Source: Rhizobium bangladeshense
Lineage (GTDB): Bacteria > Pseudomonadota > Alphaproteobacteria > Rhizobiales > Rhizobiaceae
Direction: 5' to 3'
Assembly: GCF_017357245.1 (NCBI RefSeq)
Contig: NZ_CP071612.1
Coordinates: 3,560,001 to 3,624,000, forward strand
DNA length: 64,000 bases
Below are positions 1 through 64,000 of this stretch, in pieces (positions within the stretch are counted from its first letter, which is position 1; every line of letters starts with the position of its first letter). The notes beneath the pieces are model-generated. The model was not told the DNA's origin. It did no database searches and was given only the letters and a program-made list of their open reading frames with translations. The position numbers and the translations under genes are program-made.

Positions 1-2
1 GG

Positions 3-659
3 CGCGTCGCCGTTGACGGCCGCATCGTCAGCGATGCCTCTGCATGGGTCGATCTGTCGACGGCAAGGATCAGCGTCGACGGACTTGCCGTCGCCGCTGA
101 GGCGAAAATCTATCTGATGCTCAACAAGCCACGCGGGCTCGTCACGACCCGCCATGATCCCGAGGGCAGGCCGACGGTCTATGATTGCCTCAAGGATTTC
201 GACATCCCGCACCTTTCTCCGGTCGGCCGGCTCGACAAGGCGAGCGAAGGCCTGCTGCTTTTCACCAACGACACCGAATTCGCCCAGATCCTGCTCGATC
301 CGCTCACCCATGTGACCAAAACCTATCATGTCCAGATCGACCGGCTCATGGATGACGAGGAAATTGCCGCTATGACATCCGGCATCCGTCATGACGGCGA
401 GTTGCTGACGGCAACGACCACCCGACGCCTGCGCCAGGGCGACAGGAACTCATGGATCGAGGTCGAGCTCGATGAAGGCCGCAATCGCCAGATCCGTCGC
501 ATGCTGGAGGCGCTCGACGCCGAATGCTTGCGCCTTGTGCGGGTCGCAATCGGCGGGCTCGAACTCGGCGACCTTCCAAAAGGCGCGGTACGTGCGCTGA
601 CTGAGGGAGAATTGCAGGCGCTGCGCCGAAGAGCAGGCATGGAAAGGGTGAGACGTTGA
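3..659 (+). CDS. RsuA/RluB/RluE-family rRNA pseudouridine synthase (5' end outside window)
   Basis: This enzyme isomerises a uridine in rRNA to pseudouridine. The open frame runs in from the left edge; the first complete codon is at 3. The first ~35 visible residues look like the end of an S4 RNA-binding domain leading into KIYLMLNKPRG, where the catalytic domain begins. The Met at 117 is therefore internal, not the start. GRLDKASEGLLLFTND carries the catalytic Asp, and EGRNRQIRRM is the conserved RNA-site motif near the C terminus. The stop overlaps the start of the next gene, suggesting co-translation. Which uridine (16S or 23S) is modified cannot be told from what is visible. Confidence 0.9.
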   Translation, partial: RVAVDGRIVSDASAWVDLSTARISVDGLAVAAEAKIYLMLNKPRGLVTTRHDPEGRPTVYDCLKDFDIPHLSPVGRLDKASEGLLLFTNDTEFAQILLDPLTHVTKTYHVQIDRLMDDEEIAAMTSGIRHDGELLTATTTRRLRQGDRNSWIEVELDEGRNRQIRRMLEALDAECLRLVRVAIGGLELGDLPKGAVRALTEGELQALRRRAGMERVRR

Positions 660-1369
660 CCCATGTGACGGAGATCGCGGCGCATGAGTTCTGGCAGGAG
701 ATCCATCCGCCCGGCACCTTTCCCGACGATCGGGAATTCACCTCCTTCTATGTCGCCACGCTGGAAGACGGCCGCCAGCTACGCCTGCCGATACGGGTGT
801 TGGCAGATGGTGATCGCGCTCTCGCGTCACTGATTGTCAACCAGGCGAGCTTCGCCGTGCTAGACTCATTGGCTGAAAGTCTCGCCGAAAAGATCAGGCC
901 TATGCGCATCGACGTCATCGCCGGCCTGCCGACACTCGGCCTGACGCTTGCAGCCGCCGTTGCGCAGAAGCTCGGTCACCGCCGCTACATCCCGCTCGGC
1001 ACCTCGCGCAAGTTCTGGTACCGCGAAGAACTCTCCGTTCCGCTGTCTTCGATCACTACGCCGACACAAGACAAGCGCCTCTATGTCGACCCGCGCATGT
1101 TGCCGCTGCTGACCGGACGGCGCGTCGCCCTGATTGATGACGTCATTTCCAGCGGCGCATCGATCGTGTCGGGCCTTAGTCTGCTGACGGCCTGCGGCAT
1201 CGAACCCGTCGTCCTCGGCGCGGCCATGCTGCAATCGGAGCGCTGGCGCGACAGCCTCGCAGCCGCCGGGCAGCAATGGGCAGCGCGCGTCTTCGGTGTC
1301 TTCGCAACGCCCATGCTAGAGCGAAATGCCGCGGGCCGGTGGCAGGTTTCCGCTCGACCGAAGACATGA
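656..1369 (+). CDS. Phosphoribosyltransferase family protein
   Basis: A 237-residue type I phosphoribosyltransferase-like protein. The PRPP-binding signature VALIDDVISSGASI lies near residues 141-154, with two adjacent acidic residues followed by a small-residue loop. An N-terminal ~60 residues precede the Rossmann-like core. The start is TTG at 656, overlapping the TGA of the upstream pseudouridine synthase; GTG at 665 is the main alternative. The substrate base cannot be assigned: the hood region does not match apt, hpt, pyrE or upp in a way I recognise. Translational coupling suggests a nucleotide or RNA-metabolism role, but this is inference. Confidence 0.8.
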   Translation: MTHVTEIAAHEFWQEIHPPGTFPDDREFTSFYVATLEDGRQLRLPIRVLADGDRALASLIVNQASFAVLDSLAESLAEKIRPMRIDVIAGLPTLGLTLAAAVAQKLGHRRYIPLGTSRKFWYREELSVPLSSITTPTQDKRLYVDPRMLPLLTGRRVALIDDVISSGASIVSGLSLLTACGIEPVVLGAAMLQSERWRDSLAAAGQQWAARVFGVFATPMLERNAAGRWQVSARPKT

Positions 1370-1511
1370 GGATTGTTCGACCTTTGCCGGCTCGCGCCTC
1401 TGTACAGCAGATGAGGAACGACTACAGTCCGCCCATGGCCTGTCCCCCCGGAAACATGCAGCGGTTCCGGCACGGCGACATGCCTCCATCGATGAAGCAC
1501 TGGATCCGCCC

Positions 1512-3254
1512 ATGTCATTCGAGCAAGCATCCCTGCTGATCCTTCTGCTGGCGATGCTCGTTCTCTTCTCGCTCGAGCGCATACGCATCGAAGTAATTGC
1601 GATTGCCGGCCTGCTCGCAGGCTATGCGCTCGGACTTTATCCGGCCGACCAAATCTTTGCGGGCTTCGCCAGCCCCGTCGTTATCACCGTCATCGAAATT
1701 TTATTGATCGTCCAGGTGCTGGCGCGCGCCAAACTCTTCGACAACCTTGCCGCGCGGATCGCGAGCGCAAGACCGTCGAATTTCAAAGTCATATCAGGTG
1801 CTTCCTCGCTTGCTGGCATTCTTTCCATCTTTATGAACAATATCGGCGCCTTTGCGATTACGCTGCCGGTGGCGCTGCGGCTCGGCGTGGCGCTCTCAAT
1901 CCCCCGCCGTCAGCTCGTCATGCCCATCTCATTTGCCGCCTTGCTCGGCGGCCTCGTGTCGCTGATCGGCACGCCGGCCAACCTGCTCGTCAGCGATGCG
2001 CTTGCCAAGGCGTCCGGTGCGGGTTTTCGTTTCTTCGATTTCAGCTATGTCGGGCTGCCGGTCGCAATTGCGGGCATCCTGCTCTTCGCCATTCGGGTCC
2101 GACAGCTATTTCCAGAACCTGACCCAGTACCGGCAACGCTCGTCCAGGGCACGCGTCGCATCGTCGTCGAACGTCGCGTCCCGGATGCCTCGCCTCTGAT
2201 CGGCGTACGGCTTTCCGAATGTCCGACCCGCTTCGGCATCAAACCGCACGCGCTGATCCGTGGCGACAATTTCGTATTTGGCCCGCTCGACCAGTCGGTA
2301 ATCAACGCTGGCGACGTGCTGCTTGCCGAGGGCGCCGACAGCGTCTTTGCCGGCCTTGCCGCCACACAGGCCCTGGTGACCGATGCTCATCCGGACGGCT
2401 TGCCGCCCGACTTTACCCGAGTCGAAACCGTCGTCATGCCCGAAAGCACGCTGGTGGGTTCGCGCGTCCGTTCGCTCGAAGTCTTCCACCATCGCGGAAT
2501 CGCAGTCACTGCTCTTTCCATGCGTAGCTCGCGCATCGAAGGCCGTTTCCTCGATCTGCAGCTGTCGATCGGCGATATATTGACGCTGGAGGGGCCACAT
2601 CAGGCGATTGCCGAAGCGCTAGAGGAAAGCGAGTGCCTGCCGCTTGCTCCGACAGTTCCAGCCGAACCGGCCGCCCTCTCCTGGCGGCCCTTCGCGCTGT
2701 TTGCCTGCGGCGTCGCTGCCTCGGCGGTGGGCCTCCGTCCCGACATCGCCTTTGCCTGCGTCGTGCTCGCCCTCACCCTGCTTAATCATCTCAACATCCG
2801 CCAGGCCATGGCCGACCTCAACTGGCCGATCATCATCATGCTCGCAGCGATGATTCCGATCGGGCAGGCAGTGGCAAGCACCGGGGCGGCCGAAGCGATT
2901 GCCGGTTGGCTGAGCCTCATCCTGCCGGTTAACCATCCGCTTTCCGGCATCGCCCTCATCCTGTTCCTCGCGATGGTGCTGACGCCCTTCGTCAACAATG
3001 CGACAGTCGCAATCGTGCTGGCTCCGATCGCACTCGAATTTGCGAGGCTCGGGCGACATGCGCCGGACGCCTATCTGATTGCAGTAGCCGTCGGCGCCTC
3101 CCTCGATTTTCTGACGCCCTTCGGTCATCACAACAATACGCTGGCAATGGGCATCGGCGGCTACCGCTTCAGCGACTTCCTGCGCGCCGGCTGGCCCCTT
3201 GCCCTCGGAGGTTATGGCCTCGCTCTGTTTCTCCTGGCTCTGTTCTGGCTGTGA
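1512..3254 (+). CDS. SLC13/DASS-type anion permease with two TrkA-C (RCK_C) domains
   Basis: A 580-residue inner-membrane carrier of the divalent anion:Na+ symporter type. The N-terminal half (about residues 1-215) has hydrophobic helices with MNNIGAFAITLPVALRLG and GTPANLLVS; two soluble TrkA-C domains follow (about 220-290 and 305-385); the C-terminal half repeats the transport fold with NNATVAIVLAPIALEFA. The ATG at 1512 is chosen because the hydrophobic N terminus begins there; the open frame extends upstream to 1326 but that stretch is not protein-like. Substrate (sulfate, dicarboxylate or other anion) is not determined. A second carrier of the same architecture lies at 29504-31276. Confidence 0.88.
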   Translation: MSFEQASLLILLLAMLVLFSLERIRIEVIAIAGLLAGYALGLYPADQIFAGFASPVVITVIEILLIVQVLARAKLFDNLAARIASARPSNFKVISGASSLAGILSIFMNNIGAFAITLPVALRLGVALSIPRRQLVMPISFAALLGGLVSLIGTPANLLVSDALAKASGAGFRFFDFSYVGLPVAIAGILLFAIRVRQLFPEPDPVPATLVQGTRRIVVERRVPDASPLIGVRLSECPTRFGIKPHALIRGDNFVFGPLDQSVINAGDVLLAEGADSVFAGLAATQALVTDAHPDGLPPDFTRVETVVMPESTLVGSRVRSLEVFHHRGIAVTALSMRSSRIEGRFLDLQLSIGDILTLEGPHQAIAEALEESECLPLAPTVPAEPAALSWRPFALFACGVAASAVGLRPDIAFACVVLALTLLNHLNIRQAMADLNWPIIIMLAAMIPIGQAVASTGAAEAIAGWLSLILPVNHPLSGIALILFLAMVLTPFVNNATVAIVLAPIALEFARLGRHAPDAYLIAVAVGASLDFLTPFGHHNNTLAMGIGGYRFSDFLRAGWPLALGGYGLALFLLALFWL

Positions 3255-3339
3255 TGCGATACTTCGGCTGGCTTGAACTTCGCCGGTAATGAAATTAGAG
3301 CAGGTAGCCTTCAGCTAAATACAAGGACAGTCGAGCGCC

Positions 3340-4284
3340 GTGCGAATCCTCTCCGAAGCCCATTTCCCGGAATTGCCGAACTACTATCGCGGCAAAGTGC
3401 GCGAGAATTACGACCTTCCGGACGGACGCCGCATCATTATCAGCACCGACCGGCTGAGCGCCTTCGACCGCATTCTGACCTGCATTCCCTACAAAGGCCA
3501 GGTGCTGACGCAAACGGCGCGCTACTGGTTCGAGGCGACGAAAGATATCTGCCCGAACCACGTTCTCGACTATCCCGATCCGAATGTCGTCATCGGCAGG
3601 AGGCTCGATATCCTGCCCGTCGAAATCGTGGTGCGCGGCTATCTCGCTGGCACCACCGGCACGTCGATCCTGACGCTCTACAAAAAAGGTGAGCGCGAGA
3701 TGTACGGCATACGCTTGCCCGACGGCATGCGCGACAATCAAGTCCTGCCCGAACCGGTCATCACTCCGACCAGCAAGGAGTTCGACGGCGGCCACGACGA
3801 ACCGCTGACCCCTTCCGAAATAATCACGCGCGGCCTTCTGACAAGTCGACAGTGGGAAATCCTGTCGGCATACGCGCTCGCCCTCTTTGCTCGCGGGCAG
3901 GAGATGGCGGCCAAACGTGGCCTGATCCTCGTCGATACCAAATATGAATTCGGCACCGACAATGACGGCGACATCATTCTCGCCGACGAGATCCACACGC
4001 CCGACAGCAGCCGCTATTGGCTGGCCGAAAGCTATCCGGCAAGTTTCGCTGCCGGGAAACGCCCTGAAAGCTTCGACAAGGATTTCGTCCGCGCCTGGGT
4101 GGCGGAGCGCTGCGATCCCTACAAGGACGAGATCCCGAAGATTCCCACTGAACTGATCGAGCAGACCTCGGCCGTTTACATCAGGGCCTATGAGGCGATT
4201 ACCGGCGAGCTCTTCGTTCCGGACGACAGCGGCAAGACGCCGCTTGCTCGTGTTCGCGAGAACCTCGCCCCCTATTTCACCTGA
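3340..4284 (+). CDS. purC: Phosphoribosylaminoimidazole-succinocarboxamide synthase (SAICAR synthetase)
   Basis: Catalyses ATP-dependent condensation of CAIR with aspartate in purine synthesis, in the cytoplasm. The 314-residue protein is the long, yeast Ade1-like form rather than the ~240-residue form. It has [11 protein letters not shown] near residues 16-26, the [10 protein letters not shown] motif, [11 protein letters not shown] and LVDTKYEFG. The start is GTG at 3340 with an AAGGAC ribosome site about 12 nt upstream. Rhizobia usually carry a short purC elsewhere, so this may be a second, divergent copy; that cannot be checked within the window. It stands alone between a carrier and a TetR regulator. 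Confidence 0.93.
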
Positions 4285-4390
4285 TAAGCCAATACACGAG
4301 TGCTGCCAGGATAAGCATCGGCTTGGCAGCCCTCGCTCAATCGCGCTAGCATGGGAAAAAAGGTACCGGGTTCGGCCCGGCGGGGGACGG

Positions 4391-4993
4391 ATGGCAAGAA
4401 GGCCGAGGCGCAAGGCCGAGGAAACGCGGGAGGATATTCTCTCGATGGCGGAGATACTGTTTCGCCAGCGCGGCTTCGTCGCGGTGTCGATCGCCGACAT
4501 CGCCGGCGCGCTCAATATGTCTCCCGCCAACGTCTTCAAGCATTTCCGTTCCAAGGTGGCGCTGGTCGATGCAATCGCCGGACGACATCTCGATAATGCC
4601 ACCGATCGCTTCGCCGCCTTCGACCAGAAGCTGCCCCCAAAGGAGCAGTTGCTCCGCTTCGTCCTGCGCCTGCTGGAAAGCCACCTGCAGGACATCCAGA
4701 AAAACCCTTACATTTTCGAAATGGTGCTTTCGACGATCGAGGCCAAACTCGAGGCCGGCAAGCGCTATCGCGCGCGGATCGAGGAGAAACTTGGCGAGAT
4801 TATCCGCGAGGGCGTGGCGGACGGGCGTTATCATTGTCGCAATCCCGAAAGTGCGGCACGCACCGTCGCAGACGTTTTGGCCTGCGTACTGCACCCGATC
4901 CTGATTGCACGCGAGGATAAGGAAACGCTGGTGCACCGCGCCGAAGATATCGTCTGCTTCGTCGATGCCGCACTGCAAAAAAGCGCTTGCTAA
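4391..4993 (+). CDS. TetR/AcrR-family repressor of the adjacent RND pump
   Basis: A 200-residue transcriptional repressor. The N-terminal helix-turn-helix is at about residues 15-60 (SIADIAGALNMSPANVFKHF); the rest is a helical ligand-binding domain resembling the TetR_C types that guard efflux pumps. The ATG at 4391 follows GGGGG closely; the open frame extends further upstream but that part overlaps purC and is not TetR-like. The gene points the same way as the pump, and a near-perfect 28-bp palindrome starts inside its stop codon. I infer that it represses the pump promoter and releases it on binding a toxic ligand. Confidence 0.9.
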   Translation: MARRPRRKAEETREDILSMAEILFRQRGFVAVSIADIAGALNMSPANVFKHFRSKVALVDAIAGRHLDNATDRFAAFDQKLPPKEQLLRFVLRLLESHLQDIQKNPYIFEMVLSTIEAKLEAGKRYRARIEEKLGEIIREGVADGRYHCRNPESAARTVADVLACVLHPILIAREDKETLVHRAEDIVCFVDAALQKSAC

Positions 4994-5019
4994 GTGACGA
5001 TTGGTAACATACGTCACTT
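4992..5019. promoter_or_regulatory. Palindromic operator, probable TetR binding site
   Basis: AAGTGACG (4992-4999) and CGTCACTT (5012-5019) form a perfect 8-bp inverted repeat with a 12-bp spacer that itself contains three further matched pairs. The size suits a TetR dimer or dimer pair. It begins in the TAA of the TetR gene and lies about 130 bp before the adaptor ATG, where the pump promoter must sit. Direct sequence observation; assignment to the neighbouring TetR protein is inference. Confidence 0.7.
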
Positions 5020-5150
5020 CGTAAAGCTTTTCTTAGACTCGGATGATGGTATTTGAAGCCACCTCAATCCAGACGCTTTTATAAGCCTGTGCTCGGTTCA
5101 TCCGAGCCCGTGGATCGAGCGGCGATTGCCACCGCATGAGGGAAATCAGA

Positions 5151-6362
5151 ATGATACGTCGTGTCCTCCTCATCTCCTCGGCCCTGATGGCCGGCGCTTT
5201 GCTTGGCGCCTGCAGTGACAACGCCAGCAAGCCCGCGGGAAATGCCGGCGCAGGAGCCGCGCAGCAGGCGACCCCCGTAGGCGTGATCGCGCTGACGAAG
5301 GCGAGTTTCCCGATCACGACGATTCTTCCCGGTCGCGCCGAAGCCTTCCAGACGGCCGATATCCGGCCGCAGGTGAGCGGCATCATCCGCGAGATAGCTT
5401 TCAGGGAAGGCGGCGAAATCAAGAAGGGCGACCTTCTCTATCAGATCGAGGATGCGCCATACGCCGCCGCAGTCGAGCAGGCCAAGGCAGCCATTTCCAA
5501 GGCCGAGGCGAGTGTGCCGAGCGCCGAAAGCAATCTCGAGCGCTACCAGCGGCTCGTCGGCAGCGGCGCCACGCAGATCGAATACGAGACGGCTAGGACG
5601 ACGCTTCTCCAGGCCAAGGCCGAAGTCGAGTCGGCAAAAGCGGCCCTTTCCGCCGCACAGATCGATCTCGACCATACGAAGATCGTCGCGCCTTTCGACG
5701 GCATCATCGACCAGACCACCTACAATGTCGGCAATGTCGTTTCGGCCAACCAGACGACGGCGCTGACGACGATCCGCCAGCTCGATCCCATCTATATCTC
5801 CCTGACGGAATCGAGCACCAACCTGCTCAGGCTGCGCGATGCGATGGCCGCCGGCGATATCAAGGGCGCAGAGAACGTCGCCTTCCACCTGATCCTCGAA
5901 GACGGCAAGGAATATAATCAACAGGGCAAGCTCGACATGTCGAAGCAAGTGGTCAGCGAGACCACAGGCACCTTCATCATCCGTGTGCTCTTTCCCAATC
6001 CCGATCGTATCGTCCTGCCTGGCATGTATGTCCGCGCAACGGTCGAGCTCGGCGCCGAGACCGGTTACGCGCTGCCACAACTGGCGACGAGCCGTGACGC
6101 CAACGGCCGGCTGACTGCGCAATTCGTTTCCGCCGATGGCAAGGTCGAAACCCGCGCCTTCGAAAACAGTTCGCCCTCCAACAATTCCTGGCTGGTCACC
6201 GAAGGCATCAAGGACGGCGATCAGCTGATCGTCACCGGCCTGCAGTCGGTCACGGCGGGCATGCCGGTGACGCCGGTCCCGATGAAGATCAACGACAACG
6301 GCGTGGTCGTGCCGGCCGAGCAGACCGCGGCCGGTGACGCTGAGAAGCCCGCAGCGAAGTAA
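5151..6362 (+). CDS. RND efflux periplasmic adaptor (AcrA/MexA-type lipoprotein)
   Basis: A 403-residue membrane-fusion protein linking the RND transporter to the outer-membrane channel. The N terminus MIRRVLLISSALMAGALLGAC is a lipoprotein signal with the lipid-attachment Cys at residue 21. It is followed by a biotinyl-lipoyl half (DIRPQVSGIIREI), a long coiled-coil hairpin rich in Ala/Lys/Glu, the second lipoyl half (APFDGIIDQT) and beta-barrel domains. ATG 5151 is preferred to 5136 because GAGGGA lies 6-12 nt upstream and the lipobox spacing then fits. It is first in a three-gene efflux operon. Confidence 0.93.
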   Translation: MIRRVLLISSALMAGALLGACSDNASKPAGNAGAGAAQQATPVGVIALTKASFPITTILPGRAEAFQTADIRPQVSGIIREIAFREGGEIKKGDLLYQIEDAPYAAAVEQAKAAISKAEASVPSAESNLERYQRLVGSGATQIEYETARTTLLQAKAEVESAKAALSAAQIDLDHTKIVAPFDGIIDQTTYNVGNVVSANQTTALTTIRQLDPIYISLTESSTNLLRLRDAMAAGDIKGAENVAFHLILEDGKEYNQQGKLDMSKQVVSETTGTFIIRVLFPNPDRIVLPGMYVRATVELGAETGYALPQLATSRDANGRLTAQFVSADGKVETRAFENSSPSNNSWLVTEGIKDGDQLIVTGLQSVTAGMPVTPVPMKINDNGVVVPAEQTAAGDAEKPAAK

Positions 6363-6409
6363 TCGCTGCGAGCCTGCAAGTCACCGTCTCAGCCGCACAG
6401 GAACAACTG

Positions 6410-9400
6410 ATGGCCAAGTTTTTCATCCGACGTCCGATTTTCGCCTGGGTCATTGCGATCACCATCATGCTCGCCGGCCTGCTGGCGATCTTCATCCTGT
6501 CGATCTCGCAATATCCCGACATCGCACCGACGACGGTGCGCATCAACGCTACCTATCGCGGCGCCAGCGCCGAGACCGTCGAAAAATCAGTGACGACGAT
6601 CATCGAAGACGGCATGACCGGACTCGACGACCTCACCTATATGACCTCGACCTCGTCGACCGGTTCGGCCAGCATCCAGCTCACCTTCGGAACCAGCATC
6701 GATCCCGACATCGCCCAGGTGCAGGTGCAGAACAAGCTGCAGCTGGTTCAGTCGCAGCTTCCGGGCGACGTCATCGATGCCGGCATCAGCGTGACGCGCT
6801 CGACCTCGAGCATCCTTCTCGTCGGATCGCTCGTTTCGACCGACGGCAAGCGCAGTTCGGTCGATCTCGGCAACATTATGTCGACCTCGATCGAGGATCA
6901 GATCCAGCGCCTGGAAGGCGTCGGCAGCATCAACGTTTTCGGTTCGGGATACGCCATGCGCATCTGGCTCGATCCCTTCAAACTCTTGAAATACCAGCTG
7001 ACGCCGAGCGACGTCACGGCAGCGATCCAGGCGCAGAACACCCAGGTCTCCGTCGGCTCGCTCGGCGCCCAGCCGACGATTCCCGGTCAGCAGCTCAACG
7101 TCACCATCACCGCGCAGAGCCAGCTGACCACCGTCGCTGATTTCGAGCACATCATCCTGAAGGTCGAAAAAGACGGGGCGACCGTGCGCCTGAGCGACGT
7201 CGCGCGCATCGAGATCGGCCAGGAAAGCTACGGCGGCAGTTCCCGCTACAACGGCCTGCCCTCGAGTGGCTTTGCCGTCAACCTCGCCATCGGCGCCAAC
7301 GCCATCGATACTGCCGCCCGCGTGCGATCCGCACTCGACGTCATCGGCCGCACTCTGCCGGATGGCGTCAAGATCACTTATCCCTACGACACGACACCCT
7401 TCGTGGAACTGTCGATCGAGAAGGTCGTGCATACGCTGATCGAGGCGATCGTGCTCGTCTTCGTGGTGCTGCTCGTCTTTCTGCAGAATCTGCGCGCAAC
7501 GCTCATTCCGACCATTGCCGTTCCCGTGGTGCTGCTTGGCACTTTCGGAGTGCTGGCGGCCACCGGCTATTCAATCAACACGTTGACGATGTTCGCCATG
7601 GTGCTTGCGATCGGCCTTCTCGTCGATGACGCGATCGTCGTCGTCGAAAACGTCGAGCGCATCATGTCCGAAGAGAAGCTTTCGCCGCTCGAAGCGACGG
7701 AAAAGTCGATGGGCGAAATCACCGGCGCCATCGTCGGCATTGCGCTCGTGCTGACCGCCGTCTTCATTCCCATGGCCTTCTTCGGCGGTTCGACCGGCAT
7801 CATCTATCGCCAGTTCTCGATCACCATCGTCTCGGCCATGCTGCTATCAGCGCTCGTCGCCATCGTGCTGACGCCGGCGCTCTGCGCCACGATGCTGAAG
7901 CCGGTCAGCGAACACAGAAAACACCGCGTCGGCGACTGGTTCAACCGCAACTTCACGCGCTCGACCAACGGCTATGTCAGGACCATCGGCTATCTCCTGA
8001 AGCGGCCGATCCGCGTCATGCTGGTCTTCCTTCTCATCGGCGTCGGCTGCGCCTATCTTTTCACCCGATTGCCGAGCTCCTTCCTGCCGCAGGAAGACCA
8101 GGGCGTGCTGCTGACCATCGTCACCACGCCGCCAGGCTCGACGACCCAGCAGACCCAGGCGGTCGTAGAGAAGGTGGAAAACTACTATCGCCAGAATGAG
8201 AAGGATGCCGTCGAATCCGTCTTCGGCGCACTCGGCTTCGGCTTCAGCGGTTCCGGCCAGAACAGCGCCATCGTTTTCACCAAGCTCAAGGATTTCTCGC
8301 TGCGCACCGATCCAAATCTGAGCGCCCAGTCGGTGGTCAACCGGGCGCTTCGCAGCTTCTTTGCAATGCGCGAGGCACAGGTATTCGCGCTCCTGCCGCC
8401 GGCGATTCAGGGCCTTGGCGTGTCGAGCGGGTTTTCCATGTATCTCGTCGATACGGGTGCCCATGGCAACGATGCTCTCACGGCCGCTTCCAAGCGGCTG
8501 ATCCAGATGGGCAACAGCTCGGGTAAAGTCGTTGCCCTGCGCAGCAGCAACAAGGAAGTCGAGCCGCAGATGCGCATCGTGCTCGATCAGGAAAAGATCG
8601 GCGCCATGGGCGTCGACATCTCCTCGGTCAATTCGATGTTATCGATCATCTTCACCGGCCGCGACGTCAACGACTTCACGCTGAACGGCGAGATCAAACC
8701 GGTTTATGTGCAGGGCGACGCGCCCTTCCGCATGCAGCCGGACGATCTGGATCACTGGTATGCCCGCAACAATGACGGGGAAATGGTCCCCTTCTCCGCC
8801 TTTACCCGCACTGAGTGGGTAAAGGGCGCGCCTTCGCTTGCCCGATTCAACGCCGTCAGCGCCATTCCGCTCGATGGTGCCGCTGCGCCCGGCGTGTCCT
8901 CCGGCGACGCCATGAACGAAATGGAAGCGCTGACCGAGCAACTCGGCGGCGGTTACACGGTCGCCTGGCAGGGCATTTCTTATCAGGAGCGCCTTTCCGG
9001 CTCGCAGGCGCCGATGCTCTACGCGATCTCGGTTCTCGTTGTCTTCCTCTGCCTGGCAGCGCTCTACGAAAGCTGGTCTATTCCCTTCTCGGTGATCATG
9101 GCGGTGCCTGTCGGCGTTCTCGGTGCTCTGGCCGCGGCAACGCTCTTCGGCCAGGCGAACGATGTATATTTCAAGGTCGGCTTGCTCACCACGATCGGCT
9201 TGGCGGCTAAGAACGCGATCCTGATCGTCGAATTCGCCAAGGATCGCATGGAAAGCGGCAGGGGGCTTTTCGAAGCGACGTTGGAAGCGGCACGGCTACG
9301 CCTGCGGCCAATCATCATGACTTCGCTCGCCTTCATTCTCGGCGTGGTGCCGCTGGCGGTCGCGGCGGGCGCGGGCTCGGCGGCGCAGAACGCCATCGGC

Positions 9401-9520
9401 ATCGGCGTTCTCGGCGGTATGCTGGCGGCGACGTTGCTTGGAATTTTCTTCGTGCCGTCCTTTTTCGTGGTCATACGACGCATCTTTGCCACACGCGGCA
9501 AAAATGCGGCATCGGTGTGA
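6410..9520 (+). CDS. RND multidrug efflux transporter (AcrB/MexB-type, HAE1)
   Basis: A 1036-residue proton-driven inner-membrane pump, the normal HAE1 length. It starts MAKFFIRRPIFAWVIAI, has the TM4 proton-relay motif GLLVDDAIVVVENVER near residues 401-416, two large periplasmic loops, and the second-half motif AAKNAILIVEFAKD. An AGGAAC ribosome site precedes ATG 6410. It lies 47 bp downstream of the adaptor gene. Substrates are probably hydrophobic antimicrobials or plant-derived phenolics, as for rhizobial homologues such as RmrAB/AmeABC; this is inference. Confidence 0.96.
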   Translation: MAKFFIRRPIFAWVIAITIMLAGLLAIFILSISQYPDIAPTTVRINATYRGASAETVEKSVTTIIEDGMTGLDDLTYMTSTSSTGSASIQLTFGTSIDPDIAQVQVQNKLQLVQSQLPGDVIDAGISVTRSTSSILLVGSLVSTDGKRSSVDLGNIMSTSIEDQIQRLEGVGSINVFGSGYAMRIWLDPFKLLKYQLTPSDVTAAIQAQNTQVSVGSLGAQPTIPGQQLNVTITAQSQLTTVADFEHIILKVEKDGATVRLSDVARIEIGQESYGGSSRYNGLPSSGFAVNLAIGANAIDTAARVRSALDVIGRTLPDGVKITYPYDTTPFVELSIEKVVHTLIEAIVLVFVVLLVFLQNLRATLIPTIAVPVVLLGTFGVLAATGYSINTLTMFAMVLAIGLLVDDAIVVVENVERIMSEEKLSPLEATEKSMGEITGAIVGIALVLTAVFIPMAFFGGSTGIIYRQFSITIVSAMLLSALVAIVLTPALCATMLKPVSEHRKHRVGDWFNRNFTRSTNGYVRTIGYLLKRPIRVMLVFLLIGVGCAYLFTRLPSSFLPQEDQGVLLTIVTTPPGSTTQQTQAVVEKVENYYRQNEKDAVESVFGALGFGFSGSGQNSAIVFTKLKDFSLRTDPNLSAQSVVNRALRSFFAMREAQVFALLPPAIQGLGVSSGFSMYLVDTGAHGNDALTAASKRLIQMGNSSGKVVALRSSNKEVEPQMRIVLDQEKIGAMGVDISSVNSMLSIIFTGRDVNDFTLNGEIKPVYVQGDAPFRMQPDDLDHWYARNNDGEMVPFSAFTRTEWVKGAPSLARFNAVSAIPLDGAAAPGVSSGDAMNEMEALTEQLGGGYTVAWQGISYQERLSGSQAPMLYAISVLVVFLCLAALYESWSIPFSVIMAVPVGVLGALAAATLFGQANDVYFKVGLLTTIGLAAKNAILIVEFAKDRMESGRGLFEATLEAARLRLRPIIMTSLAFILGVVPLAVAAGAGSAAQNAIGIGVLGGMLAATLLGIFFVPSFFVVIRRIFATRGKNAASV

Positions 9521-9670
9521 TATAAATGCACTGTGATAATGCTGTTCCGATTGCTACATTGCGCCCGACTGCTTCGGTGTGTGTGTTTGTGGTAGGACGA
9601 GGCGCGGCGGCGATAGTGAAGCATGAAGCTTCGGACAAGAATTGACTTGCTCGAGTACAGGAAGAAATGA

Positions 9671-11107
9671 ATGGTATCTCTTCGTTTTGCCACACCGGCA
9701 TTATTTTTATTATTGTCGGGCTGCGTTGTGGGCCCGGATCATGCTCCTCCTGAAATGCCGCTGCCCGCCAAATTCGGAGAAGGCGGAACCAAGAGTGTTG
9801 GTGACGTTGCTACCGCAGCCTGGTGGACCGCCTTCAACGACCCCAAACTGAATGGTTATGTCCAGGCCGGCCTCGACCAGAACCTGACTGTCCAGCAGGC
9901 GATCGAACGCATCAATGCGGCTTCCGCAAACGTCACCGTCGCCGGCGCGGGCGGCCTGCCGAACCTCAACGTTGGCGCGTCGCACACGATCAGCGGCCAG
10001 ACGGGCGAGCTGCGCACGCAGTTCGACACGCGCAACACCAGTGCCGGCGACGTCCAGCTGAGCTGGCTGCTCGATCTCTTCGGCCTTTACAAGCGCAGCA
10101 CCGAAAGCGCGCTCGCTTCGCTCGATTCCGCATACGCATCCGCCGATGTCGCCAAGCTGACCCTCGTGCAGGATCTCGTCTCGAGCTATATTGACGTTCG
10201 CTATTATCAGCAGCGCCTGGCGCTTTCGAGGGCCAACCTGAAATCTCGTCAGGAAACCTACGAGCTGACCAAGTTCCAGCTTGAAGCCGGCGCCGCCTCA
10301 CGTCTTGACGTCGTCCAGGCCGAAGGTCTCGTTCAGTCGACGCTCGCCGAAATTCCCGGCCTCGAAACCAATATCCGCATATCAGCACATCACATCGCCA
10401 CTCTGCTCGGCCTGCCGGCCTCGGCTCTCGTCGATGAATTGCTGAAGGGCCGTGGTCAGCCGGTATTTCGCGGCGGCATCAACTCCGGCATTCCGGCAGA
10501 TCTGATCCGCAACCGTCCCGACATTCGCGTAGCGGAGCGTGATCTCGCCGCCGCAACGGCCAATATCGGTGTTGCCGAAGCGCAGCTTTATCCGAGCATC
10601 TCGCTCAGTGGCTCGATCTCGCCGTCCTACATCAACCAGCGCGGCATCCATGGCGGCTTGACCGGCTGGTCCTTCGGTCCGTCTCTCAACCTGCCGATCT
10701 TGGACGGTGGCCGTCTGCGCGCCAATGTCAAGTCGGCGGAGTCCAATGCTGCCACCGCCTATCTCAACTGGAAATCAACGGTGCTGACCGCCGTCGAGCA
10801 GGTCGAGAACGCACTCGCCGCTGTCCGGCGTGACGCCCGCACGGTCGCAGCCCTTCAGGCCCAAGTGAAGACCACGCAGGAAACGCTCGAACTGTCGACA
10901 GCATCCTATAAGGACGGTGCCTCTTCGCTGCTCGACGTTCTCGACGCGCAGCGCCAGGTTTCACTTGCTCAGGCAAGCCTTGCCCAGGCCGTCCAGCAGA
11001 TGGCAAAGGACTATGTGTCGCTGAACATCGCGGTCGGCGGCGGCTACGCGCCCGGCGGCAAGGTCACTGCGCCGGTGAAGACCGTGGCGGTAAAGGCCAA
11101 GAGCTGA
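9671..11107 (+). CDS. Outer-membrane efflux lipoprotein, NodT/OprM family
   Basis: A 478-residue TolC-like channel subunit. The signal peptide MVSLRFATPALFLLLSGC ends in a lipobox with Cys at residue 18. Two outer-membrane-efflux repeats follow; each shows the LDVVQAE and LLDVLDAQRQV type motifs of the helical barrel. A GGAAG ribosome site precedes ATG 9671. The 150-bp gap from the RND gene is longer than within the rest of the operon, so an additional promoter is possible. A strong terminator follows, marking the operon end. Completes a tripartite pump with the two upstream genes. Confidence 0.93.
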   Translation: MVSLRFATPALFLLLSGCVVGPDHAPPEMPLPAKFGEGGTKSVGDVATAAWWTAFNDPKLNGYVQAGLDQNLTVQQAIERINAASANVTVAGAGGLPNLNVGASHTISGQTGELRTQFDTRNTSAGDVQLSWLLDLFGLYKRSTESALASLDSAYASADVAKLTLVQDLVSSYIDVRYYQQRLALSRANLKSRQETYELTKFQLEAGAASRLDVVQAEGLVQSTLAEIPGLETNIRISAHHIATLLGLPASALVDELLKGRGQPVFRGGINSGIPADLIRNRPDIRVAERDLAAATANIGVAEAQLYPSISLSGSISPSYINQRGIHGGLTGWSFGPSLNLPILDGGRLRANVKSAESNAATAYLNWKSTVLTAVEQVENALAAVRRDARTVAALQAQVKTTQETLELSTASYKDGASSLLDVLDAQRQVSLAQASLAQAVQQMAKDYVSLNIAVGGGYAPGGKVTAPVKTVAVKAKS

Positions 11108-11137
11108 TCGGCCGGCCGCCTTTCTGGAAAAATGCTG

Positions 11138-11167
11138 AACCCCGCGTTCGTCTCGCGGGGTTTTTTT
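11138..11167 (+). terminator. Rho-independent terminator after efflux operon
   Basis: AACCCCGCG (11138-11146) pairs perfectly with CGCGGGGTT (11154-11162) around a 7-nt loop, followed by a run of seven T at 11161-11167. It lies 30 bp after the outer-membrane factor stop. Confidence 0.92.
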
Positions 11168-11215
11168 ATGCGCAACAAATTCGCCCACAATAATAGCCTC
11201 GAAGTTGAATTTCGA

Positions 11216-11263
11216 TTGGACAAGCGAAACGAGCTGAGATATGCCTGGTTAAACGATTAATCA
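11216..11263 (+). promoter_or_regulatory. Candidate promoter with LacI-type operator
   Basis: TTGGAC (11216-11221) and TATGCC (about 11240-11245) at an 18-bp spacing form a plausible but weak sigma70 promoter. Directly downstream, 11246-11263 is an 18-bp imperfect palindrome (7 of 9 pairs matched) centred on a C-G step, with core TTAAACGATTAA, the usual layout of LacI-family operators. It lies just before the LacI gene, so autorepression of the whole purine operon is inferred. Confidence 0.5.
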
Positions 11264-11276
11264 AGCGTCATCGATT

Positions 11277-12320
11277 ATGGCTTCACCGCGCCCGGGACCA
11301 AACCTCAGCAGGATCGCGAGCTCACTCGGCGTTTCCGTCGCAACCGTTTCGAATGCCCTTTCCGGGAAAGGCAGGGTCTCCGGCCAACTGATCGAAAAAA
11401 TCCGCGAGCATGCGGCCGAACTCGGTTATGTCCCGAGCCAGGCAGGCCGGGCTTTGCGGACCGGCCGCAGTGGCGTTCTTGGTCTGGTGTTGCCCGATAT
11501 TGCCAATCCGCTCTTCCCGAAGATTGCGCAGGCGATCGAATTCGCTGCCTCCGCCGCAGGGTACGGCGTATTGATTGCCGATTCCCGCGGCGATGTCGCC
11601 GCGCAGACCGAGGCGATCAATCGGCTCGTCGAGCGCGGCGTCGAAGGCATGATCATCATTCCCCGCCGCGCCACCCGCATCTCCGCCGCCGCCTGTCCCG
11701 TCGCGGTCATCGACACTGCCTCGACGCCCGGCAATACCGTTGCCGCCGATCATTGGCAGGGCGGTCGCGAAATTGCCGGTCATCTCGCCGATCTCGGCCA
11801 CCAGCGCATTCTCATCGTCGGCAACAACCATGAATCCAATGTTCAAAACGATCGCGCCGGCGGTATCCGATCCGCCCTGCGGGCGGGAATGCATGCCGAG
11901 ACGCTTTGGATCGACAGGCTGGAGCGGGATGGCGGCAATGGCTGTACCCTCGGCCTGGCGGAAAAAGCCAGACAGGGTTTCACCGCCTTCGCAGCGCTCT
12001 CCGACCTGCAGGCGTTGCGTGCGCTGACGGAATTGCAGCAGGCGGGCATCAACATTCCCGCCGATGTGAGCGTAACCGGTTTCGACGACCTCGTCTGGTC
12101 ACCGGTCGTCACGCCGTCATTGACGACGGTCCGCATGGACGTGGACAGGATCGCCGGCATCGCCGTGTTGGCCCTCGTGAATAGCATAAGAACGAGCAGC
12201 CTGCGGGAGGGCATGCTCGTTACCGCGGAGACCGACCGCGTCGCCATGCAACTGGTTGTCCGCCAATCATCCGGGCCTGCGAACCCGGCATCAAAAACCT
12301 CAGAGATGGAGAACACGTAG
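11277..12320 (+). CDS. LacI-family repressor of the purine uptake operon
   Basis: A 347-residue LacI/GalR regulator. The N-terminal headpiece (residues 9-58) has the helix-turn-helix IASSLGVSVATVSNALSGKG and hinge helix; a periplasmic-binding-protein-like domain follows (VLGLVLPDIANPLFPKIAQA, then TGFDDLVWSPVVTPSLTTV). The gene starts the cluster and its stop lies one base before the binding-protein ATG. By context it should sense a purine nucleoside, base or related metabolite; no direct evidence for the ligand is visible. Confidence 0.92.
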   Translation: MASPRPGPNLSRIASSLGVSVATVSNALSGKGRVSGQLIEKIREHAAELGYVPSQAGRALRTGRSGVLGLVLPDIANPLFPKIAQAIEFAASAAGYGVLIADSRGDVAAQTEAINRLVERGVEGMIIIPRRATRISAAACPVAVIDTASTPGNTVAADHWQGGREIAGHLADLGHQRILIVGNNHESNVQNDRAGGIRSALRAGMHAETLWIDRLERDGGNGCTLGLAEKARQGFTAFAALSDLQALRALTELQQAGINIPADVSVTGFDDLVWSPVVTPSLTTVRMDVDRIAGIAVLALVNSIRTSSLREGMLVTAETDRVAMQLVVRQSSGPANPASKTSEMENT

Positions 12321-12321
12321 G

Positions 12322-13344
12322 ATGAAAAGAGCTCTCATGGCCGCGGCGGCGCTGACCGCCCTATCACCTCTTGGCGCAGCTGCCGCGGAACGAACGCTGA
12401 CCATCTCCGTCTATGCCTTCGCGCAGGACGATTTCAAGGCATTGGTCTACGACCCCTTCGAAGCCCAATGCGGCTGCAAGCTGGTTGTCGAGACTGGCAA
12501 CAGCGTAGAGCGCCTGGCCAAAATGGAGGCCAACAAGGCCAATCCCGTCGTCGATCTCGCCGCCGTTTCGATGGCGGATGCGCTCGCCGCATCGCGCGCG
12601 GGCCTGATCGACAAGATCGATACCGCGAAGCTTACCAATTTCTCCAAGCTTTACGACGTCGCCAAGGATCCGAACGGCGACGGCATGAGCGTCGGCTATA
12701 CCTTCTACGCCACCTCGATCGCCTATCGCTCCGACAAGATGAAGATCGAATCCTGGGCCGATCTCCTGAAGCCGGAATATGTGAGCCATGTCGCCTTCCC
12801 GAATGTCACGACCAACCAGGGCCCGCCGGCGCTCCACATGCTTGGCCTGGCGCTCGGCAAGGATACTCCCGACCTGAAGGGACCGATCGAGGCGCTCGGC
12901 GAGAAAAAGGACGACATCGTCACCTTCTACGAAAAATCCTCGCAGCTCGTTCAGCTGATGCAGCAGGAGGAGATCTGGGCAGCACCGATCGGCCGTTTTT
13001 CCTGGGCTGGCTTCACCAAACTCGACGTCCCGGTCGCATGGGCGACGCCCCGGGAAGGCCAGACCGGCGGCATGAACGTGCTGGTACTGACCAAGGGTTC
13101 CAAGAATCAAGATCTCGCCTTGCAGTTCATGGATTTCTGGCTCTCGACCGACACTCAGACCAAGCTCGCCGAGAAGCTGATCGACAGCCCCGCCAATAGC
13201 GAGGTCAAGCTTTCTGAAGCGGCCGCCAACAACCTCACCTATGGCGAGGAAACAGCCAAGAGCCTCAAGCTCATCCCGTCAGCCATTGCCCTCGATAATC
13301 GCGCCGGCTGGCTGAAGACGTGGAACGACAAGGTCGGCCAATAG
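12322..13344 (+). CDS. ABC transporter substrate-binding protein (purine/nucleoside operon)
   Basis: A 340-residue periplasmic protein of the spermidine/putrescine-iron binding class. The signal peptide spans about residues 1-22 (MKRALMAAAALTALSPLGAAAA). The body shows the alternating lobes of this family (ISVYAFAQDDFKALVYDPF; YTFYATSIAYRSDKMKI). ATG 12322 directly follows the LacI stop. Linked permeases, ATPase, nucleoside hydrolase and adenine deaminase argue that it binds a purine nucleoside or base rather than a polyamine; this is inference from context. Confidence 0.88.
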   Translation: MKRALMAAAALTALSPLGAAAAERTLTISVYAFAQDDFKALVYDPFEAQCGCKLVVETGNSVERLAKMEANKANPVVDLAAVSMADALAASRAGLIDKIDTAKLTNFSKLYDVAKDPNGDGMSVGYTFYATSIAYRSDKMKIESWADLLKPEYVSHVAFPNVTTNQGPPALHMLGLALGKDTPDLKGPIEALGEKKDDIVTFYEKSSQLVQLMQQEEIWAAPIGRFSWAGFTKLDVPVAWATPREGQTGGMNVLVLTKGSKNQDLALQFMDFWLSTDTQTKLAEKLIDSPANSEVKLSEAAANNLTYGEETAKSLKLIPSAIALDNRAGWLKTWNDKVGQ

Positions 13345-13405
13345 GCTGCCTGTAAAACCGGTCCCCGTGCCTGCGGGACCGCCCTCCTCTCTCGGAAAGC
13401 ATCTC

Positions 13406-14233
13406 ATGTTCCAGAACCGCGCAGAGGCCCTGGCGCTCGCCATGCCGGCAGCCGTATTTGCGACGCTGGTCTTCCTGTTACCCGTCGCGATCCTGCTGTC
13501 GGAAGGCTTTCGGACAGGTGGCGGGTGGACACTCTCGGCCTATACCGGTTTCTTTTCCGAGACGCTGAACCGCACGGTTTTCCTCCGCTCTTTTCGGCTC
13601 GGCCTCGAAGTCACCGCTGTCTCAGCGGTCATCGGCTATGCGGCAGCCTTTGCCATTGTCAACTTGCCACCCAAGGGCAAGGGCCGCATGATCGGCCTCG
13701 TCACCCTGCCCCTGATGATCTCGCCGGTGGCGCGCACCTATGCCTGGATTGTCATTCTCGGCCGCACCGGCATCGTCAATGAGGTGATAACGGGCCTTGG
13801 CTTTAGTCCCGAGCCGCTGCGGCTGCTCTTTACCGAAACCGCCGTCTTCATCGGCCTCCTGCAGCTCTTCCTGCCGCTGATGATTCTGTCGCTGATCAGT
13901 GCGCTCGAAAACATGCCGAGGGATGCGATCCCGGCTGCCCGCGTGCTTGGCGCCAACTGGTTCCAGGTTTTCTGGAAGGTCGTCCTGCCGCTCACGCGCG
14001 AGGGCCTAGTCATCGGCGGCACGCTTGTCTTTACCGGCTCGCTCACCGCCTATATCACCCCCGCCATTCTCGGCGGCTCCAAGGTGCTGATGCTTGAAAC
14101 GCTCATGTATCAGCAGGTGTCTGTAGCCAATGATTTCGTATCGGCAAGCGTCATCGCCTTCATCCTGATCGTCATGAGCTTTGCCGCCAACATCCTGCTG
14201 AAACGCCTTGCGACGGCGAGGAGCCGCAGATGA
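13406..14233 (+). CDS. ABC transporter permease (PotB-like)
   Basis: A 275-residue inner-membrane permease with about six helices and the cytoplasmic EAA loop (ALENMPRDAIPAARVLGANW) that contacts the ATPase. ATG 13406 is chosen over the upstream in-frame start at 13367 because GGAAAG lies 6 nt upstream and the first helix then begins at a normal distance. It overlaps the next permease by 4 nt (ATGA). Forms a heterodimeric membrane channel with the following gene product. Confidence 0.9.
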   Translation: MFQNRAEALALAMPAAVFATLVFLLPVAILLSEGFRTGGGWTLSAYTGFFSETLNRTVFLRSFRLGLEVTAVSAVIGYAAAFAIVNLPPKGKGRMIGLVTLPLMISPVARTYAWIVILGRTGIVNEVITGLGFSPEPLRLLFTETAVFIGLLQLFLPLMILSLISALENMPRDAIPAARVLGANWFQVFWKVVLPLTREGLVIGGTLVFTGSLTAYITPAILGGSKVLMLETLMYQQVSVANDFVSASVIAFILIVMSFAANILLKRLATARSRR

Positions 14234-15009
14234 GCATCCGCCTCTTTTCGCCCGTCGTTCTCTTCCTGCTCCTCGTCTTCCTGATCGGCCCGTTCCTCAT
14301 CATCATCGTCGCATCGCTCTCGGCAGGCGATACGCTGGCCTTCCCGCCACAAGGCCTGTCGCTGCGCTGGGTGATGAAGGTCTTCACCATCGAGAGCTTC
14401 CGCGACAGTTTCGCCATATCGATGTTCCTCGCCGTCTTCGGAACGCTTGCTGCGCTCGTCCTCGGCATCCCGGCCGCCTATGCCCTGTCGCGCTACCGGC
14501 TGCCCGCGGCCGAAACCGTCCGCACCATCGTCTCGCTGCCGATCATCGTTCCCGGAATCATCGTCGGCCTGGCATTGCTGCGCTATCTCGTCGTGCCCTT
14601 CGGTTTCAACATCACGCTCGCCCTCTTCTTCGCCCATGCGGCCCTCGTACTGCCCTATGCCGTGCGCGTCGTCTCGGCCAGCCTCGACAATCTGCGTTCG
14701 GACATTGAAGAGGCCGCGGTGCTGCTCGGATCCTCCAGGCCCGGCGCCTTCTTCCGCGTGGTCATGCCGAATATCCGCGGCGGCATCCTGGCCGCCTTCA
14801 TTCTCGGCTTCGTCACCAGCTTCAATCAGGTGCCGGTCTCGCTCTTCCTCTCCGGTCCGGGTGTACGAACACTGCCGATCGACATGCTGGGTTACATGGA
14901 AACCACCTACGACCCGTCCATCGCGGCTCTCTCCGCCCTTCTCGCCTTCCTCTCGATCGGCATCGTCTTCCTCGCCGAACGCTTCCTGGGATTTTCGCGT
15001 TATGTCTGA
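14230..15009 (+). CDS. ABC transporter permease (PotC-like)
   Basis: A 259-residue permease with about six helices. The EAA motif is LRSDIEEAAVLLGSSRPGAF. The ATGA overlap with the preceding permease and the 8-nt overlap with the ATPase gene show strict co-translation. Partner of the preceding permease in the putative purine nucleoside importer. Confidence 0.9.
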   Translation: MSIRLFSPVVLFLLLVFLIGPFLIIIVASLSAGDTLAFPPQGLSLRWVMKVFTIESFRDSFAISMFLAVFGTLAALVLGIPAAYALSRYRLPAAETVRTIVSLPIIVPGIIVGLALLRYLVVPFGFNITLALFFAHAALVLPYAVRVVSASLDNLRSDIEEAAVLLGSSRPGAFFRVVMPNIRGGILAAFILGFVTSFNQVPVSLFLSGPGVRTLPIDMLGYMETTYDPSIAALSALLAFLSIGIVFLAERFLGFSRYV

Positions 15010-16027
15010 TGCCTATCTTCAACTCGACAAGCTGACGCTCAGCTATGGCGATACAGTCGCGGTGAGGGATCTCGACCTCTCAATCGGCAAGGGCGAACTC
15101 ATCGCGCTCCTCGGCCCCTCCGGCTGCGGCAAGACCACGACGATGCGCGCCATTGCCGGTCTGCTGACGCCGGCTTCCGGACGCATCGGTCTCGACGGCG
15201 CCGATATCACCCGCGTCTCCGCCAACAAGCGCGCCGTTGGCCTCGTCTTCCAGTCCTATGCCCTCTTCCCGCATCTGACGGTCTACGAGAATGTCGCCTT
15301 CGGCCTCCGCCTCAAGGGCATCTCGGGGACGGATCTCGATGCCCGCGTCGGTGCCGGCCTGAAATCCGTCGGCCTTACCACTTTCGCCGGCCGCAGACCC
15401 GCCGAGCTCTCCGGCGGTCAACAGCAGCGCGTGGCGCTCGCCCGTTCGATGGTAATGCAGCCGAAGGTGCTGCTGCTCGACGAGCCGCTTTCCAATCTCG
15501 ATGCCCGCCTTCGCCTGGAAATGCGTGCGGAATTGCAGCGCGTGCAGAAGGAGAGCGGCGTTACCATGATCTTCGTCACTCATGATCAGGTGGAGGCCTT
15601 GGCGCTCGCCGACCGCATCGTCGTGATGCTGAACGGCGGGATCGAGCAGATCGGTACGCCGGAAGAGATCTATAACAGCCCGGTCTCCGCCTTCGTCGCC
15701 GACTTCGTCGGCTTCGAGAATGTCTTTGCGCTGAAGGAGGGAAAGATGGTGACGCCGAATGGCCCGATAGCGCTTTCCGGTCCCCCGCCACAAGCCTCGG
15801 CGGGCCTCGCCTGGCGTCCGCGCTCGGTGATCCTTGGCGCTGGTCCGTTCCACGGCACGGTTCGCGGCACGTCATTCGCCGGCAACAGCCGCGAATATCT
15901 GCTTGATACAACGCTTGGGCCGATCAAGGCCGAGATCGACGCAAGCCTGCCGGTACACGGGATCGGCAGTGCGCTCGCCTTCGATCTGCCGGTTGCCGGC
16001 GCGGCCAACCTTAAACGCTTCGGGTGA
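15002..16027 (+). CDS. ABC transporter ATPase (PotA/FbpC-like)
   Basis: A 341-residue cytoplasmic ATPase. Walker A is GPSGCGKTT (about residue 38), the Q-loop is FQSYALFPH, the signature is LSGGQQQRVALARS, Walker B is VLLLDEPLSNLDARL and the switch His is in FVTHDQVEAL. A C-terminal TOBE-like domain follows from about residue 245. ATG 15002 overlaps the permease stop; the open frame runs far upstream, but only as a shadow of the permease. Drives the importer encoded by the three preceding genes. Confidence 0.93.
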   Translation: MSDAYLQLDKLTLSYGDTVAVRDLDLSIGKGELIALLGPSGCGKTTTMRAIAGLLTPASGRIGLDGADITRVSANKRAVGLVFQSYALFPHLTVYENVAFGLRLKGISGTDLDARVGAGLKSVGLTTFAGRRPAELSGGQQQRVALARSMVMQPKVLLLDEPLSNLDARLRLEMRAELQRVQKESGVTMIFVTHDQVEALALADRIVVMLNGGIEQIGTPEEIYNSPVSAFVADFVGFENVFALKEGKMVTPNGPIALSGPPPQASAGLAWRPRSVILGAGPFHGTVRGTSFAGNSREYLLDTTLGPIKAEIDASLPVHGIGSALAFDLPVAGAANLKRFG

Positions 16028-16031
16028 CATT

Positions 16032-16952
16032 ATGGGCGTGTGGATCGATACCGACTTGGGCTTCGATGACATCGCCGCCATTCTAGTGGTGGTGCAGTCG
16101 GAATATGAGATCGACGGCATCTCACTGGTCTTCGGCAACACGCCGCTGCCGCAAGTGAGGATGAATGCCGCCGGCGCCGCTAGCGCCTTCGGCTGGACGT
16201 TTCCCATCCACACCGGCCGTGCTGCGCCCGTTCTCGGCAAGCTCGAAACCGCCCAGGCGATCCTCGGCGAAACCGGCATCCCGACAGCAGGCAAGAGCCT
16301 GCCGGATGCCCCTGCCCTTGCCGACAGCGATGCCTTCACCGCGCTCTGCCGCTGGCTCGAAGGCAGCGGGCCACACCGCATCCTGGCGCTCGGACCCCTC
16401 ACCAATATCGCCGCCTTGGCCCTTGCGCGCCCCGATCTTGCCGCCCGCATCACCGACCTCGTCTGGATGGGCGGCGGCATCACGTCAGGCAATCATACCG
16501 CCTCCGCCGAATTCAACGCGCTTGCCGATCCCGAGGCGCTCGCGATCGTCATCGCCCATGGCCTGCCGCTGCGGATGGTGGATCTCGACCTCTGCCGCCG
16601 GGTGCTGGCGCGACCTGAGGATACCGAGTCGGTGCGCAATGCCGGCGGCGCCAATGCCGAGCTGATCGCCGACCTGTTCGCCGGTTACATAAATATCGGC
16701 ACCAGCCGCGGCCGTCCCGGCATGGCGATCTATGATCCCTCCGCCGCCGTCGCCTTCGTCGCCCCTGATGTCGTAATTTTCCGATCCGCGCGCGTCGACG
16801 TCGAACTGCAGGGCGCCTTCACCCGTGGCCGCACAGTCGTCGAAACCCGCGCCACGCATGCGACCTTCAACGCGCAATTCGCCGCCGACATCGATTCGGA
16901 CGAGGCGCGCGCCATCATTCTCGGCGCCCTGATCAACGAGGCCCGAAAATGA
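16032..16952 (+). CDS. Inosine-uridine-type nucleoside hydrolase family protein with Tyr at the usual His site
   Basis: A 306-residue enzyme predicted to hydrolyse N-ribosides to base and ribose. The Ca-binding N-terminal signature is WIDTDLGFDD (residues 4-13), with Leu in place of the usual Pro. The C-terminal active-site segment reads IYDPSAAVAF: Tyr234 occupies the place where group I enzymes have the leaving-group-activating His (HDP). TRGRTVVETR matches the family end motif. It lies 4 bp after the ATPase gene and overlaps adenine deaminase by 4 nt, so the likely flow is nucleoside uptake, hydrolysis, then adenine deamination. Confidence 0.87.
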   Translation: MGVWIDTDLGFDDIAAILVVVQSEYEIDGISLVFGNTPLPQVRMNAAGAASAFGWTFPIHTGRAAPVLGKLETAQAILGETGIPTAGKSLPDAPALADSDAFTALCRWLEGSGPHRILALGPLTNIAALALARPDLAARITDLVWMGGGITSGNHTASAEFNALADPEALAIVIAHGLPLRMVDLDLCRRVLARPEDTESVRNAGGANAELIADLFAGYINIGTSRGRPGMAIYDPSAAVAFVAPDVVIFRSARVDVELQGAFTRGRTVVETRATHATFNAQFAADIDSDEARAIILGALINEARK

Positions 16953-18736
16953 ACACCATCCCTCGTCAGGAACCCTTCGACCTCAACGATCCCGGCTTGC
17001 GTGCCCGCGCCGTTGCTGCCGCGCGCGGCGATGCTCCCTTCGACCTGGTCATCACTGGCGGTCGGCTGCTCGATGCGGTGACCGGCCTGATCCGCGAGGC
17101 CGATATCGGTCTCGTCGGCGCACTGATCGCAAGCGTTCATGCCCCGGCAAGCCGAGCGGATGCCGTCGAAATCGTCGATGCGACTGGCGGCATCCTGACA
17201 CCGGGACTGATCGATACGCACATGCATGTCGAAAGCTCGATGGTGACGCCCGGCGAATATGCAAGCGCCGTGCTGCCCCGCGGTGTCACGACGGTCGTCT
17301 GGGATCCGCACGAATTCGGCAACGTTCACGGCCTCGACGGCGTGCGCTGGGCGATCGAAGCGGCGCACGCCCTGCCGCTGCGCATGATCCTGCTCGCCCC
17401 CTCCTGCGTGCCGTCGGCACCGGGCCTGGAACTTGCCGGCGCCGATTTCGATGCCACCATCATCGCCGAAATGCTGCGTTCGCCTGCGGTGGGCGGCGTT
17501 GCCGAAGTCATGAACATGCGCGGCGTCATCGACGGCGACCCGCGCATGAGTGCCATCGTCAATGCCGGCCTTGTCTCCGGCAAGCTCGTCTGCGGCCATG
17601 CCCGCGGCCTCGCAGGCGCCGACCTCAACGCCTTCATGGCAGCCGGCGTCACCTCCGACCACGAACTCACCTCCGGCGCCGATCTCGCCGCCAAGCTTTC
17701 TGCCGGCCTGACGATCGAGCTGCGCGGCTCTCACGACCATCTCTTGCAGGAATTCGTCGAGGTCCTGAACGGTCTCGGCCACCTGCCCCCGACCGTCACG
17801 CTCTGCACCGACGACGTCTTTCCCGATGAACTCTATGAAGGCGGCGGCCTCGACGACGTCATCCGCCGGCTCGTGCGCTACGGCATGAAACCGGAATGGG
17901 CGCTGCGTGCCGCGACCTTCAACGCCGCGCAGCGGCTGAAACGCTCCGATCTCGGCCTTGTCGCCGCCGGTCGCCGGGCCGATCTCGTTCTCTTCGAAAA
18001 CCTTACGGAATTCCGTGCGCGGCTGGTCATATCGGGCGGCCGCCTCGTCGCCCGCAATGGCTGCATGGAGGCGGCCATCCAGCCGCTCGATACGGCGCCG
18101 CTCGTCAATTCCGTCAAGCTGCCGCCGCTGACGGAGAATGATTTCCGCATCCCGGCCAAGGGCGCGCGCGTCCGCGTCGCTACCATCGACCGACCACGCT
18201 TCACTCAATGGGGCGAAGCCGAAACCGAAATCCGAGACGGCTTCGTCGTACCGCCGGTCGGCAGTGCGATGATCGCGGTCACCCATCGCCACGGCAAGAC
18301 CGACAGCGCCCCGCGGATCGGCTTCCTCACCGGCTGGGGCGAGTGGCGAGGCGCCTTCTGCACCACCGTCTCGCATGACAGCCACAACCTCACCGTCTTC
18401 GGCGGCAATGTGCGCGACATGGCGCTCGCCGCCAGCGCCGTCATAGCAGCCGGCGGCGGTATGGCGGTCGCCAAGGACGGCGCAATCGAAGCGATCCTGC
18501 CGCTGCCGCTTTCCGGCTTGGTAACCGACGCGCCCCTAAGGGACACAGCCCTCGCCTTCTCCGATATCCGCAAGGCCATGGACAAGATCGTTGACTGGAA
18601 ACCGCCCTACCGCGTCTTCAAAGCCTGCTTCGGGGCAACACTCGCCTGCAATGCCGGTCCGCACCAGACGGACCGAGGGATCGCCGACGTGGCGACAGGG
18701 AAGGTACTGGACAGCCCGGTGCTGGCGATTTTGTAA
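16949..18736 (+). CDS. ade: Adenine deaminase
   Basis: A 595-residue amidohydrolase-superfamily enzyme converting adenine to hypoxanthine and ammonia. The metal-binding motif HMHVESS is at about residues 91-97, followed by VWDPHEFGNVHG, CGHARGL and CTDDVFPDEL, which hold further metal ligands and the catalytic region. The C-terminal adenine-deaminase domain is complete. ATG overlaps the nucleoside hydrolase stop (ATGA). Last gene of the LacI-headed purine operon. Confidence 0.94.
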   Translation: MNTIPRQEPFDLNDPGLRARAVAAARGDAPFDLVITGGRLLDAVTGLIREADIGLVGALIASVHAPASRADAVEIVDATGGILTPGLIDTHMHVESSMVTPGEYASAVLPRGVTTVVWDPHEFGNVHGLDGVRWAIEAAHALPLRMILLAPSCVPSAPGLELAGADFDATIIAEMLRSPAVGGVAEVMNMRGVIDGDPRMSAIVNAGLVSGKLVCGHARGLAGADLNAFMAAGVTSDHELTSGADLAAKLSAGLTIELRGSHDHLLQEFVEVLNGLGHLPPTVTLCTDDVFPDELYEGGGLDDVIRRLVRYGMKPEWALRAATFNAAQRLKRSDLGLVAAGRRADLVLFENLTEFRARLVISGGRLVARNGCMEAAIQPLDTAPLVNSVKLPPLTENDFRIPAKGARVRVATIDRPRFTQWGEAETEIRDGFVVPPVGSAMIAVTHRHGKTDSAPRIGFLTGWGEWRGAFCTTVSHDSHNLTVFGGNVRDMALAASAVIAAGGGMAVAKDGAIEAILPLPLSGLVTDAPLRDTALAFSDIRKAMDKIVDWKPPYRVFKACFGATLACNAGPHQTDRGIADVATGKVLDSPVLAIL

Positions 18737-19256
18737 GCTGGGACGCACACACCAGAAGCGAGGGGGGTGCCGTGCACCCCCTCATCCCCTGGGGGCGTGC
18801 GCCGCCGTGCAGAACGCCGCGCCGACGCGCCAACCGGCCCGTCGCCTCCTCACGAGGCCTAACCATCGCCGGTCGGTGAGTGTCGTACGATCATCTCTCG
18901 TGCAGCACTGCCGTTCCGACTTAAGCCGCTCTAGTTGTCAGCTTTCAGCAAGATGCTCAGCGGCTTCGTCCAGCCCTCCTCGTCGCTATCAAAAGTCAGT
19001 ACGGCGGCGGCGCAAGATTCCCGCGGTAGATGCTAGTCGCGTGCTATCCACGATCTGCCGAGCTGCTGCAGACCAGCCGGGAACATCCGCATTAAGAGGG
19101 AGTTAGCAAGCGTCGGAGACAGACTGAACATTACGGACCACTCCCCGACGTGAACGACAAATCGATAGTGAGTGACGAGACCGCAGCGATTACGCAGAGC
19201 CAGAGCATATGCCGCCACCGCTCATGAGGCTCCGGGGACATTGAGAGGGCGTCAAA
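18737..19256. other. 520-bp intergenic region without a supportable gene
   Basis: No frame here has protein-like composition with a ribosome site. A hairpin at about 18760-18783 (GAGGGGGGTGC against GCACCCCCTC with one bulge, CGT loop) lies 24 bp after the ade stop but has no T tract, so it is a weak terminator or repeat at best. The stretch 18890-19240 shows frequent stops in all frames and may be a decayed gene. The ribosome site GAGAGGG just upstream of 19257 belongs to the next gene. Confidence 0.5.
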
Positions 19257-20426
19257 ATGGACAATGATGCCACCATTGGGCCGCGATGGAGGCTGCTCAA
19301 GCTGGCCGCGACCGCAGCACTTGCCCTCATGTCCTTGCGGATCATCAAGGGAGAAATTCCGCGTGTCGTTTCAGATCATGGCCTGTGGGATTTCGGCGCC
19401 TTCGTCGCGTCGGGACGCGCAGCCGCTGCAGGACTGGATCCCTATGGCATCTACCCGCCGCTCACGCCGCATGTCGTCTTTCCTGGATTCGAATCCTGGA
19501 ATCCAAACCTCAATCCCCCGATTTCGGCACTCCTGTTCCAGACCTTAGATATATTCGAGCCGGTGCAATCACTTCGCATCTGGTGGATGATTTCTATCGC
19601 CAGCTACGTCGCTGCGGTTGTCTTGCTGCTGCGACGCTATAGCGGCGGCTTGGAGCTCCCGCTGCTGGCGATCTGGGCGTTTGCACTGGCTGGCTTTTGG
19701 GACACGCTCTATCTTGGCCAAATCTATATGCCGTTTGTGCTACTCGCGGTAGCCGGCTGGCTTCGATTGGAAAAGGGTGATGGCATCGTCGCCGGCATCA
19801 TGATCGGTTTGCTGATCTCGATGAAGCCCAATTTTGCAGTGTGGCCGGTGCTGCTCTTTCTTGCCGGCCACCGCCTTCCGGGTCTGGTGTCGGTGGCTAC
19901 CGCGGCGGTTATAGCCACGATCCCGCTGGTCGTCTTCGGCCCGCAGATCTACGTCGATTGGCTGCGCCTCGTCGCAACAGACGGCGAACGGGCTGTTTTT
20001 CTAACCAACGCGTCGTTTGCAGGCCTTGCGGCCCGCGCCGGTGTTCCGGCCGCAGGCACGGTCATTGCCGCACTATTGTTGCTTGGACTAGCAGGTTGGG
20101 CCTTCTTTCGTCATCCGCCGGTCATCGTAGTGAGTGGTTTCGCGCTGCTGGCGTCCCTGCTGGCTTCGCCTCTCGGATGGATCCACTACACGCTCTTCCT
20201 GCTACCCGTGCTGTTGCACCATTGGCAGCGTCCGTGGGCATGGCTGGCAGCAGCAGCCCTAGTGATCCCGGTCCCTGTCATACTCGGTTACTTCGGAGCT
20301 CCCCGTTTGAATCAGCTCACGGCAGGTTCCATTTACGCCTGGGCGCTGGTGCTGATGCTGATCGGCCTTATCACCGCGGAGCTGAAACAACAGGCTGCGC
20401 CGACTCAGGAAGCCTTTCTGCGATAA
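19257..20426 (+). CDS. GT87-type (DUF2029) multi-pass polyprenyl-phosphate-sugar glycosyltransferase
   Basis: A 389-residue integral membrane protein with roughly 10-11 hydrophobic helices. The first outer loop has WDFGAFVASGRAAAAGLDPY, with an Asp at the GT-C catalytic position, and LNPPISALLF, both typical of the GT87 family. Mycobacterial GT87 members include the arabinofuranosyltransferase AftC and mannosyltransferase PimE, which use lipid-phosphate sugars outside the membrane. It converges on and overlaps the arabinose-donor operon by 22 nt at the 3' ends. A role using that operon's product is inferred. GAGAGGG precedes ATG 19257. Confidence 0.8.
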   Translation: MDNDATIGPRWRLLKLAATAALALMSLRIIKGEIPRVVSDHGLWDFGAFVASGRAAAAGLDPYGIYPPLTPHVVFPGFESWNPNLNPPISALLFQTLDIFEPVQSLRIWWMISIASYVAAVVLLLRRYSGGLELPLLAIWAFALAGFWDTLYLGQIYMPFVLLAVAGWLRLEKGDGIVAGIMIGLLISMKPNFAVWPVLLFLAGHRLPGLVSVATAAVIATIPLVVFGPQIYVDWLRLVATDGERAVFLTNASFAGLAARAGVPAAGTVIAALLLLGLAGWAFFRHPPVIVVSGFALLASLLASPLGWIHYTLFLLPVLLHHWQRPWAWLAAAALVIPVPVILGYFGAPRLNQLTAGSIYAWALVLMLIGLITAELKQQAAPTQEAFLR

Positions 20427-21988
20427 ATGCGCCAATCGGCCGTTTGCCGCACCAGCGCATAGTGGCGGGCGATATAGTGGGCATAAAGGTCGCGCAGCCC
20501 GTTGCCCGTCCAGATCTCGATCGGCCATTTCGGATCGAGAATAAGGTCAACGTCGGCGAACATCTCTTCCGCGGGCGGATGATCATCCGGTCCAAGAGTT
20601 CGCCCCCAATGATACCAGACGCTGTCGCCCACGGGCGGCGTCAGCCCCAGGCCGGCAGAGAAGGGATTGACGAAATCGAGTACCGCGACGCGCTCGCCAG
20701 CGGACATCAGCTGCGACAGGGCGGCCGAAGCGTCAGCCAATGTCCTGTTGTATCCCTCGAAATATTCGTATTGGCCGGCGCTCCAAATCTCAACGAGCCT
20801 GATCTCGGAAAACGCCGGCAGCGGGATCGGTTTGCCTCGGCCGCCGGCAGTGTAGTAGGCATGAATTGCCAGCGATGCAGCGTTGCCGAGGGCGGCGGGC
20901 AATAACAGGAACGCCAGGAGTAGCGGCAGAGCGAACCGCGCCGTCCCGTATCGGGAGAGCAGCTTGGCGCGAAAGTGGCTTTCCGTGATGATGACTGCGC
21001 CTGCGCCAAGTGTCAGTATACCAACGGCCTGGAAATTCTGCCCGATCAAGAGAATTCCGGTCGTGCCGCAGAAGGCAACGAAGAGCAGATGTCGGTAACC
21101 TGGCGACAGGCTGAGAACGATGAGCGCGACCGCAAGATAGACAAGAAGGTCGGCGAGATTGTTCCGTAGCAAATGACCGAGCGCGGTCAACGCCAGCAGG
21201 CCACCGCTGTTTTTGGCCGAAAGGCCCAGGTCGGCAAGATAGTTGAACCCGCCGCGCCAGATGATTTCAATGGCGATACTACTGACGGCGATCATCCCGA
21301 GCGCCAAACTCACCCAACCGATCTGGCGACGATCGAAAAGCATGAACAACAGAAAGGCAAGCCCCACGACGCCATAGGTGATCTTGGTGTAGAGCATCAG
21401 CAACACAAGGAAACTGGCGCATGCGGCATCGACGGCCCTGCTATTGCCGGCTGCCGGCAACCGGGGCAGATACATCACCAGCAGAAAGCCGAGCGACGCC
21501 CAGCCAATCCGGTTATAGAACATGGCAAATGTCAGCTCTCCTATCCGCTCGCCTGGATTTGCGGGAGCCGCAACTATCAGGAGCAGGAAGATCGCAAGCG
21601 GCAGCCCGAAGACCTTATGCATCCGGCTGCCCACGATTTCCGCGGCAATAGCTGCAAGCAGGAAGACCACTATCGCCATTCCAGCCGGCATCGCGCCGCC
21701 CATACTGCCCGACAAGCCATAGCCGGCAGCGGGGATATAGAATGTCAACGGCCCGAGCGACGAATGGAAATCCACATTCGGCACCTGGCCAAGCACGATG
21801 CGATGAGCACCATCCAGGAAAACGAAGAGATCGTTGACGTACTTGGTCGTGACCGTTCGGCCGGGCAGAGCGAGAAGGCCGGCGAGAATGACGCCCGCGC
21901 CAATGATGACGGCCCGCGACCAACTCAACCGTGACATCGTGGGCGACGCGCCGTCTCCCACCACCACCGACCTTTCCGTCTCAATCAC
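20405..21988 (-). CDS. Multi-pass membrane protein, putative GT-C glycosyltransferase (copy 2)
   Basis: A 527-residue protein with about 10 helices and a C-terminal soluble tail. The first periplasmic loop reads FLDGAHRIVLGQVPNVDFHS, an acidic-residue-bearing loop like the catalytic loop of GT-C enzymes. It is a clear paralogue of the upstream gene: both share GAHRI..GQVPN.DFH..LGPL..Y.PAAGY.LSG and the DFVNPFSAGLG..PPVGD..W.HW segment near the C terminus. The chosen start is GTG 21988, which overlaps the upstream stop as GTGA and has GAGG 5 nt upstream; 22036 and ATG 21937 are alternatives. Last gene of the arabinose-donor operon. Confidence 0.78.
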   Translation of the reverse strand: MIETERSVVVGDGASPTMSRLSWSRAVIIGAGVILAGLLALPGRTVTTKYVNDLFVFLDGAHRIVLGQVPNVDFHSSLGPLTFYIPAAGYGLSGSMGGAMPAGMAIVVFLLAAIAAEIVGSRMHKVFGLPLAIFLLLIVAAPANPGERIGELTFAMFYNRIGWASLGFLLVMYLPRLPAAGNSRAVDAACASFLVLLMLYTKITYGVVGLAFLLFMLFDRRQIGWVSLALGMIAVSSIAIEIIWRGGFNYLADLGLSAKNSGGLLALTALGHLLRNNLADLLVYLAVALIVLSLSPGYRHLLFVAFCGTTGILLIGQNFQAVGILTLGAGAVIITESHFRAKLLSRYGTARFALPLLLAFLLLPAALGNAASLAIHAYYTAGGRGKPIPLPAFSEIRLVEIWSAGQYEYFEGYNRTLADASAALSQLMSAGERVAVLDFVNPFSAGLGLTPPVGDSVWYHWGRTLGPDDHPPAEEMFADVDLILDPKWPIEIWTGNGLRDLYAHYIARHYALVRQTADWRIYRRKAS

Positions 21989-23622
21989 TGCACCTCGCTT
22001 TGCGCCTTTACCTGCCGCCACTGGTAGACCGTCCACTCCGATGTCTTCTGAACGACCTCGAACCGTGCCGAAAGAAACGGGCCGTACAGCTCCTGCAGCG
22101 GCAGGCTGTTGATTCCTGTTTTAGGCACCATGACGATCTTTACATCTGCAAAGAGCACTTCCGGTGGGATATAGGCTTTCTCGTTGATATTGCGGTTCCA
22201 GTGAAACCAGGCGGTGTCGCCGGCAGGCGGGCGAATGCCGAGCCCCGCTGAAAAAGGGTTGACGAAATCGAGCACGAAAACGCGCTCCGGCGGTACCGGC
22301 AATGCCTGCAGCAGCGCTCCCCCGGTTACGATGTCGTCGAGATAGCGCCTTATGAAGTCAGGCTCGCCGCCAGGCGGATCGATCTCACGAACATCGTCGA
22401 AATGCGGCAGCCCGAGAGATTGCCCAGCTTTGTCCGCCGCAAGCGATGTATGCAGAATGAGGGCCGCGGCGTGATGTACGATCGGCGGTGACAGGAATAA
22501 GGCCGCGAGCACCGAAAGAGCGCCGGCAGGAAGAGCTAAACCCCCTGCCCTTCTCCCTTCATCGCCTTGCTGACGCCAGGCGGCTCTCTGCGCCAGAACG
22601 ACCGCGCCGCAGTAGAGCGTGATGATGCCCCAACTGTGGGCGTTCTGATTTATGATCGCCAGGCCGCTGCCTATGCAGAACCCAGAGAAGAGAAGATCTC
22701 GGGAGCTGCGGGTTTGCCAGATGACGACCAAAACGAAGGCGGCGAATACGACGAGGTCGGAGAGGTTCTCACGCAGGTTCTTCAGGATGCTGCCGACATC
22801 GTGGCCGCCGCTGACACGCGCCGCCGCCCGCAGATCCTCTATATGCTGAGCGGTTCCGCGCCAGACGAACTCGATGGCAATCATGGCCAGTCCCGTCAGC
22901 AGCAGGGCAGTCACGGTCCAGCGGCGCTGCTGCCGGTCCAAGAGGATGACGACGAGGAGAAAGGCGGTTCCGGCAAGCCCGTAGGTCGCCTTGGTGTAGA
23001 ATGAGACGAGCAGAAGAAAGACGGCGGCAAGAGCATCGGCTGCATCGTTTCGCCCGCGCTGGAGCTGCGGCGTCAGATACATCACCAGCAGCAGGCCGAG
23101 CGCGACCCAGCCGATGCGGTTATAGAACATCGCGAAGGAAGGATACCAGATGGAACTGCCGAGATTGATCGGCGCCGCGAGGATGAGAATGAGGAATATG
23201 CCGAGCGCGGCCGCCAATGACGGACTGAGACGCGACACGAGGATCCGGATCATCGCCGGGATGAAGGCGACGACAACGATAGCCATTCCAAGCGGTATGG
23301 CAGCGCCGAAATTCCCCGACAGCAGGTATCCCGCAGCCGGAAGATAAAAGACGAGCGGCCCGAGCGCCGTGTGAAAATCGCGGTTCGGCACCTGACCGAA
23401 CGTGATGCGGTGCGCGCCGTCGATAAAGATCAGCACGTCATTGATAAAGGCGGCGTTGATGGTCCTGCCGGGTAGGGCAAGCATGACGGCGCAGGCCAAT
23501 GCTGAGAAGATGATCGCGCCTTCTGACGACAGCACCCGCCTTATCGTTGCCGCCGGCCTCTTGCTGGCGCCTGCTCCCTTTACGATGGCCGCGAAAGCGG
23601 CGTGGTTGCCTGGTTCCGTCAC
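21985..23622 (-). CDS. Multi-pass membrane protein, putative GT-C glycosyltransferase (copy 1)
   Basis: A 545-residue membrane protein with about 10-11 helices, paralogous to the next gene. The first outer loop has FIDGAHRITFGQVPNRDFHT; the C-terminal soluble part has FVLDFVNPFSAGLGIRPP. The start chosen is GTG 23622, which forms a GTGA overlap with the dprE2-like stop and has AAGAGG 8 nt upstream; an ATG at 23685 would give 21 more residues of poor composition. It occupies the place of aftA (Rv3792) in the mycobacterial dprE1-dprE2-aftA order. Use of lipid-linked arabinose as donor is inferred. Confidence 0.78.
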   Translation of the reverse strand: MTEPGNHAAFAAIVKGAGASKRPAATIRRVLSSEGAIIFSALACAVMLALPGRTINAAFINDVLIFIDGAHRITFGQVPNRDFHTALGPLVFYLPAAGYLLSGNFGAAIPLGMAIVVVAFIPAMIRILVSRLSPSLAAALGIFLILILAAPINLGSSIWYPSFAMFYNRIGWVALGLLLVMYLTPQLQRGRNDAADALAAVFLLLVSFYTKATYGLAGTAFLLVVILLDRQQRRWTVTALLLTGLAMIAIEFVWRGTAQHIEDLRAAARVSGGHDVGSILKNLRENLSDLVVFAAFVLVVIWQTRSSRDLLFSGFCIGSGLAIINQNAHSWGIITLYCGAVVLAQRAAWRQQGDEGRRAGGLALPAGALSVLAALFLSPPIVHHAAALILHTSLAADKAGQSLGLPHFDDVREIDPPGGEPDFIRRYLDDIVTGGALLQALPVPPERVFVLDFVNPFSAGLGIRPPAGDTAWFHWNRNINEKAYIPPEVLFADVKIVMVPKTGINSLPLQELYGPFLSARFEVVQKTSEWTVYQWRQVKAQSEVQ

Positions 23623-24368
23623 AGCCGCAACCTCTTGAAGATTGGCTCGGGGATTGACCGGATCACCGTCATGAGCGGTCGCCATATCGGTCTGACGTAG
23701 ACGACGTCGCCGCCCCTGCCGCCCTCGGCGACAGCAAATATCCTTTGCGCGACCTCCCGAGGTTCGGCTGTGAGAAGCGGCGGTAGCTTCATCGCGTTCG
23801 TCATGCGTGTCCGAACGAAACCCGGCTTCACGGTCAGCACGCGCACCCCGGAGCCGGACAGCCTGTTCCTCAGCCCGGACAAGAAGGCGGTCAACCCGGC
23901 TTTGGCGGCGCCATAGACATAGTTGGACGCGCGCCCGCGATCGCCGGCGACGGAGCTTATGCCGACAATGGTACCTGATCCTCTCGCCGCGAAACTTTCC
24001 GCCAGAAGACCAAGAAGCAACGCCGGTCCTTCGAAGTTCGTCCGCATGATCATGGCGGCGTGCTCGAGTTCCCGTTCGGCGCGAGACTGCTCGCCCAATT
24101 CGCCAACGACGCAGACCGCTGTGTCGGGCAGAGGCGAAACGACGCCCACGAAATCTTCGAAGCGGCTTGTAGTGAGGATATCGAGTTCGTGAACCAGGAC
24201 GTTAGCGCCAGTCCGCGCGCTGATGTCGTCGGCTTCGCGTTGCACGGCGGAGCGATTTCGTCCGGCGAGAAGCACGTCCCATCCCGCTTCGGCATAGATC
24301 AGCGCCGTCGCACGGCCAATATCCGACGTCGCGCCTATCAGGAGCAGTGTCTTGCCGATCCCCTTCAT
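23619..24368 (-). CDS. DprE2-like short-chain dehydrogenase (polyprenylphospho-2-ketoribose reductase)
   Basis: A 249-residue SDR. The nucleotide site is LIGATSDIGRA (residues 10-20), the catalytic residues are Ser139 (GISSVAG) and Tyr152/Lys156 (YGAAK). In mycobacteria DprE2 reduces decaprenylphospho-2-keto-ribose to decaprenylphospho-D-arabinose with NADH. The ATG overlaps the dprE1-like stop as ATGA and the stop overlaps the GT-C gene as GTGA, so the proteins are made together. The adjacent DprE1 homologue makes this assignment much stronger than the SDR fold alone would. Confidence 0.87.
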   Translation of the reverse strand: MKGIGKTLLLIGATSDIGRATALIYAEAGWDVLLAGRNRSAVQREADDISARTGANVLVHELDILTTSRFEDFVGVVSPLPDTAVCVVGELGEQSRAERELEHAAMIMRTNFEGPALLLGLLAESFAARGSGTIVGISSVAGDRGRASNYVYGAAKAGLTAFLSGLRNRLSGSGVRVLTVKPGFVRTRMTNAMKLPPLLTAEPREVAQRIFAVAEGGRGGDVVYVRPIWRPLMTVIRSIPEPIFKRLRL

Positions 24369-25687
24369 ATGCCGAGCCTCTTTGCCAAGCGGGAATTAAA
24401 GTGCCGATCGGCGCCCGTTACTTTTCGCAGCTCTTTGAACGCGGCCAACCGAGAGTAACCGGCCTCGAATGTTTGTCGCGACTGTCGTGCATCCTTGGCG
24501 AGATAGAGCCGCCCTCCTGCTTTGACAACCAGCTCGTCGATTTCGTCGAGCAGCCGGAACACCTCCTGCGTGACGGGAAGGTCGAGTGCGAGCGTGTAGC
24601 CCGGCGAAGGAAAGGACAGCAGCCCGTTCCCGCCCCCCAGCTTCTTCAGCACAGCAAGAAAGGAGCCTTTTCCCGAACGCGCGAAGCGGTCGAGAATGCC
24701 GCTCAGGACCGGCAGAGCGTCCTCGGCAGGGACCACGCACTGATGCTGCAGAAAGCCCCGCCTCCCGTAAAGCCGGTTCCATTCAAGGATGCCGTCGAGT
24801 GGAAAGAAGTATCTATCCCAGTGGACCAGCGACGACTTGGCCGCCTTTCGCGCTCCCGCCCTGAAATAGAGCTCGTTGAAGGCTGCTACGCTAGTTTTGT
24901 TGAGCAGCCATTGTGGCAGATCGAACGGCAGTGAAAACCTCCCCGCGTTTTTCGCTGCAAAGCGATCGGCGCCGGGCATGCCGGCGAGCTGGTCCAGCGT
25001 CGCGTGCTCACCGGCAAAGATCAGCGAGCGTCCAAGGGAAGCGCCTTGGGAAAGGGTATCGATCCAGGCGACCGAATAAGTGGCATCCTCGGTCTGCTGC
25101 AACGCCTTTAACGCCTCGCCAAGGTTTTCGGCCACGATCGTCTCTTGCGCGATCCAGCCGGATTCGATCGGCCTCAAGCGGAACGTCGCTTCCTCGACGA
25201 TCCCGGTCATGCCCATACCACCGACGGTCGCGAAAAAAAGCTCGGGGTTATGCGTGCGGCTACAGGTGAGGACCTCTCCGCCGGCGCCCACCAGCTTGAA
25301 CTCGATGACATGGTCACCGAACCCGCCGTCGCGATGATGGTTCTTGCCGTGAACATCAGAGGCGATCATTCCGCCGACGGTGACAAATTTCGTGCCCGGT
25401 ACCACAGGCGGAAAGTAGCCTCTCGGGACAAACGAGCGCAGAATATCCGAGAGCATGACGCCCGCTTCCACGGTCAGCGTCGCATTGGCGGGATCGAACC
25501 TCCGCATCCGGCTCAGCCCACGGCACATCAAGGTGGAGTGTTCGCCGATCGCCGCGTCACCGTATGAGCGCCCATTTCCGCGCCCGATCAATCCCGTCCG
25601 GGAGGCCACGGTACCTGCGAGCGCTGCCGGCAGCCAACAGTCGATCGCCTGGCTCTCATGGCGTGGATAACGTCCCCAGCCCTCCAT
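24365..25687 (-). CDS. DprE1-like FAD-dependent polyprenylphospho-ribose 2'-oxidase
   Basis: A 440-residue flavoprotein; M. tuberculosis DprE1 has 461. It would oxidise the 2'-OH of polyprenylphospho-ribose, the first half of epimerisation to arabinose. The FAD/PP-loop motif GRGNGRSYGD lies at residues 35-44 and VPGTKFVTVGGMIASDVHGK follows. The C-terminal GGRLYLAKD contains Lys398, matching catalytic Lys418 of Mtb. Ala367 (GYTLALDLP) stands where Mtb has Cys387 (GWNICVDFP); the 31-residue distance between the two sites is the same in both. ATG 25687 is chosen with GAGGAGG 12 nt upstream; the longer open frame overlaps the GtrA gene. Confidence 0.9.
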   Translation of the reverse strand: MEGWGRYPRHESQAIDCWLPAALAGTVASRTGLIGRGNGRSYGDAAIGEHSTLMCRGLSRMRRFDPANATLTVEAGVMLSDILRSFVPRGYFPPVVPGTKFVTVGGMIASDVHGKNHHRDGGFGDHVIEFKLVGAGGEVLTCSRTHNPELFFATVGGMGMTGIVEEATFRLRPIESGWIAQETIVAENLGEALKALQQTEDATYSVAWIDTLSQGASLGRSLIFAGEHATLDQLAGMPGADRFAAKNAGRFSLPFDLPQWLLNKTSVAAFNELYFRAGARKAAKSSLVHWDRYFFPLDGILEWNRLYGRRGFLQHQCVVPAEDALPVLSGILDRFARSGKGSFLAVLKKLGGGNGLLSFPSPGYTLALDLPVTQEVFRLLDEIDELVVKAGGRLYLAKDARQSRQTFEAGYSRLAAFKELRKVTGADRHFNSRLAKRLGI

Positions 25688-25694
25688 GCGCTTG

Positions 25695-26126
25695 TTACGC
25701 CTCCTCTGGTTTGAAGACGAATTTCCGGTCCAGTGTGTATTTTGAGATATAGCCGATCGCCAAACCGAGCGCTCCGCCGGTGTATTTTGCAAGCTCCGTC
25801 TTCCAGATCGTCCAAAAAGCAATTTCAAAGCCCCAGAATATGAGCGTCGTCAGGACACTGAACACGCCGTAAAGCACCACCTTCAGCATCTCGTCGCCGT
25901 ACGACGTGTAGCCGTCGAAGAAGATCCACCGTTTGTCGAGGAGGTATTTCAAGCCGAAGCCGGCGGCGGTACCTGCGAGGATCGATGGCATGAGGCTCGG
26001 CGACGGCGCCAGCTCCATGACAGCAGCCTGGACCGCAAAGTTGGCGGCGGTGGAGAGCATGGCGAAGGCGAAGTAGCGGGCTGCTAGGCCCGCAGAAGTG
26101 CTTCGCTCTGAAGACTGACGAGCCAT
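25695..26126 (-). CDS. GtrA-family small membrane protein, probable lipid-linked sugar flippase
   Basis: A 143-residue protein with four helices, a GtrA-fold. The first helix region ARYFAFAMLSTAANFAVQAA and the last loop KYTLDRKFVFK are typical. GtrA proteins are associated with moving polyprenyl-phosphate sugars across the inner membrane; the mycobacterial homologue Rv3789 lies directly before dprE1-dprE2, as here. It starts 9 bp after the UbiA-HAD stop and ends 7 bp before the dprE1-like start. Confidence 0.85.
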   Translation of the reverse strand: MARQSSERSTSAGLAARYFAFAMLSTAANFAVQAAVMELAPSPSLMPSILAGTAAGFGLKYLLDKRWIFFDGYTSYGDEMLKVVLYGVFSVLTTLIFWGFEIAFWTIWKTELAKYTGGALGLAIGYISKYTLDRKFVFKPEEA

Positions 26127-26135
26127 TCGGCCACC

Positions 26136-27677
26136 TCACATCGCGGCAACGACAAGTACGCCGGCGGCGCCGAGCGTGGCGAGGCTGACCTTGTCCCGGA
26201 TCGCGAAGACTACTGGATCGTCATGCATCTGACCCCGGTGGGCGAGCATGAGGATGCGGGCGATCCAGCAGGCAAGGATCGGTCCTGCCAGCCATAACAT
26301 TGCTGGCCGGGCGTAGATGTCTTGGGCGCTGTCGCTTGCAGCATAGAGGGCAAATAACGTGAGCGCGTTCATTCCCGCTCCAGCTGCCAGGGCACCCACC
26401 ATACCGATATCCGCCTTCCTATAGTCGCGGCTCTTGGAGTCCGGCAGGTGCGCGGCGCGGCGCGAGATGAGCTCGGTGTATCGCTTCACCAAAGCGAGCG
26501 AGAGGAACCAGCTCATCATGAAGGCAAGCAGCCAGGGAGATGGCCACACCGAGACGGCGGCAGCGCCGCCAACCACCCGCGTGGTGTAAAGAGAGGCGAG
26601 AGCCACCACGTCCAGGATCATCTTCCGCTTGAGGAAGAAAGAGTAGGCGGTGGTCAAGGCGAAATATCCCGCGAGTACGAGCACGAAGACTGGTGACACC
26701 ATGGCCGCGATCGTAAGCGACAGCAAAAGCAGGATCGGGATTGCCAAAAGGGCGTGCGACAGCGGGATCTCGCCACAGGCAAGGGGTCGGCGGCATTTGG
26801 TTTTATGACGCCGGTCGTCCTGCAGGTCGACCAGGTCGTTCAGGAGATAAACGCCCGAGGCACAAAGCGAAAAAGCCACGAAAGCCAGGGCTGCATTCGC
26901 AAGGCTATGTAGCGTAAGGAGCTGATTTGTCAGTAGCGGGATAAAGACCAACCCGTTCTTGACGTATTGATGCACCCGCAACGAACGCGCCCAAATCCGC
27001 CATGTCGGTTTGTCGTGGCTAAGATGCTCGACGTTGTCGCACTGGCGCGAAAGCTCTCGCGCAACCGCCGCCGATGTCCTTATGGCATAAGCCTTTGCGG
27101 CATGGCGCCAGACTGACAAGTCGGCCGGATCATTTCCGATATAGTCGAAGCCACCCTCCCCGAAGGCGGCGACGAGCTTGGCCGCCTTCGCCTCGGCGAC
27201 ACAGTTCATCGTTTCGTTCGTTGCAAACCAGCCGGTGAAGAGGCCGAGGTGGTTGGCAACCGCGCAAACCAGCCGCTCGTGGGTTGCAGAAGCGAGATAA
27301 ACTGAACGCCCCTCCTCCCGTGCGCCCTTGATGACCTTCAGCACTTCCGCGTCATAAGGAAGGATAGCCGGATCGAAATCCGCTGGTTGCGAAAGGCGGT
27401 GCTTCAGACACGCCTTTCCAACGGACAGCGACCTGATGAAATCGACGATCGAATGAGGCCGACGGCTGAGCTCCGAGAAGGCCGTCTCGATCAGGAGGTC
27501 CGATCGCACCAGGGTGCCGTCGAGATCAACTACTAACGGGCGGGGCGACAGCGGTTTTTGCAGGTCCGGTGGACTATCCACCGGCAATGCCGCGGGCTCA
27601 GGTTGAGGCCACTCGTCCTCCTCGGCTCTCGGCAGAAAATCTCTTCGTAGCTGGAATTCATGATGCAGCTCGTTCAA
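26136..27677 (-). CDS. HAD phosphatase-UbiA fusion, putative polyprenyl-phosphate phosphoribosyltransferase
   Basis: A 513-residue two-domain protein. The N-terminal HAD domain (about 45-215) has motif I VVDLDGTLVRSD (Asp51, Asp53), motif II YLASATHE (Ser130) and motif IV IGNDPADL (Asp183). The C-terminal UbiA membrane domain (about 220-513) has NDLVDLQDD (Asn280, Asp281, Asp284) and DVVALASLYTTR (Asp356-Arg367), the two Mg/prenyl-phosphate motifs. It resembles mycobacterial Rv3806c, which adds phosphoribose from PRPP to decaprenyl phosphate; the HAD half could remove the 5-phosphate, a step done there by a separate protein. The start is TTG 27677, 5 nt after AAGGGAG; the open frame continues upstream without protein-like composition, and ATG 27743 is an alternative. 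Confidence 0.85.
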   Translation of the reverse strand: MNELHHEFQLRRDFLPRAEEDEWPQPEPAALPVDSPPDLQKPLSPRPLVVDLDGTLVRSDLLIETAFSELSRRPHSIVDFIRSLSVGKACLKHRLSQPADFDPAILPYDAEVLKVIKGAREEGRSVYLASATHERLVCAVANHLGLFTGWFATNETMNCVAEAKAAKLVAAFGEGGFDYIGNDPADLSVWRHAAKAYAIRTSAAVARELSRQCDNVEHLSHDKPTWRIWARSLRVHQYVKNGLVFIPLLTNQLLTLHSLANAALAFVAFSLCASGVYLLNDLVDLQDDRRHKTKCRRPLACGEIPLSHALLAIPILLLLSLTIAAMVSPVFVLVLAGYFALTTAYSFFLKRKMILDVVALASLYTTRVVGGAAAVSVWPSPWLLAFMMSWFLSLALVKRYTELISRRAAHLPDSKSRDYRKADIGMVGALAAGAGMNALTLFALYAASDSAQDIYARPAMLWLAGPILACWIARILMLAHRGQMHDDPVVFAIRDKVSLATLGAAGVLVVAAM

Positions 27678-27980
27678 AGGATCTCCCTTATGCTTTGAAA
27701 CCGTGAGAGCCCGCCGAACCACGGCTAAGCGGTTTGGTTCCATCATCAAAATGGGTGAGTTGCTGGCGCCTGGGAGAGGCTTATCATTGGTTGATTTTTT
27801 CGCCCTCGATGCAAGACGCTCCCGGAATAATTGCATCCTCAGCCAAGTAGGGCATAGCCTGTCGTGTTCGCGTCCGACAAGTTTTCGAGCTTTGCGCAAA
27901 ATCGGATGACGCATCGAAGGCGGGAACAAACCGGAGATGCGCCGGTTCGAGGACAGTATAGATTGCTGTGATCGAGTGTT
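27678..27980. other. Leader region of the arabinose-donor operon
   Basis: About 300 bp between the TTG start of the UbiA fusion (minus) and a small plus-strand frame. On the minus strand, TTGTCG (27875-27880) and TATGCC (27851-27856) with an 18-bp spacer are a weak sigma70 candidate; the transcript would then have a ~170-nt leader. No clear operator or hairpin stands out. Confidence 0.3.
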
Positions 27981-28175
27981 ATGATGAATCTTGCTCTGCT
28001 TTTCGGTGCGTTGACATTGACATGTTGGATGCTGGGAGGAGCTGTTGCAGTGCTGGGCACGGCCGAGCACTCTCGTCATCACCGGCAACAGATGCGCGGA
28101 GTCATATCGCTGGGTTTTAACCTCTTGGGTATGGCATGTGCGGTCGCGATGATGGCGATCGTGATCGCCGCATGA
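27981..28175 (+). CDS. Small hypothetical two-helix membrane protein
   Basis: A possible 64-residue protein beginning MMNLALLFGALTLTCWM. Two hydrophobic segments (about 3-27 and 42-63) are separated by a polar His/Arg-rich loop (GTAEHSRHHRQQMR), a plausible hairpin membrane protein. The ribosome site is weak (only TCGAG nearby). It is transcribed divergently from the arabinose-donor operon. I do not recognise a family; it could also be chance coding. Confidence 0.35.
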   Translation: MMNLALLFGALTLTCWMLGGAVAVLGTAEHSRHHRQQMRGVISLGFNLLGMACAVAMMAIVIAA

Positions 28176-28317
28176 TCGATATGCTGAATGACCTCCGAAC
28201 TGCTCAGGGAAGGCGCATACCGCCACAACGACATCAGCAAGATCGCCTGTCACCCGGCAAACGCCTTGTTTTCGATGACTGCGGCGCAACGCGCCGAGTG
28301 GTTATGACAACCAAGAT

Positions 28318-29262
28318 TCACCGCCGGCCGGGAGCCGAATGACGGCTTTCTTCCATTCGCCGAAGACGATTATGAATTGCAATGGCCGCTATTTCGCCAT
28401 GGGCCATTGACACGCCGAGCTGGTTGAGACCGGTGACAACGTCCCCGACCGCATATAGTCCCGGGACCCGCGTGGCCTGATGTGCATCAACCCTTATCCG
28501 CATCTCGTCCTCGAGATCAGCGCCCAGCTGCTCCGCCAGCTGTGAGCGCGGGCGAATTCCCAATGCCGAATAGAGGACCACCCCTTCCAAGGTTGCTGAG
28601 GCCTCCATGACAAGGTCAACGGCACCATTTTCGCGACGCGAGCAGTGTATCAACTTCTCGCAGCGTATGGCGACTCCAACATCAACCAGCCGGGCCATGG
28701 TTGCTTCTGTAACGTTCATCCTTTCGCCCAGGGTCGCAATGGTGATCTTGTTCGTGAACGACCCCAGGAAACGCGCCTCGGAGGCCGCGTGCTCCGTCGC
28801 ACCAATGATCACCACCGGTCGACCAGCGATTTCGTAACCATCGCAAATCGGGCAGAAGCGAAGATGTCCCGATCGGGTAAGATCGTTAGCTTGGTCGATG
28901 GGCGGCAGCGTGTCCTCAACGCCGGTCGCAAGGACGACATTTTCAGCCATCATCGAGCGGCCGGCGAATTCGACGATGAAGCCTGAATTGGCGCTCCGCC
29001 GCACCTGCGATACCGCCTCGGCCACGATCTCGATATCGAGGTTCCGCAGTTGCTTTCTCATGCGCCTGAATAGCTCGGCTCCTGCGATCCCTTCGGGAAA
29101 GGCTGGATGATTGCGAGAGAGCGGAATAAGCAGTGCGCGACTGCAACCCGAGTCTAAGACGACAACCCGCCGATTAAGCCTTTTCAGATACAGAGCGGCC
29201 GTCATCCCACCCGGCCCGGCGCCTATAACGAGGGCATCCAACTCTACGAATCCGCTTCTCAT
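28318..29262 (-). CDS. Thioredoxin-reductase-like FAD/NAD(P)-disulfide oxidoreductase
   Basis: A 314-residue flavoprotein of thioredoxin reductase size. The FAD motif is [15 protein letters not shown] near residues 12-26; the redox Cys pair is Cys137/Cys140 in CPICDG; the NADPH motif [14 protein letters not shown] follows; the C-terminal FAD motif is GLYAVGDVV. The ATG at 29262 lies after GGAGG (11 nt); the open frame upstream to 29547 is not protein-like. It is not next to a thioredoxin, so the partner is unknown; some homologues act on other dithiols. Divergent from an SLC13 carrier. Confidence 0.85.
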
Positions 29263-29503
29263 TGATTCGGCATCCTCCAAAGCTCGGCACCCCAACCACA
29301 ACATGGCTCCACAGTTCCAGAAGCTTTCTCGCGAGACCTCAAGAGGTGGTGATGGTCGGGTTTCATGCGGCTTTTCTGTCGGCGCTGCATCTCGAGGTGC
29401 GCCTGTTCTGTGCTGCCAAGGAACTTGCGCTACGTTACGGCGTTTTTGAACATCTTCCTCCGCTTGGTTGTCGGCGACATCCCAGCCTCTTTCCCAGGTC
29501 CGC

Positions 29504-31276
29504 ATGACGACACAGCAGATAATCGCATTTTCGGTCATCGCGCTCATGATGGCGGTCTTTATATGGGATCGCTTCCGCTATGATGTTGTCGCGTGTTGCG
29601 CGCTGGTGTTGGCGGTCGCGACTGGCATCGTGCCACCGGAAAAAGCGTTTTCCGGATTTTCGGACGACATTGTCGTCATCGTTGGCAGCGCGCTGATCGT
29701 CAGCGCGGGCGTGGCTCGGTCGGGCATAGTCGATTCGGCCATCAAGAGATTCTTCCCGAACCTGAACACGCTTTACGCGCAGCTCGCGCTCTTGATGATA
29801 GCAGTGGCGATCCTTTCTGCTTTCATCAAAAATATCGGCGCGCTCGCGATCATGATGCCTGTCGCCTTTCAGTTCGCAAAAAAATCCGGTGCCTCTCCAT
29901 CGAAATACCTGATGCCGATGTCGTTTGCTGCTTTGCTTGGCGGACTTATGACGCAGATCGGCACGTCGCCCAATATCGTCGTGTCGCGGCTGCGGGAGGA
30001 GATGACGGGAGCCTCCTTCACCATGTTCGACTTCACACCTGTAGGCGGTATTCTAACGGTTGTCGGCATCGCCTTTCTCTTGTTTTTCCATTGGTTGGTG
30101 CCAAGCCGCACCAAGCAGAACAGCTCGATCGAAGATGCAATAGAGATCAAGAACTACACGAGCGAAGTCGCAATCACGCACCAGTCGACGCTGCTAGAGC
30201 AGGCACTGAGTGACCTCCTGAAGCTCGGCGATGGTGAGGTCATAGCCACGGCCGTGCTGCGCGGCGGCACCCGGATGGCTGCATTCCCCGATCTCACACT
30301 CCGAAATGACGATATCGTCATGCTGGAAGGTCCCTCGGCAGCGATAGACCGCATCGTCTCCCAAGGGAAACTGAAGCTCTCCGGCAAGCCTCTTCCGCAA
30401 GATGGCCAGCGGGAAGCGGACATCATTTCGCTCGAGGCAATCGTCAGTCAGGAATCGTCACTCGCTGGCCTTTCGGCAAAAGAACTGGCGCTTTCCTATA
30501 CGCGCGGGGTCAACCTTCTGGCGATCAGCCGGCGCGGTGAACGCCTCAAGGAACGGCTGGGAAGCTTGACCCTGAGCACGGGCGATGTGCTCCTCTTGCA
30601 AGGCAGCCGGGCAAGCCTGACTGCTCTTCTGCAGGATTTCGGCCTTCTGCCACTCGCCCAGCGAGAAGTGCTGCTCGGCACCCGCCGCCGCGCCTTCGTT
30701 CCGCTTCTCATCCTGGCGCTCGCCATGGCGGCAACTGCCGTCGGCCTCGCGCCGGTTCCGGTGGCTTTCTTCACAGCCGCCCTCGGCATGGTTGTTTTCC
30801 GGGCTATCCCACTCGCCGATATCTATAAATCGGTAGATGGCCCGATCCTGATGATGCTCGCAGCCCTCATTCCTGTCTCGGATTCGTTGCGCACCTCCGG
30901 CGGCAGCGATTTGATCGCCGGCTGGTTGGGTGAGGTGGCAATGAATCTGCCGGCATGGGGTGCGCTTGGCCTGATTTTGCTAACGGCCATGGCCGTCACA
31001 CCCTTCCTCAACAACGCCGCCACGGTTCTCGTGATGGCGCCGATCGCCGCCAGCTTTGCAACGAATCTAGGCTTCAGACCGGAAGCCTTCCTGATGGCGG
31101 TAGCGGTTGGCGCGGGTTGCGACTTCCTCACGCCTGTCGGCCATCAATGCAACACGCTCGTCTTCGGTCCTGGCGGTTACAAGTTTTCCGACTATCCGCG
31201 TCTCGGCCTGCCGCTGTCGGCGTTGATCATTCTCGTTAGCGTGCCGGCGCTGCTGTTTGTATGGCCGGTCAACTAG
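29504..31276 (+). CDS. SLC13/DASS-type anion permease with two TrkA-C domains (second copy)
   Basis: A 590-residue carrier of the same layout as the gene at 1512-3254: N-terminal transport half with [20 protein letters not shown] and [10 protein letters not shown], two cytoplasmic TrkA-C domains at about 215-290 and 305-390, and a C-terminal half with [20 protein letters not shown] 29504 begins directly before the first helix; the upstream in-frame start 29468 adds a polar tail. The ribosome site is weak. Substrate is unknown, probably an inorganic or dicarboxylic anion. The two copies are clearly diverged in sequence. Confidence 0.88.
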
Positions 31277-31421
31277 CGGCAGTTGATTCACCCTGCATCC
31301 CACTTCTCTGCTGAAGCGAAAAGCCACGAGCTTCCGCCAATCGGGACGAGCATGCGAACGACGTCTCACTTCCGATAAGTCGTGCCAATCGAACGTGATT
31401 GCCACAGCCGCAAATCAGCGA

Positions 31422-32612
31422 TTACGCGGCATTGAATGCCGGTTCAAGCTTCAACTCCCGCTCCACCAGCGCCGCCCAGTAAGCTGCCCCATATCCAAGC
31501 GCCCCGTCGTTGAAATCATAAGCCGTGTTGTGATGCAGCGCTCCATCCACCGCCGGCCCGTTCCCCAACCAGGCATAACAACCAGGCACATTCTCCGCGA
31601 AGAAGGCGAAGTCGTCCCCGGCAGTCGAGGGTGGAAAGATTGTCCGCACCTTCTCGCCAAATGTCGAGCCGGCGGCGGCAAGTGCCCGGGCGGTTGCATC
31701 CGCATCATTGACGACAGGGGGAATGCGCCGCTCGAAACGAAAATCGGCTGATATGCCGTACATGGCAGCCGTTCCGCTCGCCAATCGGCCGATCTCAGTT
31801 TCCAGCTGATCACGCACCTCGGGCGTATAGGCGCGCGCCGTCCCCCCGATCTCGACGATATCAGGAATGACGTTCAGTGCCTTGCAGTCACCCGCCTGCA
31901 GGAAACAGGCGCTGACGACGGCCGGTTGCAGCGGATCGACCACCCGTCCGGCGATCGTTTGCAGCGATGACAGGAAGGTACCGGCTGCCGTGATCGGATC
32001 GCGACCGAGATGCGGCTTGGCGCCATGCGTGCCGACCCCACGAAATGTGACGTGCCAGCTGTCGGAGGAAGCTAGCTGCGGCCCCTCGACGATGGCGATC
32101 TCGTCAATCGACAGCCCCGGCATATTGTGCAGGCCATAAACGGCATCGCAGGGGAAAAGCCGGAAAAGCCCCTCTTCCACCATGCGTTTTGCACCGCCGC
32201 GGCCTTCTTCTGCCGGCTGAAAGATGAAATGCACCGTGCCGGAAAAAACCTGCGTCGCCGCCAGATACCGCGCGGCGCCGATCAACATTGCCGTATGGCC
32301 GTCATGGCCGCAGGCATGCATCTTTCCCGGAGATTTCGATTTATGGGGCCGCTCCGCCATTTCCGGCATGGCGAGGGCATCCATGTCGGCCCTCAGCCCG
32401 ATCCTGCGCGTGCCATTGCCGACTTGCAGCGTTCCGACGACGCCGGTGCCGGCCAGCCCGCAATGCACGGTGATGCCGGCCTCCTCGAGAATTTTGGCGA
32501 CGATCCCGGCGGTGCGTTGCTCCTCGAAGCCAAGTTCGGGATGGGCGTGCAGATCGCGGCGCAAGGCGGTGAGGAACGGCAGATCGTCCTTGATCCCGAC
32601 GGGGATGCTCAT
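31422..32612 (-). CDS. M20-family amidohydrolase (hippurate hydrolase/aminoacylase type)
   Basis: A 396-residue cytoplasmic metallohydrolase of the M20D/amidohydrolase family that cleaves N-acyl amino acids or similar amides. RRDLHAHPELGFEE is at about residues 18-31, and the metal-binding region has ACGHDGHTAML, with QPAEEGRGG and GLHNMPG following. ATG 32612 has a moderate ribosome site. It is 93 bp downstream of the TctA gene on the same strand and is probably transcribed with the tricarboxylate carrier, suggesting that the imported acid may be an acylated or amide compound; this is inference. Confidence 0.88.
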   Translation of the reverse strand: MSIPVGIKDDLPFLTALRRDLHAHPELGFEEQRTAGIVAKILEEAGITVHCGLAGTGVVGTLQVGNGTRRIGLRADMDALAMPEMAERPHKSKSPGKMHACGHDGHTAMLIGAARYLAATQVFSGTVHFIFQPAEEGRGGAKRMVEEGLFRLFPCDAVYGLHNMPGLSIDEIAIVEGPQLASSDSWHVTFRGVGTHGAKPHLGRDPITAAGTFLSSLQTIAGRVVDPLQPAVVSACFLQAGDCKALNVIPDIVEIGGTARAYTPEVRDQLETEIGRLASGTAAMYGISADFRFERRIPPVVNDADATARALAAAGSTFGEKVRTIFPPSTAGDDFAFFAENVPGCYAWLGNGPAVDGALHHNTAYDFNDGALGYGAAYWAALVERELKLEPAFNAA

Positions 32613-32637
32613 GGGTCTGGATATCCCTTCATGCGAA

Positions 32638-32660
32638 ACGGGCGCCCGAACGGCGCCCGT
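32638..32660 (-). terminator. Hairpin between tctA and the M20 hydrolase
   Basis: ACGGGCGCC (32638-32646) and GGCGCCCGT (32652-32660) form a perfect 9-bp stem with a 5-nt loop. On the minus strand it is followed by TTTC only, so it may be a partial terminator, attenuator or mRNA-stabilising element separating expression of the carrier and hydrolase. Confidence 0.5.
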
Positions 32661-32705
32661 GCCAGATCATTTCCTTGTTCATCAAACAGCCCGCGAGTTC
32701 AACCC

Positions 32706-34214
32706 TTAAGCCTCTTCGACGAACACCTCCTCGCGCTTCTTCCTGACGCTGGGCAGGAAGACGACGATCAGCACAGCGACCGCGATTGCCAGAAGCGTGG
32801 CGCTGATCGGCCGCGTGATGAAGGTACTGGGATCGCCACGCGACAGTATCATGGCGCGTCTGAGGTTCTCCTCCAGCAACGGCCCGAGCACGAAGCCGAG
32901 CAGCAGCGGTGCCGGCTCGCAGCGCAGTTTTGCCAGGACGTAGCCGATCAGGCCGAAGAAGGCGACGGCATAGAGGTCGTAGACGTTCGAATTGACGCTG
33001 TAGACCCCGATCGAGCAGAAGGCCATGATGATGGGGAAGAGCACGTAGTAAGGCACGGTCAACAGCTTCACCCAGAGCCCGATCAGCGGCAGGTTGAGGA
33101 TGACAAGCATCAGATTGCCGATCCACATAGAGGCGATGATGCCCCAGAACAGCGCCGGCTGCTCGGTAGCGACGTTCGGTCCCGGCACGATGCCCTGGAT
33201 GATCATCGCGCCGATCATCAGCGCCATGACCGGATTGGCGGGAATGCCGAGCGTCAGAAGCGGGATGAACGAAGTCTGCGCACCGGCATTGTTGGCCGAT
33301 TCCGGTCCCGCGACGCCGGCGACCGCACCCTGGCCGAATTCCTCCGGCGTCTTCGACATGCGCTTTTCCACCGTATAGGAGGCGAAGGCTGCAAGAATTG
33401 CGCCGCCACCCGGCAGAATACCGAGCGCCGAACCGATCGCCGTGCCGCGAATGACCGGAGCGATCATTGCCTTGAATTCCTGACGCGATGGCAACAGGCC
33501 GGACACCTTGGCCATCAGCACAGTGCGTGTCGATTCCCCCTCGAGATTTCGCAGGATTTCCGCCACCCCGAAGACGCCGACGGCGAGCGCCACGAAATTC
33601 AGCCCGTCCGCATATTCACGAATGCCGAGCGTGAAACGCGGCGTACCGGTATAGATATCGGTGCCGACGAGGCCGAGCAGCAGCCCGAGCGCCACCATCG
33701 CCAGCGCCTTGACGACCGAGCCATGCGCCAGCGCGATCGAGGAGACGAGACCGACGATCATCAGCGAGAAATACTCGGCCGCGCCGAATTGCAGCGCAAT
33801 ATCAGTAAGCGGCGGTGCGAAGATCGCCACGAGGAAGGTCGAGACCGTACCGGCAAAGAACGAGCCGAGGGCCGCGATGGCGAGTGCTGCCCCCGCCCTG
33901 CCTCTGCGCGCCATCTGATAGCCGTCGATCGCGGTGACGGCGGAAGAGGATTCGCCCGGCATGTTGATAAGGATAGCCGTCGTCGAGCCGCCATACTGGG
34001 CGCCGTAATAGATGCCGGCGAGCATGATCAGCGAGGAGACCGGCTCAAGCTGGAAGGTGATCGGCAGAAGCATGGCGATCGTCGCCGTGGCGCCGATGCC
34101 GGGCAGGACTCCGATCAGTGTGCCGAGCAGGACACCGATCAGGCAGAAGAGAAGATTGTCGAGTGTCGCCGCCGTGGCAAAACCGAGCGCGAGATTGCTG
34201 AAGAGATCCACCAT
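32706..34214 (-). CDS. tctA: Tripartite tricarboxylate transporter large permease TctA
   Basis: A 502-residue integral membrane protein with about 12 helices. The family motifs GVLPGIGATATIAMLLP and the repeat-like LGILPGGGAILAAFASYT are seen. It forms the transport channel with the small TctB subunit and receives substrate from periplasmic TctC. It starts 6 bp after the tctB stop. The actual acid (citrate, tartrate, aromatic acid and others are known for the family) is not defined by sequence. Confidence 0.93.
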   Translation of the reverse strand: MVDLFSNLALGFATAATLDNLLFCLIGVLLGTLIGVLPGIGATATIAMLLPITFQLEPVSSLIMLAGIYYGAQYGGSTTAILINMPGESSSAVTAIDGYQMARRGRAGAALAIAALGSFFAGTVSTFLVAIFAPPLTDIALQFGAAEYFSLMIVGLVSSIALAHGSVVKALAMVALGLLLGLVGTDIYTGTPRFTLGIREYADGLNFVALAVGVFGVAEILRNLEGESTRTVLMAKVSGLLPSRQEFKAMIAPVIRGTAIGSALGILPGGGAILAAFASYTVEKRMSKTPEEFGQGAVAGVAGPESANNAGAQTSFIPLLTLGIPANPVMALMIGAMIIQGIVPGPNVATEQPALFWGIIASMWIGNLMLVILNLPLIGLWVKLLTVPYYVLFPIIMAFCSIGVYSVNSNVYDLYAVAFFGLIGYVLAKLRCEPAPLLLGFVLGPLLEENLRRAMILSRGDPSTFITRPISATLLAIAVAVLIVVFLPSVRKKREEVFVEEA

Positions 34215-34220
34215 CGCCTC

Positions 34221-34682
34221 CTAGAACCGGACCCAGGGGCCGAAACGCTCGAACGGCAGCCCGAGCCCATAGCTGAAAACAGCGACCGAAAAGATCGTCA
34301 GCAGCAGCGACAGGATGACCGCATACACCACGTTCATCCTGCGCGACGCGAAGCAGGCAATGAAGGCGGTGAAGAACAACGCCGGCGCAAATCCAAGCCC
34401 TCGCACCGTCAGTCCGAAGAAGACGGGAGCCGGCAGGATGAAGAGCATGCCGCGCCAGGCGAAGGGATCGACAGGCTCCCCCTCTACCCGCAGCGCCTGA
34501 ATGAAGATGATTGCGCCGAGAAGTATCAGCGCGCAGGCAAGGATGAACGGGAAATAGCCGGGACCCATGCGCAACGCAGTGCCGAGATCGAGCCCCAGCG
34601 ACTGGAGGGCAAAGAAGGCGCCGGTCGCGATGAAAAGCGCGCCGCAGATCGCATTGGTGGTATCGAAACTGATGGATTTCAT
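34221..34682 (-). CDS. tctB: Tripartite tricarboxylate transporter small permease TctB
   Basis: A 153-residue protein with four hydrophobic helices, the usual TctB size. GPGYFPFILACALILLGAII is the most typical segment. It lies between tctC and tctA on the same strand, 115 bp after tctC, with a palindromic repeat in the gap. Confidence 0.88.
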   Translation of the reverse strand: MKSISFDTTNAICGALFIATGAFFALQSLGLDLGTALRMGPGYFPFILACALILLGAIIFIQALRVEGEPVDPFAWRGMLFILPAPVFFGLTVRGLGFAPALFFTAFIACFASRRMNVVYAVILSLLLTIFSVAVFSYGLGLPFERFGPWVRF

Positions 34683-34754
34683 GGTGTCTCCTGGAGTTGG
34701 AGATGGTTCACGTGACGCCGTTACTGCAGCGGTTGCCCTTCATCCTCCTGCTGT

Positions 34755-34784
34755 CCCCTTCTCCCCGCACGCGGGAAGAAGGGG
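34755..34784. repeat. Rhizobial palindromic repeat (RIME-like)
   Basis: CCCCTTCTCCCCGC (34755-34768) faces GCGGGAAGAAGGGG (34771-34784): 14-bp arms with one mismatch and a 2-nt centre. This C-rich/G-rich palindrome resembles intergenic mosaic repeats common in Rhizobium genomes. It lies between tctC and tctB, where it may stabilise or attenuate the transcript so that the binding protein is made in excess; that role is inference. Confidence 0.65.
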
Positions 34785-34797
34785 ATTGAAGGAGTAT

Positions 34798-35781
34798 TCA
34801 GTCGGCGTATTCGCCGGCCGCTTCGATCACCGGCTTCCAACGTGCAATCTCGCTTTCGAGCTTGGCTTTCAAAGCAGCAGGCGTCGCATCCGCGTCGGAA
34901 GACGGCACCGTGCCGAGCTCGGCGAAACGGGCGCCGACATTGGGATCCTTCAGTGCCACCTGCAGCGACTTCGACAGGCGCTCGTTGATCTCGGCCGGTG
35001 TGCCTTTCGGCGTGTAGATGCCGTGCCAGATGCCGACTTCAAAGTCCGGCAAACCAGCTTCAACAGCCGTCGGAACGTCCTTCAGCACGTCAAGACGCTT
35101 CGGCGAGGTCACCGCATAGGCCTTGATCGTACCGCCCGTGATCTGCTTCGTCGTGTTGGTGGTCTGGTCGCACATGATATCGACCTGACCTCCGAGCAGA
35201 TCGGTCATGGCAGGGCCCGTGCCCTTGTAGGGAACGGTCGTGAGCGGGGTCTGGATGGCGCTCATGAACATCATGCCGCAGAGATGCGAGGCCGCACCGA
35301 TGCCGGCATTGGCAACGGTCACCTTATCATTGTTGGCCTTGACATAGTCGATCAGGCCCTTGAGGTCGGCCGGCTCGAAGTCCTTTCGCGCAACGATCGT
35401 CATCGGCACATCGGTGACGAGACCGACATATTCGAAGGCGCCGAGCGTGTCATAGGCGAGCTTGCGATAGAGCGTGGCGCTGGTCGCCATGCCGATATGG
35501 TGCAGCAGGATGGTGTAGCCGTCGGGGTCGGCATTCGCCACGCGGCCGGCGCCGAGCGTGCCGCCTGCGCCGCCGACATTTTCAACGACGATTTGCTGGC
35601 CGAGATCCTTCGACATGGATTCGGCGACGAGGCGTGCAACCGTGTCCGTTGGACCGCCGGCTGCAAAGGGCACGACCATGGTGATGGTGCGTTCGGGATA
35701 GGTCTGCGCCGAAGCGACGGCGGCGAGAAGAGAGACCGCGGCAGCCGCGGTCAGGCCGAGCATGGCCTTCAGGATTTTCAT
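34798..35781 (-). CDS. tctC: Tripartite tricarboxylate transporter substrate-binding protein TctC
   Basis: A 327-residue periplasmic protein. The signal peptide is about residues 1-25 (MKILKAMLGLTAAAAVSLLA then ASA). The Bug/TctC fold motifs VVPFAAGGPTDTVARLVA and GGAGGTLGAGRVANADPDG lie near the N terminus. ATG 35781 has GAGGAAAAG immediately upstream; the open frame upstream is rejected as not signal-like. First gene of the tct operon, facing the two-component regulator genes in the same orientation. Confidence 0.92.
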   Translation of the reverse strand: MKILKAMLGLTAAAAVSLLAAVASAQTYPERTITMVVPFAAGGPTDTVARLVAESMSKDLGQQIVVENVGGAGGTLGAGRVANADPDGYTILLHHIGMATSATLYRKLAYDTLGAFEYVGLVTDVPMTIVARKDFEPADLKGLIDYVKANNDKVTVANAGIGAASHLCGMMFMSAIQTPLTTVPYKGTGPAMTDLLGGQVDIMCDQTTNTTKQITGGTIKAYAVTSPKRLDVLKDVPTAVEAGLPDFEVGIWHGIYTPKGTPAEINERLSKSLQVALKDPNVGARFAELGTVPSSDADATPAALKAKLESEIARWKPVIEAAGEYAD

Positions 35782-35949
35782 CTTTTCCTCCCTGATGAAA
35801 TAAGCGGGCCCGCCGACACATCCTCCGCGCCGGTTCGGATTTCCTATTTGCCGCCGGGAACAAGCGAGCCGCAATCATCACCGCTGCTTTCGCAAGACAA
35901 TTCTGTGACGGTGCAATGCAGCATGGGTCGATTTGGAAACATATGGCCG

Positions 35950-35979
35950 ATGCGATGGGTGGAAATCCACCCATCGCAT
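35950..35979. promoter_or_regulatory. Near-perfect 30-bp palindrome between the regulator and tctC
   Basis: ATGCGATGGGTGG (35950-35962) and CCACCCATCGCAT (35967-35979) pair perfectly over 13 bp with an AAAT centre. It lies 31 bp after the activator stop and ~170 bp upstream of the tctC ATG. It could be the terminator of the regulator operon (no T tract follows) or the upstream activator site for the DctD-like protein. Its length and position favour a protein site, but this is inference. Confidence 0.55.
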
Positions 35980-36010
35980 TCTGAGAAGGTGCCCATCAAG
36001 CAAGGCAGGG

Positions 36011-37341
36011 CTAGCTTTCAGTGATCATCATCCGCTTGTCGAGGCCGTATTTCTGCATCTTTTCGTAAAGAGTCTTGCGGGAAATGCCGAGCGACTCATA
36101 GACCGGCCTGAGGCTGCCGCCGTGCGCCACCAGCGCGCTGGCAATGACCCCTCGCTCGAATTCGGCGACCCGGTCCGCAAGCCCCGTCGCTTCCTCAGCC
36201 TGCCGTCCCCCATTATCGAGGCCGAGCACCAGACGATCGGCGGCGTTCCTGAGTTCGCGTACATTGCCGGGCCAGTCGCGCTGGCCAATGTCGGAGATCA
36301 CCTCCGGCGGCACCGCCACTTCGTCGCGGCCATAGCGGGCGGCGGCCTCCCGCACCAACTGCAGGAAAAGCAGTGGAACGTCCGCCCGCCGCTGCGAGAG
36401 CGATGGCACGTGCAGCGTCGCGACGTTCAGCCGGTAGAAAAGATCGGCGCGGAAGCGGCCGGCGGCTACCTCCGCTTCCAGATCCACCTTGCTCGTCGCG
36501 ATGAAGCGCACGTCGAGAGGCACGACCTCGTTCGATCCGAGCCTGGAGATCACCCGCTCCTGCAGCACCCGCAGGAACTTCGCCTGCAGATCGAAAGGCA
36601 TGGAGCCGATCTCGTCGAGCAGGATCGTGCCGCCGCGCCCATGCTCGAACTTTCCGTAGCGGGGCCTGACAGCGCCAGGAAAAGCGCCGGGCTCATGGCC
36701 GAAGAGCTCGCTCTCGATGAGGTTCGCTGGCAGCGCGGCGCAATTGATCGCAATAAATGGCCGGCTCGCGCGGGCGCTGATATCGTGAAGCGCGCGAGCG
36801 ACCACTTCCTTGCCCGCCCCGGTATCTCCCACGATGAGCGTATCGGCATCGCTGGCGCCGATCGCGCGGATGCGATAGCGCAGATCCACCATAACCTGAG
36901 TGCGCCCCGGCAGCCGCGCCTCGATGTCATCGCGTTTGCCGGCGACCGCCTTCAGCAGCCGGTTTTCGAGCACCAAGCCACGCCGCTCCATCGCCCGGCG
37001 GATGACGCCGGCGAGCATCTCAGGTGTGAACGGCTTCTCGATGAAATCATAGGCACCTTCGCGCATCGCCTTGACCGCAAGCTGTACGTCGCCGTGGCCG
37101 GTGACGAGAATGACAGGCACCTCCTGATCGATCTCGCGGATTTTCTGCATCAAAGTCATGCCGTCCATGCCGGGCATACGGATATCGCTGACGACGACGC
37201 CGGGAAAGCTGTAGCCGATCAGCTCCAGCACATGATCGCCGCTCGAAAAGGTCTCGACGCTGAAGCCGGAGAGCTCCAGCGCCTGCGCCGTCGAGCGGCG
37301 CAGTTCCTCCTCGTCGTCAACCAGCAGGATCTTGGCCTCGT

Positions 37342-37345
<4 letters not shown>
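36011..37345 (-). CDS. DctD-like sigma54-type response regulator with GAFPGA loop
   Basis: A 444-residue activator: receiver domain (1-120, phospho-acceptor Asp54 in VVSDIRMPG), AAA+ domain (about 140-370, Walker A GDTGAGKE at 173-180, Walker B GGTILLDEIG) and a Fis-type helix-turn-helix (about 400-440). The loop that normally reads GAFTGA and contacts sigma54 is GAFPGA here (residues 220-225). The start overlaps the kinase stop as ATGA. It probably regulates the adjacent tctCBA operon, but I could not find a GG-N10-GC sigma54 promoter in front of tctC. Confidence 0.9.
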
Positions 37346-39141
<1,796 letters not shown>

Positions 39142-39323
39142 GAGCGCCGCGATGGCACGATATCTCGAAGACAGATCCGCTCCTCCCTTCTGCCTTCACT
39201 CCCCAGCAAGGCATGCCCGACGCCTCAGTTTAATGAGGCAAGCGAGGATTTCCAAGGGCTCGCCGAAACTTGACACTCGGCAGGGACGGATGTCCTATTG
39301 CTGCACCGCAAGGAGACCCGCTC

Positions 39324-39986
39324 ATGAGCGACGACCAGACGCCCGCCGACAGCAAGCTCACCAACTCCAAGCGCCGCTGGGCGTCCGAGGGCAAGTTCCT
39401 GACCGGCCGCATCAGCAGGCCGGACACGGAACGCCTGCCGCCCGGCCAGCACCTCGTCAAGAACTGGCCGGTGCTCGATCTCGGGCAGCAGCCGGTCATT
39501 TCCACCGAGAGCTGGCGGCTTGAAGTGCGCGGCCTGGTCGAAACGACGCTCACCCTTGCCTGGGCCGATTTTCAGGCCATCGAGCAGAGCACCAGGGTCA
39601 GCGACATCCACTGCGTCACTACTTGGTCGCGCTACGATAACAAATGGAACGGCGTTTCGACGCGTGATCTGCTCGACCGCGCCATGCCGAATCCGGAAGC
39701 AGCCTTCGTCATGCTGACAAGTTACGACGGCTATACCACCAATCTGCCGCTTGCCGATTTCGCTGCCGAGGACGCGATCCTGGCGACCTCCTGGGAAGGC
39801 CTACCGCTGACACCGGAGCACGGTGGGCCGATGCGCCTCGTCGTGCCGCATCTTTATTTCTGGAAGAGCGCCAAGTGGCTGCGCCGCATCGAACTGCTAG
39901 CCGCTGACGAAGCCGGTTTCTGGGAAAAGAACGGCTACCACATGTATGGTGATCCGTGGCGCGAGCAGCGCTATTCCGACGACTGA
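39324..39986 (+). CDS. Cytoplasmic molybdopterin-dependent oxidoreductase (sulfite-oxidase/YedY fold)
   Basis: A 220-residue protein of the oxidoreductase molybdopterin-binding family. The Mo-ligand Cys is in VSDIHCVTTWSRYDNKW, with WEGLPLTPEHGGPMRLVVPH typical of the domain. No Tat or Sec signal and no dimerisation domain are present, so it should be a compact cytoplasmic member, unlike periplasmic MsrP. ATG 39324 has AAGGAG 8 nt upstream; the longer frame to 39270 is not chosen. It converges with the cbtA-linked unknown gene, overlapping it by 16 nt. Substrate unknown. Confidence 0.87.
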   Translation: MSDDQTPADSKLTNSKRRWASEGKFLTGRISRPDTERLPPGQHLVKNWPVLDLGQQPVISTESWRLEVRGLVETTLTLAWADFQAIEQSTRVSDIHCVTTWSRYDNKWNGVSTRDLLDRAMPNPEAAFVMLTSYDGYTTNLPLADFAAEDAILATSWEGLPLTPEHGGPMRLVVPHLYFWKSAKWLRRIELLAADEAGFWEKNGYHMYGDPWREQRYSDD

Positions 39987-40594
39987 GCCTTCGGCCGCAG
40001 GACGTGGCGAAGCGCAAGCACCGCGAGACCGAACAGAGCGGCCAGCCCCGTCAGTGACGCCATGCTGGCAGGATGAAGCGGCACCCTGCTCCAATTCGGC
40101 TTGACGATATTGGCGGTGTTAAAGGCCTCGCCGCTGAACTGGCAGGTGATGAAGGCAAGCCCGCGGCCCGCCATCTCGGCGTCGATGGCCGAGATGATTT
40201 CGCCCGCCGCGGCCGCCTCGCGCGGCATCTCACGCATCGCCATCAGCACGGCTTTCGTCGCCGCGAGATAGGCGTGGGCGCATTCGTTGAACGGGCTTTG
40301 CTCGTCCGTCACGCTCCCCGGCATCTGTCCCCAGAGGCAGTAGGAATACTGAATTTCCGCGTAGTTCAGGACACGCCGGAACGGTTCGTTCGTATCGGCC
40401 GCCCGTGATGCCAGCATGCTGATCTTGCTGCGATAATCCGAAATGACCGCCATTTCGCCGTGGGAAATTGCCGGAATCTCGAGGCCGGCATGGGTGCCGC
40501 CAGAGCTGCCCCCATGGGCAAGAGCACTTCCGATAAACATTGGCAACAGGCTTGCGATGAGACTGAGAAAAGCAAACCTGCCGATACGCCGCAT
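39971..40594 (-). CDS. Unknown secreted or membrane-anchored protein in the cbtBA operon
   Basis: A 206-residue protein I do not recognise. It has a signal peptide (about 1-26, ending GSALA), a His/Gly-rich mature N terminus (HGGSSGGTHAG), a helical middle with Cys residues in YCLWGQ, NECAH and ITCQF, and a C-terminal hydrophobic helix (about 178-198) followed by basic residues, so it is likely anchored with its bulk in the periplasm. Its ATG shares one base with the cbtA stop (TGATG), placing it under the same cobalamin riboswitch. A cobalt-binding or delivery role is plausible but unproven. Confidence 0.75.
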   Translation of the reverse strand: MRRIGRFAFLSLIASLLPMFIGSALAHGGSSGGTHAGLEIPAISHGEMAVISDYRSKISMLASRAADTNEPFRRVLNYAEIQYSYCLWGQMPGSVTDEQSPFNECAHAYLAATKAVLMAMREMPREAAAAGEIISAIDAEMAGRGLAFITCQFSGEAFNTANIVKPNWSRVPLHPASMASLTGLAALFGLAVLALRHVLRPKAQSSE

Positions 40595-41328
40595 CACCGG
40601 AGCGCCGGCCGCAGTCCGCTCTTGGCGACAAGATGCCGTTCTGCCAGCACTCCGAAAACAAGGCCGAGCGCTGCCCAAAGGATCGCGTGCATGCCAAGCG
40701 TGGTCGCGCGGAACCGCCAGAGCACCGTGGCCGAGAAATTCTCCGGCACCTCGTTGATCGGCGGCAGCAGATAGAGAACCGCGCCGATGAAGACGAGATA
40801 GGCGATGCCGGCGATGATCGCGCCGTTCCAGAGACCGAAGCGCTCGCCAAGGCGTCGCGACAGCGCGATCGCCGCAATCAGCGAGGCGAGCGAAACGACG
40901 ATCATCAGGAAGAACAGTTCGGTCCTGACACCGATCGTATCGGAACTGCCGACCGCCGGCGGGTTGGCCGGATACTTGATGCCGGGAACCAGAACGACCG
41001 CCACGAAGGCGGCAAGGGCGATGACGGCCGAGGTGCCGCGGGGCGAAAGCCTGCCGAAGCGGCCGTGCACGAAAGCGAAGGTGAGCGAGAAAAGCCCGCC
41101 GACGGCGATGCAGTAGGCCATGACGCCTGTGAAAAGGCCGAGACCGGCCTGCGTGGCACGGCTGACGATTTCAGGCTCGGCAGCTTCGCCCGCCGCCTGA
41201 GCGTTAGCCTCCTCGAAGGCGATCGCCGCATCGACCAGCGGCTCGCCGACGGTATGGGCGAAGACAAAAACGAGGATACCAGCAATCAGGCCCGCGAGCA
41301 TGCCGCGAAGCAGAAGGTTTCCAACCAT
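40594..41328 (-). CDS. cbtA: CbtA-family membrane protein, putative cobalt transporter subunit
   Basis: A 244-residue membrane protein with about six helices. It begins MVGNLLLRGMLAGLIAGILVF, and GIKYPANPPAVGSSDTIGVR is the characteristic internal loop. CbtA and CbtB are predicted cobalt carrier subunits because they are found under B12 riboswitches and beside cobalamin genes; biochemical proof is limited. It starts 12 bp after cbtB and is coupled to the downstream unknown gene. Confidence 0.88.
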   Translation of the reverse strand: MVGNLLLRGMLAGLIAGILVFVFAHTVGEPLVDAAIAFEEANAQAAGEAAEPEIVSRATQAGLGLFTGVMAYCIAVGGLFSLTFAFVHGRFGRLSPRGTSAVIALAAFVAVVLVPGIKYPANPPAVGSSDTIGVRTELFFLMIVVSLASLIAAIALSRRLGERFGLWNGAIIAGIAYLVFIGAVLYLLPPINEVPENFSATVLWRFRATTLGMHAILWAALGLVFGVLAERHLVAKSGLRPALR

Positions 41329-41340
41329 GTCAGTATTCCC

Positions 41341-41550
41341 TTAGTGGCAGGGAAAGCCGAGGAGATGGCGGGCATCATGCACGAATTCGTGCACATACAT
41401 GCCGTTGAACAGCGCCATCGCGCCTTCCTCGGTGCCGACGAAATAAAGAACGATCAGCATCAGCAGACCGCCGAAAATCCCCCAGGGAAGGATATCGCCG
41501 GCGGGGATCGGAGTCGGCGCAGCGACGGGCGCGAAAGTGGTGTCAGACAT
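41341..41550 (-). CDS. cbtB: CbtB, small His-tailed cobalt transporter subunit
   Basis: A 69-residue protein with one membrane helix (about 22-39) and a C-terminal metal-ligand-rich tail, MYVHEFVHDARHLLGFPCH, with four His and a Cys. This is the CbtB signature. ATG 41550 has GGAGG 5 nt upstream; the open frame upstream is riboswitch sequence and not protein. First gene of a cobalamin-riboswitch operon with cbtA and an unknown gene. Confidence 0.9.
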   Translation of the reverse strand: MSDTTFAPVAAPTPIPAGDILPWGIFGGLLMLIVLYFVGTEEGAMALFNGMYVHEFVHDARHLLGFPCH

Positions 41551-41584
41551 GTATTCCTCCGGAATGACGCGTTCAGTCGAAAGA

Positions 41585-41690
41585 GTGTTGTGCGGCAGGG
41601 TCTGACTTCCAGCGCGATGAGCTTTCGACACGCTGGTCACAGTGGCGCGACCGCGCCGGATTTCCACCGGCTTCCAAACCCGCAACAGCA
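41585..41690 (-). promoter_or_regulatory. Cobalamin (AdoCbl) riboswitch upstream of cbtB
   Basis: On the minus strand the leader contains GGAAGCCGGTGGAAATCCGG, then the B12 box GCCACTGTG (41638-41646 reversed), and the closing segment AAGTCAGACCCTG (41596-41608 reversed), in the order of the class I cobalamin aptamer. P1 arms are about 41680-41690 and 41585-41595. The cbtB ribosome site lies ~25 nt further on, so ligand binding probably sequesters it and lowers cobalt import when cobalamin is plentiful. Confidence 0.92.
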
Positions 41691-41692
41691 CG

Positions 41693-41722
41693 TTTATATC
41701 TGCACGCCGAAGAAACTGTCAA
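41693..41722 (-). promoter_or_regulatory. Sigma70 promoter of the cbtBA operon
   Basis: A perfect TTGACA (-35, 41717-41722) and TATAAA (-10, 41693-41698) with an 18-bp spacer (ATATAA with 17 bp is the alternative reading). Transcription would start at about 41686, at the 5' edge of the riboswitch. Confidence 0.75.
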
Positions 41723-41781
41723 CGTAACTTCACGAAGCGGCAAAGGCCGTCCCCATTCCATCCTCGGAGATCAGAACAACC

Positions 41782-42336
41782 GTGAATACGCGCCTCACCT
41801 GGATCTGCCACGGCGCGACGGCGGCGAACCGCAAGGCCCGGTTTCCGCTCGACGAACCGTTGGAAGAAAAGGCAGTGGAAGAAGCAGCCAGGGTCGCTGC
41901 GCTCCCTCACGCGGATCGTATTGTCACCAGCCCCGCCTTGCGCGCCCGCCAGACGGCCGACGCGCTCCTTCTCGAAGGGCGGATAGACCCATCGCTCCGC
42001 GACTGCGATCACGGTCGTTGGGCTGGCAGGTCGATCCAGGCGATCGAGTCGGAAGAGCCGGAAAACCTCATGGCCTGGATGACCGAGCCGGAGGCGGCCC
42101 CTCATGGCGGCGAGAGCCTTCTTGACCTGCGGAAGCGCGTCGCTGGCTGGATGGAGGCGCAGTCCGAGCAGGGCGGTCACGTCATCGCTGTCAGCCATGC
42201 GGCCGTCATCCGGGCGGCCGTCGCGCATGTGCTTCAGGCGCCGCCCTCCTCCTTCTGGCTGACCGACGTCGAACCACTCGCCATCCTTCGCATGACAAGC
42301 AATGGAAGCCGCTGGTGTTTGCGCTTCCAGCATTAG
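41782..42336 (+). CDS. Histidine-phosphatase-family protein with altered RHG motif
   Basis: A 184-residue protein of the phosphoglycerate-mutase-like clan, size and pattern like CobC/alpha-ribazole phosphatase. The catalytic segment reads WICHGATAANRKARFPL: the phospho-acceptor His10 is present, but the preceding Arg of RHG is Cys9. TSPALRARQTADAL, DHGRWAG and VSHAAVIRAAVAH (second catalytic His) are conserved. The start is GTG 41782. It is divergent from the riboswitch-controlled cbtB operon, which supports a cobalamin-related role, but it may be another small phosphatase. Confidence 0.82.
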   Translation: MNTRLTWICHGATAANRKARFPLDEPLEEKAVEEAARVAALPHADRIVTSPALRARQTADALLLEGRIDPSLRDCDHGRWAGRSIQAIESEEPENLMAWMTEPEAAPHGGESLLDLRKRVAGWMEAQSEQGGHVIAVSHAAVIRAAVAHVLQAPPSSFWLTDVEPLAILRMTSNGSRWCLRFQH

Positions 42337-42410
42337 AGATTCCTTATTTTCTCCAGCCTTGCACAAGCAAATCGCGTCATCCCTGTTGAACCCGGTTTTG
42401 CGGGGACTAC

Positions 42411-42427
42411 TTCCTTGTCCCAAGGAG
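42411..42427 (+). promoter_or_regulatory. Hairpin sequestering a ribosome binding site
   Basis: TCCTTG (42412-42417) pairs perfectly with CAAGGA (42421-42426) across a 3-nt loop, with a further T-G pair outside. The downstream arm contains the AAGGAG ribosome site of the 38-residue ORF at 42436. Such a stem could lower or temperature-gate translation. Confidence 0.45.
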
Positions 42428-42435
42428 ATGGAAGA

Positions 42436-42552
42436 ATGGCATATGATTGGAGTGGAGAGCGTACGCGGCGCCTGCGGTTGATGCGCGTCGCCACGTTCAC
42501 GCTTCTGGCCGGTCTCATCCTCAGCGTTCCGCTGTTGATCGTCACCGCCTGA
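42436..42552 (+). CDS. 38-residue single-helix membrane protein
   Basis: A very short gene: residues 1-15 are polar and basic (MAYDWSGERTRRLRL) and 16-38 form one hydrophobic helix (TFTLLAGLILSVPLLIV). AAGGAG lies 8 nt upstream of ATG 42436 and a perfect 10-bp hairpin terminator begins 10 bp after the stop, so it looks like an independent transcription unit. The basic N terminus suggests the N-in orientation. No family recognised; its function is unknown. Confidence 0.65.
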   Translation: MAYDWSGERTRRLRLMRVATFTLLAGLILSVPLLIVTA

Positions 42553-42562
42553 AGCACGAGAA

Positions 42563-42593
42563 AAGGCGAGCGATGCGTCAGCACGCTCGCCTT
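42563..42593 (+). terminator. Terminator after the 38-residue ORF
   Basis: AAGGCGAGCG (42563-42572) and CGCTCGCCTT (42584-42593) form a perfect 10-bp stem with an 11-nt loop; a T-rich tail (CGTTCTTCT) follows. Confidence 0.75.
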
Positions 42594-42806
42594 CGTTCTT
42601 CTGGGGCATCTTTTCGGCCTGAACCTGCAGCAAGATTTTTCTCCTGAACGGGACCGGCGAAACAGCGTCGGTGCCGATCCTGGCTGCATTGCAACGCTGC
42701 CGACGGCCAACCTCAAACTGCCCCCTCTGATAATTCGCCTTCTAGTTTCAACGAACATTTCAGATTTTTGTGATATCCCGGCGCGGGTGGAGATGGAGAA
42801 GGCATA

Positions 42807-44375
42807 ATGCCGGTGTTTTTCCAGAGCAGGGCCGGAAGGCAATGCATGTCGATCGTCGGTTTGGGGATAACCCTCTGGCTCCTCGCTGCCTTGCTGCAGT
42901 TCGACGACAGCCTGGTTTCCTTCATGACCGCATTCGGCAACTACGGCGCCGACAAGCTCGTTCTGGGGCTCGGCATCGCCGGCGCCATGAGCTTCATCTA
43001 TTCGGTCCTGCGTATTGCCGATCTGCGCAAGGAAATGGAACTGCGGGTCGCCGCCCAGGCGAAGGCCGACTGGACGGCAACTCACGACCACCTGACTAAG
43101 CTGCCGAACCGCTACGCCTTCGAGCGCAAAATTCTCTCACGGCCGGTCAGGAACGACGACGAAATCCAGGAATGGGACAACAGCGTCACCATCTTCTCCG
43201 TAGACCTCGACGGCTTCAAGAAAGTCAACGATCTTGTCGGCCACAAGGGCGGCGACGTATTGTTGATCGAAGTGGCTAGACGCATCTGCGCGCTCGGCAA
43301 TGCCGATTGCGTCTACCGGTTCGGCGGTGATGAATTCATCATCGTTGCCTTCGCTCTGACGGCGGAGCGCGAGGAACGTTTCGCCAAGCTGTTGATCCAG
43401 GCCGTCACCCGACCGATTCATATCGACGGATTTGCCGTAGAAGTTGGCGCCAGCGTCGGTTACGATCGATGGGTCGAGGGCAGCGAACCGCTGGGAGACG
43501 CCGCCCATCGTGCTGACCTCGCCATGTATGAGGCCAAATCACGCGGCCCCAACCATTATCTCGTCTTCGAAACTTCGATGCAGGACAAAGTAACGGAGCG
43601 CGCTTCCCTGGAGGCCAGACTGCGCGCCGCAATCGCCACCAAAGCTATCAAGCCGTTCTATCAACCGCTGATCGACCTGAAGACTGGCCAGCTTTGCGGT
43701 TTCGAAGCCCTCGCACGCTGGATAGACGAGGATGGTGTCAACATTCCGCCGCCTGTTTTCATCGACATCGCCGAAGAAACCGGGATGATCACCGCCTTGT
43801 TCGAGGATCTCCTTGCTCAGGCCTGCAGCGATGCGCTCACCTGGCCGGCGCATGTCATGCTGTCATTCAACGTCTCCGCGGTGCAGATGGAAGACCGGCT
43901 GTTGACGTCCCGCATCCTTAAGGTCCTTTCCGCAAGCCGGCTGCCGCCACAGCGCCTTGAAATTGAGATTACCGAAAACGCGCTGATACAGGATCCCGCT
44001 GTCGCCGCCGTTATTCTCGAAGAGCTGCATGCCGCCGGCATCCAGATCGCCCTCGACGATTTCGGCACTGGCTATTCGAGCCTCGCCCAGCTCGCCCGCT
44101 ACCGCTTCGACAAGATCAAGATCGACAAAAGCTTCATCGCCACTTATCGCGACGACGAACGCCAGGAAAAGATCGTCCGCGCCATGCTTGGCCTCGGCAG
44201 AAGCCTCAACATCAAGACGACCGCGGAAGGCGTCGAGGAACACGGCCAGCTTGCCTTCCTGCTGCAGCTCGGCTGCGACGTCGGCCAGGGCTATCTTTTC
44301 GGCAAGGCGATGCCCGCCGACGAGGCCAGCATCTTCATCCGCAATCGTAATGCCAATCTGGCATCGAGGGCCTGA
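42807..44375 (+). CDS. Membrane-bound diguanylate cyclase/phosphodiesterase (GGDEF-EAL)
   Basis: A 522-residue c-di-GMP enzyme. Two hydrophobic helices (about 14-32 and 50-69) precede the GGDEF domain (about 85-250, RFGGDEF at 171-177) and the EAL domain (about 265-510: FEALARW, EITENAL, DDFGTGYSSL, KIDKSFI, AEGVEE). Catalytic motifs of both domains look intact. The inhibitory RxxD site five residues before GGDEF is absent (GNAD). There is no recognisable sensory domain between helices beyond a short periplasmic loop. GGAGAAGG precedes ATG 42807. Confidence 0.93.
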   Translation: MPVFFQSRAGRQCMSIVGLGITLWLLAALLQFDDSLVSFMTAFGNYGADKLVLGLGIAGAMSFIYSVLRIADLRKEMELRVAAQAKADWTATHDHLTKLPNRYAFERKILSRPVRNDDEIQEWDNSVTIFSVDLDGFKKVNDLVGHKGGDVLLIEVARRICALGNADCVYRFGGDEFIIVAFALTAEREERFAKLLIQAVTRPIHIDGFAVEVGASVGYDRWVEGSEPLGDAAHRADLAMYEAKSRGPNHYLVFETSMQDKVTERASLEARLRAAIATKAIKPFYQPLIDLKTGQLCGFEALARWIDEDGVNIPPPVFIDIAEETGMITALFEDLLAQACSDALTWPAHVMLSFNVSAVQMEDRLLTSRILKVLSASRLPPQRLEIEITENALIQDPAVAAVILEELHAAGIQIALDDFGTGYSSLAQLARYRFDKIKIDKSFIATYRDDERQEKIVRAMLGLGRSLNIKTTAEGVEEHGQLAFLLQLGCDVGQGYLFGKAMPADEASIFIRNRNANLASRA

Positions 44376-44447
44376 CCCCCGCGCAATTCAGCAGACTGCC
44401 CAAGCTTCGGGTCGCCCCCTACGCATCGTCAGCATAACTCGCGCCGG

Positions 44448-44465
44448 CCGGCCATTGCAGGCCGG
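44448..44465 (+). terminator. GC-rich hairpin after the GGDEF-EAL gene
   Basis: CCGGCC (44448-44453) and GGCCGG (44460-44465) with an ATTGCA loop, bordered by AACTC and GAGTT that may extend the stem. Only a short T-rich tail follows, so it is a weak terminator. The remaining 170 bp to ackA shows no other clear element. Confidence 0.4.
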
Positions 44466-44635
44466 AGTTCTTGCCCTCATTGTGCCGTGAGATCCGATGA
44501 CAGCACGGTCGGGGGTCGAGGCCGGCAGGCGTGGCGATCGGCCGAAGTGACGGCGACCGCCGAAGGATGCCTTTCCAGCGCGAGTTTTGGCGCTAAGTTC
44601 GGCCATCGTGACGACGGCGCGGAGTCTCTGAAGAC

Positions 44636-45814
44636 ATGTCATCCACCGACCTCCTCCTGACCTTCAATGCCGGCTCATCGACGGTGAAGATCGGCATCTT
44701 TTCAATCGAGGGCGCCGAGGCACGGCACCTCGGCAAGGGTGTCATCGATCTCCGCGCCGAACCGCTCTCCCTCGGCCTGACCAAGGGGTCGCAGAGAGTT
44801 GACATGCCGCTCAAAGCGAAGCTGACGGACGATCTGCACGGGGTCATCGACGAGACCTTCACGCTTCTCGCCGATCATTTCGATATGACTGCCGCTGCCG
44901 CTGCCGGCCACCGCGTCGTTCATGGCGGTGAGCGCTTCACGAGCGCCGTCGCGCTAGATGACGACGCTATCGAGGGGATCGAAGCCCTGATACCGCTCGC
45001 CCCCCTGCACCAGCCGCAAGCGCTACGCTTCATCCACGCGCTCCGCCATCTGAAGCCGCATCTTTTGCAGATGGCCTCCTTCGATACCGCCTTCCATTCC
45101 ACGCAGGACGATCTGGTTCGCCGCCTCGCGATACCGCGGTCCTTGCATGACGAGGGGATCAAGCGTTACGGCTTCCACGGGCTTTCCTATAAGTTCATCG
45201 CTGGCGAACTTGCGCGCAGGGCACCGCATGCGGCAAAGGCCGTGGTCGCCCATCTCGGCAGCGGCGCCAGCCTCTGTGCGCTGGAAAACGGCATCAGCCG
45301 CGACTGCAGCATGGGCTTTTCGACCCTCGACGGCATCCCGATGGCGACTCGCCCGGGCTGGCTCGATCCCGGCGTCATCCTGCATCTGGCAGGAGAGAGA
45401 AAGCGATCCCTGCGAGAGATCGAGGATTTGCTCTATCACCGCTCAGGCCTGCTCGGCGTTTCCGGCATCAGCGCCGACACGCGCTATCTGTTGAAGGACG
45501 GCCGGCCGGAAGCGCGCCAGGCGATCGACCTCTTCACGCTGCGAATTGCCGGCGAGATCGGCCGCATGGCGGTAACGCTCGGCGGCCTCGATGCCGTCGT
45601 CTTCACCGCCGGCATAGGCGAGCATCAGCCGGATGTCCGCGCCGGCGTGGCGGAACGGCTGTCCTGGCTCGGCCTTTCGATCGACGAGAAAGCCAATGCC
45701 GCCAATGGTTTCATGATCAGCACCAGGGAAAGCCCCATGGCCGCCCATGTCATTGCCACGGACGAAGAACAGGTGATCGCCGATGAGGCGCTGTCCGTTC
45801 TTCGCGCCCGCTGA
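44636..45814 (+). CDS. ackA: Acetate kinase
   Basis: A 392-residue cytoplasmic kinase interconverting acetyl phosphate plus ADP with acetate plus [15 protein letters not shown] (about 11-22), [39 protein letters not shown] and FTAGIGEH cover all the family motifs. It lies 71 bp upstream of phosphoketolase on the same strand, so together they convert xylulose 5-phosphate to acetate and ATP without phosphotransacetylase. Confidence 0.95.
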
Positions 45815-45885
45815 TCCAAATCAATGGCGCGCCGGCGCCGGCGGCTAGAATTGACGTTGAAAGCATTTTCGAACGGGAGAAGCCC

Positions 45886-48270
45886 ATGGAAAAGCATGTC
45901 TCGACCGCCGCCGCCCTGACCGATGCTGAACTCACCCTGATCGACCGCTATTGGCGGGCGGCCAACTACCTCTCGGTCGGCCAGATCTACCTGCTCGCCA
46001 ATCCGCTGCTGCGCGAGCCGCTGAAACCCGAGCACATCAAGCCCCGCCTGCTCGGTCACTGGGGCACGACACCAGGCCTCAACTTCATTTATGCGCATCT
46101 GAACCGCCTCATCCGCGCCCACGATCTCAATATCATCTACATGTGCGGCCCCGGTCACGGCGGGCCTGGCATGGTCGCCAACACCTATCTCGAAGGTACC
46201 TACAGCGAAATCTATCCCGATATTTCCGAAGACACTGAAGGGATGCGCAGGCTCTTCCGACAATTCTCGTTTCCCGGCGGCATCCCGAGCCATGCGGCGC
46301 CGGAAACGCCGGGATCGATCCATGAAGGCGGCGAACTCGGCTACGCCCTCGTCCACGCCTTTGGCGCTGCCTTCGACAACCCCGACCTGATCGTCGCCTG
46401 CGTCGTCGGAGACGGAGAGGCAGAGACCGGGCCATTGGCCGCCAGCTGGCATTCCAACAAGTTCCTGAATCCCGCCCGCGACGGCGCCGTTCTGCCGATC
46501 CTGCATCTGAACGGCTACAAGATCGCCAATCCGACCATTCTCGGCCGGGCCGGTGACGACGACCTGCGACGTCTCTTCGAAGGCTACGGCTACGAGCCGT
46601 TTTTCGTCGACGGCCACGAGCCAAGCGACATGCATCAGCAGATGGCCTCGACCTTCGACCAGATCTTCGACCGCATCCGCGATATCCAGGTGCAAGCCCG
46701 CAGCGGCGCTGCGAAGGGCTGCCCGCGTTGGCCGATGATCGTGCTGCGCAGCCCCAAGGGCTGGACCGGGCCGAAGGAAGTCGACGGCAAGAAGGTGGAA
46801 GGCTTCTGGCGAGCCCACCAGGTGCCGGTCTCCAATTGCCGCGAGAACGAAAGTCATCGCAAGATTCTCGAAGACTGGATGCGGAGCTACGATCCCGAAG
46901 ACCTGTTCGATGCCGATGGCCGGCTGAAAACCGATCTGCGGGCACTGGCGCCCGTCGGCAACCGCCGCATGGGCGCCAATCCGCATGCCAATGGCGGTTT
47001 GCTGCGCCGGGAACTCAATGTTCCCGATATAGGCGAATATGCGGTTGACGTGGTCAAGCGCGGCAGCGTCGTGGCCCAGTCGACGGAGATCCTCGGCCAT
47101 TACCTGCGCGACACGATGAAACTCAACGCAGAGGCGGCAAACTTCCGCGTCTTCGGCCCCGACGAGACGGAGTCGAACCGCCTCGGCAGCGTCTTCGAGG
47201 TCACGAACCGTGTGTGGATGGAGGATATCGAACCATTTGATGTCCATCTCTCTCGCGATGGACGCGTCATGGAAGTACTTTCGGAACATCTCTGCCAGGG
47301 ATGGCTCGAGGGCTACCTCTTGACCGGCCGGCACGGCCTCTTTTCCTGCTATGAGGCCTTCATCCACATCATCGATTCCATGTTCAACCAGCACGCCAAA
47401 TGGCTGAAGGTGACGCGCGAACTCGAATGGCGGAAGCCGATCTCATCGCTGAACTACTTGCTGACCTCGCATGTCTGGCGCCAGGACCATAACGGCTTCA
47501 GCCACCAGGACCCTGGCTTCGTCGACCTCGTCGCCAACAAGAAAGCCGACATCGTCCGCATCTACCTGCCGCCGGATGCCAACACCCTGCTCTGGGTCGG
47601 CGATCATTGCTTGCGCACCTATGACCGCATCAATGTCATCGTCGCCGGCAAGCAGCCGGAGCCGCAATGGCTGTCGATGGACGAAGCGGTAAAACATTGC
47701 GAAGCCGGTATCGGGATTTGGCACTGGGCAAGCAACGAGGACGACACGATCTCTCCTGATCTCGTCATGGCCTGCGCCGGCGATGTCCCGACGATGGAAA
47801 CGCTCGCCGCCGTCGATCTTCTGCGCAAGGCCATTCCCGAGCTAAAGATCCGGACCGTAAACGTCGTCGACCTATTAGCACTGCAATCCAGGGACCAGCA
47901 TCCGCATGGCCTTTCCGAGGAGGCCTTCGACGCGATCTTCACCACAGATAAGCCGGTTATTTTCGCCTATCACGGCTATCCCTATCTCATTCACCGCCTG
48001 ACCTACAAGCGCACCAACCACGAGAACATCCACGTCCGCGGCTTCGTCGAGGAGGGAACGACGACAACGCCTTTCGACATGACTGTCCTCAACGAACTTG
48101 ACCGCTTTCATCTCGCCATCGAAGCCATCGAGCGGGTGCCGGGCCTGAAGGAGAAGGCGAAAGACGCGCTCGCCGCCTTCCGCGGCAAGCTTGCGGAGCA
48201 TTACGACTACGTCAGAGAGTACGGAGAGGACATGCCGGAGGTGCGGGACTGGACGTGGCCGACGGCGTGA
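45886..48270 (+). CDS. xfp: Xylulose-5-phosphate/fructose-6-phosphate phosphoketolase
   Basis: A 794-residue thiamine-diphosphate enzyme that splits xylulose 5-phosphate (or fructose 6-phosphate) with phosphate into acetyl phosphate and glyceraldehyde 3-phosphate (or erythrose 4-phosphate). [17 protein letters not shown] and the TPP motif [20 protein letters not shown] lie in the first domain; [20 protein letters not shown] and the C-terminal [15 protein letters not shown] are typical. GGGAGAAG precedes ATG 45886. Partner of the upstream acetate kinase. Confidence 0.95.
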
Positions 48271-48317
48271 GACATCTGCGAGTGACGCGCGACGCGGCAT
48301 AGCCGAATGCCGGAATG

Positions 48318-49208
48318 CTATGCCCGTTCAAGCCGAGCTTTTTCGTTCGTCCGCCAAACCCGTGGCGTTGCGCCGGTGTATTTTAGAAAGAAGCGCGAGA
48401 AATAGGCGGGATCGGCAAAGCCGAGGCGAAATCCGATCTCCTGCACGCTGCCGATCGCAAAGACGAGCTGGCGCTTCGCCTCTTCGATCAGTTTGCCGGC
48501 GATCAGCTCATGCGGGGTTTTTCCTGTCATCGACCGGACGATACGGGTGAGGTGCGTCGGTGAAACTCCAAGTTCCTTGGCGTAAAAGGAAGCGGGCTTG
48601 TGCGATCGAAAATGCTGCTGAATGAGTTCGTTCAGCATGTCCATCCGCCGTTCGTTCTCGTTTGACATAAGCTCATGTGTATCCCCCTCATGGGAAATCC
48701 GCGCCGTCAGTCGCAACGCCAGCCCCACATAGGCGCCCAATACTTCGTTGCGGCCACCGCGGCGGTTTTCGAATTCGTCACCCAGCCTCCTCAGCGTCTG
48801 CATGACGTAGGCAGCCTCCGCATTATCCGGGTCGAGCGGCGTCAGATGCGGCATCGCCAGCCACTCGCCGAGACTGCTTCGCTCGCCCGGGGGATGGCTG
48901 AGATGGGATCTCAAGATGGTGATCACGAGGCCGTCGATATCGCGTGAGAAGCGAAAACCATGGTTGAGCCCAGGGGGAATCGTGATGACTGCGGGCGGAC
49001 GAATGGCATGGCTGTTCTTGCCGAAAATCGCATCGCCCGAACCGGCTTCGATGTACAATATCTGAAAGAAGCTCTCGTGGCGATGAAGCCGAATCTCCCA
49101 TTGATGCAGGCTGCTGCGGGAGCGGATTGTTTCGCAATGCAACCAAAAATCGGGTGATCTCCCGGTATTTTCGCCATAGAGCTCGTACGTCGGTATATGC
49201 CTGCTCAT
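48318..49208 (-). CDS. AraC-family activator, probable pobA regulator (PobR-like)
   Basis: A 296-residue regulator with an N-terminal cupin ligand domain (about 20-120) and a C-terminal double helix-turn-helix (about 195-290: AKELGVSPTHLTRIVRSMTG and IGFRLGFADPAYFSRFFLKY). GGGAGGG precedes ATG 49208. It is divergent from pobA with a 118-bp shared promoter region, the classic arrangement for a 4-hydroxybenzoate-responsive activator. The ligand is inferred from context. Confidence 0.88.
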   Translation of the reverse strand: MSRHIPTYELYGENTGRSPDFWLHCETIRSRSSLHQWEIRLHRHESFFQILYIEAGSGDAIFGKNSHAIRPPAVITIPPGLNHGFRFSRDIDGLVITILRSHLSHPPGERSSLGEWLAMPHLTPLDPDNAEAAYVMQTLRRLGDEFENRRGGRNEVLGAYVGLALRLTARISHEGDTHELMSNENERRMDMLNELIQQHFRSHKPASFYAKELGVSPTHLTRIVRSMTGKTPHELIAGKLIEEAKRQLVFAIGSVQEIGFRLGFADPAYFSRFFLKYTGATPRVWRTNEKARLERA

Positions 49209-49296
49209 CGGCTCCCTCCCCCGCCAATGTTCGATAATTGCAATTTTTCGGCCGGAATGTCCATTGTTGCGGCAATGGCGGCGGGGCAGAATCTAA

Positions 49297-50499
<1,203 letters not shown>

Positions 50500-50678
50500 G
50501 ACGAAGGGGGAAGAAAGCTGCGATACGCCGGTGAACAGCGACAGTCAGGACGACACAGAACCATAACCGGCAAATCATGTGTTTGGGGATTTATTTCATT
50601 TTACATCACCATTTCGCATGACAAGCTAACCTGAAATTCAATACGGCGCTGGAGTACGCCGAAAAGGGAGAGAGAAGA

Positions 50679-51851
50679 ATGAGGAAGCTGTTTCTGGCCG
50701 CCGCCGCGGCTATCGCCATGGGCGCTAGCGCCTATGCCGACACCATCAAGGTCGGCGTCATCGGGCCGTTCTCTGGCCCGTTCGCGCTGCAGGGCAAGAA
50801 CTTCAAGGCCGGCATCGACGCGTATATGGCTGTCAACGGCAACAAGGTCGGCAGCGACACGGTCGAGATCGTCTATCGCGACGTGCCGCAGGCCGATCCA
50901 GCCCAATCGAAGGCACTCGCGCAGGAACTGATCGTCAAGGAAAAGGTCCAGTATCTCGCCGGCTTCTATTTCACCCCCGACGCCATGGCGGTGACGCCGA
51001 TCCTGAAGCAGGGCAACGTGCCGATGGTCATCATGAACGCCGCCACCTCGGCGATCGTCACCAAGAGCCCGCTCGTCGTACGCACCTCGTTTACAACATG
51101 GCAGACCTCGACGCCGATCGCCAAGGTTGCCTTCGACGCCGGCGTCAAGAAGGTGATTTCGGTCGTCAGCGATTACGGGCCGGGTATCGACGCCGAGAAT
51201 GCGTTCAAGGCCGGTTTCGAGAAGACCGGCGGTGAGGTGGTCGAGGCGATCCGCATGCCGCTCGCGACCAACGACTTCAGCCCGATCATGCAGCGCATCA
51301 AGGATTCCGGCGCCGAGGGCGTCTTCGCCTTCCTGCCATCGGGCCCGACGACGCTTGGCTTCGTCAAGGCTTATAACGAGAACGGCTTAAAGGCCGCCGG
51401 CATCAAGTTCTTCGCGCCTGGTGACCTGACGCAGGAATCCGATCTGCCGGCCCTCGGCGATGCCGCACTCGGCATCCAGACGACGTTCCACTATGCCGTT
51501 TCGCACGACTCGCCGGAGAACAAGGCCTTCGTCGATGCTGCCGCCAAGGCGATCGGCAACAAGGCCGAACTCTCCTTCCCCGCGGTCAGCGCCTATGACG
51601 GCATGTATGTCATCTACAAGATGATCGAGGCGACCGGCGGCAAACAGGATGCTGAGAAGGCCGTCGATGCGGTGAAGGGTCTTGCCTGGGTAAGCCCGCG
51701 CGGTCCGGTGTCGATCGATCCGGAAAGCCGCCATATCACGCAGAACATCTATCTGCGCGAAGTCACCAAGGCCGATGACGGAACCTACATCAACAAGGAA
51801 ATCCAGACGTTCGAGAAGCAGGGCGATCCGGGCCTTGCGGCGGCCAAATAA
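50679..51851 (+). CDS. Liv-type ABC transporter substrate-binding protein (aromatic acid candidate)
   Basis: A 390-residue periplasmic protein. The signal peptide is about residues 1-21 (MRKLFLAAAAAIAMGASAYA), followed by a LivK-type two-lobe fold (VGVIGPFSGPFALQGKNFKA; VVSDYGPGIDAENAF). GGGAGAG precedes ATG 50679. Starts a five-gene importer operon 180 bp after pobA. Members of this family in Rhodopseudomonas and other soil bacteria bind aromatic acids; position next to pobA suggests 4-hydroxybenzoate or a related compound rather than leucine. Confidence 0.9.
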   Translation: MRKLFLAAAAAIAMGASAYADTIKVGVIGPFSGPFALQGKNFKAGIDAYMAVNGNKVGSDTVEIVYRDVPQADPAQSKALAQELIVKEKVQYLAGFYFTPDAMAVTPILKQGNVPMVIMNAATSAIVTKSPLVVRTSFTTWQTSTPIAKVAFDAGVKKVISVVSDYGPGIDAENAFKAGFEKTGGEVVEAIRMPLATNDFSPIMQRIKDSGAEGVFAFLPSGPTTLGFVKAYNENGLKAAGIKFFAPGDLTQESDLPALGDAALGIQTTFHYAVSHDSPENKAFVDAAAKAIGNKAELSFPAVSAYDGMYVIYKMIEATGGKQDAEKAVDAVKGLAWVSPRGPVSIDPESRHITQNIYLREVTKADDGTYINKEIQTFEKQGDPGLAAAK

Positions 51852-51917
51852 ATCGAGCCTCAGAACCTGCGGCGGGCTTGGACATCAGAGGCCCGTTGCA
51901 TTGAAGTGGGTATTTCC

Positions 51918-52781
51918 ATGCAGACAGTCTTCAGCATAGCCGTCGACGCGCTTGCCTATGGCATGGTGCTCTTCGTGATATCGATCGGACTATCCGTCAC
52001 CATGGGGCTGATGCGTGTCGTCAACCTGGCGCACGGCGCCTTCGCCATGATCGGAGGCTATATAGCCTCCTATGCCGCACGCGACCTCGGCCTTGGTTAT
52101 GCGGTCGCGGTCGTCGCCGCCGTCGTCGCCACCATCATCATCGCGATCCCGCTCGAGCGTTTTCTATACCGCCGCATCTATGGCGCCCCTGAATTGACCC
52201 AGGTGCTGATGACCATCGGAATCACCTTCTGCATCATTGGCATTGCAAACTACGCAATGGGACCGACGCTGAAAACCATACCGCTTCCCGGTGCCCTGCA
52301 GGGCTCTGCCGATCTCGGCTTTCGCACTATTCCCATTCACCGGCTTTTCGCGATCCTTTGCGGGCTCGCCGTTGCACTCGCGCTCTGGTTCGCAATCGAG
52401 AGAACCAGCTTCGGCGTCAAACTGCGTGCCTCCGTGGATGATGCGGCGATGGCTGCGGCACTCGGCGTGCGTACCGAAATCATCTATGCGGTGAGCTTTG
52501 CCGTCGCAGTCGGGCTTGCCGCTTTCGGCGGCGTGGTCGGGGCCGAACTCCTGCCGGTCGAACCCTATTACGCGCTGCGATACATGGTCACCTTCCTGGT
52601 CGTGGTTTCGGTCGGCGGCGCTGGTTCCATTCCGGGAGCGCTGATCGCCTGCCTGTTGCTCGGAGCAATTGACACGACGGGACGATATCTGATGCCGGAA
52701 TTCGGTGAATTCTTCTTCTACCTCGCCGTGATTGCCATCATCTGCGTCTTCCCGCGCGGCCTTGCCGGAAGGATGAAATGA
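51918..52781 (+). CDS. Liv-type ABC transporter permease (LivH-like)
   Basis: A 287-residue permease with about eight helices and the LivH motif GLSVTMGLMRVVNLAHGAFA near residues 23-42; RASVDDAAMAAALGV is the ATPase-contact loop. ATG 51918 is chosen with AAGTGGG 7 nt upstream; GTG 51906 would add four residues. It ends one base before the LivM-like gene. Confidence 0.9.
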   Translation: MQTVFSIAVDALAYGMVLFVISIGLSVTMGLMRVVNLAHGAFAMIGGYIASYAARDLGLGYAVAVVAAVVATIIIAIPLERFLYRRIYGAPELTQVLMTIGITFCIIGIANYAMGPTLKTIPLPGALQGSADLGFRTIPIHRLFAILCGLAVALALWFAIERTSFGVKLRASVDDAAMAAALGVRTEIIYAVSFAVAVGLAAFGGVVGAELLPVEPYYALRYMVTFLVVVSVGGAGSIPGALIACLLLGAIDTTGRYLMPEFGEFFFYLAVIAIICVFPRGLAGRMK

Positions 52782-52782
52782 G

Positions 52783-53784
52783 ATGGCGCTTGTCATGAAC
52801 AGCGAAAACGAACGTGTCCAGCATCAGCGCAGCTTCAGCGGCGATCTCGTCGGAATAACAGCCATCATGGCCATCGGCGCGATCGGCTACTTCGCGTTAC
52901 CCGACAATCTCGCGCTCTTGACGCGGATGATCACGATCGCCCTGCTCGTCCTGTCGCTCGACCTTGTTACCGGTTATTGCGGCGTCGCCACGCTCGGCCA
53001 TGCCGCGCTCTTCGGCTCCGGCGCCTATGCCGCCGGGATCTTATCGGCGCATTACGGCATTAACGACCCGCTGCTGATGATGCTTGCCGGCGTTGCTGCC
53101 GGTGCGATTGGCGGACTGCTGTCGGGCGCAATCATCCTGCGCGCACATGGATTGCCGCAGCTCGTACTATCGATCGCCCTCATCCACCTCTTCCATGAAT
53201 TCGCCAACAAGGCCTCGTCCTGGACGGGAGGCAGTGATGGGCTTTCCGGCATCGCGCCGGACCCGATCTTCGGGCTTTTCGAATTCGACCTCTACAGTCA
53301 AACCGCCTTCTTCTTCGGAATGGCACTGCTGTTGATCGTCTTCGTGCTGCTGCGATGGCTGGTTCGCTCGCCCTTCGGCATGCTCTGCCGCGGCATCCGG
53401 CAAGATCCGCTGCGCATCCGCGCCATGGGTGGCTCGCCGAAGGCGGCCTTCATCAGGATGTACGTCATCTCCGGCGCCGTTGCCGGTGTCGGCGGCGCTC
53501 TGAATGCAATCTCGACCCAGGTCGTTGGCCTCGACAGCCTGTCCTTCACCCAATCGGCGGAGGCGCTGGTCATGCTCGTGCTCGGCGGCACCGGCTCCCT
53601 CTTCGGCGCACTCTCCGGCACCGTCATCTTCATACTCTTCGAGGATTACGTCTCCGCCGCCAATCCCTTCCACTGGCTGACCATGGTCGGGGCGCTGCTG
53701 ATCGCCGTCGTGCTGTTTGCGCCGAAAGGCCTGTTCGGCACGACTGCCGCCTTCGTCAGCCGCCGGAAGGAAGCGCGCGCATGA
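52783..53784 (+). CDS. Liv-type ABC transporter permease (LivM-like)
   Basis: A 333-residue permease with about nine helices. The typical segments are LVTGYCGVATLGHAALFGSG and CRGIRQDPLRIRAMGGSPKA (contact loop), with a C-terminal gate. GGAAGG lies upstream of ATG 52783. Its stop overlaps the LivG-like start as ATGA. Confidence 0.9.
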   Translation: MALVMNSENERVQHQRSFSGDLVGITAIMAIGAIGYFALPDNLALLTRMITIALLVLSLDLVTGYCGVATLGHAALFGSGAYAAGILSAHYGINDPLLMMLAGVAAGAIGGLLSGAIILRAHGLPQLVLSIALIHLFHEFANKASSWTGGSDGLSGIAPDPIFGLFEFDLYSQTAFFFGMALLLIVFVLLRWLVRSPFGMLCRGIRQDPLRIRAMGGSPKAAFIRMYVISGAVAGVGGALNAISTQVVGLDSLSFTQSAEALVMLVLGGTGSLFGALSGTVIFILFEDYVSAANPFHWLTMVGALLIAVVLFAPKGLFGTTAAFVSRRKEARA

Positions 53785-54545
53785 GCCCGGTCTTCGAAGT
53801 CTCCAACCTCAGGAAAGCCTTCGGCGGCCTGGCCGTCACCAACGATGTCTCGCTGGCGATGGCGCCGGGCGATCGCATCGCGCTGATCGGTCCGAACGGC
53901 GCCGGCAAGACCACCTTCGTCAACCTCGTCACCGGCAATCTTTCTCCGGACTCCGGCGAGGTTCGCCTCGGCGGCGAGGCGGTGACGAGGATCGATGCGA
54001 TCGGGAGGGTCAAGCGCGGCCTCGTGCGGTCCTTTCAGGTGACGCGGCTTTTCCAGGACATGACACCCGCAGAACATGTGGGACTTGCGGTCCTTCAACG
54101 CGACGGAAAGACTAAGCGGATGTTCGGAAATTTCCTCGCGATGTCTGAGGTGATGGCAGAGGTCGACGAACTCTTGGGAAAACTCGGGCTGGCGTCGCTG
54201 ATGCATCGCAGGGTGAGCGAGATAGCCTATGGCCAGCAACGGCTGCTCGAAATCGCGGTGGCGCTGGCGCTGAAGCCGAAGGTGCTGCTGCTGGACGAGC
54301 CGGCTGCCGGCGTGCCGCAGAGTGATACCGGCCGTATCGAGCAGGCGCTTGCCGACCTTCCCGGCGATCTCGCCGTGCTGATGATCGAACACGACATGGA
54401 TCTCGTCTTCCGCTTCGCCAAACGCGTCATCGTACTTGCGGCGGGCGCAATCATCTTCGATGGCCTGCCAGCCGACGTCACCAAGGATGCGCGCGTGCGC
54501 GAGGCCTATCTCGGGAGTTATGCCAATGCCAGCCCTGTCGCTTGA
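53781..54545 (+). CDS. Liv-type ABC transporter ATPase (LivG-like)
   Basis: A 254-residue ATPase. Walker A is GPNGAGKTT (about 37-45), the signature region is ISEIAYGQQRLLEIAVALA, and Walker B is VLLLDEPAAGVP. The signature reads YGQQR, the usual LivG variant. ATG 53781 overlaps the LivM stop; the longer frame upstream is a shadow of that gene. The end overlaps the LivF-like start by 20 nt. Confidence 0.92.
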   Translation: MSPVFEVSNLRKAFGGLAVTNDVSLAMAPGDRIALIGPNGAGKTTFVNLVTGNLSPDSGEVRLGGEAVTRIDAIGRVKRGLVRSFQVTRLFQDMTPAEHVGLAVLQRDGKTKRMFGNFLAMSEVMAEVDELLGKLGLASLMHRRVSEIAYGQQRLLEIAVALALKPKVLLLDEPAAGVPQSDTGRIEQALADLPGDLAVLMIEHDMDLVFRFAKRVIVLAAGAIIFDGLPADVTKDARVREAYLGSYANASPVA

Positions 54546-55242
54546 GGTCGACAATCTCTCGGCCGGATACGGGCCGACGCGGGTGCTCGAAGGTATCTCC
54601 CTCTCCGTCTCGGCAGGCGCCCGCCTTGCCGTGCTCGGCCGCAACGGCATGGGCAAGACCACGCTCCTGGCAACCCTTGCCGGCCAGACCAGGAGATATG
54701 AAGGCCAGATCCGCCTCGGCGGCTCGGATGTCTCCGCAGCACCGAGCGCAACGCGCGCCCGTAAGGGTCTCGGTTATGTGCCTCAGACACGCTGCGTCTT
54801 TCCGACGCTGACGGTCGAAGAGAACCTTTTCGTCGGCCTGAAGGGGCGGCCGAAGACGGCGCTGGAGGAAGCCTATACCCTGTTCCCGCGACTGAAGGAG
54901 CGCCGCCGCAACCTCGGCAACCAGCTCTCCGGCGGCGAGCAGCAGATGCTTTCAACGGCCCGCACCATTCTCGGCCTGCCTTCCGTTCTGCTGCTCGACG
55001 AGCCGCTCGAGGGCCTTGCGCCTGTCATTTGCGAGGAACTGATGGCCGCCTTCGCCGATCTTGCCAAAAAAGGCGATATGACCATCCTTCTTGTCGAGCA
55101 GCGCATTCAGAGCGCGCTCGATTTTGCCGATCAAGTCATCATCCTCGAACGAGGGCGGCTGGCCTGGACGGGAACGCCGGAAACTCTGGCCAGAGATCAG
55201 CAGGCCCTTGAGCGCCTGCTCGGCGTCGGCGGCCTTCATTGA
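54526..55242 (+). CDS. Liv-type ABC transporter ATPase (LivF-like)
   Basis: A 238-residue ATPase. Walker A is GRNGMGKTT (about 36-44), the signature is LSGGEQQMLSTART and Walker B VLLLDEPLEGLAP. ATG 54526 has GGGAG 8 nt upstream and lies within the end of the LivG gene. Completes the five-component importer next to pobA. A small hairpin (GATCGGC/GCCGATC, 55258-55274) follows but without a T tract. Confidence 0.92.
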   Translation: MPALSLEVDNLSAGYGPTRVLEGISLSVSAGARLAVLGRNGMGKTTLLATLAGQTRRYEGQIRLGGSDVSAAPSATRARKGLGYVPQTRCVFPTLTVEENLFVGLKGRPKTALEEAYTLFPRLKERRRNLGNQLSGGEQQMLSTARTILGLPSVLLLDEPLEGLAPVICEELMAAFADLAKKGDMTILLVEQRIQSALDFADQVIILERGRLAWTGTPETLARDQQALERLLGVGGLH

Positions 55243-55546
55243 CATGCGCTGAAGAACGATCGGCGCTGCCGATCAAATCAAGTTCAGCTTCAGTCTGCGA
55301 GGAGCGCAGAACAACAGATACAATATATCGTCATGATGACGTCATCGGTTACGCGGCATTATTATCCCGCCGTCGATTTATCCTTGCGAAATAATCGGCA
55401 GCGATCTCTGTGTTTGACTAGTGAGCTGCAGATATCTGGATCCACGCGATCTGACCTGTAGAGTTGATCGCCGGACCGGTCATTTTTCGTTGCCAGACAC
55501 TCGATAGAGTTGCATAGTCCGACAACACATTAGACGGGAGGGAGAG
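55243..55546. other. 304-bp intergenic region with overlapping palindromes
   Basis: Holds the weak hairpin 55258-55274 after the importer operon and, at 55329-55346, two overlapping perfect palindromes: CGTCATGATGACG (55329-55341) and GATGACGTCATC (55335-55346). These look like a dimer operator with alternative registers about 200 bp upstream of the cadherin-like gene. No coding region is supported here. GGGAGGG just before 55547 is the next gene's ribosome site. Confidence 0.5.
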
Positions 55547-56374
55547 ATGGCAAATCACAAGCCGTTCGCAGGCGACGTATACTTGCCTGTTTTCGATATC
55601 AACGATCCAATCAGCGGCGACATTCTTGAGAATTCCTACGATACCGACGGAGATCAGCTGCGCCTGAATTTCGTCAACGGACAGCGGATCAAGCAGCCGG
55701 CGGATGCGGACGATCCCGCTACGACGACGATCATCGAAGGCAAATACGGCACGCTCACCATCAGCTCCGACGGTAGCTACACCTATGCGCTCGACTATTC
55801 AAAGCCGGAGGTGGCGGCGCTCGGGCCTGGAGATCAACTCGTCGATCAGTTCAACTTCAAGATTTCCGACGGCAAGGGCGCAACCGACTTCGGGCTGCTC
55901 AACATCGCGGTCGATCTGCCGGAACGCGGCGATGTCTTCGTCAGTTTCGAGGACGTCGGCAATCACGACTTCCCGACAGGCTACAAGGGCTTCGACTGGG
56001 GCGCCTGGCGTGACGGCGACGACGCGACCGTGCGCGAGGAGACCGACGGCAATCACTACCTGTCGGGCGGCGTCTTCTGGACGCCGATCTACTCGGCCGA
56101 TGGCGGCCCCTTCCAGATCAAGCAGTTCGAAGTCGCGAACGGAACTTCCGACTATGACAACGTCCTGACGATCGAAGGCCGGCTGAACGACACCATCGTC
56201 TTCTCCACCACCATGACCATAACCGCCGACAGCATCGACGATCCCCAGCTGATTGATCTCAGTGCCTACGGCAACATTGATTATCTCCTGCTCGACAGTG
56301 AACCGATCGTCACAGAGAACAGCGGCCCCGATTATTTCGGCGCGCAATACGACAATTTTTACTTTGTCGTTTGA
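55547..56374 (+). CDS. Cadherin-like (VCBS-type) domain protein, Rap-like secreted candidate
   Basis: A 275-residue acidic protein. Residues ~10-120 form one VCBS/cadherin-like domain (ISGDILENSYDTDGDQLRL; GTLTISSDGSYTYALDY; FNFKISDGKGATDFGLLNI). Residues ~125-275 form a beta-rich domain with FEDVGNHDFPTGYKGFDWG resembling secreted jelly-roll modules. No signal peptide, which fits type I secretion as for Rap adhesins of R. leguminosarum that carry cadherin-like domains; no transporter or GGxGxD nonapeptide repeats are nearby. GGGAGGG precedes ATG 55547. Confidence 0.7.
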   Translation: MANHKPFAGDVYLPVFDINDPISGDILENSYDTDGDQLRLNFVNGQRIKQPADADDPATTTIIEGKYGTLTISSDGSYTYALDYSKPEVAALGPGDQLVDQFNFKISDGKGATDFGLLNIAVDLPERGDVFVSFEDVGNHDFPTGYKGFDWGAWRDGDDATVREETDGNHYLSGGVFWTPIYSADGGPFQIKQFEVANGTSDYDNVLTIEGRLNDTIVFSTTMTITADSIDDPQLIDLSAYGNIDYLLLDSEPIVTENSGPDYFGAQYDNFYFVV

Positions 56375-56513
56375 GCGATGGAGAAAGAGCATCTTTCCGA
56401 GCGCGTACCGCAGCGGCTGTCCAATAGCGATTTCTTGCGATAGCTGATCGACCTGGGCCCTGTTAGCATCAGATCGTCCGAGGAGGGACGATTTTGCTGG
56501 GGTGGAGGAAATG

Positions 56514-56642
56514 ATGCAGACAATCGGGATCAGGTTAGCGGCGGTCATGTTCTCGCTGGCCGCATGGGCGATTATTATCGCTGCCGCATCCCATCTTTGG
56601 GCGATGAGGATGCCGATATTGCATTTGGCGCTCTACAGATAG
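56514..56642 (+). CDS. 42-residue single-helix hypothetical membrane protein
   Basis: A short frame beginning MQTIGIRLAAVMFSLAAW with one hydrophobic helix (about 8-30) and a basic tail. GGAGG (56504-56508) sits 5 nt before ATG 56514; an ATG at 56511 is too close to it. Composition and ribosome site suggest a real small membrane protein, but no family is recognised. It lies alone 140 bp after the cadherin-like gene. Confidence 0.45.
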   Translation: MQTIGIRLAAVMFSLAAWAIIIAAASHLWAMRMPILHLALYR

Positions 56643-56942
56643 CTGTTGTCGGCGTAGCGGAAATCTTGAGGCTGAACTGTTTTGTCCTCTCGCCGCTATG
56701 TTTGGTGCTGGGACATGCTACCGCGCCGGCCGGAACAGGCTCAACACCGCCGCCACAGTCGCAAATTCTTCAATGTGTGCGCGGCTTGAGAGATAGGTGA
56801 CGTTCTGCACCGGAGACATGTCGGATATCGATCTGGAACAGAGGACATTGCAAACCATCGACAACCCGTTCGGCACGAGGTTGTCACCCATGTCTTAGGT
56901 ACAATCTGTTACCTATGTCTCCGGTATGGACATTGAAGGAGA
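56643..56942. repeat. Insertion-sequence end fragments next to tRNA-Met
   Basis: No gene is supported in these 300 bp. Near the right end, ACCCATGTCT (56886-56895) and ACCTATGTCT (56911-56920) are copies at 25-bp spacing. ACCGGAGACATG (56809-56820) is an inverted match (11 of 12) to TATGTCTCCGGT (56914-56925). These sequences resemble terminal repeats of rhizobial insertion sequences; no transposase gene remains. The last repeat ends about 20 bp from the tRNA 3' end. Confidence 0.45.
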
Positions 56943-57019
56943 TGGTAGCGGAGGAGGGATTTGAACCCCCGACACAAGGATTATGATTCCTCTGCTCTGA
57001 CCTACTGAGCTACTCCGCC
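56943..57019 (-). tRNA. tRNA-Met (CAT anticodon, elongator type)
   Basis: A 77-nt cloverleaf on the minus strand. Acceptor GGCGGAG pairs with CTCCGCT (first pair G-U), D arm GCTC/GAGC, anticodon stem GAGGA/TCCTT with loop ATCATAA and anticodon CAT, T arm GGGGG/CCCTC with TTCAAAT loop, and encoded CCA. The paired first base excludes initiator tRNA; the loop and variable region fit elongator Met better than the Ile-lysidine type. Confidence 0.93.
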
Positions 57020-57154
57020 ACTGGTCAAACGATACCTGCTCGCGAAGCGCTGCGGGCTCGTGGGATGAGCGGCTTATAAGGTGCGCTTCGGCTTTGTGTC
57101 AAGCACATGATGGAGAAAAACCCTACGCTTCGCCGGCCGTCGTTTCCGATGGCT

Positions 57155-58366
57155 TCAAGCGGCGACGGGGCCGGCCAGCAGGGCCTTGAGCGAGGCTTCA
57201 GCCGAGGGTTCGCGCTCGGAGCGCTCGATGAAGCCGCCGCCGAAGACGCGGGCGTCGTCGCCGGGCGCGGAATAAAGCGCGCAGGCTTGGCCGGGCGCAA
57301 TGCCCGCCTCGCCAACCGTCAGATCGACATAGGTGCCTGTCGCGTCGGTATGCAGCACGGCGGGCGCCGGTGCCCGCGTCGAACGGACTTTGGCGTAGCA
57401 GGCAAAACCGCTGCCGGAAGCGGCCTCCGAGAGCGGGATGTCGCCCAGCCAATTAACGTCGCGCAAATAGACGCGGTGCGTTTCCAGCGCCTCCTTCGGT
57501 CCGACGATGACACGGCGTGAGCGGGCGTCGAGGTAGACGACGTAGAGCGGCTCGCCGGTCGCGATGCCGATGCCGCGGCGCTGGCCGATGGTGAAGTGCA
57601 GGATCCCTTCATGAGTGCCGAGCACTCGGCCATCGAGATGGACGATCTCGCCGGCGAGCGCCGCATTCGGCTTCAGCTTGGTGATGATGTCGGAATATTT
57701 GCCCTGGGGCACGAAGCAAATATCCTGGCTATCGGCCTTCTTGGCGACGACGAGGCCCATCTCTTCGGCAAGCCTGCGGGTCTCGGCCTTCGGCAGGCCG
57801 CCTAGGGGAAAGCGAAGATAGTCGATCTGTTCCTGCGTGGTGGCGAAGAGGAAATAGCTCTGGTCGCGGTCGGCGTCGGCCGGACGGAAAAGCGCGCGGC
57901 GGCCGGGATGATCAGGCGAAGGGTTCGGCCGCGAACGGATATAGTGACCGGTCGCCAGCGCATCGGCGCCGAGTTCCTTGGCGGTGGCCAGAAGATCGGC
58001 GAACTTGACGGTCTGGTTGCAAGAAACGCAGGGGATCGGCGTTTCGCCCGCCACATAGCTTTCGGCAAAAGGATTAATCACCGTTTCGCGGAAGCGCTTT
58101 TCGTAATCGAGCACATAATGCGGAATGCCGAGCGTTTCGCAGACGCGGCGGGCGTCGTCGATATCCTGGCCGGCGCAGCAGGAGCCGGCGCGGTGAACGG
58201 CTGCTCCATGGTCATAAAGCTGCAGCGTGATGCCGAGCACATCGTAACCCTGCTGTTTGAGAAGGCCGGCCACAACGGATGAATCGACGCCGCCCGACAT
58301 GGCGACGACGATACGGGTCTCTTCCGGCTTCTTGTCAAAATCCAGTGTGTTCAACGATAGTGCCAA
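57155..58366 (-). CDS. mnmA: tRNA-specific 2-thiouridylase MnmA
   Basis: Thiolates U34 of Lys, Glu and Gln tRNAs using ATP and persulfide sulfur. The ATP PP-loop is [16 protein letters not shown] near residues 21-36; catalytic Cys are in PIPCVSCNQ and [11 protein letters not shown]; the C-terminal beta-barrel has [17 protein letters not shown]. The start codon is TTG in both candidates: 58366 (403 residues) and 58354 (399 residues, giving the common [12 protein letters not shown] beginning); no strong ribosome site separates them. Confidence 0.94.
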
Positions 58367-58617
58367 TTCTGCGCTGTTTCGATCCGCCGGTCTGACTTCG
58401 AAATGTGGCGGATTTCCTGCATATCCGGCGGGATCGGCCGCCAGCTTTCATGGGCGACGGATATAGAAATTATTGCGCCCGTGCGCAAGTGCCGGCGTTT
58501 CAGCCCAACGTACCGGCGTCATCCGCCGCTCATCCATTGCAGCTATCTACAATCGGCCTTTGCTAGCCCTGTTTCGTAGCGTAGAGGAAATAACCCACCT
58601 TTAGAAGATTCGGACAA

Positions 58618-59574
58618 ATGACAGCGGCTTCAACCACCCTTCGTGGCGTCCTTGTCGCATTCGTCGGCTATGCCGTCTTTGCCTTCAGCGATGCATCCAT
58701 CAAAGCCTTGCACGGCACCATCCCTTCGTTCCAGATCGCCTTCACTGGCGCTGTGCTCAGCCTGTCGGCCCTTCCCTTCATCAAGGGACCGGGCGATTCA
58801 TGGCTCGACATATTCGCAACGACGAACCGGCCGCTCTGGATGGTGCGGTTTGCCGCCGGCGCGACCGGCTCGATCGCCTCCATCATAGCCTTCACCAAGC
58901 TGCCGATGGCCGAGGCCTTCTGTCTGCTGTTCCTGCTGCCGTCGGTCGTCACCATCCTTTCGGTGATCTTCCTGAAGGAGGATGTGCGCTGGCAACGCTG
59001 GGCTGCCGTCATCGTCGGCTTCGTCGGTGTGCTGGTCGTTCTCCGGCCGGGCTTCCGCGAACTGTCCATTGGCCATCTGGCTGCAACCATCGGCGCCGTC
59101 TCCGCCGGCGTGGCTATCGTCATTCTGCGTGCACTCGGTCCGGCGGAGAAGCGCCTGTCGCTCTATGGAGCATCCTTGCTCGGCACGCTAATCGTGAGCG
59201 GAGTCCTCATGCTCTCCGAAATCGTCGTGCCGAGTCCGCAGCAATGGGTCTTTCTTGCAGGCTACGGATTGCTCGGCGCCGCCGGAAACGTGATGCTGAT
59301 GACCGCAGCGCGGCTCGCCCCGGCGACGCTCGTGGCGACACCGCAATATAGTCAGATGATCTGGGCCATCGGCTTCGGCTACCTCTTCTTCAACGACCAC
59401 GTCGACCTGCCGATGGCGCTCGGCATCGTGCTCATCATCTGCTCCGGGCTGCTGACGCTGATCCGCGAGCGCAAGCGCCACGTGCCCCTGCCCGCAGCCG
59501 TCGCGTCCGGCGACGCGCAATCGCCGCTTGCCACGACGCCGGCCGAAGGCGATGCCCAAACACCAGCACGTTAG
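58618..59574 (+). CDS. EamA/DMT-family transporter
   Basis: A 318-residue inner-membrane protein with ten helices arranged as two EamA repeats (about 8-140 and 150-285). LPMAEAFCLLFLLPSVVTIL is typical of the first repeat. A polar C-terminal tail of about 35 residues follows. The ATG 58618 has only a weak ribosome site. Likely exports a metabolite; substrate unknown. It converges with the MscS gene, 2 bp apart at their stops. Confidence 0.88.
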   Translation: MTAASTTLRGVLVAFVGYAVFAFSDASIKALHGTIPSFQIAFTGAVLSLSALPFIKGPGDSWLDIFATTNRPLWMVRFAAGATGSIASIIAFTKLPMAEAFCLLFLLPSVVTILSVIFLKEDVRWQRWAAVIVGFVGVLVVLRPGFRELSIGHLAATIGAVSAGVAIVILRALGPAEKRLSLYGASLLGTLIVSGVLMLSEIVVPSPQQWVFLAGYGLLGAAGNVMLMTAARLAPATLVATPQYSQMIWAIGFGYLFFNDHVDLPMALGIVLIICSGLLTLIRERKRHVPLPAAVASGDAQSPLATTPAEGDAQTPAR

Positions 59575-59576
59575 GC

Positions 59577-60677
59577 TTATTCTGCCGCCTGACGCCGATC
59601 CTGCGCCGGCTGTTCGTTCATCACGGCCCGCATGCGCGGAAGAGCAGCGGGATATTCACGGCGGATGAAATCGATCAGTTTCTCACGCACCTCGCAGCGA
59701 AGGTCGAAGGTGCGGCCGGAATTCGACGCCGATACGAGGATGCGGATTTCCATGACCGTTTCACGAAAGTCGGTGACGGCGACATTGACGACGCGGCCGT
59801 CCCACAAGGTGGAAGCCTTCGCGATCTGCTCGACCCTTGCACGTATGGCCTCGACCGGTACGCTGTAGTCCAGATAGATCATCACGGTGCCGATCAGCGC
59901 GGAACTTTCTCGCGTCCAGTTCTGAAACGGTTTTTCGATGAAGTAGCTCAGCGGCAGGACAAGGCGCCGCCAATCCCACAATTGCAGGACGACATAAGTC
60001 GAGGTGATCTCCTCCACCCGGCCCCACTCCCCTTCCACCAGCAGTGCATCATCGATCCGGATCGGCTGAGTGATGGCAAGCTGGATGCCAGCAAACAGGT
60101 TCTTCAGCACCGGCTGAAGCGCAAGGCCGACGACGATACCGGCGACACCTGCGGATGCCAGCAGGCTGACCCCATATTGCCGGACGGCATCGAAGGTCAT
60201 CAAACAGGCTGAAACCGCGACGACGACGATCAGCAGGTCGATGACACGTTCCATGATGCGGGTCTGCGTGACATGCTTGCGCGCCAGGAGATTGTCCTCG
60301 GCATCCAGTCTGAACCGGCGCAGATAGATCGTCATCCAGATGTGCTTGGCGGTCTTTGCCATGCGGGCGATAAGGATGATGAAGAAGATCAGGAGAACGT
60401 GGCGGACGGTTGCCGCCTGGTAATCCGTCAGTGGCGCGGCCGTGGCACCGAGGGAAAGGGCCGCCACAAGCATTGCAAGCCTTACCACCCGCTGCAGGCG
60501 GGAGACGAGTGAGCGCCAAAAAAGATCCTTGCTTTCGACGAGCCTCGCCAGCAGGCGGAATAGAATGCGATGCGCAAAAAGCGTTACTGAGATAACGACC
60601 GCAAAGATGACGGCGCTTGCAAGCCAATCCGGCAGCCAGATGCCCTCAGCACGGATGTCATTGAGAAAATCCGTCAT
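59577..60677 (-). CDS. MscS-type mechanosensitive ion channel
   Basis: A 366-residue membrane protein with four helices before the MscS core. The pore helix and beta domain include LLASAGVAGIVVGLALQPVLKN (about 180-201), a Gly/Ala-rich TM3, then FAGIQLAITQPIRIDD and WGRVEEITSTYVVLQLWDWR, all typical. Longer than E. coli MscS owing to the additional N-terminal helices. ATG 60677 is preferred to the TTG at 60698. Opens under membrane tension on osmotic downshift. Confidence 0.88.
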   Translation of the reverse strand: MTDFLNDIRAEGIWLPDWLASAVIFAVVISVTLFAHRILFRLLARLVESKDLFWRSLVSRLQRVVRLAMLVAALSLGATAAPLTDYQAATVRHVLLIFFIILIARMAKTAKHIWMTIYLRRFRLDAEDNLLARKHVTQTRIMERVIDLLIVVVAVSACLMTFDAVRQYGVSLLASAGVAGIVVGLALQPVLKNLFAGIQLAITQPIRIDDALLVEGEWGRVEEITSTYVVLQLWDWRRLVLPLSYFIEKPFQNWTRESSALIGTVMIYLDYSVPVEAIRARVEQIAKASTLWDGRVVNVAVTDFRETVMEIRILVSASNSGRTFDLRCEVREKLIDFIRREYPAALPRMRAVMNEQPAQDRRQAAE

Positions 60678-60744
60678 GAACGCGCAGTTAGGGTGCAATG
60701 CAGCATGGAAAAGGGGCGGGCAGAAAAAAGCGCCGGTTCCGGAC

Positions 60745-60758
60745 TCGGATTAATCCGA
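60745..60758. promoter_or_regulatory. 14-bp perfect palindrome upstream of a small gene
   Basis: TCGGATTAATCCGA is a perfect 14-bp palindrome in the 170 bp between the MscS gene and the 87-residue gene that starts at 60851. AT-rich sequence with CTATTAAATAAC follows. It may be an operator for either divergent gene; no regulator can be named. Confidence 0.4.
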
Positions 60759-60850
60759 TCCTATTAAATAACTTAGCAGCGTGGAACAATTTACACGATC
60801 GTGCGTTGCAGGGGCAGCGATGTCGCAATCGAATTGCTGAGGAGGGTTTC

Positions 60851-61114
60851 ATGGGCAAGTTCGGCACGACGGAGTACAGCAGGATCAGACACTGGATCGA
60901 GGAGCGCGGCGGCCATCCCGCGCGCATCAAGAACGCGAGCGACAGCGAAACCGTCCGCGTCGATTTTTCTACCGAAACAGAGGAAGAGATTTCCTGGGAC
61001 GAATTCTTCCAGGGCCTCGACGGCAGCAGGCTCGCCTTCCTCCACCGCACCAGGGCTGAGGATGACAAGGCCCGATTCGGCAAGATCATCCGTCGGAAAC
61101 GCTTGCCTCACTGA
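60851..61114 (+). CDS. Conserved-looking 87-residue hypothetical protein
   Basis: A small soluble, charged protein starting MGKFGTTEYSRIRHWIEERG, with an acidic centre (STETEEEISWDEFFQGLD) and a basic C terminus (FGKIIRRKRLPH). GAGGAGG lies 6 nt upstream of ATG 60851; the open frame upstream to 60698 is not used. I do not recognise the family. A strong bidirectional terminator follows. Confidence 0.75.
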   Translation: MGKFGTTEYSRIRHWIEERGGHPARIKNASDSETVRVDFSTETEEEISWDEFFQGLDGSRLAFLHRTRAEDDKARFGKIIRRKRLPH

Positions 61115-61137
61115 AAATCATCCATTCCTCAAGCAGA

Positions 61138-61167
61138 AAACCCGGCGCGGTTTCCCGCGCCGGGTTT
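61138..61167. terminator. Bidirectional terminator between the small gene and serA
   Basis: AAACCCGGCGCGG (61138-61150) pairs perfectly over 13 bp with CCGCGCCGGGTTT (61155-61167) around a TTTC loop, with A and T runs on the two sides. It serves the plus-strand small gene and the minus-strand serA, whose stop is at 61193. Confidence 0.88.
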
Positions 61168-61192
61168 CCATACTTCCTTGGGAGGAGGAAAT

Positions 61193-62788
61193 TTAGTCGA
61201 TGTTGAAGGTCAGGAGCTTGGCCTGGCGGATCGCTTGGTGCGCCGTCAACTCCGTGAGCACGCCATCATCCACTTCGCCGTCGACATAGAGCAGCGCAAT
61301 GGCGTCGCCACCCTGCTTGTCGCGGCCGAGCTGGAAGTTGGCGATGTTGACGCCGGCAGTACCGAGCGTCGTGCCGATGAAGCCGATCATGCCAGGGACG
61401 TCAGTATTGGTGATGTAGATCATGTGCGAACCGACATCGGCATCGAGATTGATGCCCTTGATCTGGATGAAGCGCGGCTTGCCATCCGAGAACACCGTGC
61501 CGGCAACGGAGCGCGTCATGCTTTCGGTCGTGACCGTCAGCTTGATATAGCCGTCAAAGACGCCCGTTTTGTCGCGCTTGACCTCGGAAAGCACAATGCC
61601 CTTTTCCTTGATCATGATCGGCGCGGAAACCATATTGACGTCGGCGACCTGCGGGCGGATCAGGCCGGCGAGAACCGCGCTTGTCAGCGCCCGCGTGTTC
61701 ATGTTGGCGGTCACACCGTCGTAGAGGATTTCGATCTGCTTGATCGGCTCTTCGGTGACCTGGCCCACAAAGGCGCCGAGAACATCGGCAAGACGAATGA
61801 ACGGCTTCAGGATCGGCGCCTCTTCCGCGGTAATCGATGGCATGTTGATGGCGTTTGAGACCGCGCCCTTGACGAGGTAGTCCGACATTTGTTCGGCCAC
61901 CTGCAGAGCGACGTTTTCCTGCGCCTCTGTCGTCGAAGCGCCGAGATGCGGCGTGCAGACGACGTTCGGCAGGCCGAAGAGCGGGCTTTCCTTGGCAGGC
62001 TCGACTTCGAAGACGTCGAAGGCGGCACCGGCAACATGGCCGGACTTGATGGCTTCGGCAAGGGCTGCCTCATCGACCAGGCCGCCGCGGGCGCAGTTGA
62101 TGATGCGCACGCCGGGCTTCGTCTTTGCCAAGGCTTCCTTGTTGAGGATGCCGCGTGTCTTGTCGGTCATCGGCACATGCAGCGTAATGAAATCGGCGCG
62201 AGCGAAAAGTTCGTCCAGCTCGACCTTGGTGACGCCCATCTCCTCGGCGCGCTCCTTCGAAAGGAACGGGTCGTAGGCAACGACATGCATCTTCAGGCCG
62301 ATGGCGCGGGAGCAGACGATCGAGCCGATATTGCCAGCGCCGATAACGCCGAGCGTCTTGCCGGTGATCTCGACGCCCATGAATTTAGACTTTTCCCATT
62401 TGCCGGCCTGTGTCGAGGTATCGGCTGCCGGAAGCTGGCGGGCGACGGCGAACATCAGCGCGATCGCATGTTCGGCCGTCGTGATCGAATTGCCGAAGGG
62501 CGTGTTCATGACGATGATGCCGCGGCGCGAAGCGGCCGGAATATCGACATTGTCGACGCCGATGCCGGCGCGGCCAACGACCTTCAGGTTCGTCGCCGCT
62601 CCGATGATCTTTTCCGTCACCTTGGTGGCCGAGCGGATGGCCAGACCATCATACTTGCCGATGACTTCGAGCAGACGGTCCTTGTCTTTGCCGAGCTGCG
62701 GTTCGAAATCGACTTCGACGCCGCGGTCGCGGAAGATCTGGACGGCGGTTTCCGACAATTCGTCGGATACGAGAACGCGAGGTGCCAT
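61193..62788 (-). CDS. serA: D-3-phosphoglycerate dehydrogenase
   Basis: A 531-residue long-form PGDH, first enzyme of serine synthesis. The substrate-binding segment has GRAGIGVDNVDIPAA, the NAD fold GVIGAGNIGSIVCSRA (about 147-162), INCARGGLVDEAAL and the active-site His in TPHLGAS. An ASB domain (about 320-450) and a C-terminal ACT domain (about 455-531) follow, suggesting serine feedback. ATG 62788 has AAGGAGG 6 nt upstream; the five-codon-longer frame to 62803 is not used. Downstream of serC. Confidence 0.95.
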   Translation of the reverse strand: MAPRVLVSDELSETAVQIFRDRGVEVDFEPQLGKDKDRLLEVIGKYDGLAIRSATKVTEKIIGAATNLKVVGRAGIGVDNVDIPAASRRGIIVMNTPFGNSITTAEHAIALMFAVARQLPAADTSTQAGKWEKSKFMGVEITGKTLGVIGAGNIGSIVCSRAIGLKMHVVAYDPFLSKERAEEMGVTKVELDELFARADFITLHVPMTDKTRGILNKEALAKTKPGVRIINCARGGLVDEAALAEAIKSGHVAGAAFDVFEVEPAKESPLFGLPNVVCTPHLGASTTEAQENVALQVAEQMSDYLVKGAVSNAINMPSITAEEAPILKPFIRLADVLGAFVGQVTEEPIKQIEILYDGVTANMNTRALTSAVLAGLIRPQVADVNMVSAPIMIKEKGIVLSEVKRDKTGVFDGYIKLTVTTESMTRSVAGTVFSDGKPRFIQIKGINLDADVGSHMIYITNTDVPGMIGFIGTTLGTAGVNIANFQLGRDKQGGDAIALLYVDGEVDDGVLTELTAHQAIRQAKLLTFNID

Positions 62789-62836
62789 GAGGGCCTCCTT
62801 CAAAAGTGTTCAGCGATGAATGAAATCAGGAATGCC

Positions 62837-62886
62837 AGAGCATGATGCCGAAAAGTGTATGCGGTTTTCGGACGACATCATGCTCT
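62837..62886. repeat. Rhizobiales intergenic palindromic repeat
   Basis: Outer arms AGAGCATGATG (62837-62847) and CATCATGCTCT (62876-62886) are a perfect 11-bp inverted repeat; inner arms CCGAAAA (62848-62854) and TTTTCGG (62865-62871) are also perfect, offset by ACGA on one side. This is a widely repeated small palindrome in Rhizobium and Agrobacterium genomes. It sits in the 146-bp gap between serC and serA. Confidence 0.8.
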
Positions 62887-62934
62887 TATTCTTTGATCCA
62901 ACTCCGCCCTATGACGGAGCCGGATGCGATCACG

Positions 62935-64000
62935 TCAGGCGGCGGCCTGAGCGAGCTGCGCCTTCTGCGTTTCGAAGGCCCAGGAAAGCCAAGGCATCAG
63001 CTTTTGCATGTCGGACGCCTCGATCGTGGCGCCGGCCCAGATGCGCAGGCCAGACGGCGCGTCGCGGTAATGGCCGATATCATAGGCGACGCCTTCCTTT
63101 TCCAGGAGGCCGACCAAGCCCTTGGCGAAATTCGCCTGGCCATCAGCGTCGAGAGCCGCGATGTCCTTGTCGACGATTTTCAGGCAGACAGAGGTGTTGG
63201 AGGCCGTTTCCACCTTCACGGCGAGATTGGCGATCCAGTCGTTTGCCGCGACAAAATCGTGAATGACCTTGGCATTGGCATCGGCGCGCGCGATCAGCGC
63301 CTTGAGACCGCCGACATCTTTGGCCCAGAGCAGCGCATCGATATAGTCTTCGACGCACAGCATAGACGGCGTGTTGATCGTCTCGCCCTGGAAGATGCCT
63401 TCGGTCAGCTTGCCGCCCGAGGTCAGGCGGAAGATCTTCGGCAACGGCCAGGCCGGGGTATAGGTGGTGAGACGCTCGACGGCGCGCGGCGAGAGAATGA
63501 TGACGCCATGCGCGCCCTCGCCGCCGAGAACCTTCTGCCAGGAGAAGGTGACGACATCGAGTTTGGCGAAATCGAGCTCCTGCGCGAAAGCGGCCGAGGT
63601 GGCGTCGCAGATCGTCAGGCCCTTGCGGTCGGCAGGGATGAAATCGCCGTTCGGCACGCGCACGCCTGAAGTGGTGCCATTCCATGTAAAGACAACGTCG
63701 CGGTCGAAATCGACGGCGGAGAGATCGGGAAGCTCGCCATAACCGGCTTCGAGCTTGCGCACATCCTTGAGCTTCAGCTGCTTGACGACATCGGTGACCC
63801 AGCCGGCGCCGAAGCTTTCCCAGGCGAGCATGTCGACACCGCGTTCGCCGAGCAGCGACCAGAGCGCCATTTCGACGGCGCCGGTGTCGGAAGCCGGCAC
63901 GATGCCGATGCGGTAATCCGCCGGCACTTCGAGAATTTCGCGGGTAAGGTCGATGGCCTGCTTGAGCTTGGCCTTGCCGACCTTCGCGCGGTGCGAACGG
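62935..64000 (-). CDS. serC: Phosphoserine aminotransferase (N terminus outside window)
   Basis: Transfers an amino group from glutamate to 3-phosphohydroxypyruvate in serine synthesis, with PLP. The frame continues past the right edge: residues upstream of the internal GTG at 63927 read [20 protein letters not shown], part of the conserved N-terminal region, so the true start lies outside. The PLP Lys is in [15 protein letters not shown]. The protein belongs to the longer alphaproteobacterial SerC type. Precedes serA in the same orientation. Confidence 0.93.

What the first reader, a model, noticed from the sequence alone, without database searches (positions are those of the whole stretch)
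20405..27677. Complete candidate pathway for lipid-linked D-arabinofuranose in a rhizobium
Seen: six minus-strand genes joined by 4-nt overlaps or gaps under 10 bp encode HAD-UbiA, GtrA, DprE1, DprE2 and two multi-pass GT-C-like proteins. Known: in mycobacteria Rv3806c (UbiA), Rv3789 (GtrA), DprE1/DprE2 and Aft/Emb enzymes make and use decaprenyl-phospho-D-arabinose; the order GtrA-dprE1-dprE2-transferase equals Rv3789-Rv3792. Azorhizobium NoeC and neighbours, of the same families, arabinosylate Nod factors. Inferred: this cluster, away from nod genes, makes a polyprenyl-phospho-arabinose and adds D-Araf to an unknown surface or secreted glycan.
Basis: partly seen in the sequence, partly recalled or inferred. 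Interest (0 to 1): 0.85.

Follow-up and report, generated by a model that had tools for sequence, protein, structure and literature searches.

The report
Acquired D-arabinose glycosylation island in Rhizobium
A Rhizobium chromosome carries an acquired block of genes that very probably makes a lipid-carried form of the rare sugar D-arabinose and attaches it to something on the cell surface, using a donor pathway known from mycobacteria but its own set of transferases, whose target is unknown.

Summary
Observation confirmed. Six minus-strand genes (HAD-UbiA, GtrA, DprE1, DprE2, two multi-pass proteins) are joined by gaps of 9 and 7 bp and three 4-nt overlaps. The UbiA half is closest to decaprenyl-phosphate phosphoribosyltransferase and keeps its active-site motif. 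DprE1/DprE2 are clear homologues. The last two proteins have no Pfam match but a GT-C fold; AftA, protein mannosyltransferases and ArnT tie as best structural matches. All genes are under purifying selection. A polyprenyl-phospho-D-arabinofuranose pathway with periplasmic transfer is the best reading. The core is a known kind: nod-linked noeCNHOP operons and the pentofuranose systems of Kelly et al. 2024. New here: (i) a convergent GT87 gene co-travels with the cassette; (ii) it sits in a 12.66-kb insertion between core genes and lies on plasmids in related strains; (iii) Paracoccus and two other Rhizobiaceae genomes carry three GT-C genes forming three orthologous slots, the first missing from Rhizobium; (iv) the transferases show no sequence kinship to NoeP or AftA. 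Several old transferases per donor suggest a multi-residue D-Araf structure. The acceptor is unknown. New variant of a known kind.

The parts
26136..27677 (-). HAD-UbiA fusion (513 aa): N-terminal phosphoribose phosphatase, C-terminal polyprenyl-phosphate phosphoribosyltransferase
   Evidence: PRK08238 637 bits; 8j8j E 2e-24; N280-D281-D284-D288 motif, HAD DLDGT at 51-55
25695..26126 (-). GtrA-family membrane protein (143 aa), proposed lipid-sugar flippase
   Evidence: gtrA_1 164 bits, cut-off 50
24365..25687 (-). DprE1-like FAD oxidase (440 aa)
   Evidence: NF053785 409.8 bits (below its cut-off of 500), 4aut E 3.9e-83
23619..24368 (-). DprE2-like SDR reductase (249 aa)
   Evidence: PRK07102 362 bits (cut-off 267), NF053786 185 bits (below its cut-off of 250), 32% to actinobacterial DprE2
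21985..23622 (-). GT-C transferase 1 (slot 2 of three)
20405..21988 (-). GT-C transferase 2 (slot 3), 42% identical to transferase 1
   Evidence: not folded itself
19257..20426 (+). Convergent GT87-family (PF09594) glycosyltransferase, overlapping the 3' end of GT-C 2 by 22 bp; co-travels with the cassette in part of the carriers
   Evidence: 77 bits, cut-off 25
18782..31445 (.). Insertion (about 12.66 kb) absent from three homologous sites compared; also holds a thioredoxin-reductase-like gene and a CitMHS transporter gene
   Evidence: (three empty sites)
28318..29547 (-). Thioredoxin-reductase-like flavoprotein inside the insertion, role in the pathway doubtful
29468..31276 (+). CitMHS/TrkA_C transporter inside the insertion, probably unrelated
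16949..18736 (+). Left flank: adenine deaminase, core Rhizobium gene
   Evidence: 147 of 148 genomes
31422..32612 (-). Right flank: M20 peptidase, next to TctA (32706-34214)

Best explanation
The island makes polyprenyl-phosphate-D-arabinofuranose and uses it in the periplasm. Step 1: the UbiA domain transfers 5-phosphoribose from PRPP to polyprenyl phosphate (homology and motif shown; activity inferred). Step 2: the fused HAD domain removes the 5-phosphate (inferred from its motif and from the Kelly ORF15 precedent). Step 3: DprE1 oxidises and DprE2 reduces C2, giving the D-arabino sugar (homology shown). Step 4: GtrA helps bring the lipid-sugar to the periplasmic face (inferred). Step 5: two GT-C enzymes, in some strains with the convergent GT87 enzyme, add D-Araf to an envelope glycan (fold shown for one; acceptor unknown). 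Most likely acceptor: a surface polysaccharide such as LPS or EPS. The block is a horizontally moved accessory cassette, which would vary the cell surface between strains.
For: UbiA is nearest to decaprenyl-phosphate phosphoribosyltransferase models and its solved structure; the motif residues studied by Kelly et al. (N247, D248, D251, D255, R366, E369) line up. DprE1 aligns over its length with conserved SYGD, HGKNHH, K and AKD motifs. DprE2 has GATSDIG, the Ser and YxxxK. GT-C fold: rows 1-48 of the 50 shown by VIA-align are GT-C enzymes or, by my reading of title and length, GT-C subunits of complexes. Operon junctions. All 17 Rhizobium genomes (of 148) with GT-C 1, the own one included, have HAD-UbiA at 65% identity or more within 6 kb. 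Order UbiA-GtrA-DprE1-DprE2-GT-C in Paracoccus and Tateyamaria; the same core in two Ruegeria plasmids, Salipiger and, with one extra gene inside, Cereibacter. Purifying selection. Genetic proof for the nod-linked version of the core.
Against: DprE1 and DprE2 fall below NCBIfam equivalog cut-offs, though 0 of 385 genomes of the class pass the DprE1 cut-off. GtrA flippase function is unproven, also in the paper read. A distant GT-C relative sits beside HAD-UbiA without dprE genes (G581, L117), so the wider GT-C family is not tied to arabinose. Five further distant GT-C relatives lie in stretches where no cassette was found (G213, G333; G617, G944, G1120). The core without GtrA is commoner than with it in the class survey (GtrA seen in 8 of 46 loci, a lower bound). 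None of the literature searches listed a paper reporting D-arabinose in a non-Nod rhizobial glycan.
Confidence: 0.8

Rival explanations
1. The donor pathway is as described, but the acceptor is a protein (as pilin in Pseudomonas) or a membrane lipid rather than a polysaccharide.
For: No O-antigen or EPS genes are annotated within 12 kb of the cassette in Paracoccus, Rhizobium K102 and WSM1325; a D-Araf pilin system is cited in Kelly et al..
Against: No pilin, flagellin or lipid gene is annotated beside the cassette in those three records either; in Tateyamaria and two Ruegeria plasmids relatives of the core lie near polysaccharide genes.
Confidence: 0.25
2. It arabinosylates Nod factors like noeCNHOP.
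For: Same core order UbiA-GtrA-DprE1-DprE2-transferase.
Against: NodA lies on contig C4, the cassette on C1. No sequence kinship of the GT-Cs to the nod-linked transferase. The nod-linked DprE1 genes fall in another clade of support 100/100. The cassette occurs in Paracoccus pAK3, and GT-C homologues occur in Devosia and Microvirga.
Confidence: 0.03
3. The sugar transferred is ribofuranose or another pentofuranose, DprE1/E2 being inactive or acting on something else.
For: Kelly et al. show Ribf and Xylf versions, and a GT-C that accepts both; DprE1/E2 score below curated cut-offs; HAD-UbiA beside a distant GT-C relative without dprE in G581.
Against: DprE1/E2 are kept in the 10 loci and in G819, G1090 and Paracoccus, with dN/dS 0.13-0.17 within Rhizobium; catalytic motifs are intact.
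Confidence: 0.07
4. The cassette is a decaying remnant without function.
For: GT87 is truncated or fragmentary in 4 and not found in 3 of the 10 Rhizobium/Neorhizobium loci, and GT-C 2 is broken over frames in L010; GT-C slot 1 is missing from the Rhizobium loci seen.
Against: All seven genes are open in the window and under purifying selection.
Confidence: 0.04

Closest known systems
noeCNHOP Nod-factor arabinosylation operon (Azorhizobium noeCHOP; Agrobacterium/Rhizobium IRBG74)
   Same: Core order UbiA-GtrA-DprE1-DprE2 then transferase; UbiA 39%, DprE1 47%, DprE2 51% identity
   Different: No HAD match in the nod-linked UbiA of S. alkalisoli; single 401-aa transferase without detectable similarity to the GT-Cs here; linked to nodABC; DprE1 in another clade
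Three-component extracytoplasmic pentofuranose systems (Kelly et al. 2024, PMC11127046)
   Same: HAD-PRP fused N-terminally to a UbiA PPPRS, lipid donor, GT-C transferase; DprE1/E2 in the Araf versions, per the paper
   Different: GtrA instead of a MATE flippase; two to three GT-C paralogues plus GT87; no glycan locus around it. The paper mentions elaborate systems with multiple candidate epimerases or GT-Cs in Xanthomonas and Bacillus; 'rhizobi' and 'paracoccus' occur nowhere in its main text; its supplement was not read
Mycobacterial decaprenyl-phospho-arabinose pathway (Rv3806c, DprE1/E2, Rv3789, AftA; names from PMC11127046 and recalled)
   Same: Same three donor enzymes; GtrA-dprE1-dprE2-transferase order as in Rhodococcus; GT-C fold
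   Different: Phosphatase is a fused HAD domain; the transferases show no detectable sequence similarity to a Rhodococcus AftA; the Cys aligned with the benzothiazinone target is Ala here (target residue recalled)

Membership tests
Three-component pentofuranose system (Kelly 2024) | UbiA-type polyprenyl phosphoribosyltransferase with N-D-x2-D-x3-D and RxxE motifs | tested here: met
   alignment, positions
Three-component pentofuranose system (Kelly 2024) | HAD-family phosphoribose phosphatase domain with nucleophile Asp | tested here: met
   (PF12710 33.3 bits, cut-off 27), DLDGT motif; activity not tested
Three-component pentofuranose system (Kelly 2024) | MATE-family flippase | tested here: not met
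   GtrA family instead
Three-component pentofuranose system (Kelly 2024) | GT-C transferase | tested here: met
   fold only, GT-C 1 only; membership in GT136 not tested
Three-component pentofuranose system (Kelly 2024) | Pentofuranose side chain on a glycan | not testable with these tools
   needs sugar analysis
Mycobacterial DPA pathway | DprE1 and DprE2 at the NCBIfam equivalog cut-off | tested here: not met
   409.8 of 500 and 185 of 250 bits; 0 of 385 class genomes pass for DprE1
Mycobacterial DPA pathway | AftA-type transferase by sequence | tested here: not met
   hhalign probability 0.3% against Rhodococcus AftA; similar fold
noeCNHOP operon | NoeP-type transferase | tested here: not met
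   hhalign against the S. alkalisoli nod-linked transferase, probability 0.1%
noeCNHOP operon | Linkage to nod genes | tested here: not met
   nodA on contig C4
GT87 | PF09594 above gathering score | tested here: met
   77 bits, cut-off 25

The most novel reading that the evidence does not exclude
The cassette builds a short D-arabinofuranose oligomer, a Gram-negative 'mini-arabinan', on an envelope glycan: three old, non-interchangeable GT-C slots plus a GT87 enzyme act in series from one lipid donor, as priming, extending and capping enzymes do in mycobacteria, from a GT-C family with no detectable sequence kinship to AftA. Its movement between chromosome and plasmids varies the surface of rhizobia and other alphaproteobacteria.
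Probability: 0.3. Interest if true: 0.8.

Novelty: new variant of a known kind. Interest (0 to 1): 0.5.

Why it matters
It gives a defined, deletable gene set that predicts D-arabinofuranose outside the Nod factor in rhizobia; the searches made here listed no paper reporting that (listed papers were not read except PMC2443382 in passages). It offers GT-C enzymes without a Pfam match for arabinosyltransferase work. It supplies a natural DprE1 with Ala where the benzothiazinone-target Cys aligns. It also makes a testable case for acquired surface decoration in root symbionts.

Tried and rejected
Rejected: Nod-factor arabinosylation; sequence membership with AftA or the nod-linked transferase. 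Led nowhere: the GT-C profile against solved structures by sequence (none at E 0.1); GT87 against solved structures (none at E 0.01); a hairpin at the GT-C 2/GT87 overlap (z +1.39, so no better than shuffles); repeats marking the island ends (none convincing); the upstream promoter scan (one weak site against 0.5 expected). Literature: 10 searches; most subscription papers are not held. The GC3 comparison (mean 0.70 in 7 insert genes, 0.76 in 43 others, p 0.0004) is weak support only, because my gene caller used GC3 to choose genes and left out two genes of the insert. The wide surveys with the GT-C profile found few carriers, own genome included (3 of 385 at E 1e-10; 5 of 317 and 7 of 297 at E 1e-20), several of them distant relatives without the cassette.

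Full report
1. What is there. The window is from the 4.37-Mb contig C1 of a 6.35-Mb Rhizobium genome; the nearest named proteins are from R. lentis, 98%. The HAD-UbiA start (TTG 27677) gives 513 aa, the length of the annotated gene in Rhizobium sp. K102. A seventh gene, GT87, runs towards them and overlaps the last one by 22 bp.

2. Donor enzymes. The UbiA half scores 140, 137 and 105 bits against the three decaprenyl-phosphate phosphoribosyltransferase models and 47.2 or less against other UbiA models, apart from PRK08238 at 637 bits. Its best solved relative is 8j8j, E 2e-24. In that alignment the NDxxDxxxD and RxxE positions, which Kelly et al. mutated in ORF15, are conserved (the paper found R366A and E369A still active). 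The HAD domain passes its Pfam cut-off and has DLDGT. DprE1 matches DprE1 chain 4aut at 3.9e-83 with its His/Lys motifs kept; the position aligned with the Cys of the VCVDFP stretch is Ala (that this Cys is the benzothiazinone target is recalled). DprE2 is 32% identical to an actinobacterial DprE2. Both fall below NCBIfam equivalog cut-offs, but none of 385 genomes sampled in the class passes for DprE1, while the Corynebacterium control does. GtrA passes its family cut-off; against one of the two Rhodococcus GtrA proteins it has only a 15-residue match at E 0.005, the other was not compared.

4. Three slots. In Paracoccus pAK3 and in two Rhizobiaceae genomes (G819, G1090) three GT-C genes follow dprE2. 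The tree of 20 rows groups first with first, second with second and third with third gene (supports 99/97, 93/96, 100/99; the tool flagged long branches at the outgroup). So the tandem array predates these lineages, and the Rhizobium loci lack slot 1. G1090 and Paracoccus also have the convergent GT87; in the G819 stretch none was found. Of the 10 loci, GT87 is full-length in 3, truncated or fragmentary in 4 and not found in 3. Across public proteins, 21 contig lengths are shared between the 120 listed GT-C 1 relatives and 119 of the 120 listed GT87 relatives, against a mean of 0.65 (maximum 3) after shifting the lengths; 10 are contigs under 60 kb.

5. An island. Adenine deaminase (147 of 148 Rhizobium genomes at E <= 1e-100) and TctA (112 of 148) flank it. 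In three sites that I fetched for comparison (G003, G109, G079) the window sequences up to 18781/18787 and from 31446/31449 lie 20 to 156 bp apart, so about 12.66 kb is inserted here. GT-C 1 occurs in 17 of 148 genomes of the genus, own included. In 7 of the 17 the cluster is in this gap (9.4-14.8 kb between the flanking genes); in 9 the gap is 1.3-5.4 kb and the cluster lies on another contig; in 1 the flanks are on different contigs (read by eye). In PLSDB, 28 records hold at least 80% of the cluster in one place, all of them Rhizobium plasmids. Pfam scans of the nine larger genes of the insert showed no integrase or transposase; small frames were not scanned, so the transfer mechanism is unknown.

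6. Spread of the core. Of 385 genomes sampled in the class, 47 have DprE1 (E <= 1e-60). In the 46 loci other than the window, DprE2 lies within 5 kb in 42, UbiA in 36 and GtrA in 8; among the 36 UbiA hits 16 reach into the HAD domain (window queries at E <= 1e-3, so lower bounds; some loci are cut by contig ends). The own genome has 3 UbiA genes in 6.35 Mb, so this is far above chance. A DprE1 tree of 68 rows puts the window with Rhizobium, G819, G1090, Paracoccus, G508, Tateyamaria and G314 (100/99), and the nod-linked genes in a different clade (100/100).

7. Selection. dN/dS against three Rhizobium loci is 0.12-0.21 for the genes present (GT87 0.12 in two loci, absent in the third); against G819, G1090 and Paracoccus it is 0.09-0.39, with synonymous changes near saturation and one value undefined.

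8. Literature seen. PMC11127046: abstract, passages and sections 7 and 12. PMC5080398: passages only: noeP deletion removes arabinosylation; noeN deletion reduces it. By gene order noeN is the GtrA gene of that operon, which would fit a helper flippase better than the phosphatase the authors proposed; this mapping is mine. PMC2443382: passages. Harvey et al. 2011 on Pseudomonas pilin D-Araf was not held and is cited only through PMC11127046. Other papers were seen as listings only.

9. Verdict. The donor pathway is very likely real; the kind is known. What is new is the combination: a free-standing moved cassette of the GtrA type, with two to three old GT-C paralogues that match no Pfam family plus GT87, acceptor unknown. 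Interest 0.5.

Noticed in passing
L010 (R. laguerreae FB206) about 11506-13025: GT-C 2 is split over frames and so probably broken, while the other cassette genes match over their length.
   Followed up: no
L004, L005, L008, L011: GT87 is truncated or fragmentary next to an otherwise complete cassette, suggesting repeated loss.
   Followed up: partly
window 27680-28289: The read-through region upstream of HAD-UbiA matches places elsewhere in several Rhizobium genomes, with stops inside; perhaps a dispersed repeat or gene remnant.
   Followed up: no
L055, L108-L113: A second Rhizobium cluster type: UbiA-DprE1-DprE2-epimerase-FAD oxidoreductase-GtrA-large multi-pass protein, near pseG in R. tumorigenes (names from L055, layout by size in the others, not every member seen in each); perhaps a further-modified pentofuranose.
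   Followed up: no
L105, L106: HAD-UbiA followed by a 356-aa protein and a large multi-pass protein, without DprE1/E2 hits; resembles the described xylofuranose-type layout.
   Followed up: no
L117 (G581): HAD-UbiA next to a distant GT-C relative without dprE hits: the GT-C family may also serve ribofuranose.
   Followed up: no
L050 8579-9001: noeN of IRBG74 is, by gene order, a GtrA-family gene; its deletion only reduces Nod-factor arabinosylation, which fits a flippase.
   Followed up: partly
window 24365-25687: DprE1 has Ala where the Cys attacked by benzothiazinones (recalled) aligns.
   Followed up: no
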